A stretch of DNA of 36,267 nt, taken from an uncultured beta proteobacterium. GTDB taxonomy: Bacteria > Pseudomonadota > Gammaproteobacteria > Burkholderiales > Burkholderiaceae_C. Positions 1-36,267 of this stretch are shown one piece after another. A program made the position numbers and the translations under genes. Under the pieces are notes generated by a model. That model saw only the letters and a list, made by a program, of their open reading frames with translations, did no database searches and was not told the DNA's origin. The DNA lies in the NCBI GenBank assembly GCA_903832285.1, contig CAILAY010000079.1, positions 1 to 36,267 of the forward strand, given 5' to 3'. Numbering within the stretch: position 1 is the first letter of the stretch; each line of letters opens with the position of its first letter.

Positions 1-351
1 AGTAGTACGTCCGTCACCCAGTGAAGCAGGAGTTGAATTGGAGAAATTCTCTGATTTCTGTAGTCGAAGTACATGAAATTTCGCTGAATTCAGATATATT
101 TTCTGACTGTTGTGTGCGACCAACGCATTTTCGGCTCATGCATCGTCAATCGGAGACGTGGCATGCAAATCAAGACTTCAATCACGTTGTTTAACTAGCT
201 CTTCGGAATATCATTGATGCCGAATCGCCCGGCGTAGGCATGGTTTACCCGTGTAATGACCCACGTGATCCTGCGTTAGACTAATGTGTTGTTTGACTAC
301 ATTTGTCGTGTCGCATAGGGGATCGCGCCAATTGAAGAGGATTTTCAAAAG
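1..351. other. Non-coding region upstream of glk
   Basis: No convincing gene is seen here. The stretch is more AT-rich than its surroundings. It contains a short perfect inverted repeat, GAGAAATTCTC, at 41-51. A weak sigma70-like -35 hexamer (TTGACT, 293-298) has only a poor -10 after it. An imperfect AATGT...ACATT inverted repeat at 283-303 could be an operator for the HexR-type regulator encoded downstream, but this is a guess. The glk ribosome-binding site (GAGG, about 337-340) closes the region. Confidence 0.5.
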
Positions 352-1320
352 ATGAGTCACGGCTATCCCAGGCTACTGGGCGACATTGGCGGCACCAACG
401 CGCGCTGGGCTTGGCAGCCCCACGCACATGCGCCGCTGCAAGATATCTCTGTACTGCCCTGTAACGCCAGCGAGTCGCTACAGCAGTCCGCTGCCAGCTA
501 CCTCACAGGTCGTGGACTGGAGAGGCCATGTACAGCTGCCTTGGGCATCGCCACGGCGGTGACGGGTGACGAAGTCAGCATGACGAACAATGCCTGGTCG
601 TTCTCGATCGCCGCTTTCAAGCGCGACCTGGGTTTGGAACGTTGCCTCGTCATCAACGACTTCACGGCCCTGGCCATGAGCCTGCCCGCGCTCTCGAACA
701 CCGACTTGCGGGCCATCGGTGGCGGGCATGCTGTTGCTGACACCCCGATCGCGTTGATTGGCCCCGGGACGGGCCTGGGTGTGTCGGGTTTGATGCCGGG
801 TGGGCACGGACCGTTTTCTGCACTCAGCGGTGAGGGTGGACACGCCACCATGGCGCCTGTGGACGACCTTGAAAGCAACTTGCTGGCGTACCTGCGCCGC
901 CGCTTCGGTCACGTCAGCGCCGAGCGCGTCCTCTCCGGTGCCGGCTTGATCAACCTCTACCATGCCGTGTGCGAAGTGAATGGACGCAAGGCCAAAATCG
1001 TGGAAGCTTCGGATGTCACCGACCGTGCGCTGGCCCAAAGCGATCCAGAGTGTGTGCAGGCAGTGCGGCTGTTTTCCAGTTTCCTGGGTAACGTCGCCGG
1101 CAACCTGGCGCTGACATTGGGCGCACGGGGCGGCGTCTACGTGGGCGGAGGCATTGTGCCGCGCCTGGGGCCGGCGTTTGATGCGCAACTGTTTCGCCAT
1201 CGATTTGAGGAAAAGGGACGCTTCCAGGATTATCTTCGCCCCATCCCCACCTGGGTCATCACGGCATCGACTCCGGCATTGATTGGCGCTTCGCGGGCGC
1301 TGGACGTGATGCCCGACTAG
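352..1320 (+). CDS. glk: Glucokinase
   Basis: Cytoplasmic ATP-dependent glucokinase, converting glucose to glucose 6-phosphate for the Entner-Doudoroff and related routes. The 322 residues match the usual length of the bacterial Glk family. Visible motifs are the N-terminal phosphate-binding loop GDIGGTNARW, the catalytic-Asp segment INDFTALAM, the nucleotide-site glycine segment GPGTGLGV, and the sugar-contacting GEGGH. A GAGG ribosome-binding site lies about 11 bases before the ATG. The stop is 26 bases before a second glucokinase-containing gene, so the two are probably co-transcribed. Having a canonical stand-alone Glk directly before a Glk-HexR fusion is a redundancy; this copy keeps all expected motifs and is likely the main enzyme. 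Confidence 0.93.
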   Translation: MSHGYPRLLGDIGGTNARWAWQPHAHAPLQDISVLPCNASESLQQSAASYLTGRGLERPCTAALGIATAVTGDEVSMTNNAWSFSIAAFKRDLGLERCLVINDFTALAMSLPALSNTDLRAIGGGHAVADTPIALIGPGTGLGVSGLMPGGHGPFSALSGEGGHATMAPVDDLESNLLAYLRRRFGHVSAERVLSGAGLINLYHAVCEVNGRKAKIVEASDVTDRALAQSDPECVQAVRLFSSFLGNVAGNLALTLGARGGVYVGGGIVPRLGPAFDAQLFRHRFEEKGRFQDYLRPIPTWVITASTPALIGASRALDVMPD

Positions 1321-1346
1321 CCGCCCTGCCACCGCTAGAATCCGCC

Positions 1347-3296
1347 ATGCCTTTGACACCTTCCGAAGCGCGTTTCGACAGTCCACGACTGCTGGCCGAC
1401 ATCGGTGGCACCTACGCCCGTTTCACGCTGGAAGTGGCGCCCGGCGTTTTTGAACACACGGTGTCAGCATTGTGCGCAGACTATCCCGATTTTTTCGCGG
1501 CGGTCTCGTTCTACCTCTCAGGGCTGAAGGTCGGTCCAATCAAGAATTCCGCCGTGGCCATCGCCAACCCGGTCGCGGGCGACCTGGTGCAGATGACCAA
1601 CTACCACTGGCGCTTTTCGATCGAGCAGATGCGCGAACGTTTGCAGTTCGACAACCTGATGGTGGTAAACGATTTCACGGCATTGGCCATGGCCTTGCCC
1701 AGCCTGTTGCCGCAGCAGCGCCGACAAATCGGTGGCGGCATTGCGGTGCCGCGCAGCGTTGTCGGACTGATAGGCGCGGGCAGCGGCCTGGGCGTCTCCG
1801 GGTTGATCCCCGCTGACGACGGCTGGATCGCGCTTGGCACTGAAGGCGGACACACCAGTTTCGCGCCGCATGACGAGCGCGAAGTCTGGATCCTGCAGTA
1901 CGTCTGGCGTCAGTTCTCCCACGTCTCTTTCGAGCGCCTCTTGTCCGGCCCCGGCATCGAACTGGTCTACCGCGCACTGGCCGAACGGGCCGGACGCAAG
2001 GCAGAAGCCCTGAGCGCACCCCAGATCACGCAGCGCGCACTTGATGGAAGTGACCCCGTGTGCCTGGAAACAATCGATGCTTTTTGCGCCATGCTGGGTA
2101 CCGCAGCGGCCAATCTGGCGGTCACGCAGGGCGCGTTTGGCGGCATCTACATCGGTGGCGGCATCGTGCCAAAACTGGGCACGCTGTTCGACCAGTCGCG
2201 GTTTCGCGAACGCTTCGAGGACAAGGGTCGTTTCAGCAATTACATGAAGGCGATCCCGACCTTCGTCATCACGGCCAGCGACGCCACTTTTGTCGGTGCC
2301 TCGGTGATCCTTGCGGCGCAACTGCGCGGCATGGATTCGGTGCAGGGGTCGGCCATTCTGAGCCAGGTACAACGCGCCCGTTCACAACTTTCCCCGGCCG
2401 AGCAACGCGTGGCCGATCACGTGCTGGCGCATCCGCATTCGGCGCTGAACGATCCGATTGCACAGATCGCGCGCGCGGCCGAGGTCAGTCAGCCCACTGT
2501 CATCCGTTTTTGCCGCTCCATGGGATGCGAGGGCCTGTCCGATTTCAAACTCCGTCTGGCCTCGGGCCTGAGCGGCACCATGCCGATCACGCACACCCAG
2601 GTGACGAGCGAAGACAGCATGCTGGAGTTGGGCGTCAAGGTGCTGAGCAATACCGCGTCCGCCGTGTTGCAGGTGCGCGACCACCTCAATCGCGACGCCA
2701 TTGATCGCGCCGTGCGCCTCATCGCGGCGGCGCAGCGCGTGGAGTTCTATGCCGTGGGCCACTACGGCAACGTGGCTGACGACGCACAGTTCAAGTTCTT
2801 GCGTGTCGGGGTCTCGTCCGCCTCGTACACCATTCCGCAGTTGCAGGGGCTGGCGGCCAACCTGCTGCACCCGGGCGTGGTGGCGGTGGTCATCAGCAGC
2901 ACCGGTCGTGTGGCGGAGTTGCTTGACGTGGTGGAAAAGGCCCGCGCAAGAGGTGCCGCCGTTGTAGCCATCACGTCCAGCCAGTCGCCGCTGGCGCGCA
3001 AGGCCGATGTGACGCTGATGGTCGATCACCAGGAAGACATGGCCACGCAGATGCCCATGATCAGCCGCATCCTGCATCTGTTGATGATTGACATTCTGGT
3101 GGTGGGCGTGACGTTGCGGCGCGGCGCGCACAGCCTGCCGATGCTGGCTGATGCCGCCACGGCGGCGCTGGACGAAACACGATCGCTGCCCGCGCAGACG
3201 GTGACCAAACGCACCAGCCCCGGCGTCAGCACGGCCGGCACACTCGCGCACCTGACTTCGCACAGCCGCGGCACACCGGGATTTCAGACGAACTGA
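1347..3296 (+). CDS. Bifunctional glucokinase / RpiR-family (HexR-like) regulator
   Basis: Two-part protein of 649 residues. Residues about 10-330 are a glucokinase domain, with VNDFTALAM and EGGH segments. Residues about 335-620 are an RpiR/HexR regulator: an N-terminal helix-turn-helix (segment VSQPTVIRFCRSMGC) followed by a SIS sugar-phosphate-binding domain (segment VVISSTGRVAELLD). This fusion is well known in Burkholderia and relatives, where the regulator senses a sugar phosphate such as KDPG and controls glucose catabolism genes. Two kinase motifs differ from the stand-alone copy upstream: GGTN has become GGTY, and GPGTGLG has become GAGSGLG. Kinase activity may therefore be reduced while the regulatory half is conserved; that is inference. 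The gene lies 26 bases after glk and 10 bases before the dehydrogenase gene. Confidence 0.9.
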   Translation: MPLTPSEARFDSPRLLADIGGTYARFTLEVAPGVFEHTVSALCADYPDFFAAVSFYLSGLKVGPIKNSAVAIANPVAGDLVQMTNYHWRFSIEQMRERLQFDNLMVVNDFTALAMALPSLLPQQRRQIGGGIAVPRSVVGLIGAGSGLGVSGLIPADDGWIALGTEGGHTSFAPHDEREVWILQYVWRQFSHVSFERLLSGPGIELVYRALAERAGRKAEALSAPQITQRALDGSDPVCLETIDAFCAMLGTAAANLAVTQGAFGGIYIGGGIVPKLGTLFDQSRFRERFEDKGRFSNYMKAIPTFVITASDATFVGASVILAAQLRGMDSVQGSAILSQVQRARSQLSPAEQRVADHVLAHPHSALNDPIAQIARAAEVSQPTVIRFCRSMGCEGLSDFKLRLASGLSGTMPITHTQVTSEDSMLELGVKVLSNTASAVLQVRDHLNRDAIDRAVRLIAAAQRVEFYAVGHYGNVADDAQFKFLRVGVSSASYTIPQLQGLAANLLHPGVVAVVISSTGRVAELLDVVEKARARGAAVVAITSSQSPLARKADVTLMVDHQEDMATQMPMISRILHLLMIDILVVGVTLRRGAHSLPMLADAATAALDETRSLPAQTVTKRTSPGVSTAGTLAHLTSHSRGTPGFQTN

Positions 3297-3306
3297 ACGG
3301 CTCCCC

Positions 3307-4443
3307 ATGGCACTGATTCAGTACATCACGCAAGTCCAGTTTGAATTCGGCGCCCTTCGTCTGCTGCCGCAGGAATGCGAACGCTTTGGCATTTCGCGCC
3401 CTTTGTTTGTGACCGACGCAGGTGTCAAGGCGGCCGGACTGCTGCAACGTGCCACCGACACCCTGCCCGGCTTGCCCTATGCGGTGTTCGACCAGACGCC
3501 CTCCAACCCCACCGAGGGAGCGGTGCGAGCCGGCGTGGTCTGCTATCAAACCAATAACTGCGACGGCTTGATAGCGGTGGGCGGTGGGTCTGCCATCGAC
3601 TGCGCCAAAGGCATTGCCATTGCCGCCACGCACCCGGGCGCGCTCAAGACCTACGCCACGATCGAGGGCGGCTCGAATCTGATCACGCAGCGGGTCGCAC
3701 CACTGATCGCGATTCCCACCACGGCGGGCACGGGCAGCGAGGTGGCGCGAGGTGCCATCATCATTCTGGACGATCACCGCAAGCTCGGTTTTCATTCCTG
3801 GCATCTGGTGCCCAAGGTCGCCATCTGCGACCCCGAATTAACGCTGGGATTGCCACCCATGCTGACCGCTGCCACCGGCATGGACGCGATTGCGCACTGC
3901 ATGGAAACGTTCATGTCGGCAGCCTTCAATCCGCCCGCCGACGGCATCGCCTTGGACGGTCTGGAGCGTGCCTGGGCGCACATCGAGCGTGCCACACGGG
4001 ACGGCAGCGACCGCGAGGCACGGCTGAACATGATGAGCGCCTCGATGCAGGGCGCGATGGCATTCCAGAAGGGTCTGGGCTGCGTCCATTCGCTCAGTCA
4101 CAGCCTGGGTGGGGTGGACCCGCGCCTGCACCACGGCACTTTGAATGCGGTGTTCCTGCCCGCGGTCGTGCGTTTCAATACGGCCGCCGAATCCATGCAA
4201 AAAGACCGGCGCCTGCAACGCATGGCCCAGGCCATGGGACTGGAGCGCGGCGCGGACGTGGCCGACGCCATCACCGCGATGAATGCGCGTCTGGGTTTGC
4301 CCTCTGGCTTGGCCGCCATGGGAGTCAAGGTCGAGTCATTTGACGCCGTCATCACGGGTGCGCTGGCCGACCATTGCCACAAGACCAATCCGCGCCTGGC
4401 CAGTGCGCAGGATTACCGCGAGATGTTGACGGCTGCGCTGTAG
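3307..4443 (+). CDS. Iron-containing alcohol dehydrogenase
   Basis: Cytoplasmic NAD(P)-dependent group III (iron-type) alcohol dehydrogenase of 378 residues, normal for the family. The N-terminal half carries the dinucleotide-binding segment AVGGGSAIDCAKG and the family segment IPTTAGTGSEV. The C-terminal helical half carries the metal ligands: Asp in ICDPELT, His in MDAIAHCMETF, His in CVHSLSHSLGG and His in LHHGTLNAV. The start lies 10 bases after the Glk-HexR stop, implying an operon, although the ribosome-binding site is weak. The substrate cannot be read from sequence; members reduce aldehydes or oxidise primary alcohols and diols. Placement next to sugar kinases suggests a role in fermentative or aldehyde metabolism, but this is not certain. 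Confidence 0.88.
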   Translation: MALIQYITQVQFEFGALRLLPQECERFGISRPLFVTDAGVKAAGLLQRATDTLPGLPYAVFDQTPSNPTEGAVRAGVVCYQTNNCDGLIAVGGGSAIDCAKGIAIAATHPGALKTYATIEGGSNLITQRVAPLIAIPTTAGTGSEVARGAIIILDDHRKLGFHSWHLVPKVAICDPELTLGLPPMLTAATGMDAIAHCMETFMSAAFNPPADGIALDGLERAWAHIERATRDGSDREARLNMMSASMQGAMAFQKGLGCVHSLSHSLGGVDPRLHHGTLNAVFLPAVVRFNTAAESMQKDRRLQRMAQAMGLERGADVADAITAMNARLGLPSGLAAMGVKVESFDAVITGALADHCHKTNPRLASAQDYREMLTAAL

Positions 4444-4500
4444 TCGGCCGCTCATGTGCTGACTTGGCGCCTCATCCGCTAAGCGCATATTTACTCAGAA

Positions 4501-4524
4501 TTCTTACCAACTTTCTTACCAACT
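4501..4524. repeat. Tandem 12-bp direct repeat before mazEF
   Basis: TTCTTACCAACT occurs twice in perfect tandem, at 4501-4512 and 4513-4524, ending four bases before the predicted -35 box of the mazEF promoter. The position fits an operator for MazE or MazEF autorepression, but no binding evidence exists in the sequence beyond position and repetition. Confidence 0.6.
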
Positions 4525-4528
4525 TTCC

Positions 4529-4557
4529 TTGACGAATCGAACCATCAGTAATAACAT
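4529..4557 (+). promoter_or_regulatory. Predicted sigma70 promoter of mazEF
   Basis: TTGACG (-35, 4529-4534) and TAACAT (-10, 4552-4557) are separated by exactly 17 bases. The predicted transcription start falls near 4564, leaving a short leader with GGAGA (4568-4572) five bases before the ATG at 4578. Confidence 0.6.
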
Positions 4558-4577
4558 TGTTGCAACTGGAGAGATTC

Positions 4578-4832
4578 ATGGAAATCGCAATTCGGACCAT
4601 TGGGAACAGCAAGGGCGTAGTCCTGCCAAAGCCGCTACTGGCACAGGCAGGGCTGGAGGGCCAAGCGACGGCCAGCGTCATGGTGGAGAACGGCGCTATC
4701 GTCCTGCGCAAGCCCGCCAGTGCTGTGCGTGCAGGGTGGGCCTTGGCAGCGGTCAGTTTGGCCACTAAGGGCGGCGATGCCATGCTGATGGGAGAGTTTG
4801 GCAACGTGGAAGATGAGGAGTTGAGCTGGTGA
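4578..4832 (+). CDS. mazE: MazE-type antitoxin (AbrB/SpoVT fold)
   Basis: Short antitoxin of 84 residues. The N-terminal AbrB-like swapped-hairpin DNA-binding domain is recognisable from IRTIGNSKGVVLPKPLL, the usual MazE/PemI-type signature. The C-terminal tail would wrap around and inhibit the toxin. The start at 4578 is chosen over an in-frame codon at 4557 because GGAGA sits five bases upstream and the family motif begins a few residues later. The stop overlaps the toxin GTG start as GTGA, giving translational coupling. MazE-MazF complexes typically repress their own promoter; the tandem repeat at 4501-4524 is a possible site. Confidence 0.85.
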   Translation: MEIAIRTIGNSKGVVLPKPLLAQAGLEGQATASVMVENGAIVLRKPASAVRAGWALAAVSLATKGGDAMLMGEFGNVEDEELSW

Positions 4833-5146
4833 AGCGCGGCGATATCTGGCTCGTAAACCTGGACCCAACCGTGGGCAGCGAAATCAAGAAGTCACGCCCC
4901 TGCGTGGTGGTGTCGCCGGACGAGTTGAATGACAACCTGCGGACCGTGATCGTCGCACCCATGACCTCGAAGGGCTTTTCCGCTCCGTTTCGGGTGCCGA
5001 TCACGCATGCGGGCACCAAGGGCTTGATTGTGTTGGATCAACTTCGGACGGTTGACAAGCTGCGCCTGGCCAAGAAGTTAGGCACAGTGGCGGCGAAGAC
5101 GTTGACTGCGGCCCTGGTAACGCTGCAGGAGGTATTCGCTGAGTAA
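4829..5146 (+). CDS. mazF: MazF-family endoribonuclease toxin
   Basis: Toxin of 105 residues belonging to the PemK/MazF family of ribosome-independent mRNA interferases. It begins with the family hallmark RGDIWLVNLDPTVGSE, where the conserved Arg and Asp-Pro region lie at the RNA-binding face. The segments SRPCVVVSP and VIVAPMTS are also typical, and the C-terminal QLRTVDKLRL is the conserved dimer/catalytic strand. Start is GTG, overlapping the antitoxin stop by four bases. The gene ends 42 bases before the convergent acetyltransferase gene. Cleavage specificity cannot be deduced. The pair seems intact, and no transposon or integrase is visible nearby. Confidence 0.88.
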   Translation: MKRGDIWLVNLDPTVGSEIKKSRPCVVVSPDELNDNLRTVIVAPMTSKGFSAPFRVPITHAGTKGLIVLDQLRTVDKLRLAKKLGTVAAKTLTAALVTLQEVFAE

Positions 5147-5188
5147 TGGAGGAAGTTGCATCCACCTCCAAACTTGAAACAGTCGCGT

Positions 5189-5692
5189 CTAAGCCAGCCA
5201 CTTCTGTAGAAACTGCGCCTGGCCCATGGCCGGGTCGAGTTGGTAAGCGGCAAAACCCAGGCGCTCATAAAGACGGCAAGCACTCTGATTGCCCTGCAAG
5301 ACCTCCAACGTGAGCTTGCAGGCACCGCGCTCACGCGCGACCTCCTCCGCCAGAGCCAGCATCTGTTCGGCCACACGCTGGCCACGGTGACTGGCCAACA
5401 CCACAACGTCGTGCACATTCACCAGGGGACGACACTGGAAGGTGGAAAAGCCTTCGATGCAGTTGACCAATCCCACCGGCATTGAACCATCAAAAGCCAG
5501 CACGCTGAAGGCCTGGGGCCGGGCGGCAAGTTCAGCCACCAGCTGGGTCCTCGCGTAATCGGACAAGGCCTTGCCGCCACCCGCCGGGTCCCGCGCATAA
5601 GCGTCCAGCAGCGTCACGAGGGCACTGGCGTGGACGGCATCGGCGTAGTCGGCACGCAGCACCTGCAGCCGCAATGGCGCAGCGACGCTCAT
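5189..5692 (-). CDS. GNAT-family N-acetyltransferase
   Basis: Protein of 167 residues with the GNAT acetyl-CoA fold. The central acetyl-CoA-binding strand and loop are seen in [17 protein letters not shown], followed by the typical C-terminal motif [19 protein letters not shown]. The substrate is unknown. I place the start at 5692 because this ATG overlaps the glmM stop codon as ATGA, indicating coupled translation; a longer reading frame to 5875 lies wholly inside glmM and encodes arginine-rich non-family sequence. It is the last gene of a folP-glmM-GNAT unit. Confidence 0.85.
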
Positions 5693-7023
5693 TGCAATTC
5701 GAGCGTCTTCGCTATGCGCTGGGCGCTGCTTCGCGCCACCACGGCGTCGCGCGCTTCCACCATCACGCGCAGCAGGGGCTCGGTGCCACTGGCACGAATC
5801 AGCACGCGCCCCGTGTCGCCGAGTTCCGCCTCGACCGTCTGGGTCGCGTTGCAAAAGTGCGTGTTGCTTTTCCACTCCTGTCCGGGTTGCAGGCGAACGT
5901 TGATCAGCGTCTGCGGAAACAGCGTCACGCCGGCCAGCAACTGCACCACGGTCTGGCCGCTGCGCACGCAGGCTTGCAGCACTTGCAGCGCCGAGATCAG
6001 TCCGTCACCGGTGCTGTGCTTGTCCAGCGCCAGCAAGTGCCCCGAGCCCTCACCGCCGAGCAGCCAGCCGCGTCGATCCAGTTCCTCCAGCACGTAGCGG
6101 TCGCCCACTTTGGCGCGTATAAATTCCACCCCCAGCGTCTTCAAAGCCACCTCCACGGCCATGTTGGTCATGAGCGTGCCGACGGCTCCGGGCACGGCCT
6201 CGCCACGGTCCAGACGCTCCTTGACCATCAGGTACAGAACCTCGTCGCCGTTGAACAGACGGCCGTCGGCGTCGACCAGTTGCAGCCGGTCGGCGTCACC
6301 GTCCAGGGCGACGCCGTAGTCGGCCTGATGCGCCTTCACCGCCTCTATCAGCGCCTGCGGATGGGTGGCGCCGATCTTGTGGTTGATGTTCAAGCCGTCA
6401 GGGGTGCAGCCGATGGAAATGACTTCGGCGCCGAGTTCATGGAACACTTTGGGCGCGATGTGATACGCGGCGCCATTGGCCGCGTCAACCACGATCTTCA
6501 GCCCCTTGAGCGTGAGGTCGCTGGCGAAAGTGCTCTTGCAGAATTCAATATAACGACCAGCGGCGTCCTCCAGACGACGGGTCTTTCCCAGGGCCGCAGA
6601 ATTCGCCCACACCGGTGGCTCTTCGAGCGTGGCTTCCACAGCCTGCTCCCAGGCATCGGACAACTTCGCCCCCAGTGCGCTGAAAAACTTGATGCCGTTA
6701 TCGGGAAACGGGTTATGGCTGGCGCTGATCACAACGCCCAGTGAGGCACGCTGCGTGCGCGTCAGATAGGCCACACCCGGCGTGGGCAACGGGCCGAGCA
6801 GAACCACATCCACACCCGCCGAATTGAAGCCGCTCTCCATCGCACTTTCCAGCATATAGCCGGAAATGCGTGTGTCCTTGCCGATCAACACCGTCGGTCG
6901 CGACTCGGAATTCTTCAGCACGCGCCCCACCGCGTGCGCGAGCCGCAGCACAAAGTCAGGCGTGATCGGAGCTTGGCCCACGGTGCCGCGAATGCCATCT
7001 GTTCCAAAATATTTTCTTGTCAT
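5689..7023 (-). CDS. glmM: Phosphoglucosamine mutase
   Basis: Cytoplasmic enzyme converting glucosamine 6-phosphate to glucosamine 1-phosphate on the way to UDP-N-acetylglucosamine, needed for peptidoglycan and lipopolysaccharide. The 444 residues match the family. The N-terminus reads [10 protein letters not shown]; the phosphoserine loop is [14 protein letters not shown]; the metal-binding loop is [10 protein letters not shown]; the sugar-binding segment is GGEGSGH; and the phosphate-binding segment [11 protein letters not shown] lies near the C-terminus. The start lies two bases after the folP stop. folP-glmM is a conserved proteobacterial pair. Confidence 0.97.
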
Positions 7024-7025
7024 TC

Positions 7026-7886
7026 TTAATCCTCTACCTCGATTGTCGCAGCAGAATCCACCGCTTGCAGAACCTTCAGGGCCGCCACGGTCGCCTGTAC
7101 GTCATGCACGCGCACCACTGCGGCACCCCTCTGCACCGCCAGCATGGCTGCGGCCACGCTGGGAGCCATTCGCTGGTGCACCTCCAGGCCGGTGACGGCG
7201 CCCAGCGTGCCCTTGCGCGACCAGCCCACCAGCAGGGGATGGCCGAGCACCAGCAACTCGCGTTGGCGCGCCAGCAATTGCAGGTTGTGTGCCGCCGTCT
7301 TGCCAAAGCCGATGCCCGGATCGAGCACAACGCGCCTGGGCGCCACGCCTGCGGCCACTAAGGTTTGCGCCCTGCTTGCAAGAAATTCCCTCACCTGCGC
7401 CAGCGCGTCGCCGGTTAAGGGTTCGACCTGCATGGTCTGCGGATCACGGTGCATGTGCATCAGACAAACTCCGCAGGTGCCATGCCGCAACACGGCCTCC
7501 TGCGCGCCGGGTTGGCGCAGCGCCCAGATGTCGTTGATGATGTCCGCGCCCAGATCCAGCGCCGCCTGCATCACCTCGGCCTTGTAGCTGTCGATCGAAA
7601 TCGGCACCCCGAGCTTCACCGCCTCGCGCAGCACCGGCAACAAGCGCCGCAGTTCGTCCTTGGCGGCAAGTGGCATGGCGCCGGGGCGCGAAGACTCTGC
7701 CCCCAAGTCCAGGATATCTGCACCTTCGAGCAGCAGCCGTTCGCAGTGCCGCAATGCCGCCGTGGTGTCCGCGTGCAGGGTGCCATCCGAAAAGGAATCC
7801 GGTGTGATGTTGACGATGCCCATGACCCGGGGCTGATGCAGATCAATGGCAAAGCGCGAGCATTGCCACTGCAGGGAAATTGGCAT
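7026..7886 (-). CDS. folP: Dihydropteroate synthase
   Basis: Folate-biosynthesis enzyme joining p-aminobenzoate to hydroxymethyl-dihydropterin diphosphate; the target of sulfonamides. Signatures are [15 protein letters not shown] (diphosphate-binding loop 1), [13 protein letters not shown] (loop 2), and the C-terminal VGWSRKG with the late RVHDV. The start at 7886 gives 286 residues and a leader of about 20 residues before the [10 protein letters not shown] motif, as in other FolP proteins; the reading frame stays open further upstream but the extra sequence has no family resemblance. No strong ribosome-binding site is visible. In many proteobacteria ftsH precedes folP; here an intergenic region and a divergent hemerythrin gene take that place. 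Confidence 0.94.
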
Positions 7887-8000
7887 GAGGGTAGTTGTCA
7901 GTTCGTGAGAAACGTGATTTCGCGCAACCGGCGATGCTTCAGTCTGCCTACTATAGGTGAATCGGGGACCACTTCCGGATCGACCGAACATTCCCCAGGC

Positions 8001-8030
8001 GGTAGGGATTATGCCCACACAGGGTAGGGT
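8001..8030. promoter_or_regulatory. Paired GGTAGGG motifs before the hemerythrin gene
   Basis: GGTAGGGA (8001-8008) and GGTAGGGT (8023-8030) are direct repeats whose starts are 22 bases apart, about two helical turns. They lie in the divergent folP/hemerythrin region (7887-8153), where I see no other gene and no clear sigma70 promoter. The same core recurs at 22391 and 33805 in the oxidase locus, so I read it as a candidate operator. The binding protein is unknown. Confidence 0.45.
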
Positions 8031-8153
8031 ATTGATGACGACAGAGGCGGGACCCGACCCAGTGTCATCCTTCCTCATACGACGGAGAATGCTACAGGAC
8101 TCCGTCAGTAACCACTGTGCGGACGTGAGATGTGTCAGCGACCAAGGTTTTCC

Positions 8154-8867
8154 ATGACCAGAACCCAATACCCATTTCCCGATTGGCTCTACGGCGCACT
8201 GCCGTTTTTCTATCTCTGTTCCGGTCTGCTCACCATCGGTGTGTTGCGCAACCTGATGGCGGTGTTCAGTGGTTTGACATTGATCTCGGCCGGGGTCGTC
8301 GTGTGGATCATGCGCTACCGTTACCGCCAGGCCTTTCAGTCGAGCAAGGGGCAACTCCATGTGCCCCACTTTGACGGCGCCGAAGTGGTCTTTCAGACAC
8401 TTGTGCCGATCTCCTGGCGGGATTCGTTTGACTGCGGACACCCGGTCATCGACGCGCAGCATCGTCGACTGTTTGGACTGGCCAACGCCGTGGTCGACGC
8501 GTCTTCCGGTAAATCGGCACGATCCAAGCTCGACCTGGAACTGGACCTGGAACAATTGATTGTTCACATCGCAGAACATTTCTGCACCGAAGAGGCGATC
8601 CTCGCGCGCTCCAGAAACAAACTTTTCAAGGCGCATCAGCAGCAGCACCGCGAACTACTCGACAAGGCTAATCGGATGCGCGACCGGCTCCTGTCTGGCG
8701 AATGCGACGCGCGTGAACTGATTGCATTCGTCATCTACGACGTGCTCACCGACCACGTTCTCAAGGAGGATATCAAGTGGGCAGCCTGCTTCGGGCAATG
8801 GCCGGTACCGCAGGACGGGTTCCCGCACCCGCAAGTTCTCGACGCCGCCGCAGCCGGCAAGATCTGA
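8154..8867 (+). CDS. Membrane-anchored bacteriohemerythrin
   Basis: Protein of 237 residues with two hydrophobic segments near the N-terminus (about residues 8-28 and 33-50), followed by a cytoplasmic hemerythrin domain. Diiron ligand motifs are visible in order: HPVIDAQH, HIAEHFCTEE, HQQQH and the late HVLKED. Hemerythrins bind O2 at a non-haem diiron site and serve as oxygen or iron sensors or carriers. AAGG (8144-8147) six bases upstream supports the ATG at 8154 over an in-frame ATG at 8130. The gene is alone on its strand, convergent with the degenerate kinase gene (7-base gap) and preceded by two GGTAGGG motifs shared with the oxidase locus. A role in oxygen or iron sensing for that locus is inferred from the shared motif only. 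Confidence 0.85.
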   Translation: MTRTQYPFPDWLYGALPFFYLCSGLLTIGVLRNLMAVFSGLTLISAGVVVWIMRYRYRQAFQSSKGQLHVPHFDGAEVVFQTLVPISWRDSFDCGHPVIDAQHRRLFGLANAVVDASSGKSARSKLDLELDLEQLIVHIAEHFCTEEAILARSRNKLFKAHQQQHRELLDKANRMRDRLLSGECDARELIAFVIYDVLTDHVLKEDIKWAACFGQWPVPQDGFPHPQVLDAAAAGKI

Positions 8868-8874
8868 TACAGGT

Positions 8875-10248
8875 TCAGGCCGGCCAGGACACACGTACCA
8901 CGCGTCCGCCCGACGGTTTGCCCGTGATCGAAAATTGTCCGCCCGACAGCACCACCCGCTCCATCGCCATGGCAAGCCCGGCATCGTCGTAAGCCGCGCC
9001 ATCCGCGTCCGTGATCCAGTCGTGTTCCACCATCAGCACCACCCGAGCGCCTTCCATTTTCAGTGTCAGACCGATGCGTCCAATCGGAGCCATGGTGGAG
9101 ATTCCGCTGCAGACATCCTCGATCACCCGGAAGATGACGATACGAAGCGAAGCCGGTATTTGCGCATCGCCCAGCAGAATCTTCAACTCCAGTTGGAACT
9201 CCGGATGGAGTTGGGCGAATTCCCGGCAAAACCATTGAAGCGTGGCCGTCAGCCCGAGATCATCAAAACTCGATGGACGCAGATGCACGGCGAAGCTGCG
9301 CACTTCGGCAATGGCGTCCTGCATGACATGCACCATGGGCTCGATTGCCGAGGGAGACGCGCCGCCCTGATTCGACATGGCAGCGGCTGCCATTTCCACC
9401 CTCAGCTTCACGGCTGAAAGCGTCTGCGCGATTCCTTCCTGCAAATCGAAGGCGATGCGCTTCTTCTCATCTTCCTGATGCTGCAACATCCGGGCCGACA
9501 GCAGTTCGAGCGTTTGGGAATGCGCGCGTATCTGATTTTGTTGCAGCTCGATCACATTGCGCACCTGGCGCAGGAGGGCGAGCAGAGCCAGATAGAGTAC
9601 CCCCATGACGCCAATGGAGGCCCCCACAATTTGCCATTGGGCGCGCTCCACGTCGGCAACCCGCGAACTGACATCCACATAGATTTCCATCACCCCCAGC
9701 ACCGGATCCGTTGCACCAAACGAGATGGGAACGTACGCTTCCACAAGATTGTCCAGAGCTGATTTGCGGGTGAATATGTTGAACGTGTCCCGGTACCGAA
9801 ATTCGCTTGAAACGCTACCCGCCAACGCCTCCTGCACGTGCAAATCGGCATTGTTGCCGGAGTCCATCAGTTTGGCATCTGACGAGTAGATGTTCCAGCC
9901 GCGCTGGTTGAAGATATTCACCCGCATCACCGAGTTGGCAGTGTGCAGCGCACTGAGGGCCTTCTGCAGATCGACGGGCATCGTGATCGACTTGATCTCA
10001 TCCCGCTTCAGATCGCGGTTCTGACGCAAGAATTCAATCGTGGTGTCGCGCACCGAGTTCAACGTGACCAGCGCCAGAAGCTTGTTGTTGTACTCCCCGA
10101 ATTCCGCAATCTCGCGCACCGCGACAAATCGGAACAGCAACGCCATCGACAGCGCCGCCAGCGCGACGCAACCGAAACTCGCCACCGAAAAGTAGCGAAA
10201 CAGCCGTAACACCAGGTTCCCGCCGGGGTCAACCTGCCACGATTTCAT
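8875..10248 (-). CDS. Degenerate membrane histidine kinase (pseudokinase)
   Basis: Architecture of a NarX-like sensor kinase: transmembrane helix about residues 17-42, extracytoplasmic sensor region to about 205, second helix about 207-227, a coiled coil, then the HisKA_3/ATPase region. The dimerisation segment reads RIAFDLQEGIAQ, with Gln270 (codon CAG) at the position of the phospho-accepting His (ELHD in the canonical kinase at 20113-21015). The ATP site is also altered: the Asn of the N-box is replaced (VIEDVCSGIS), there is no DNGxG motif, and the later glycine box is DAGLAMAMERV. Autophosphorylation is therefore unlikely. The start is uncertain: 10248 (ATG), 10260 or 10278, all overlapping the response-regulator gene by 20 bases or more. 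It is the last gene of the secretion operon. It may act as a signal-binding partner or phosphatase-like modulator. Confidence 0.85.
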   Translation of the reverse strand: MKSWQVDPGGNLVLRLFRYFSVASFGCVALAALSMALLFRFVAVREIAEFGEYNNKLLALVTLNSVRDTTIEFLRQNRDLKRDEIKSITMPVDLQKALSALHTANSVMRVNIFNQRGWNIYSSDAKLMDSGNNADLHVQEALAGSVSSEFRYRDTFNIFTRKSALDNLVEAYVPISFGATDPVLGVMEIYVDVSSRVADVERAQWQIVGASIGVMGVLYLALLALLRQVRNVIELQQNQIRAHSQTLELLSARMLQHQEDEKKRIAFDLQEGIAQTLSAVKLRVEMAAAAMSNQGGASPSAIEPMVHVMQDAIAEVRSFAVHLRPSSFDDLGLTATLQWFCREFAQLHPEFQLELKILLGDAQIPASLRIVIFRVIEDVCSGISTMAPIGRIGLTLKMEGARVVLMVEHDWITDADGAAYDDAGLAMAMERVVLSGGQFSITGKPSGGRVVRVSWPA

Positions 10249-10888
10249 TTTTGATGGCATAGGCGGCAAGCATGGCAATGTTGCGCAGCCCCAGCTTTCG
10301 CATCAGGCTGGCGCGATGCTTCTCCACGGTCTTGATGCTCAAGCTGAGGTGGTGCGCCACCTGCTTGTTTCCCAGCCCTTCGGCCACCAGTTTGAGCACC
10401 TCGCGCTCGCGCGTCGTCAGCGAGTCCACTGCCGTGGTGGTGGACGACGTATGTGCGCCCCCGGAAATGAGATTGGAGACAACCCTGGCCGAGACGTCGG
10501 GGCTGAGATAGACCCTTCCGCTCAGAACCGTGCGGATGGCGGTGCGCAGTTCGTCGTGCCCTGACTCTTTCAGAATGTAGCCCGAGGCACCGCTGCGCAG
10601 GGCCTCCTGGATGTACTCATCGGTCTTGTGCATGGTGATCACCAGTACCTTGGTCTCAGGTGCACGCCTGCGAATCTCGGCAATGGCATGCAGCCCACCC
10701 CGCCCGGGCATGTTCAGATCCATCAGCACCACATCAGGATTGAGCGAGCAACACATGCGCACGGCATCCTCTCCGGTTCCAACTTCTGCCACCACCTCGA
10801 TGTCGGACTCCGATGCCAGCAGCGCGCACATCCCGGCGCGCAGCAGCGCGTGATCCTCAGCGATAAGAACGGAATACTTTTTGATCAT
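10229..10888 (-). CDS. NarL/FixJ-family response regulator
   Basis: DNA-binding two-component regulator of 219 residues. The receiver domain (1-120) keeps the acidic pocket (Glu11, Asp12), phospho-acceptor Asp57 in VVLMDLNMPG, switch Thr85 and Lys107. A LuxR-type helix-turn-helix fills the C-terminus (LTTREREVLKLVAEGLGNKQ and SIKTVEKHRASLMRKL). It starts 39 bases after the last pseudopilin gene and overlaps the degenerate kinase. Because that neighbour lacks the phospho-accepting His, the likely phosphodonor is the soluble kinase at the head of the same operon (20113-21015). SEED annotations of similar clusters include a DNA-binding regulator, by my recollection. Its targets may be the GGTAGGGT sites, which is untested. 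Confidence 0.92.
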   Translation of the reverse strand: MIKKYSVLIAEDHALLRAGMCALLASESDIEVVAEVGTGEDAVRMCCSLNPDVVLMDLNMPGRGGLHAIAEIRRRAPETKVLVITMHKTDEYIQEALRSGASGYILKESGHDELRTAIRTVLSGRVYLSPDVSARVVSNLISGGAHTSSTTTAVDSLTTREREVLKLVAEGLGNKQVAHHLSLSIKTVEKHRASLMRKLGLRNIAMLAAYAIKNEIVAG

Positions 10889-10927
10889 GGTCTATTCTGA
10901 TAGGAATGAAGGCGGATGTCACCTGGA

Positions 10928-11464
10928 TCAGGGTCTGCGCGGCACCACGCCAGGAGGCGCCGGCACACTGTTTCCGGGCGGGGGCGTGGCCGTTCGCACC
11001 GCCGCCAGAAAAACCCAGTCGGCATAGGACGAGGCGTCAGAAAAGCCGCTGTATTTGGCGCCGAACCCGGCCTTCTTGAGCGGAACCTCGGTTGACAGGC
11101 TGTGCACGCCGATGATCTGGCCGTCGGCCTGTCGCACCAGAACCCAGTCGGCATCGCCGGTCATCGGATCCGCATAGATGCGGCGCAAGTGACGCCGCTT
11201 TTCCAGCGTGCGTTCATCCAGCAACAAATCCTCCAGGCGCAGCGGCAGGCGCCGCCCCGAGCCTTGACTGGCACGGGCATAGCGCTCGATTGCCAACTGG
11301 AACTGTTGGCCGATAAACAGCAATTCCTTCTCCTTCTCGCGCTGCTGACGCAACTGCCAGACGTTCGCCGTGGCGCTCAGCCAGACCCCCATGATCGCAA
11401 CCACCAGCAGCAAGGCAATATAGGTAAAACCTCGCTCCCTTGAAGCGGCAGAACTACCAGTCAC
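10928..11464 (-). CDS. Pseudopilin-like protein lacking Glu5
   Basis: Protein of 178 residues with a prepilin-peptidase type N-terminus (RERG|FTYIALLLVVAIMGVWL). The mature chain would carry Ala rather than the conserved Glu at position 5, a feature also seen in GspK/XcpX-type minor pseudopilins that sit at the pilus tip. The rest resembles GspG-like proteins: a helix (LFIGQQFQLAIERYARAS), then a C-terminal domain containing RRIYADPMTGDADWVL. The C-terminus is proline-rich. The start is a GTG at 11464 inside the end of the upstream pseudopilin gene (11-base overlap); the longer frame upstream is arginine/cysteine-rich and antisense-like. It is the third of three adjacent pseudopilin genes after the secretin. 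Confidence 0.8.
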   Translation of the reverse strand: MTGSSAASRERGFTYIALLLVVAIMGVWLSATANVWQLRQQREKEKELLFIGQQFQLAIERYARASQGSGRRLPLRLEDLLLDERTLEKRRHLRRIYADPMTGDADWVLVRQADGQIIGVHSLSTEVPLKKAGFGAKYSGFSDASSYADWVFLAAVRTATPPPGNSVPAPPGVVPRRP

Positions 11465-11861
11465 TGTAGTTGCTCCCGTCGCGTGCCTTTCCCGGCGCGC
11501 CGCTGTGCACATCGAACACCGCACCCGCGCGATCAGGCCGATCTGGCGGCACCAGGATCCACGTGGTCGCGCTCTCGGTGATAGGGTCAACCGGCAATGC
11601 GCGCAGGTATCTGGCCTGAACCAGTTGCTCCAGCGAATCCGGGTAGTGACCGGTATCCCCGTAAAACTTGTCCAGAGCATCGCGCGTGCCCGCCAGATTG
11701 GCGCGCAACACGCTCTCCTGCGAGCTCTGCAGGCCACTGAAATAGCGCGGCACGGCAACCGACAGCAGCAGTGCCACGACGGCCAGCACCACCATCAGCT
11801 CAATAAGGGTGAAGCCCGCGCGCGCGCGCCAACCGCATCGGCCAGTACTGCGCGTCACCAT
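11454..11861 (-). CDS. GspG-like pseudopilin
   Basis: Pseudopilin of 135 residues. A short basic leader ends in Ala-Gly before the cleavage point, then comes the hydrophobic N-terminal helix AGFTLIELMVVLAVVALLLS with Glu5 present. The globular part has the GspG-type segments DALDKFYGDTGHYPDSLEQL and LPVDPIT. Cleaved and methylated by a prepilin peptidase (not encoded in this window), it would assemble into a periplasmic pseudopilus. It overlaps the preceding pseudopilin gene by 7 bases and the following one by 11, so translation is probably coupled. Confidence 0.88.
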   Translation of the reverse strand: MVTRSTGRCGWRARAGFTLIELMVVLAVVALLLSVAVPRYFSGLQSSQESVLRANLAGTRDALDKFYGDTGHYPDSLEQLVQARYLRALPVDPITESATTWILVPPDRPDRAGAVFDVHSGAPGKARDGSNYSDW

Positions 11862-12337
11862 TGCTGATAGCGCACACCGTTGAGTCCGGTTTGCGTCGAC
11901 TGTGAGTAGATGTCGAATACGTCTGCGCCCTCGGCGGGTGCATCGGGCGGACTGGCATAGCTGCGCTTGCCCCAGCTGGAAACCGGATCAACGCCAGGAT
12001 CCGCAAAAGGGTCGCGCGGTACACGGCGCAAGAAATAGATCCGACTGTCCTTGCTGGCGCTGCGGGCATCCGGGACGCCATCCACCAGGACTTCCAGCGA
12101 AGGCGGATAGCCCGATGCCAGTCGGTCGGCGGCAATCCGGCCGTCCTCCACGGCCTGTTTGTAGGCATCGATCGCAGTACGGACCTCACGCAGGGCATCA
12201 CGCAGCTCGCGTTCCTGGTTGCGCTGCATCACCAGTTCCGCCATCGGAACGGCCACCGACGCGAGCAAGCCAATGATCACCACGCTGACGAGCAGTTCAA
12301 TCAGCGTGAATCCGGCAGATGCCCGTTGTCGTTTCAC
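11855..12337 (-). CDS. GspG/PulG-like pseudopilin
   Basis: Pseudopilin of 160 residues with leader VKRQRASAG and the N-terminal helix FTLIELLVSVVIIGLLAS, Glu5 present. The globular domain includes a long helix (ELRDALREVRTAIDAYKQAV), GYPPSLEVLVDG, the proline-rich segment RRVPRDPFADP and the closing DVFDIYSQS. The start is GTG at 12337, overlapping the secretin stop as GTGA. The larger reading frame extending to 12628 lies inside the secretin gene and has no family features. Together with the next two genes it gives the system several major- or minor-type pseudopilins. Confidence 0.87.
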   Translation of the reverse strand: MKRQRASAGFTLIELLVSVVIIGLLASVAVPMAELVMQRNQERELRDALREVRTAIDAYKQAVEDGRIAADRLASGYPPSLEVLVDGVPDARSASKDSRIYFLRRVPRDPFADPGVDPVSSWGKRSYASPPDAPAEGADVFDIYSQSTQTGLNGVRYQQW

Positions 12338-14382
12338 TGCGAAGTTCCCTGCACCGGGGTGACGGCCGATGCGGGCGTCGCGTCGTCCTGTGGTGGCGCT
12401 GTGGTGGGCGTCGTCGCCGGCACCAGCGGCGGCCTGGGTCCGATCGGAAACCTCGGCGACGGCGTACTGCCAGCAGGTGCGCTGGCGTTGGCCGCTGCCG
12501 GTGCGGTCGACGATGCAGGCGTTGACGAGGTGGACGCTCCGGACCCGGTCATACCCATCACACCACCGCCGCCAGAGGCCTTCAGATTGGGCGCACCAAA
12601 GCGCAGGCGGGTGTCCGTACCCGACCACAATTCGGCCAGGTCGGCCTCCTCCGACGACACATTGCGGATGACGTGGGGCGTGATCGCCAGCAGCAGTTCG
12701 GTCTTGTTCCAGGTGTCGGTGGTGCTGCCAAAAAGACGTCCGAGCAAGGGCAAGTCGCCGGCCCCGGGAATCTTGGTTTGACTCTGATCCGAGCGCTGCT
12801 GAAGCAGGCCGCCCAGAATCTGCGTCTCGCCGTCCTTGAGTTGCAACAGTGTGGTGACGTTGTTGGTGTTCACCGGGAACACCACCGTGCCCGAATTGCC
12901 GGTATCGATCTGTGCGCCAGCGCTGCTGACCTCCAGATTGAGCTTGATCGCGACTTCGCCATTGGGATGGATGTTGGGTTCCACCTCGACCTTGATGCCG
13001 GTCTCGATATAGGTGACGCTGGTGTTGAAGACCGTGGAGCCGCCGCCCACCGGGGCGGGAGTGGCAGCGCTGGAGACCACGGGGTTGCGCGTACCGACCA
13101 GAATCTTGGCCTTTTCCTTGTTGCGCACGCGGATGCGCGGCGTCGACAGGTCATTCAAATCACCGTCGGTCTTGCTGGCGGTGCCCGTCACTGACAGGCC
13201 TGTCATCTTCACGTCGGCGCGGGTGCGATTCTTGAAATCCAGCAGCGTCATGCCTGCCGGCAGCGACAGCGTCAGGCTCTTGGTCCAGTCAATGCCCAGT
13301 GTCATCATGCGCGTGCGGTCCACTTGCATCACGTCGATTTCCAGCATCACCTCGGGTTCGGCCTGGTCCATCGATGCCACCAGTTTCTCTGCCAGTCGCA
13401 CCACGTCGGGGGTATCGCGCATCATCACCGCGTTGGTCTTCTCGTCGACAAAGATATCCTTCACCTTGAGGATGGTCTTGAGCATGGTTTGCACCTGCTT
13501 GGAGTCGGCATTTCCCAGTGCAAAGCGACGGATCTTGAGATCCTGATAATCCTTGGATTTGGCCGCCGTGGCGGGATAGATGAGTACGGTGTTTTCGCCC
13601 AGCACCCTTTTCTCCAACTGGTTCTGAATCAGCAGCAGTTCCAGCGTTTCCTCCACCGACGTGTCCTTCACGAAGATCGTGACCTTGATGTCGTTGCGCA
13701 CGTCCTTGTCCAGCAGGACGTTCACGCCAGTGGCCCGCGAAATGGCCTCCAGCACCATCTTCAGATTGGCATCGCGAAATTGCAGGGTCAGCGGCTTGCG
13801 CCCCTTGATGTTGAGCGTGGGACCTGCAATGTTCTCCCGCAGCGTCGGCTCCTCGATCTGGTAGCGGATCTTCGCAGCGCGGGGATGGGCCGGATTTTCC
13901 ACCAGCACGACATTCAAAAGCGCACGCGCACCGGCCGCATCGCCCTTCATCATCAGCGCCTCTGCCTCGTCCAGCACGCGCCCATGTCGTTCAACCGCAT
14001 CCAATTCCTGCAAGCCCTGGCGCGCGGCGTCGTTGTTCGGGTCCAGACCGGCAACGCGGCGATACAGGCTGCGCGCTGCATCCGCGTGATTGGCGCGACG
14101 CTGTTCGATCGCGTCAGTCAGCAGGCGGTTGATGATGAGGCCGCGCTGGGACAGGTAATCCTTGCGCAGTTGCGCGTTGCCGGGACCTTGTTGCACGGCT
14201 TCGGCCAACTTCCCCAAGCCCTCTTCGTATTTGGCGTCGGACAGCAGAGTCAGGCCTTCCTGGCGCGCAAGTTCGCCAGGCGCACATCCCACGAGCAGCA
14301 GCAAAAGCGACACTGCCGACAGCGTCTGCAGCCGCGATCGATAGTTCGAATTCAGTAAAAAGTTTGGCCCGAAATCGCTCAT
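12334..14382 (-). CDS. Secretin, outer-membrane channel (GspD/PilQ/MshL-like)
   Basis: Protein of 682 residues expected to form the outer-membrane pore of the secretion system. It begins with a lipoprotein signal whose lipobox LVGC places the lipidated Cys at residue 33. Residues about 35-165 look like TPR-type repeats, unusual for GspD and closer to MshL/PilQ-like secretins. N-terminal secretin domains follow (about 185-330), then the conserved secretin core (about 350-590) with VEVEPNIHPNGEVAIKLNLE and the C-terminal VPLLG-type segment GAGDLPLLGRLFGST. The last 80 residues are a low-complexity Ser/Ala/Pro/Thr tail. The start overlaps the PilP-like gene by four bases (ATGA), and the stop overlaps the next pseudopilin start. 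Confidence 0.93.
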   Translation of the reverse strand: MSDFGPNFLLNSNYRSRLQTLSAVSLLLLLVGCAPGELARQEGLTLLSDAKYEEGLGKLAEAVQQGPGNAQLRKDYLSQRGLIINRLLTDAIEQRRANHADAARSLYRRVAGLDPNNDAARQGLQELDAVERHGRVLDEAEALMMKGDAAGARALLNVVLVENPAHPRAAKIRYQIEEPTLRENIAGPTLNIKGRKPLTLQFRDANLKMVLEAISRATGVNVLLDKDVRNDIKVTIFVKDTSVEETLELLLIQNQLEKRVLGENTVLIYPATAAKSKDYQDLKIRRFALGNADSKQVQTMLKTILKVKDIFVDEKTNAVMMRDTPDVVRLAEKLVASMDQAEPEVMLEIDVMQVDRTRMMTLGIDWTKSLTLSLPAGMTLLDFKNRTRADVKMTGLSVTGTASKTDGDLNDLSTPRIRVRNKEKAKILVGTRNPVVSSAATPAPVGGGSTVFNTSVTYIETGIKVEVEPNIHPNGEVAIKLNLEVSSAGAQIDTGNSGTVVFPVNTNNVTTLLQLKDGETQILGGLLQQRSDQSQTKIPGAGDLPLLGRLFGSTTDTWNKTELLLAITPHVIRNVSSEEADLAELWSGTDTRLRFGAPNLKASGGGGVMGMTGSGASTSSTPASSTAPAAANASAPAGSTPSPRFPIGPRPPLVPATTPTTAPPQDDATPASAVTPVQGTSQ

Positions 14383-14930
14383 TGGGAAACCCCTGTTGCA
14401 AGTGTTTGTTTGATGTCCAGTGGCAAGTAGACCAAGGTCAGCGTGCCACCTTTGAGACTCTCCACCTTGTAGCTGGCGTCAATGTTGTCGCCCACGAAGA
14501 TCGTCAGGACGCGGTCACCACGCGACAAGATGACCTGAATCTTCTGATCTTCAACGATCTGGCCAAGATAGGTGAAAGGCAGCGGTGGCGCCGATGGCGG
14601 CGGTGGTGGCGGTGGCGGTGGCGCAGGAGGTGGCGGCGGCGGCGCGGGCGGTGGCACAAACCACGAACTGCTGCGAAACAGATCCTTTATTTCACTGGCG
14701 GCTACGCGCTCTGGGCGTTGCAATTGATCAGGCCGTGCGGCTGACTTGACCGCGCTTGCTGCAAGATTCTTTGCTGTAGCCGTTGTTGCAGGCCCTGACT
14801 GCGGGCGCGCCCCGCGCGCCGCCGCCTTGGGTCGCACCTGCGCCACCTCATCCTGCGGCGCGAGCCACACCAGTGCCAGGGTTGCCACCAGGCCCACGCC
14901 CAGGAGCCAGCGTTTCGCAACCGGCGTCAT
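14379..14930 (-). CDS. PilP/GspC-like inner-membrane protein with proline-rich linker
   Basis: Protein of 183 residues: one N-terminal transmembrane helix (about 8-24), an Ala-rich periplasmic linker, a run of about 25 mostly proline residues (about 93-118), and a small C-terminal beta domain (PFTYLGQIVEDQKIQVILS onward) resembling the homology region of PilP/GspC. Such proteins link the inner-membrane platform to the secretin. The gene order PilM-N-O-P-secretin supports this. Comparable genes are, as I recall, labelled 'secretion system X translation initiation factor' in SEED-derived annotation, a label that reflects low-complexity matches rather than function. It overlaps both neighbours by four bases. 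Confidence 0.78.
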   Translation of the reverse strand: MTPVAKRWLLGVGLVATLALVWLAPQDEVAQVRPKAAARGARPQSGPATTATAKNLAASAVKSAARPDQLQRPERVAASEIKDLFRSSSWFVPPPAPPPPPPAPPPPPPPPPSAPPLPFTYLGQIVEDQKIQVILSRGDRVLTIFVGDNIDASYKVESLKGGTLTLVYLPLDIKQTLATGVSQ

Positions 14931-15478
14931 GGCGCGTGCTCCACAAAAAGCAGGAAGACGATGCGGCCGTTGACCACGTCCTCGGATACCTTTTCCCGTC
15001 GTACCGACAATCTCTCCAATGCCAGTGCCGGCTGTGCCAGCAACACCTCGGAGGCGAACTGCCGGAGTTGAACGTAGTTGCCCTTGACCGGCAGCGAGAT
15101 GCGCAAGCTGTCCAGCCGCGTGCCCTGCTCCTTGGTCAGACTGTATTCGCCGATATCGAGTTCAAGCTTTTGGGCCACGGCAATTTCATGCATGCTTGCC
15201 AGCACGTCCGGCACCTTGAGCCGCGCTGGAAACCCGGCAAAGAAGGCGCCCAGTTGCTGGCTTGGGGTGAGTGCCGTCGAACCGCTCACCGGCTGCAGCA
15301 GGCGGTGCTGCGCCGCCACCGTGCTCGTGCTCAACGCCAGCAGCCGCTGCTGCGCAGGCCGCAATTGCAACTGTGCCAGTGCCAGTGCGAGCACCAGGGC
15401 GAGCGCACCAATCCATCCCGGCACACCTACCCGTCGCGTCCAGTAGGCCAGGCGGGCCCGCCACAGAGCGCCGCTCAC
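14927..15478 (-). CDS. PilO/GspM-like inner-membrane platform protein
   Basis: Protein of 183 residues with a short cytoplasmic N-terminus, one transmembrane helix (about 21-39, WIGALALVLALALAQLQL), a helical stretch, and a ferredoxin-like periplasmic domain. That domain includes ISLPVKGNYVQLRQFASEVL, the segment typical of PilO and GspM. It should pair with the PilN-like protein encoded just upstream to form the inner-membrane platform. The start is GTG overlapping the upstream stop (GTGA); the stop overlaps the next start (ATGA). Confidence 0.78.
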   Translation of the reverse strand: MSGALWRARLAYWTRRVGVPGWIGALALVLALALAQLQLRPAQQRLLALSTSTVAAQHRLLQPVSGSTALTPSQQLGAFFAGFPARLKVPDVLASMHEIAVAQKLELDIGEYSLTKEQGTRLDSLRISLPVKGNYVQLRQFASEVLLAQPALALERLSVRREKVSEDVVNGRIVFLLFVEHAP

Positions 15479-15999
15479 GAGATGCGCTCCCAGTGTGCGG
15501 TGATGCGAAAGCGAATGGGCTTGTCGCGGTCCTGCAGATTCACCTGATGCGTTTGCAGGGCGACGGAATGGAGCATGGGCTGACTTTGCAAGTAACGGAA
15601 ATAGTCCAGCAGAGCAGCGTAATTGCGGGCCTCGCCATTGAGCACCAGTTCATGCCGCACCCCATCGGGCTCCAGGCTGAGCAGGGCCACGCTCTGCTCA
15701 GCGCCGCCTTCAAGTTCGGCAAACAAGTCCGGCCAGGGCATATTCAGCAGTTGCACCACAGCCGTTGCCTGCGTCCAGTCCGTGGCCAGTTGTTCATCGC
15801 TCAGCGATTGCACTACCGGCTCCCTTGCGACCGCAGCGTTTTGCAGGCGCCGCAGTTCCGCTTCGCCGGCGCGCACGCGCGGCTCCAGTTCCAGCAGGCT
15901 CCAGGCCAGCACCGCGCACAAGGCGGCCAAGCCGAGCAGCAGCAACAGCCAGCCAAAAAGGCTGGTGCGGCGTCGGGGATTAAGGAAATCAAGATGCAT
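15475..15999 (-). CDS. PilN/GspL-like inner-membrane platform protein
   Basis: Protein of 174 residues. A short basic N-terminus (MHLDFLNPRRR) precedes one transmembrane helix (about 13-34), a predicted coiled coil, and a periplasmic ferredoxin-like domain with HELVLNGEARNYAALLDYFRYL. The beginning resembles PilN, which binds PilM by an N-terminal motif close to INLLPWR; here that motif is only approximate. An AGGA sequence nine bases upstream supports the ATG at 15999. It follows the PilM-like gene by 11 bases. Confidence 0.75.
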   Translation of the reverse strand: MHLDFLNPRRRTSLFGWLLLLLGLAALCAVLAWSLLELEPRVRAGEAELRRLQNAAVAREPVVQSLSDEQLATDWTQATAVVQLLNMPWPDLFAELEGGAEQSVALLSLEPDGVRHELVLNGEARNYAALLDYFRYLQSQPMLHSVALQTHQVNLQDRDKPIRFRITAHWERIS

Positions 16000-16010
16000 G
16001 CTGATTCGTC

Positions 16011-16829
16011 CTAGGCCAGCCAGGCCGGTGCAAATATGGCGTCACGCTGCGCCATGAAACCACGTCCGTTTGCCGGCACAAGCAGTCCAAAACCCAGCCC
16101 CTGCAACGCGTCGCGAGCCTGCGCATCCGCGCTCGGCGCAAACACCTGAACCTGTTCAGTGGCCGGATCCAAATCCGCCAACATGGCCTCCCCAACCAAC
16201 ATCTGGGGCAGTTGCCGGACCCAGTCCTCATCCGCCCTGACATGGCGCAGCCAACGCCAGTCGCCATCCTGTTTGACCGCCACGCAGATCCGGCCCGGCT
16301 CGTGCATGACAAGCCATTGGCAGCCATGGCGCGACACCCGGTGTCGCCACAACCCTTCCGCACCGGCCAGGTAGGTTTGCACGCTGGCCAGCTTGGCGCC
16401 GGCGCCGCTGACCGCTGTGCCCAGCGCTGCCAGCAGTTCTGATGGCAGCGCCGCAGCCACCCGCGAGACCCCTGGGCGCTCATCGCTCAGGCACACTGTC
16501 CAGTCCTTCGCCAGCACGCCAAAGGCCGACGCAAACTCCAGTTGCGCCAGTGCCAGATATTCCTCATCACCCCGCAATTCATCACGCCACGGCAGCACGC
16601 GGTACTGGACGAAATGATGCGACACGAGCACGCGCACCGAGCCGCAGCCGAACTCCTTCAAGGCGCCGCCGACGGCCGACAGCGCTGCTTGCCACGGGTC
16701 CCCGCCAGCGTCGGACACGGCATAACTTTGCGTGCGGCCGAGTTGTTGGCGCCAGCCGACGCGGCTCAGCGCGAGCACGGCTGTCGGGCTGAAAAACAGT
16801 TGCAGGGATTCAGGCGACAAAAGTGACAC
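16011..16829 (-). CDS. PilM-like (actin-fold) cytoplasmic platform protein
   Basis: Protein of 272 residues without signal or membrane segment. I call it PilM/cytoplasmic-GspL-like mainly from position: it lies between the ATPase gene and the PilN-like gene, exactly where pilM belongs. Its overall pattern also fits, with an N-terminal strand-rich part, VRVLVSHHFVQYRVLPW and later VQTYLAGAEGLWR. Sequence motifs are weak, and an ATP-binding signature is not obvious. Start is GTG, overlapping the ATPase gene by 20 bases with GGAAA a few bases ahead. It may couple the ATPase to the membrane platform. Confidence 0.6.
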   Translation of the reverse strand: MSLLSPESLQLFFSPTAVLALSRVGWRQQLGRTQSYAVSDAGGDPWQAALSAVGGALKEFGCGSVRVLVSHHFVQYRVLPWRDELRGDEEYLALAQLEFASAFGVLAKDWTVCLSDERPGVSRVAAALPSELLAALGTAVSGAGAKLASVQTYLAGAEGLWRHRVSRHGCQWLVMHEPGRICVAVKQDGDWRWLRHVRADEDWVRQLPQMLVGEAMLADLDPATEQVQVFAPSADAQARDALQGLGFGLLVPANGRGFMAQRDAIFAPAWLA

Positions 16830-18492
16830 GATTGATTTCCGTCAGAGTGGTTTCGCCCGCCTTCACCAGGTCCAGCGCAGAGTCCCGCAAGAAGCGCGTG
16901 CCGTCGGCGATGGCGGCTTCCTTGATGCGGCGAATGGGCGCCCGTTCCACGATCAGTTCGCGGATGGCATCCGTCAGATGCAGGATTTCCGCAATCGACT
17001 TGCGCCCCTTGTAGCCGGTTCCCCGGCAATGACCGCAACCGCGCCCGATGCGGAATCGAAACTCCGACAGGTCGGCGTCGACCAGTCCGGAGTCGGCCAG
17101 CAGAGCCGCATCGGGCGTGTCGTCTTCCGCGCACTGGGGACAGATCACGCGCACCAGGCGCTGCGCCAGTATGCCGTTGAGCGCGGCCACAAAAGCGTAG
17201 GGATCAACGCCCATGTGGGAAAAACGCCCGAGCACGTCGAAAACATTGTTGGCGTGCACTGTGGTGAAGACCAGATGGCCGGTGAGCGCCGACTGGATGG
17301 CTATCTGCGCGGTCTCGGCATCACGGATTTCACCCACCATGATCTTGTCCGGGTCGTGGCGCAGGATGGAGCGCAGCCCGCGCGCGAAGGTCAGGCCCTT
17401 CTTTTCGTTCACCGGAATCTGCAGCACACCCGGCAGTTGGTACTCCACCGGGTCTTCGATCGTGACGATCTTGTCGTTGCCATGGTTGATTTCAGAGATC
17501 GCCGCGTACAGCGTCGTGGTCTTTCCCGAGCCGGTCGGCCCGGTCACCAGAAACATGCCATAAGGCAGGCTCGCCAGACGCCGCAGCACCAGCGCCGTGC
17601 TCTCGTCAAAACCCAGGCCGGTGAGTTGCAAACCCTTACCGTCCGCGCTCAGGGATTTCTTGTCGAGCACGCGCAGTACCGCGTCCTCGCCGTGGATGCT
17701 GGGCATGATGGAAACACGCAGGTCCACCTCGCGCCCGCCGATGCTCACGCGAAAGCGCCCGTCCTGCGGAATCCGGCGTTCTGCGATGTCCAGTTCGGAC
17801 ATCACCTTGATACGTGAAATCACCTGTTCCGCCAGTTGCACCGAAGGCACGGATCCGACCGATGACAGCACACCATCAAGCCGATAGCGGATCGTCATGC
17901 CACCCAGGTTGGACTCCAGGTGAATATCGCTGGCATCGGTGCGCAGCGCGTCATACAGCGTGGAATTCACCAAGCGCACGACCGGACTCGCGTCCTCGGC
18001 GATGCCACGGAAACTCAGCTCTTCGACCACACCGCCGTCGTCCGCGGCGGCTCCGGTATGGGTCAGCGCGCCATCGATGGCGCGCAGGCCCTCTTCCTGT
18101 TGCGCCTGCCACGCAGCCACATCCTGGGCATGTGCCACGTTGACCGTGTACGCATGGGGCAAGCGCAGCTCGGCCCAGGACAATACAGCGGCGTCAAACG
18201 GATCGCCCAGCACCAGATGCAACTGGTCCGCCTGGTCGCGCAACAGCAGGCAGTTTTGGTCCAGCCCCTCCTTGAACGGCAGCACGTCGAACGCCGAATC
18301 AAGGTCATGGATGTCGGCCATGCGCAGCACCGGACGCTTAACCAGCGCGCCCAGGGCCTGCACGAAGGCGTCCGGGCTCGCACCGTAAAGTTCCTCCAGA
18401 ACCCGCACCAATTTGCGTCCGTCGCTGTGGGCCAATTGGCGTGCCTGCGCCAGCATCGTCGGGGAAATGGCAGGGTACGCGGTCGTCATCAT
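16810..18492 (-). CDS. GspE/PilB-family secretion ATPase
   Basis: Hexameric cytoplasmic ATPase of 560 residues that powers pseudopilus assembly. An N-terminal GspE/MshE-type domain (about 1-165) precedes the catalytic part. Walker A is GPTGSGKTTTLYA with Lys324; the Asp box is VTIEDPVEYQLPG; Walker B is IMVGEIRDAETA; the His box is GHLVFTTVHANN. A tetracysteine zinc-binding element (CPQC...CGHC) lies near residues 425-465, as in GspE rather than in retraction ATPases. It follows the gspF-like gene with a four-base ATGA overlap. Confidence 0.95.
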   Translation of the reverse strand: MMTTAYPAISPTMLAQARQLAHSDGRKLVRVLEELYGASPDAFVQALGALVKRPVLRMADIHDLDSAFDVLPFKEGLDQNCLLLRDQADQLHLVLGDPFDAAVLSWAELRLPHAYTVNVAHAQDVAAWQAQQEEGLRAIDGALTHTGAAADDGGVVEELSFRGIAEDASPVVRLVNSTLYDALRTDASDIHLESNLGGMTIRYRLDGVLSSVGSVPSVQLAEQVISRIKVMSELDIAERRIPQDGRFRVSIGGREVDLRVSIMPSIHGEDAVLRVLDKKSLSADGKGLQLTGLGFDESTALVLRRLASLPYGMFLVTGPTGSGKTTTLYAAISEINHGNDKIVTIEDPVEYQLPGVLQIPVNEKKGLTFARGLRSILRHDPDKIMVGEIRDAETAQIAIQSALTGHLVFTTVHANNVFDVLGRFSHMGVDPYAFVAALNGILAQRLVRVICPQCAEDDTPDAALLADSGLVDADLSEFRFRIGRGCGHCRGTGYKGRKSIAEILHLTDAIRELIVERAPIRRIKEAAIADGTRFLRDSALDLVKAGETTLTEINRVTFVA

Positions 18493-19685
18493 TGCAAGCT
18501 TCCCGCGAGTTCAAAAATGGGGAAATACATCAGCACCACGATGCCACCGATGGCCACGCCTATCACCAGCATCAGCAAGGGTTCGAACAGGCGGATGAAC
18601 CAGTCAACCCAGCGCGCAATTTCGTCGTCATAGAAATGCGCGATGCGCTCCATCATCTCGCCCATCTGGCCGGTGCGCTCGCCCACCCTGAGCATGCGCG
18701 AGGACACCGGCGTCGTCAGGCCACAGCCCTCCATCGCCTGTGAAATCGGCGTGCCCTCGCTGACCTTGCGCGAAGCCTGCGTCAGTTGCTCGCGCAAATG
18801 CCCTTGCAGCAGACCGGCAGTCATACCCAACGAGGGCATGATGGGAATGCCGCCGCGCAGCAACATTCCGAGGGTGCGATAAAAGCGCGCCAACTGGTAC
18901 ACGCGCACCCGCTCTCCGAGCGCAGGTATCTGCATCAGGCGCGTCACCAGCGCGGCACGCGTCGAAGGCCGCGTCAACCAGAACGCCAGCAGTGCCACGG
19001 TGCCACCCACGCCCAGCAACAGGCTGGCCGTGTGGTCGGCCACCAGACCGCCCCAATCCATGAGCATGCGTGAAAGGAACGGTAAATCACGGCCGATGTC
19101 CTCGAAGATCCGGGCAAATCGTGGCACCACGTAACCCAGCAGGAAGATGATCACCAACGTACCGACGATGAGTAGCAGCGCCGGATAAATGGATGCACTG
19201 ACAAGCTTCTTGCGCACCACGTCCAACTGCGTTTGATAAACCACGTAGCGCCCAAGAGACTCGGGCAGATTGCCGGTGCGCTCGCTGGCGCGCACGGTCG
19301 CCACGTACAGCGGCACAAACACGGCCGGAAAACGCTCCAGCGCCTGCGACAGTGATTCGCCTTGGTACAGACCCTCTACCAATTGCGACAACAATTGCTG
19401 CCGCTCGGGTTTGCTCTCTTTTTCCCGCAGGGTCTCGATCGACTCGACCACGGACAGGCCGGCTTCCAGTAGCGTCAACAGTTCCTGACTGAACTGGCCC
19501 ACGGGAAAGGATTGCTGCATGGAACTACCGGAGCGACGCCAGCCGACCTTCCCCTGGGCTCGAACCTTGAGCACGGCAAGGCCCTGCTGCTGGGCCAGTG
19601 CGGTGGCGGCCTGCGCGCTTGCAGCGTCGAACACCGTAGAGACGACACCAGCGCTTCGGTCAAAGGCACGAACTTCAAAACGCAT
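18489..19685 (-). CDS. GspF-like inner-membrane platform protein
   Basis: Polytopic inner-membrane protein of 398 residues, standard length for GspF/PilC. It has two cytoplasmic four-helix T2SSF domains. The first includes FSQELLTLLEAGLSVVESIE and the second includes FYRTLGMLLRGGIPIMPSL. Membrane segments lie near 165-190 (PALLLIVGTLVIIFLLGYVV), 220-240, and at the C-terminus (LLMLVIGVAIGGIVVLMYF). It anchors the ATPase and the pseudopilin-recruiting complex. It begins 15 bases after the gspG-like gene. Confidence 0.94.
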   Translation of the reverse strand: MRFEVRAFDRSAGVVSTVFDAASAQAATALAQQQGLAVLKVRAQGKVGWRRSGSSMQQSFPVGQFSQELLTLLEAGLSVVESIETLREKESKPERQQLLSQLVEGLYQGESLSQALERFPAVFVPLYVATVRASERTGNLPESLGRYVVYQTQLDVVRKKLVSASIYPALLLIVGTLVIIFLLGYVVPRFARIFEDIGRDLPFLSRMLMDWGGLVADHTASLLLGVGGTVALLAFWLTRPSTRAALVTRLMQIPALGERVRVYQLARFYRTLGMLLRGGIPIMPSLGMTAGLLQGHLREQLTQASRKVSEGTPISQAMEGCGLTTPVSSRMLRVGERTGQMGEMMERIAHFYDDEIARWVDWFIRLFEPLLMLVIGVAIGGIVVLMYFPIFELAGSLQ

Positions 19686-19700
19686 TGTCCGTAGGTCCCG

Positions 19701-20129
19701 TTATTCCCAATTGCCAAGGTCGGCATCTTCGCCCGTGCCTCCGGGCACACCATCTCGGCCGTAGGAGATCAAATCGTATTCCCCGTGGTCACCCGGCTGC
19801 TTGTAGACATAGGCTGTGCCCCACGGATCGAGTGGCACCGCCTTCTTCAGGTAGGGCCCGTCCCAACGCGTCTCGTTGGCCGGTTTATCCACCAGGGCAG
19901 CCATTCCCTGCTGCGTGCTGGGGTAGTGACCGGTATCCAGTCGGAACTGGTCCAACGCCTGACCGAAAGCATGAAATTGATCGCGTACCACCGTCACCTG
20001 CGACTTGCCCACCTGCTTGAAATACTTCGGGCCGACGTAGCCCACCAGCATGCCGATGATGACGATCACCACCAACAATTCCAGCAGCGTGAAACCGCGC
20101 GCTGTACCGCGTTTACCGAGTCTCGTCAT
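19701..20129 (-). CDS. Major pseudopilin GspG-like
   Basis: Protein of 142 residues, the closest of the four pseudopilins to canonical GspG. After the leader MTRLGKRGTARG it has FTLLELLVVIVIIGMLVG with Glu5. The globular domain contains DTGHYPSTQQGMAALVDKP and the C-terminal calcium-loop region, with DPWGTAYVY, ISYGRDGVPGG and ADLGNWE. The start at 20129 is supported by GAGG about eight bases upstream; the longer frame to 20216 lies in the kinase gene. The first 17 bases overlap the end of the upstream histidine-kinase gene. Confidence 0.93.
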   Translation of the reverse strand: MTRLGKRGTARGFTLLELLVVIVIIGMLVGYVGPKYFKQVGKSQVTVVRDQFHAFGQALDQFRLDTGHYPSTQQGMAALVDKPANETRWDGPYLKKAVPLDPWGTAYVYKQPGDHGEYDLISYGRDGVPGGTGEDADLGNWE

Positions 20130-21015
20130 ACTTTTTACCTCGATCCAATTTTCGCTTTTCACGGCTCGCGTCGGGCGCCAGCAAAGACCAGGTTGCGACG
20201 ATGCGGGTGCCGCCATTGCTGGAACTGTCGATGTGGAATTCGCCGCCGGAAAAATCCACCCGGTCGCGCATTCCGGTCAGGCCCATACCAGCCTGGAGAA
20301 CACCTGAGCGCACTTGTTCCGGCGAAAATCCTCGGCCATTGTCCTGGATGTCCAGCACCAGATTCGATCCGTTCCCCGTCAGTCGCACAACGACCTGCGT
20401 GGCCTGTGCGTGCTTGACCATGTTGTTCATGGCTTCCTGCAGCACCCGGTAGATCGGCGTGCGCAACGCGACAGGTACGTCGGCCTCCGCCACCTCCACC
20501 TGGGCATTCATTGCGATGCCGGGATACACGGCGCCGAATTCGCGCATGAACCAGCTCAGGGTTCCGACAATGCCCAGATCGTCCAGTATGGCGGGCCGCA
20601 GATCCATCGCAATGCGCCGAACCTCATCCAGCGTGCTCTTGACCTGTTGCGCCACTCTTTGCAGGATGGCAGACGTGCCCGCAACATCACCCTTGCCCGT
20701 CAACACCAGGGCACCGCCCACCCCGAACGCCAGCGAGTTCAGTGCCGAACCCACGCTGTCATGCAGTTCCGAGGCGATGCGCTTGCGTTCCATCTCCTGT
20801 GCGGTCATGAGTGCCGCCGAAGCCTGGCGCAACTTCATTTCGGTTTCCCGCGCCTGCGAATGCACGGCATCAAGTGCGGAACGTTGCAGGTGCAACTGAC
20901 GCTGCAAACCCCGCACCATGCCATAAAGTTCGCCCGAGTCCTGATTCGACGCGGGAGCGGGGCTGCCCTGCCCCGCGGCGGAAGAACCCTGGTTCGAGAT
21001 ACTGTCTGTGGACAT
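20113..21015 (-). CDS. Soluble NarL-type sensor histidine kinase
   Basis: Cytoplasmic kinase of 300 residues with no membrane segment. A Ser/Gly/Gln-rich N-terminus (1-30) and a coiled coil (about 35-75) lead into the HisKA_3 dimerisation domain. The phospho-accepting His85 lies in MERKRIASELHDSVGS. The ATP-binding domain is complete: N-box EAMNNMVKHA (Asn198), D-box DIQDNGRGF (Asp225), and G-box GMGLTGMRDRV. No input domain is recognisable, so the signal may come from a partner, possibly the degenerate membrane kinase at the operon's far end. Its gene opens the secretion operon. It likely phosphorylates the response regulator at 10229-10888. Confidence 0.92.
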   Translation of the reverse strand: MSTDSISNQGSSAAGQGSPAPASNQDSGELYGMVRGLQRQLHLQRSALDAVHSQARETEMKLRQASAALMTAQEMERKRIASELHDSVGSALNSLAFGVGGALVLTGKGDVAGTSAILQRVAQQVKSTLDEVRRIAMDLRPAILDDLGIVGTLSWFMREFGAVYPGIAMNAQVEVAEADVPVALRTPIYRVLQEAMNNMVKHAQATQVVVRLTGNGSNLVLDIQDNGRGFSPEQVRSGVLQAGMGLTGMRDRVDFSGGEFHIDSSSNGGTRIVATWSLLAPDASREKRKLDRGKKYDETR

Positions 21016-21102
21016 CCGCTAATCGCTTCAAATTGATTGTTGCCCTGCCCGGCAAGACCCCGACCAGGCACCCTGCCGGCCGACGATCTGCCACCGAACG
21101 GG

Positions 21103-21744
21103 TTACCGGGCCGCCACCAGCGCGCGATATTGCTTTACCGTCTCCTGGGCGGATGCTAACCCATCGAGCCGGACCCAGGGCTTGCCCGGAGCTGCACGCA
21201 GGTAGGTGACAGGAACATGGTTCATCTTGTCACCCCGATAGGCGTCAAACGCCTTCTGCAAACTCACACTGTCGCGCAACGTACCGGTATAAAACTGCCA
21301 CTGTGGACCGGCGCCCAGTTTCTTCGCATAACTCTGCAGCCGCGGCGCCGTATCGTATTCTGGATCAATGGTTATCGACAGCATGTGTACTTTGCTTGAA
21401 TCCTTTCCCAGCGCGTCCTGAACCTGGGCAAAGGTATGGGTCGTCACGGGACAGATCGCCGTGCACGAGGTGTAGATGAACTGCAGCATCACGGCACGCC
21501 CGTCGTCCAGCTCCGCCGGGAACCGGACCGACTTTCCGTCCTGTCGCATCAACGAGAGCGCCGGGACTTGGTAATTGACTTCGCTGCGTCTGATTTCAGC
21601 GGCCTGCATGGCAGCGTGGTCGTGATGATGCTGGTGATCCACGGGCATATCTTCGGCCCGGGCTCCCGCCATCGCAAACAGCGCAGAAATGCACAACACC
21701 GCGGGCACAAGCCCACCACGAAAAACGCCAGCCTTGCCAACCAT
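21103..21744 (-). CDS. SCO1/SenC-type copper chaperone
   Basis: Exported protein of 213 residues with a signal peptide ending near GARA. A His-rich segment (DHQHHHDHAAM, about residues 36-46) follows and could bind copper. The thioredoxin-like SCO domain has the copper-binding CxxxC motif in YTSCTAICP and the third ligand His in DKMNHVPVTYL. SCO proteins deliver copper to oxidases. In this locus the probable client is the multicopper oxidase at 29481-33635 rather than cytochrome oxidase, because no cytochrome oxidase gene is visible. GGAG six bases before the ATG supports the start. Confidence 0.92.
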   Translation of the reverse strand: MVGKAGVFRGGLVPAVLCISALFAMAGARAEDMPVDHQHHHDHAAMQAAEIRRSEVNYQVPALSLMRQDGKSVRFPAELDDGRAVMLQFIYTSCTAICPVTTHTFAQVQDALGKDSSKVHMLSITIDPEYDTAPRLQSYAKKLGAGPQWQFYTGTLRDSVSLQKAFDAYRGDKMNHVPVTYLRAAPGKPWVRLDGLASAQETVKQYRALVAAR

Positions 21745-21856
21745 GAGTATCTCCAGTTACCACTATCTTAATTCAAGCCCGGCCACGTGGGTAGGGCCCA
21801 CGGACCGAACAGGGGAACGGTGCACGACGACCGCTCAAGCGCCGGAGACAAAACCC

Positions 21857-22303
21857 CTAGTTGGAGCCGTACAACTTCATGTAGGTGTTGCGGTCCACCA
21901 TGAGATAGCGCCTGCCAGCGGCCGGGTTTCCCGATGCCAGTTGCGCCGCGCCGATCTTGGACAACGTGGCTGCGAGTTCGGTGTCTTTCACCTGCGCCGG
22001 TGGCACCGATCCATACCATGCAATCGGCTCCGGCTGGGTCGGCGTGGCCTGCCCTGCCTTGGGCGACGCGTCTGACGCAGCGGGCGTGCCGGACGCAACG
22101 TCGGGCGTCTGCGTGCCCGCGGGCAATGCGGCAACCAACGGCTCGGCCTGGGTATCTTCCGCCATGTTGCTCAGTTCGACCGAACCATCGGCTGCGGTCT
22201 TCTGGTAAATGCCACCTGCGGCGCCATTTCCGGCAGCGCTGGCCGCAGCACCCAGACCCAAAGCAAATATGACCGACAGTGACTTCGCGATTCGCAGTTT
22301 CAT
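21857..22303 (-). CDS. Small exported protein, DUF4124-like N-terminus
   Basis: Protein of 148 residues with a clear signal peptide (MKLRIAKSLSVIFALGLG, cleavage probably after ASA). The first mature segment, GGIYQKTAADGSVELSN, resembles the short DUF4124 strand pattern (a tyrosine-rich strand, a DG turn, then S[DN]) found in many betaproteobacterial envelope proteins. The middle is a low-complexity Ala/Pro/Thr linker; the C-terminal 45 residues (AATLSKIGAAQL...) are predicted helical. I do not recognise a function. GGAGG upstream of the ATG supports the start. It lies between the cytochrome and SCO genes and is preceded by a GGTAGGGT inverted repeat. Confidence 0.75.
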   Translation of the reverse strand: MKLRIAKSLSVIFALGLGAAASAAGNGAAGGIYQKTAADGSVELSNMAEDTQAEPLVAALPAGTQTPDVASGTPAASDASPKAGQATPTQPEPIAWYGSVPPAQVKDTELAATLSKIGAAQLASGNPAAGRRYLMVDRNTYMKLYGSN

Positions 22304-22390
22304 GATCCGCCACCTCCAAAAAAATAGGACATCAACCCGCCGATCACAGCAGGAACCGCTGTGTCGTTCAGTTCCTATGACTATATCTTT

Positions 22391-22424
22391 GGTAGGGTCT
22401 TCCCGCACTGGGCTAAAACCCTAC
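22391..22424. promoter_or_regulatory. GGTAGGGT inverted repeat upstream of the small exported protein gene
   Basis: GGTAGGGT (22391-22398) faces ACCCTAC (22418-22424), with 19 bases between them. The left part, GGTAGGGTCTTCCC, matches 13 of 14 bases of the site at 33805-33818 before the multicopper oxidase gene. The repeat lies in the 169-base gap between the cytochrome gene and the small exported protein gene. It could also fold into an imperfect hairpin with an inner CCC/GGG stem, but no T-tract follows on either strand, so I favour an operator. Confidence 0.5.
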
Positions 22425-22472
22425 TTTGCGCTGCCCGCCAAGGGTTAGAAAGGTCCGGCCGCGACCGTATTC

Positions 22473-24323
22473 TCAGGGCACGATCAGGTCGGTATCCGGC
22501 ACCAGTTGATTGCCGTTTTGCGTCGCAAACCGGACGATGTAGCCCGACTTGGAGGCGAAGCGCTGGCCCGGACCCATACTCAGATGCGGGTACATGGTGG
22601 TGCCCGAACTCTTGGCGGCGCCGCCCTGAGGGGTGGTGATCTGGACTCTGGCTGATTCCTCGATCGTCGGGACACCGTGTCTGCGGGTCAAATCCCCTTC
22701 CCTGCCCAGGGCCGCGCGATCTCTCGCTTCCTGTTCGGTCTTGATGCCTTCGCGTATGCTCAACATGCTTTCAGCGCGGTCCACCAGATAATCCCGATAC
22801 AGGTTATCCAGCATTTCGGAAAGCGTATCGGTCATGAAATTGAGTGCAAAAAAGACTTCTGATTGCATCGCTTCATCGACCAATGGCGTCTTGCTGAGAT
22901 TCAGCCAGGCATAGAAATAGTCCAGATTTTTCTTGCGCTTTTCCGGCAATTCATAGGGGTACACCAAACTGGAGCGCGCTCTCCAGCCGGCCGGCACCGG
23001 CGCACGGTCACCCATGGCAAGGACCGCTGAAAAGAAATTCTTCTCTGCCACTGGCTTGATGGTCTCCAGGGCGGCGACATCATCCGGCCGCAACCAGTAC
23101 ATGACGACATCGTCCTTGTCAACGCCGCCCAACGCCTGGCGCAATGCAGCCACTGCCGGCACGTTTGCACCCAGCACCTTGTCCGTCACGCGGATTCCCG
23201 ATCCGGCAAGCGCCCGGAACAGCGCTTGCCCTGCGGCGCGACCTGTGTCGCCATCCCGATAGATCTGCACCACCTTGGGATGCGCCCCTTTGCGATCCTT
23301 CAGATGGCGTGCCAGTACATCGGCTTCCAACGTGACTCCACCCGAGAAATAGAACGCGTAATCGGACTGGTCCTTGCCTGGAACTTCGACGCTGGGGAAC
23401 CAGCATGGAACGTGCTCATGGTTGCAAAAATCGTGCACCGGTTGCCAGGTGGAGTGCGACAGCCCGGAGAGCAACGCAAACACAGGCCGCTTGCGATAAC
23501 GCGCTTCAAGCTGCTCGCCCCAACTTGCGGGTGCGCCTTGCAGTTCCCAGATTTCCAGTTCCCATTTGCGCTCGGTTCCCAGGATCAGTTCAGCCGCCGT
23601 CGTCATGTGATGGCGGGTGTGCTGCTTCTGCGCCAACAGCGTACTGCCGTTTTTCTGGCGGAGTATGGCCCGCATCATGTCGATCATCACTTTGCGTCGC
23701 GCCGGATCGACATCAGGCGTAATCACTGTGGCGAAGCGGATCGTGTCGGCACTGGCGCCGGGCGACCATTGTGCGGACAGCTGCTTCAGATAGACCACCA
23801 GTGCGTTGAACTCGGCATCGCTCAAAATGAAGTGCGGCATGGTCACATTCATTGCGCGGTCGTGGTTGTTGACCCCGTTGCGAATCGCATTGCCCAGGGT
23901 GGCGTCGTCATACGGATCGTGCGCCTGATTGAAGCGTTTGCTGACATGCGGATCCATGGTGGCCAGGCGCATGTCGCCCTTCGCGGCAAACAGGAAATTG
24001 CCCGTGATCGGCGGTATCTGGATGTTCGCCTCAACCTGGCCCATGCCGCTGCGACGATGGCAGTTCACACACGCAGCCGACTCGCCCGTTACCGGATCTC
24101 TTCCCGCTCGGGTTCCCGTGAGCGCGGCTCCCGAAGGCAACACGCCTTCGTTGTAGATGCGCCGCCCCAACTCCAATTGCTCGGTACTGCCGGTGGCCGG
24201 CGCCTGTGCCAGTGCCGCGATGGACAACACCATGCCGAAGACAAATGACAGCCCGGGACGCAGCACGCGTGGCCGAATCGTGTCGCGAGTCGCCCGGCTC
24301 GAAGGGCTATTTGAAATCTGCAT
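22473..24323 (-). CDS. Cytochrome c fused to periplasmic-binding-protein-like domain (MofC-like candidate)
   Basis: Exported protein of 616 residues. After a signal peptide (about residues 24-42) comes a class I cytochrome c domain, with the haem motif CVNCH at 85-89 and likely axial Met162 in NVTMPHF. Residues about 195-520 resemble the type I periplasmic binding fold used by branched-chain amino-acid ABC receptors (IRFATVITPDVDPARRK, HPKVVQIYRDGDTGRAAGQAL). I see no ABC permease genes nearby. The start at 24323 is preferred over 24353 because GAGG sits about seven bases upstream. Leptothrix mofC, as I recall, encodes a haem c protein beside the oxidase, so this may be the equivalent. It may accept electrons from the oxidase or sense a ligand. 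Confidence 0.82.
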   Translation of the reverse strand: MQISNSPSSRATRDTIRPRVLRPGLSFVFGMVLSIAALAQAPATGSTEQLELGRRIYNEGVLPSGAALTGTRAGRDPVTGESAACVNCHRRSGMGQVEANIQIPPITGNFLFAAKGDMRLATMDPHVSKRFNQAHDPYDDATLGNAIRNGVNNHDRAMNVTMPHFILSDAEFNALVVYLKQLSAQWSPGASADTIRFATVITPDVDPARRKVMIDMMRAILRQKNGSTLLAQKQHTRHHMTTAAELILGTERKWELEIWELQGAPASWGEQLEARYRKRPVFALLSGLSHSTWQPVHDFCNHEHVPCWFPSVEVPGKDQSDYAFYFSGGVTLEADVLARHLKDRKGAHPKVVQIYRDGDTGRAAGQALFRALAGSGIRVTDKVLGANVPAVAALRQALGGVDKDDVVMYWLRPDDVAALETIKPVAEKNFFSAVLAMGDRAPVPAGWRARSSLVYPYELPEKRKKNLDYFYAWLNLSKTPLVDEAMQSEVFFALNFMTDTLSEMLDNLYRDYLVDRAESMLSIREGIKTEQEARDRAALGREGDLTRRHGVPTIEESARVQITTPQGGAAKSSGTTMYPHLSMGPGQRFASKSGYIVRFATQNGNQLVPDTDLIVP

Positions 24324-24410
24324 TCGGCACCTCTTGAGTTGTCTACTGCGCATGATAACCAGAGCGGCAACGCCATAAGCCGATGCCCGTTACCAGATTG
24401 CTGCGCTGCC

Positions 24411-27400
24411 TTACCTCACGTTCACGTTGACCGCCACGCTGGTGCTGCTGCCGCTCGCGTTGGTCGCCGTCAGCGTCATCGAGTAGGTTCCTGCCGCTGC
24501 AAAGGTGATTTGCTGGCCCGATGTCGTTACCGTGGCTTTTCCGGTGTTAGGCGTCACGCCAGCCGGTGCAGTCCAGTTCACGGCATAGGTCAGTCCCGCT
24601 ACCGGCGTAAAGCTGAGGCCACCGGTGAACGCTCCCCCGTTTGTACCGTTGGACGCCGTGGCCGTTGGCACACCCGGCAGCGTCAGTTGTGCTGCGCTGG
24701 AGGTTGAGAAGCCGCCGTTGCCGGCAGCGCCCGTCGCCCTGACCTGGAACACATAGGTCGTGTTGCCGTTCAACCCCGTTACGGCCAGACTTGTCGGCAA
24801 CACGCCAGCTACCGCGTTCACCTGGGTCGCATTCCCGAAGGCACCAGCCACACCGTTTGTTACGGTCGCACGCTGAACCGTGTAACTCGTCGCACCCGTC
24901 ACCGAAACCCAGTTCACCGTAACACCTGAGGCGGTCACACCGGACACCGTGGGCTGTGCGGGCGTGGCCGGCAAGGTCCACTGAGTCAGGCTGGTTGAGG
25001 TGGCACAAGTGGCCCCGTTGTTGTTGCAGGCGGCCACGGTATAGACGTTGCTTGTACCCGGCGAAGCGCCCGTCACAGTCAGCGAGGTGCCCGTCAGCGA
25101 CGGTTGTGCGATACCGTTCGCGTTCACGACATAGCTGGTAGCCCCTGCCGGTGCGTTCCAGTTGAGCGTGAAGCCGGTTGTTGAAACACCACTCGATGCC
25201 AGGAAGGCCGGCGCAGCGGGTGTTGTCGCCAGGGTGGTCTGCGCCACGGAACCGGACACGCCACTGCTGCCGATGGCGTTCTTGGCGCTCATCTGGAAGC
25301 TGTAGGTTGTGCTTGCCGACAAACCCACGATCACTGCGGAAGTGGAAGCCGAGCCCAATGAGGCAACCGTTGTCCTCACACCGTTATTGCCCGTGCCCAC
25401 ATTGCTCCAGGGCGCGCCGCCGGTGGTCGAATACTGCAGCGTGTAGCCCGTGGCGCCCGTCACGCTGGTCCAGCCCAGGGTGATGGATGTCGACGTCACG
25501 GCGGACACAGTGGGAGTGGCTGGTGTAGCGGGCAGCGTCAAGTCCGCACTCACCGCACCTGATGCGGTAGACGTTGCGGTCTGACCGAACTTCACTTGCT
25601 GTGCGGCTAGCGTAAAGCTGTACACGCTTCCCAGCGTCAGGGTCACGGTCGTGGACTGCGTCGCGCCTTGGCCAGCAGTCGCAATGCTGGTCGGCGCTGC
25701 GCCATTGATGCTCAGCAGATATGCGGTCGCGCCCGTCACCTTGTTCCAGGTCAGCGTGACGCTGCCGTTGCCATTCACCACCGCGCCTGCACCCACCCAT
25801 GTGGGCATGGCGGGCGCCGTGATTTCGGTGTAGGGAGTCGACGTCGTCGAGCCGGCGTTGTTCCAGGCCACGACTTCGTAGGCGTAGTCGATGCCAGCCT
25901 GCTGCGTCGCGTCGGTGTACTGGGTCACGTTGGCCGGTGTCGCACCGATCTGCTGATAACCGCCCAGGTTGCCATTCACCGAGTACGTCGCTCGCAGCAC
26001 CTTGAAGCCGATTTCATTCTTCGGATTGGCCAGGGTTGCCAACACCGCCGACGCCACACCGGCATTCACTGCAACCGCGGGGGTCGGATCGGTCCAGGTC
26101 AGCACGCCGCCGCTGCCGCCCAATTGGGTCGGCGCATCCGGCTTGGTGACAGTGGGATGAAACACCACCGGGCGCGTGAAGTCATCTTCCGCATGTCCCA
26201 GGATGGCCGAACCCCAAGTGAACTCGTTGTCGTAATTGGCCACCACGTTGGTGGTGGTCGTCAGCAGCGGCGCACCTACGGCATTCGCTGGCGCACCGGC
26301 CGGAATGGGCGCTGTCACCGCCGGATCAACCGTGAAGCCCAGGCCCGAACCGGCTGCGCCAACCTTCCGGGACGGATCCTGCAGGCGCGAGCTTGCGGGC
26401 AAGCCGAACGGCACCGTGGGACGCTTGGCGCGCATCGCCACCACAGCGTCTTCCAGGGGGTTGAGCCGGATCGTGTCTTTCCAGCCCACCTCGTTGGTTG
26501 CAGGCGCCTTCACGGTGCCATCCCAACCCACGCGGTTGATCAGTTGCACGTCCACCATGTCGAAGCGGATCGAGTTCGACCAGAAGCCGTTGTCCACGAG
26601 CTTCCAGATCTGCACTTCGCCGTCCTTGATTATTTCGGTGGGCGAATCGATGTAGTTCAATGGGATCGTGGTCTGGATAACACCGCTGGTCATGGGCAGT
26701 TCCACGCCGCCGGTGGAGTTGTAGCGACCGTAGTCATCGAACAATTCCTGCTCGGCCTTGGTCAGCACCGGAATCGATTTGAAGTTGCTCGTCTTCACAA
26801 CCGCCTGCGCCCCGACGCCGCTGGTGCCGCTCGGATTGGTGAACGTGACCAGTGGCGCGCAGACATAGCCTGAACCCAGCGTGACATTGGTAAAACCGGT
26901 GACCTGTTGCGTGCTCGGAACGGCCGGAGTCTTCACCTTGCCATTGGGAAACAGCACAGCTGGCGTTCCCTGATCTACCACCGCAATGGCGGCTGCAGAC
27001 ACGCCCGCAACACCGTTCACGGTCGGCAGGCAATTGACACCGTTCACCGTGCTATTGAAAACCACCGTCGGCGGATTCTTCGGGTCGTAGCCCGTACCGG
27101 AACCCGGGGTGGCATTGCCCACGACGGCGCCGCCTGCCACCACCGTGCCACCTGAAGTGATCAGGTCCAGCCCGGTGATCGAGAGCGCGCCGCTGGTGGA
27201 GAAGTCCAGGTTGGGCTGTGCGATGGAGCCCGTTGCAACGTGGGCATAGACATCCGCGTCGTTCGTGCCGAATGCGGCGTTGTAAGCCACAGCCGGAACG
27301 ATGGGCGCGGATTGCGATGCGCCGTAGGCAAGGGGCAAGGCGGCGGCCAAAGCCACTGCATCAAAGGGAGTCGCGGCTGCAACCGACGGTGTCGACGAGG

Positions 27401-29456
27401 GACCCTTCACCACGATCTGCATCATCGTGCGCGTGTTCGGTCCGTAGCCGGGCTGGGTGCTGTAGGCGCCGCCCTGCCCCGTCAGATCGGGGTTGCCGGT
27501 GTAGTAGTCGTTGCGCGGATCGTTGAACGGTGTGGGCGCGGGTGCGTCGTTGTACAGGATCAGCGTCTGGCCGGCATAGGCCGAGAAGTCGACCACGGCG
27601 TCGGCACGTTCGGCCGGGCCCAGCAGCATGCCGTAACCGTAGATGTTCAGCACCGTGATGGAGCGACGATTCTGCTCATAGGTCACGGGCTGCGAGGGGA
27701 TGTCCACCGGATTGGGCAACAGTCCGCCATCGTTGCCGATGACGATGAAATCAGGGCCGGAGGTGGCCGGGTCGGGTGCGCCGCCGGCGCGGCCGTCCGT
27801 GGGCCAGGCGCGGCTGGGACCGGAAGGTTCGGAATTGATGTTCCACGGCAGATTGGGGTACTGCGGCGACGGTAACTGGACGCCATTCACGGCATCCCAG
27901 CCCGGCGGATTGCCGGCCACGTCGGCGGCCGCTGGGATCATCTTGACTTCGGTGTTGGTGAAGAAAAGTTGATTGCCGCTTGCGTCGAAAGTGGGGTTGC
28001 CATTCTGGTCGAGCTGCGGCGCCTTGACCGTCGCATCGGCCTTGTACAAACCCAGGTTGATGTAGCGGTCGTTGCTGGCATTCAGGATGCGCAGGCGATA
28101 GGCTTTCGGGTCCACTGTGAGCGTGGGATACGCCGTGCCGTTGATGACCGGGGTGTCCAGATAGGCTTCGGGTGTGAAGCTCGGCGTGGGCAGCGTGGCC
28201 TTGGCGACAGTCACGGGAAATATCGGCCAGAACAAAGGACCGTAGTCCCAGCGGCCCACCGGGTTCACGCCATTCACCGAACTCGGGTCCTGATTGGTTT
28301 CGTACACGTGCGGGAACCACAGGTCGCCGGGTTGGCCCCAGGTCCATTTGGCATCCTGCTGCGCGATGTTGGCGGGCACAAAAGTCTTGTCCTCGATGAT
28401 CAGGGGGATCTGCTCCGCAGGGATCGTTCCCGCAGTGACGAGCGCCTGCTCCGCAGCATCCGTGACGAAATAGCCGGCTTCCAGACCCGCGTAGGAATTC
28501 AGCCGTGTCAGGCCCGAAGTGCGGTCTTGATAGAACATGAAACGCGCACTCAGATCGTTCGGGAAATAGAGCGTGGTCGAGCCTGCACCGGGGTCGGCCA
28601 TGTCGGGCACATTCTGGGCACTCACGCCTTTGGTGTAAGGCGTTGCCTCAGCTGCCGGAGCCACCCATTGATGGGGCGAGCCCGCGCTGATCCACGGCGA
28701 CTGTCCGCCCACCAGATGGATTTCGGCACGGTTTTGCGTGTAGCTGTTGACGCCATCCGGCCCCAGGCCTGCGCCCGTGATGGTCGTATCCACGGGAATG
28801 AAAAGCTTGCCACCCGCGCCGGTGGGCAGGTAGTTGGTGAACTTCACGCGCACCGCCGTACCCTTGGTGGAGTTGATGATGGGGCCGAGGTGATGCGGTG
28901 CATCCACCACGCTCAACACCGTGCCGTCCAGCGTGGTGAAGGAGGTGGCGGCCACGCCCTTCGCAGCCAGGCCCGGTGTCATGAGTTGCACATAGCCGCG
29001 CAGATGCGTGGCCTTGGGCAGATCGCTGTGCATCTTCTCTGCATATTCGACCGCCGCGATTTCGTAGTAGTCGTCGCCTGTCGTCACGCCATTGCCGTCA
29101 ACCCATTTTTCCGCAACCGCGACCGGGATGTATTGGCCCAGATTGTTGGCCTTGGCCGCACCCATTCCGGGCAGCGTGTCGACGAACTTGCGCAGTGCCT
29201 TGCCGGTCGCAGCGACGTAGGGCAGACCGGTTGCCGGGTCGATTCTTGCGCCGTTCGCGTCGAGTTGGGGCGCCGGCCCTGCAGGGCTGTTGGCGTAGTA
29301 GGTCGGAACCACCACCGGGGTGTTGCTGGTGTTCACGCCCGAGCCAAAACCGGAGCCCGCGTGGGCCACGTTCAAGGCGAACTGCGAACCCACGGCCATT
29401 GCGATGGCCGCGGCAAGGGGGCTGAACTGAAAGGAATTGCGTTGGACGTTCTTCAC
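24411..29456 (-). CDS. MofA-like multicopper oxidase paralogue lacking copper ligands, with FnIII repeats
   Basis: Exported giant of 1681 residues; signal peptide ends near NVAHA. Residues about 30-1110 follow the paralogue at 29481-33635 closely, but the copper motifs are broken. HWHG is HLVG (His247 kept), HDH is QDR (310-312), HPVHFH is NSIRFD (961-966), and HCHILGH is GSAILGH (1082-1088, only His1088 kept). Nine of eleven ligand positions are lost by substitution, while the frame stays open. An extra region (about 745-880) has two GSGY/GTGY-type units. The C-terminal 570 residues hold about five fibronectin-III-like domains and a final PKD/Ig-like domain. Start GTG with CGGAG nine bases upstream, 24 bases after the active oxidase gene. 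Oxidase activity is very unlikely; a scaffold, mineral-binding or partner role is inferred. Confidence 0.88.
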   Translation of the reverse strand: MKNVQRNSFQFSPLAAAIAMAVGSQFALNVAHAGSGFGSGVNTSNTPVVVPTYYANSPAGPAPQLDANGARIDPATGLPYVAATGKALRKFVDTLPGMGAAKANNLGQYIPVAVAEKWVDGNGVTTGDDYYEIAAVEYAEKMHSDLPKATHLRGYVQLMTPGLAAKGVAATSFTTLDGTVLSVVDAPHHLGPIINSTKGTAVRVKFTNYLPTGAGGKLFIPVDTTITGAGLGPDGVNSYTQNRAEIHLVGGQSPWISAGSPHQWVAPAAEATPYTKGVSAQNVPDMADPGAGSTTLYFPNDLSARFMFYQDRTSGLTRLNSYAGLEAGYFVTDAAEQALVTAGTIPAEQIPLIIEDKTFVPANIAQQDAKWTWGQPGDLWFPHVYETNQDPSSVNGVNPVGRWDYGPLFWPIFPVTVAKATLPTPSFTPEAYLDTPVINGTAYPTLTVDPKAYRLRILNASNDRYINLGLYKADATVKAPQLDQNGNPTFDASGNQLFFTNTEVKMIPAAADVAGNPPGWDAVNGVQLPSPQYPNLPWNINSEPSGPSRAWPTDGRAGGAPDPATSGPDFIVIGNDGGLLPNPVDIPSQPVTYEQNRRSITVLNIYGYGMLLGPAERADAVVDFSAYAGQTLILYNDAPAPTPFNDPRNDYYTGNPDLTGQGGAYSTQPGYGPNTRTMMQIVVKGPSSTPSVAAATPFDAVALAAALPLAYGASQSAPIVPAVAYNAAFGTNDADVYAHVATGSIAQPNLDFSTSGALSITGLDLITSGGTVVAGGAVVGNATPGSGTGYDPKNPPTVVFNSTVNGVNCLPTVNGVAGVSAAAIAVVDQGTPAVLFPNGKVKTPAVPSTQQVTGFTNVTLGSGYVCAPLVTFTNPSGTSGVGAQAVVKTSNFKSIPVLTKAEQELFDDYGRYNSTGGVELPMTSGVIQTTIPLNYIDSPTEIIKDGEVQIWKLVDNGFWSNSIRFDMVDVQLINRVGWDGTVKAPATNEVGWKDTIRLNPLEDAVVAMRAKRPTVPFGLPASSRLQDPSRKVGAAGSGLGFTVDPAVTAPIPAGAPANAVGAPLLTTTTNVVANYDNEFTWGSAILGHAEDDFTRPVVFHPTVTKPDAPTQLGGSGGVLTWTDPTPAVAVNAGVASAVLATLANPKNEIGFKVLRATYSVNGNLGGYQQIGATPANVTQYTDATQQAGIDYAYEVVAWNNAGSTTSTPYTEITAPAMPTWVGAGAVVNGNGSVTLTWNKVTGATAYLLSINGAAPTSIATAGQGATQSTTVTLTLGSVYSFTLAAQQVKFGQTATSTASGAVSADLTLPATPATPTVSAVTSTSITLGWTSVTGATGYTLQYSTTGGAPWSNVGTGNNGVRTTVASLGSASTSAVIVGLSASTTYSFQMSAKNAIGSSGVSGSVAQTTLATTPAAPAFLASSGVSTTGFTLNWNAPAGATSYVVNANGIAQPSLTGTSLTVTGASPGTSNVYTVAACNNNGATCATSTSLTQWTLPATPAQPTVSGVTASGVTVNWVSVTGATSYTVQRATVTNGVAGAFGNATQVNAVAGVLPTSLAVTGLNGNTTYVFQVRATGAAGNGGFSTSSAAQLTLPGVPTATASNGTNGGAFTGGLSFTPVAGLTYAVNWTAPAGVTPNTGKATVTTSGQQITFAAAGTYSMTLTATNASGSSTSVAVNVNVR

Positions 29457-29480
29457 GATGTCTGACTCCGGTTGGGATTC

Positions 29481-32400
29481 TTATTGGACGCTGGCTGTCA
29501 TGTTGACAGGTGCCGAACTTCCCGCGTTGCTGTTCGCAACAAGCTGGATGTTATAGCTGCCCGTCGGCAGACCGACCACAGTGGCCCCGGTCGCGCCGGG
29601 TGCCAGCGTCAGCGTGATCGCCGAGCCACTAGGCGGCGCCAGGACGAGCGTGAAGCCGCTCACATTTTTCACGTTGCGCACGTCGTTGCCCCAGCTCACC
29701 GTGAGGGCACCCACGTTACCCGTTGCAACCGGGTTCACCGGAGCATAGACACTGCCGGTGTACACGCTGGTTGCCGCAACGGCGGTGGCGCCGCTGAGCG
29801 TCTGTGCCGACACCGTGAAGGCGTTGTTTCCGCCTGCGGTCAAGCTTGCGCTGGGCACGGTGCAACTTGTCGCGGTGGCACTGGCACAGGTGAAGCTCCC
29901 GCCATTCACGCTCACGCTGTAGCTCGTCGCTCCAGGAACGGCAACCCAGCTCAGAGTCACCGACCCGTCTGCATTCAACAACTGCGACAGTCCGGTCGGG
30001 CCCGCTGCGGTGGATGTGAGCGCGGGTGCCGGCACATTGGATACCGGCGCAACCACACCACCCACACCAGCAAGTGCCCCGACCTGTGCACCGGCAACCG
30101 TGGTCGAAGTACCTGCGACAGAATTGCCGGCCGCGTTGTAGGCAACCACGGTATAGACGTAGGCTGCTTTGACGCTGGCATCGGTCCAGCTGGTCGTGTT
30201 CGCGGGCAGCGTGGCCACCAGGTTGGCGCCGCGGTACACCTTGAAGCCGATCTCGTTCTTCGGGCTGCTGGTGGGCGTGGGGTAAGCCGCGTTCGTTCCG
30301 GCAGTGGGAATGCCTTGCGCATCCTGACCGCCGTAGGGCGTGGTGTCAGTCCAGGACACTGTGGTACCCGAGACTTTCACCGCGGCCGGTGCGTCGGGCA
30401 CCACCACATTCGGATGGAAGATGAAGGGACGCATAAAGTCGTTTTCTTCGTGGCCCAGGATGTGGCAATGCCACACATATTCGTTGTCGAAATCCGTCAG
30501 CTTGTTCGAGTAGACCGTGGTCCTCACGTTCTTCGTGGCACCGTTCACAAGTTGCGTCTGGAACGTCGGCGCCTGACCGGTGGTCGGGTCGATCTGCGTG
30601 AAGCCCAGTTGCGAGTCCACGCTTTGCGATGGGTCCAGCACGCGCTGGCTCCTGGGCAGGCCGAACGGCGTCACCGGGTGCACCGCCTTCACGGCCACGT
30701 ACACGTCTTCCAGCGGATTCATGCGCAGCGTTTCCTTCCAGCCCACTTCGTTGGCCTCGGGCGGCTTGATGGTACCGTCCCAGCTCACGCGGTTGATCAC
30801 CTGCACGTTCACCAGGTGAAAGTGCACCGGGTGCGAGTCCACACCGTTGTGCGTGATCTTCCAGACCTGGGTGTCCAGGTCGCTGGCCCAGTCGTTGATG
30901 GCGTCCAGGTTTTCCACCGGCGTATCGATATAGGCCAACGGTATGGTCGTTGCCACCGTTGCGCTGGAGAACGGCAGTTCCACCGCCAGCGTGGCGTTCA
31001 TGCGACCGTAGATCGGATCAAACAATTCCTGAATGGCCTTGTTGATGACCTTGATGGTTTTGGTTTGCAGCACGCCGTTCACATCCTTGGCCTTGTAGGT
31101 GAACAGGCCATTGGTGGCGAGCGAACCCGTGCCGATGCTGGCGTAGTTGTTTTGCTCGCTCATGCCGAAGGGCGCGTTGTAGGCGACTTCCGGAATCAGC
31201 GGTGCCGGTTGCGATGCCGCATACGCCACAGGCAGGTTGTTCGCCAAGGCAGCCACGTCGAGGGCACCGCCCGCGCCGGAATTGTTGCTTGAGTTCACCA
31301 CGATCTGCATCACCGTGCGTGTGTTGGGGCCGTAGCCTGCCAGCGTGTCGTAGGCGCCGCCGGCCTGGGTCTGGTCGCCCACACCGGTGAAGTAGTCGAT
31401 GCGCGGATCGTAGCCGGGCATGGGAGCGGGTGCGTCGTTGTACAGGATCAGCGTTTGCCCTGCGTACTTGCTGAAGTCGATCAGCACGTCGGCACGCTCG
31501 CCACCACCCAGCAGCAGTTGATGATTCAGCACGTTGAACACAGTGATGCTGCGCACGTTTTGTTCGAACGTGACAGGCTGTGCTTTCCACACCCCGGGCG
31601 CGGGCAGCAAGCCGCCTTCGTTGCCGATCTGCACGATGTCGGGGCCGGCCGTTGCGGGGTCGGGCACACCACCAGCGCGACCGTCCGTAGGCCAGGTGGC
31701 CGGGAAGCCCGCAGTCGGCACAGCTGCCACCATCTTCACTTCGGTACAGGTGGCCAGTGCGCCGGTCTGACCGGGTGCCAGCACGTTCGGCGCAGGAGCA
31801 GGATTGGTGCTGGTATCGCACACCTTGCCGGCGCCATCAACGGCCTGGTACAGGCCCAGGTTTTGTGTGCGGTCGTTGCCGATGCTCAGGATGCGAAAGC
31901 GATAGGCCTTGGGGTCCACGGTGAGCGTGGGATAGGCCTGTCCGTTCACGGTGGGCGTATCCATGAAGGCTTCGGGCGTGGCGGTCACATGACCATATTC
32001 ACCCGTAGGCAGGGACATCTGCGCCGGGAACACCGGCCAGAACCAGGGCCCCCAGTCCCAGCGACCCACCGGGTTGGTGCCGTCGATCGAGTTCGGATCC
32101 TGATTGGTTTCATACACGTGCGGGAAGAACAGGTCGCCCGGCTGACCCCAGTGGTTCAGATCCCATTTGGCGTCCTGTGATTGCACCGGCAGTCCGGCTG
32201 CGTTGGTGGGGTTCGGACCGACGTTCTTGGGCACGAAAGTCTTGTCCTGAATCACCAGCGGAATGCCCACCGTGTCCAGCAACGGAACCGCTGCAGCGAG
32301 CGAGGAACCATCGGGCAACGCCAGATTGACGTTGAGCGCCTTGGCCACCATCGAGAGCTCGGTCATGTCGTACACGATGTAGCCGGCGGCCTCGCCCGTA

Positions 32401-33635
32401 TAGGCGTTGAGTTTGGTCAGGCCGGAGGTGTGGTCGTGGTACATCATCAAACGACCGCTCAGGTTGTTCGGGTAGTACAGCGTGTACGAACCGGGGCCTG
32501 GATCGGGCATGTCGGGCACGTTGGCGGCGGCGTCGCCCTTGCCCATGCCGTCGGGATGAGCGGCATCCGTCATGCTGTTGGCAACGTCCCCTGCCGGCGT
32601 AAACCATTGATGCGGCGTGCCGTCGCTGATCCAGGGCGAGTCGCCGCCGTGCCAATGGATGGCGACGCGATTCTCGGAGAAGCTGATGGGCTTGCCGGTC
32701 TTGGGATCCAGTACGGGGTTGCCGTTGCCGTCCGACACCGGACCGCCGCCAGCGATCAACTCGTCCACAGGCAGGGGCAATTCACCGCCCTTGCCGGTTG
32801 GAGAACCATGCGACACGCCCTGCGCGTCGGTGTAAGGCAAGTAGTTGGTGGCCTTGATGCGCACCGCCGTGCCGCGCGCGACAACGATGGACGGACCCAG
32901 GTAGTTGGGCGCATGCACAAAGTAAACCTGCTTGTTCGTCTGCACCCATTTGCCGGCCGCGTTCTGCTCCCATTTGTAGATCGGCGTGCCGTCCAGATAG
33001 GTGCCGGGAATGTGGTCGCTGCCCACGACGCCGGTGATGTCCTTCAGGCCCGCGGCAATGGCCGGTGTCTCGATCTGCACATAGCCGCGCAGGCGCGTCT
33101 TCTTGGGCAAATCGGGGTGCATCTGCAATTCGTATTCGACGATGGCCACTTCGTAGTAGTCGTCGTTGGTGTGGGCGCCGGTGATGGGGTTTACCCATTT
33201 TTCCGGCAGGCCCACCGGGATGCCGTCGCCTTCGAGGCCGTTGTACACGCCGGGCAGCGGCTTGACGAACTTGCGCAGCGCCGTGCCGGTGTCCACCAGC
33301 TTGCCTGCAGCAAGGGCTTCGGCCACGGTGTAGGCAGCGTTGGTGGCAGGGTTGATCGTCGCCAGCACACCCGCGATCGTCACTGGATTTCCTGCGGCAT
33401 CCAGCACCGGCAAATGATCCGCGCCAAGTGCCACCTGCACGCCTTGCGGGCTGTTGGCGTAAAAGGTGGGCACCGCAATCTGGCGCCCCGAAATATCCGT
33501 ATTGGGACCGAAGCCTGCATTGGCAAATGCCGCGTTGGGCGCCAGTTGCGCGGCCACGGCCAACAGCATCCCGGCGACCACCGGATGGAGCTTCGTGGAT
33601 CTGTCGTGGGTCGGGTTCATGTTGGTAACTTTCAT
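29481..33635 (-). CDS. mofA: Giant MofA-type multicopper oxidase
   Basis: Exported protein of 1384 residues, with a signal peptide ending near NAAFA. All four copper motifs are intact: HWHG (His327, His329), HDH (His400, His402), HPVHFH (His935, 938, 940) and HCHILGHEENDFM (His1056, Cys1057, His1058, His1062). The type 1 axial position is Phe1067, with Met one residue later. Residues about 1085-1384 form three fibronectin-III-like domains. Large MofA proteins of Leptothrix are linked to Mn(II) oxidation; Mn, Fe or another substrate cannot be decided from sequence. AGGAG nine bases before the ATG supports the start. Downstream genes encode an inactive-looking paralogue, a cytochrome c and a SCO protein. 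Expected location is the cell surface or outside, probably through the adjacent secretion system. Confidence 0.9.
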   Translation of the reverse strand: MKVTNMNPTHDRSTKLHPVVAGMLLAVAAQLAPNAAFANAGFGPNTDISGRQIAVPTFYANSPQGVQVALGADHLPVLDAAGNPVTIAGVLATINPATNAAYTVAEALAAGKLVDTGTALRKFVKPLPGVYNGLEGDGIPVGLPEKWVNPITGAHTNDDYYEVAIVEYELQMHPDLPKKTRLRGYVQIETPAIAAGLKDITGVVGSDHIPGTYLDGTPIYKWEQNAAGKWVQTNKQVYFVHAPNYLGPSIVVARGTAVRIKATNYLPYTDAQGVSHGSPTGKGGELPLPVDELIAGGGPVSDGNGNPVLDPKTGKPISFSENRVAIHWHGGDSPWISDGTPHQWFTPAGDVANSMTDAAHPDGMGKGDAAANVPDMPDPGPGSYTLYYPNNLSGRLMMYHDHTSGLTKLNAYTGEAAGYIVYDMTELSMVAKALNVNLALPDGSSLAAAVPLLDTVGIPLVIQDKTFVPKNVGPNPTNAAGLPVQSQDAKWDLNHWGQPGDLFFPHVYETNQDPNSIDGTNPVGRWDWGPWFWPVFPAQMSLPTGEYGHVTATPEAFMDTPTVNGQAYPTLTVDPKAYRFRILSIGNDRTQNLGLYQAVDGAGKVCDTSTNPAPAPNVLAPGQTGALATCTEVKMVAAVPTAGFPATWPTDGRAGGVPDPATAGPDIVQIGNEGGLLPAPGVWKAQPVTFEQNVRSITVFNVLNHQLLLGGGERADVLIDFSKYAGQTLILYNDAPAPMPGYDPRIDYFTGVGDQTQAGGAYDTLAGYGPNTRTVMQIVVNSSNNSGAGGALDVAALANNLPVAYAASQPAPLIPEVAYNAPFGMSEQNNYASIGTGSLATNGLFTYKAKDVNGVLQTKTIKVINKAIQELFDPIYGRMNATLAVELPFSSATVATTIPLAYIDTPVENLDAINDWASDLDTQVWKITHNGVDSHPVHFHLVNVQVINRVSWDGTIKPPEANEVGWKETLRMNPLEDVYVAVKAVHPVTPFGLPRSQRVLDPSQSVDSQLGFTQIDPTTGQAPTFQTQLVNGATKNVRTTVYSNKLTDFDNEYVWHCHILGHEENDFMRPFIFHPNVVVPDAPAAVKVSGTTVSWTDTTPYGGQDAQGIPTAGTNAAYPTPTSSPKNEIGFKVYRGANLVATLPANTTSWTDASVKAAYVYTVVAYNAAGNSVAGTSTTVAGAQVGALAGVGGVVAPVSNVPAPALTSTAAGPTGLSQLLNADGSVTLSWVAVPGATSYSVSVNGGSFTCASATATSCTVPSASLTAGGNNAFTVSAQTLSGATAVAATSVYTGSVYAPVNPVATGNVGALTVSWGNDVRNVKNVSGFTLVLAPPSGSAITLTLAPGATGATVVGLPTGSYNIQLVANSNAGSSAPVNMTASVQ

Positions 33636-33770
33636 GCCGTTTAACTCCTAAACGTTGAGCTGTTTTCGTGCTACGCCTGGTCTTCCCCACACTGGCCACG
33701 TTCTGCCCAGCTCAATCCAATGACGATGCGTGATTCTTTCCGACATCGCACCTGCCGACCCTTCCCAACC

Positions 33771-33820
33771 ACCCTACATCGGATGCCAACAAACCCTCTG
33801 CCATGGTAGGGTCTACCCTA
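33771..33820. promoter_or_regulatory. Cluster of TAGGGT motifs upstream of the multicopper oxidase gene
   Basis: In the roughly 300-base gap before the oxidase gene, GGTAGGGTCTACCCTA (33805-33820) contains a perfect 6-2-6 inverted repeat (TAGGGT, CT, ACCCTA). Another ACCCTAC lies at 33771-33777, about 43 bases nearer the gene, which is about four helical turns. The first 14 bases match the site at 22391 at 13 positions. I read this as the probable operator region of the oxidase operon. I could not place confident -35 and -10 boxes. Confidence 0.55.
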
Positions 33821-33865
33821 ATAACACCGGCTTCATCCTGTTTTCACAGCTGAAAGGCAGCGCAC

Positions 33866-33908
33866 AAAAGAAAACGCGGTGGCGGCCTTTGCAGACCTGC
33901 CACCGCGT
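33866..33908 (-). terminator. Rho-independent terminator after the FKBP genes
   Basis: A 10-bp stem (33874-33883 with 33899-33908, ACGCGGTGGC/GCCACCGCGT) with a 15-base loop is followed, in minus-strand direction, by TTTTCTTTT (33866-33874 on the plus strand reads AAAAGAAAA). It lies 28 bases past the FKBP stop and separates the FKBP pair from the oxidase operon. Confidence 0.8.
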
Positions 33909-33935
33909 CAGCGGTTAAGCGTCAAGTTTCAGTCG

Positions 33936-34499
33936 CTACACAACGTCCACGACTTCGATCACGTAGATCAGCACCGCATTGGGCGCGATGCCGTGGGCGC
34001 CACGGGCACCGTACGCGAGTTGGGGCGGAATCACCACCTCCCACTTGGAGCCCGCCGGCATCAGTTTGACGGCCTCCTTCAGGCCCGGCACCAATCCGGC
34101 GACGCGAAGGGTTGTGGGGGTTTTGTCATCCGCCTTGTCGAACGTCGAACCATCGGCCAACTTGCCGGTATAGCGCACGCGCACCGAGCTGGCGTCCGTT
34201 GCCTTCTTGCCGGTACCGGCCTGCAGGATTTTGTACTGCACGCCGCTGCCCAAGGTGACGACGCCGGGCTTGGCCCGGTTGCCGGCGAGAAAATCGGCGC
34301 CGGCTTGCGAGTTGCCCTGAGCACGCTCCGCCTTGGCCAATTCAGCGCGCTCCCGGGGGCTCATCTTGCCACCGCGTTGCAACCGTTCCTTGTTGGCGGC
34401 GTTCACCTGCGCGTTGCTGTCAGTTGCCGAAGACTGCGCCACCGACTGAAATGCCAGCAGGCACAGGCCGAGCAGTGCGATTGATTTCACGGGATTCAT
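33936..34499 (-). CDS. Exported FKBP-type peptidyl-prolyl isomerase (MofB-like candidate)
   Basis: Protein of 187 residues with a signal peptide (MNPVKSIALLGLCLLAFQSV), a charged helical linker (KERLQRGGKMSPRERAELA) and a C-terminal FKBP domain. Pocket residues are visible in VRVRYTGKLADGSTFD and PQLAYGARG. The usual pocket-floor Trp is Leu (VPGLKEA), and the late Phe is Tyr (LIYVIEV), so activity may be reduced. The start at 34499 is supported by AGGA about eight bases upstream. An FKBP gene accompanies mofA in Leptothrix (mofB, from memory), which suggests a chaperone for the secreted oxidase. It follows the other FKBP gene by 40 bases. Confidence 0.88.
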   Translation of the reverse strand: MNPVKSIALLGLCLLAFQSVAQSSATDSNAQVNAANKERLQRGGKMSPRERAELAKAERAQGNSQAGADFLAGNRAKPGVVTLGSGVQYKILQAGTGKKATDASSVRVRYTGKLADGSTFDKADDKTPTTLRVAGLVPGLKEAVKLMPAGSKWEVVIPPQLAYGARGAHGIAPNAVLIYVIEVVDVV

Positions 34500-34539
34500 G
34501 ATCTGCTTCCTGAAGGCACGACGATGCGCTTGCGCACCA

Positions 34540-35229
34540 TCATTTGATTCCAAGCAACTCCAAATCAAACACCAGCACTTCATTCGGACCAATGTCGTTG
34601 CCCACGCCGCGCTCCCCGTAGCCGAGCACTGCCGGAATGACGATGTGCCACTTTGAGCCGACGGGCATCATGCTCAGTGCCTGCTTCCAGCCGGGTATGA
34701 GTGCCGATACCTTCAGGTTGGCGGGTTTGCCGGGTTCAGTCGCATCAAACTCCGTGCCGTTGATCAGCGCGCCGCGGTAGTTGACTTCCACCATGTCCGA
34801 CTCCATCGGCTTCTTGCCGGTGCCTTCCTTGATGATCTTGTACAGCACGCCGCTGGGTGAGGTCATGACACCCGGTTGCGTCTTGTACTCGGCCAGATAA
34901 GCATCGCCCTTCTTCTTGTTGTCGCCAATCGCCTGCTGGCGTTTGGCCGCCATCTTCTGGCGCAACTGCGTCTGGTAGTCGTTCATCACCTGGCGCATGT
35001 CCTTGTCCGAGACGCGCAACTTCTCACCGGCGAGGCTGCTTTTCAAACCTTCCAGCAACAGGCCCACGTCAACTTCGGTGCCTTCGCTCTTGAAGTTTGT
35101 GCCGATGCTCGCTCCAATGCTGTAGCTCAGCTTGTCCTTGTCCGACTTGAGGGCCGCTGCGTCAGCAGCAAAAACCTGACCGCCTGCAAACACAAGACCG
35201 CACAACAAGATTGCATTTCGCTTCCACAT
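34540..35229 (-). CDS. Exported FkpA-like peptidyl-prolyl isomerase
   Basis: Protein of 229 residues: signal peptide ending near QVFA, an N-terminal helical dimerisation domain (KLSYSIGASIGTNFKSEG, about 30-110) as in FkpA/Mip, then an FKBP domain with the complete pocket (VEVNYRGALINGTEFD, IPGW, LGYGERG, LVFDLELL). It should act as a periplasmic prolyl isomerase and chaperone. Three candidate starts (35238 TTG, 35235 ATG, 35229 ATG) lie together; the last is chosen because the strong GAGGAG is nine bases away. First gene of a two-gene FKBP unit downstream of the fibronectin-type gene's terminator. Confidence 0.92.
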   Translation of the reverse strand: MWKRNAILLCGLVFAGGQVFAADAAALKSDKDKLSYSIGASIGTNFKSEGTEVDVGLLLEGLKSSLAGEKLRVSDKDMRQVMNDYQTQLRQKMAAKRQQAIGDNKKKGDAYLAEYKTQPGVMTSPSGVLYKIIKEGTGKKPMESDMVEVNYRGALINGTEFDATEPGKPANLKVSALIPGWKQALSMMPVGSKWHIVIPAVLGYGERGVGNDIGPNEVLVFDLELLGIK

Positions 35230-35288
35230 ATCCATCAACTCCTCAGAAAATTACAGGTTACCCAAAAAAGATCCAGGTAGCTCAAACC

Positions 35289-35328
35289 AAAAAAATCGCC
35301 GACGTCAGATGTTATCTGACATCGGCGA
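35289..35328 (-). terminator. Rho-independent terminator after the FnIII protein gene
   Basis: A stem of 14 bp with one mismatch (35297-35310 with 35314-35327; extended by an outer T-A pair) and a GTT loop. In the minus-strand direction it is followed by seven Ts (35289-35295 are As on the plus strand). It lies just after the stop codon at 35345-35347. Confidence 0.9.
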
Positions 35329-35344
35329 CTTGTTGCTACGTCAC

Positions 35345-36267
35345 TTACGGGGCGACAACTCGGGCGGTCGCAGCGGAGTAGGCCGAAGGACCACCGGCAC
35401 CGTTAGCCAGGATGTGGTAGCTGTAACCCGTTCCGGTAACCAGCGCCGTCGCCCCCGTGTAGGTCGCGTCGATGATGCTGTAGCCCGTGCCGTTCTTGGT
35501 GATGGCCGGCGTCGGGATCGTCACCCAGGCACCATTCGCACCACCCGCAGTCACCGTGCGACGTTGCACCGTGAATGGCGTGGCGGTCAGGTTGACCGAG
35601 ATGTTGGTCCAACTGACCGTGATCCCGGACTTGGCCGCCGCACCTGCCGCCGAGGTGACAGCGGTGTTGGCCGCTGCCGGGGTGTTCACCGTCAGTGCCG
35701 CCGTGGCTGGGCCGGTTCCGACCAGGTCACGTGCTGCAACCGTGTAGGTATAGGTGTTACCCGCTACCAGGTTGACTGCGCGAGTCTGGGTGGTACCGGC
35801 GGCGGCGCCGACATTGATCACCGCTTGCACCGCACCGTTCAGCGTGGGTGTAATCACGTAGCCTGTCGCGCCCGTCACCGAGTTCCAGGTCAGGTTGGAG
35901 GTGTAGTTGCCACCACCCGCATTAGCCGGGGCCGATGCGACCAGACCTGTCGGCGCTGTGGTTGGTGCCGTCACCTGAACCACTTGTGGCGGAGTCGAGA
36001 GCGGTCCGACGGTCGAACCAAACACCGTCGGGTTCGCCACGCGAATCGCCGTCGCTACCGCAGCAACCTGGTAGGAAATACCGGCCTGCAGAGCCGCCAG
36101 AGTCGGACGGTAGTTGTAGGTCAGCACGTTGGTCCGAGCCAGCTGCGCGCCATTGGCGTAGATGATGTAGGCGATCGTGGTGCCAGTCGGCGGTGTCACT
36201 GCCGTCCAGCTCAAGCCCACCCGACCAGTGGCCGACAAGGTCGGCACCGCCAGTGTCGGCACAGCCG
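35345..36267 (-). CDS. C-terminal part of a large FnIII-repeat protein (runs off the window)
   Basis: The frame is open to the right edge, so about 307 C-terminal residues are seen and the start is outside. The visible part is made of three fibronectin-III-like domains, recognisable from recurring VGLSWTAV, LTWNSVTGATGY and ITVSWTNI strands and Tyr-Thr-Tyr-Thr-Val-type closing strands. Composition is rich in Ala, Thr, Gly and Val, with almost no charged residues and no cysteines seen. The style is very close to the C-terminal repeats of the two MofA-like proteins, so it may be a third giant MofA-family protein or a separate surface adhesin. The last residues are VVAP followed by stop and a strong terminator. 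Confidence 0.8.
   Translation of the reverse strand, partial: AVPTLAVPTLSATGRVGLSWTAVTPPTGTTIAYIIYANGAQLARTNVLTYNYRPTLAALQAGISYQVAAVATAIRVANPTVFGSTVGPLSTPPQVVQVTAPTTAPTGLVASAPANAGGGNYTSNLTWNSVTGATGYVITPTLNGAVQAVINVGAAAGTTQTRAVNLVAGNTYTYTVAARDLVGTGPATAALTVNTPAAANTAVTSAAGAAAKSGITVSWTNISVNLTATPFTVQRRTVTAGGANGAWVTIPTPAITKNGTGYSIIDATYTGATALVTGTGYSYHILANGAGGPSAYSAATARVVAP

Follow-up and report, generated by a model that had tools for sequence, protein, structure and literature searches.

The 1681-residue protein encoded in the window (the whole stretch of 36,267 nucleotides that was analysed, from an uncultured beta proteobacterium) appears to be a conserved pseudoenzyme of the MofA family, predicted from its sequence and likely to act as a noncatalytic structural partner of the multicopper oxidase encoded 24 bases upstream; we give this reading a probability of about 0.55. 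It rests on the loss of copper ligands and of two acidic residues, on the grouping of such proteins in one clade, on the adjacent oxidases of a matching clade, on dN/dS values well below 1 and on a separate second class of ligand-less relatives. We refer to proteins of the type found here as class A.

The open reading frame of the window paralogue (Table 1) comprises 1681 codons from a GTG with zero internal stops, and BLASTP aligns its product with the intact copy in two blocks, with 411/873 identities (47%) in the first and 220/560 (39%) in the second. Two of the 11 copper ligands are left (H247 and H1088) and nine are lost, so that the full set of ten histidines and one cysteine expected of an active oxidase is not present. 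A preliminary description, made from the letters of the DNA, had proposed the nine losses, the intact frame and the 24-base gap to the oxidase: the motif replacements are exactly those that it gave, the frame and the gap (with GGAG before the GTG) are as described, and we add the strand, which is the minus strand. Above the Pfam cut-offs, the paralogue contains fibronectin type III domains (PF00041, in three stretches, the best at residues 1312-1402) and a marginal Pur_ac_phosph_N match (31 bits for a cut-off of 30). No Cu-oxidase family matches it at E <= 0.01 in Pfam; PF07731 is found in the intact copy. The protein nevertheless belongs to the MofA/OmpB family by descent, as seen from its homology to the intact copy, its fibronectin domains and its position nested among the MofA-type rows of the trees. 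The FKBP (mofB) and cytochrome (mofC) neighbours are also present at the locus.

Table 1. Features of the window around the ligand-less MofA paralogue (nucleotide positions are those of the window; residue numbers are those of the paralogue).
Feature	Position	Strand	Basis
Type II-secretion-like genes: GspG, GspF-like, GspE-like, PilN-like, GspD-like, pilin-like	11855..20216	minus	
SCO1/SenC protein (copper chaperone family)	21103..21744	minus	Pfam
MofC-like protein: cytochrome c domain and weak periplasmic-binding-protein match	22473..24353	minus	Pfam
Ligand-less MofA paralogue (class A pseudo-MofA), 1681 aa, GTG start	24411..29456	minus	ORF, BLASTP, motif pattern
C-terminal region past the oxidase-like core, fibronectin type III domains	24414..26159	minus	Region start set by eye
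Motif IV: GSAILGH replaces HCHILGH, last His retained	26193..26213, residues 1082-1088	minus	Motif alignment, CotA profile
Motif III: NSIRFD replaces HPVHFH	26559..26576, residues 961-966	minus	Motif alignment
Enlarged linker between cupredoxin domains 2 and 3, 222 residues versus 91 in the intact copy	26760..27425	minus	
Motif II: QDR replaces HDH	28521..28529, residues 310-312	minus	Motif alignment, CotA profile
Motif I: HLVG replaces HWHG; H247 retained, second His is V249	28707..28718, residues 247-250	minus	Motif alignment, CotA profile
Intergenic gap, 24 bases, GGAG before the GTG start	29457..29480	minus	
Intact MofA-type multicopper oxidase, 1384 aa, all 11 ligands	29481..33635	minus	ORF, PF07731, motifs
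FKBP-type peptidyl-prolyl isomerase (MofB-like)	33936..34592	minus	Pfam
Second FKBP-type peptidyl-prolyl isomerase	34540..35238	minus	Pfam
Terminator-like stem-loop, 18 pairs, after the second paralogue fragment	35293..35331	minus	Consensus scan
C-terminal fragment of a probable second ligand-less paralogue, body most likely on contig C118	35345..36262	minus	

The ligand columns were checked with a profile of 27 relatives aligned to the solved structure of CotA (the chain is the H493A mutant), which covers motifs I, II and IV. In motifs I and II, H105, H107, H153 and H155 of CotA correspond to H, V, Q and R, respectively, and in motif IV H491, C492 and H497 correspond to G, S and H. The three motifs thus fall in the columns that had been assumed, which, for these motifs, speaks against copper ligands elsewhere in the paralogue, a placement that a structure-based alignment might have revealed. 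Two further residues of CotA, D116 and E498, are placed near the trinuclear site by the titles of PDB entries. Of the 111 active rows, 108 have Asp and 105 have Glu at the equivalent positions (the remainder being gaps); these residues become A and S in the profile of 27 relatives, and both are Ala in the window copy, which therefore also lacks the acids of an active oxidase. In the ligand-less twin, the ligands of CotA, an active laccase of Bacillus, and the equivalents of its two acids are largely replaced. Among 169 columns that are at least 95% conserved in the active proteins, the majority residue of class A is identical in 150, and the 19 changed columns include eight copper ligands and both acids, so that the loss is concentrated at the copper sites. 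The axial type 1 position (M502 in CotA, F1067 in the intact copy, window 30435-30437) is Phe in 72 of the 111 active rows, Met in 29, Leu in four and a gap in six.

These conserved positions, together with a predicted three-domain cupredoxin fold that matches CotA, agree with the earlier proposal that the fold is probably retained without the metal sites, and we predict that the window paralogue keeps the oxidase fold. Among solved structures CotA is the best fold match and is also among the best sequence matches; the whole-length Foldseek superposition is loose (TM by target 0.67, r.m.s.d. 12.9) and the AlphaFold models are of moderate confidence.

Of 7992 scored candidates from a search of 5.8 billion proteins, 3050 were relatives. 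The best 120 of these 3050 divide into 28 intact proteins and 92 with the ligand-less pattern, which varies somewhat (HDR instead of QDR, for example); the paralogue is thus not unique to this genome, a possibility that had been held against the pseudoenzyme reading. Two of the 92 (P0005 and P0073) are this genome's own or near-identical. The named sources among the relatives listed include Rhodoferax, Gallionella and Nitrosomonadales metagenome-assembled genomes (MAGs). Scanning GTDB genomes for two peptide patterns turned up 78 loci, which with the window and contig C118 provide 14 class A copies, all from MAGs. The source organisms are betaproteobacteria, Gallionellaceae or Nitrosomonadales, with one locus (L018) assigned to a proteobacterium.

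As the preliminary description had suggested looking for, the ligand-less form lies beside intact mofA genes: in 12 of the 14 copies its immediate neighbour on the same strand is a MofA-type oxidase gene, which comes before the ligand-less gene in ten of them and after it in two (L021 and L026). All 11 ligands are seen in eight of these 12 oxidases; three others (L017, L018 and L033) are cut by contig ends and show motifs III and IV only, and the one in L012, of which the C-terminal part is visible, was identified by reading its translation. As for the remaining two copies, L014 shows no oxidase in the approximately 5 kb visible on one side and is cut by the contig end on the other, and L029 is followed by FKBP, MofC and SCO1 genes, with no oxidase, and is cut on its upstream (5′) side; L029 and L033 come from the same MAG and may be one gene. 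Where the class A gene is second, the nearest start before its conserved N-terminus is a GTG in all nine cases measured, 24 to 149 bases past the oxidase. In addition, the longest contig of 25 of the 92 class A clusters is exactly as long as that of one of 105 partner relatives, and 23 of these matches, which partly overlap loci already counted (for example L015), are physically possible; 0.26 would be expected by chance, and there are none (0/92) with the 28 other intact proteins. The P0009/P0158 and P0043/P0171 coincidences were set aside, such contigs being too short for both genes.

Class A is patchy and rare. In the genus of the window it is matched in three of five genomes (two first-look candidates scored per genome), among 369 genomes of the class there is one true case, this genome, and in a Gallionellaceae set (the family of genome G204) it occurs in three of 100, all three already in the GTDB scan. 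A pattern match in G275 was rejected as a different peptide, and the family relative G077 shows only intact motifs.

When the motif columns are masked, the 38 class A rows group in a single branch of the tree and the 11 adjacent oxidases in a second, with an SH-aLRT support of 100 each (a quick LG+G4 tree in which three rows cover less than half of the columns), and a mixture model on 62 rows agrees with both clades. As class A is a conserved clade, the ligand-less pattern is not due to chance. G595, a genome of the same family set, has an intact gene without a pair, and this gene does not group with the partner clade; P0217 is a member of the partner clade on a contig of 1.86 Mb. The distance matrices of the paired proteins correlate (Mantel r = 0.51, p = 0.0009, 11 loci; r = 0.46, p = 0.02 for the eight full-length loci), a correlation that may reflect shared species history alone. 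A 641-residue archaeal row with a weak score (L051), automatically labelled ligand-poor, is a distant protein on a long branch and was counted in neither class.

The dN/dS ratio of the window copy versus L012 is 0.18 (NG86, core, 1054 codons, dS 0.77). Across class A it ranges from 0.08 to 0.26 (the 14 lowest-dS of 90 comparisons) and across the partner oxidases from 0.125 to 0.25 (the 14 lowest-dS of 55), values that are rough since NG86 is blind to codon bias. There is no visible difference between class A and its intact partners, and the window copy, with a ratio well below 1 like those of the intact copies, gives no sign of the relaxed selection considered at the outset. The open frame, the conserved clade and the low dN/dS thus favour the earlier claim of a pseudoenzyme under selection, but this does not extend to the new residues themselves: conservation at the replaced ligand columns is similar to that of random columns and of the rest of the protein (P = 0.37), so that an extra constraint on them is unsupported.

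A second ligand-less class is separate from the first and lacks a different set of ligands. In a Nitrosomonadales MAG (L041), an intact oxidase gene and an FKBP gene are followed by a 2360-codon relative (13306-20385) with the motifs HLHG, HDQ, HPVYFN and TNGMLGW. With four further database clusters that show small motif changes it makes up a class of five, in which the D116 and E498 equivalents are replaced too. For four of the five, an intact relative lies on the same contig (L041) or on an equally long one (P0234/P0241, P0236/P0240 and P0237/P0238). Forcing both ligand-less classes into one clade is rejected (lnL 120 lower, p-AU 1e-6). The loss of copper ligands beside an intact MofA, as read from these alignments, therefore appears to have occurred twice.

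This genome contains two pairs. The second oxidase and its ligand-less twin are on contig C118 (L011, 3-11006), and the truncated open reading frame at the window's end (36262-35345) is most likely the end of this second ligand-less gene, because database protein P0073 holds both pieces: the window fragment is identical to its residues 2077-2382, and P0073 matches the C118 frame at 2046/2049. The gene order would then most likely be oxidase-twin-FKBP-FKBP-oxidase-twin-MofC. The two pairs belong to different subclades for both genes. A terminator-like stem-loop lies close to the fragment, in a consensus scan whose count (11 sites versus 14.0 in shuffles) is by itself meaningless. The locus also includes a histidine kinase gene, and its NCBIfam GspF, GspE and GspD matches are under the curated cut-offs. 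Type II-secretion-like genes adjoin mof genes elsewhere too (L012, L015, L016, L017, L022, L037, L038 and L142). The linker between domains 2 and 3 (window 26760-27425) is filled with Gly-rich repeats of the form GxGYxxxPxVxF, which are much expanded in some ligand-less proteins (L011 3-6149). Linker lengths span 168-774 residues in class A, 94-260 in intact and 86-547 in partner proteins, overlapping ranges that were measurable only with anchor words (71 of 92, 20 of 28 and 96 of 105 clusters, respectively). An intact MofA-type open frame of more than 4500 codons is found in genome G617 (L144 3-13520).

How might such a pair work? Both proteins would carry signal peptides and leave the cell via the type II-like system of the same locus. 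The twin would retain its three-domain cupredoxin shell and, through this shell and the enlarged linker between domains 2 and 3, might bind active MofA or the surrounding matrix, while its fibronectin repeats would help to anchor the oxidase on the cell surface or within the matrix in which the metal oxide forms. The intact copy alone would reduce oxygen and oxidise the metal, assisted by the MofC-like cytochrome and SCO1. A further-reaching version, which we put forward tentatively and at less than even odds, is that metal-oxidising MofA in these lineages is an obligate two-subunit enzyme made of a catalytic subunit and a full-length copper-free twin, stripped of its coppers at least twice to become a dedicated scaffold that puts the oxidase in place and acts as an extracellular template for the metal oxide.

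The adjacency of the two genes could also be kept by the co-regulation of two independently acting proteins. The most serious competitor to a structural partner, although an unlikely one in our estimation, is that the twin alone is a secreted mineral- or metal-binding matrix protein, with the shell, the Gly-rich linker and the fibronectin repeats binding Mn/Fe oxide or the sheath and making no contact with MofA. Its variable, repeat-rich linker and length (1294-2759 residues among the 92 clusters) and its fibronectin domains would suit such a role, and the available passages of one study discuss Geobacter OmpB as possibly attaching to mineral through its fibronectin domain (PMC5566968). Intact copies often have fibronectin tails too, however, and independent action requires neither the oxidase gene found next to 12 of the 14 copies, wherever the contig shows it, nor the fact that the neighbouring oxidases form a clade of their own. 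It is rather improbable that the twin is a re-purposed metalloprotein, with one metal held at two type 2 histidines and the last type 1 histidine for substrate delivery or sensing. The first His of motif I and the middle His of motif III, which we take to be type 2 copper ligands, are kept in 98 and 83 of 108 class A rows (near-copies included), and the last His of motif IV, presumably a type 1 ligand, in 92; yet in the window copy Arg replaces the motif III histidine, and 15 rows combine Ser, Thr or Ala at the middle of motif III with Asn at the last position. Moreover, SufI, which retains two histidines of the trinuclear site, was reported to show no metal (PMC2661564).

We consider slightly less probable still a regulator or maturation factor, for example one that works as a decoy for MofA or as a chaperone for its copper loading or secretion. 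The FKBPs, SCO1 and secretion genes of the locus would fit this role, although a chaperone would not usually have so long a fibronectin tail; the present data do not distinguish this reading from the partner model. Finally, duplicate genes often decay and the class A loci come from MAGs, but a decaying duplicate or an assembly artefact is very improbable given an open frame with the same replacements in many species, dN/dS values of 0.08-0.26 in the 14 lowest-dS of 90 comparisons, a clade support of 100 and two pairs in this genome.

A copper-less member of the fold is already known: SufI/FtsP, for which a role as a scaffold has been proposed (PMC2661564). Class A pseudo-MofA may be of the same kind by analogy, in that it is predicted to be copper-less. 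The resemblance goes with clear differences: SufI of Escherichia coli is a single periplasmic cell-division protein, whereas the twin is a giant with fibronectin repeats beside an intact oxidase in a mof-type locus; it ranks nearer to CotA than to SufI, and it falls outside the FtsP equivalog (NCBIfam FtsP, 18 bits versus a cut-off of 581). Its core is homologous to two extracellular multicopper oxidases, Geobacter OmpB and Leptothrix MofA. In the tree, the homologue from Leptothrix cholodnii SP-6 (P0269), whose set of 11 ligands is complete, branches outside the two paired clades. MnxE and MnxF of Bacillus are small and unrelated to MnxG. Unlike these, the extra protein here is a full-length paralogue. 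The Mnx complex (MnxEFG), which produces Mn oxide, is described as a multicopper oxidase of multimeric form (PMC5622069). The FKBP, MofC and SCO1 genes of the window match the neighbours (FKBP or MofB, the cytochrome MofC, and SCO1) given for mof and ompB clusters in the accessible sections of PMC5566968.

Multiple mofA copies have been reported (excerpts of PMC11412304 and PMC13386937), as have a few BLAST matches in Gallionellaceae (excerpts of PMC10734462). In the main texts of the openly licensed literature, without supplements, we found no description of a ligand-less MofA, and the available portions of PMC11412304, PMC13386937, PMC5566968 and PMC10734462 mention no ligand-less mofA copy or twin. 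One genome study, in the portion available, gathered multicopper oxidases by their copper motifs (PMC11412304), a collection in which ligand-less genes would be missed.

In the portions of the literature at hand, the activity and the partners of MofA have stayed open (PMC5566968; PMC11412304), and the substrate of L. ochracea MofA is called unclear (PMC11412304). If the enzyme of these lineages includes a copper-free twin, expressing mofA by itself might fail to reveal the true activity. The repeated loss of the metal sites beside an intact copy would constitute a clean natural case of extracellular pseudoenzyme evolution.
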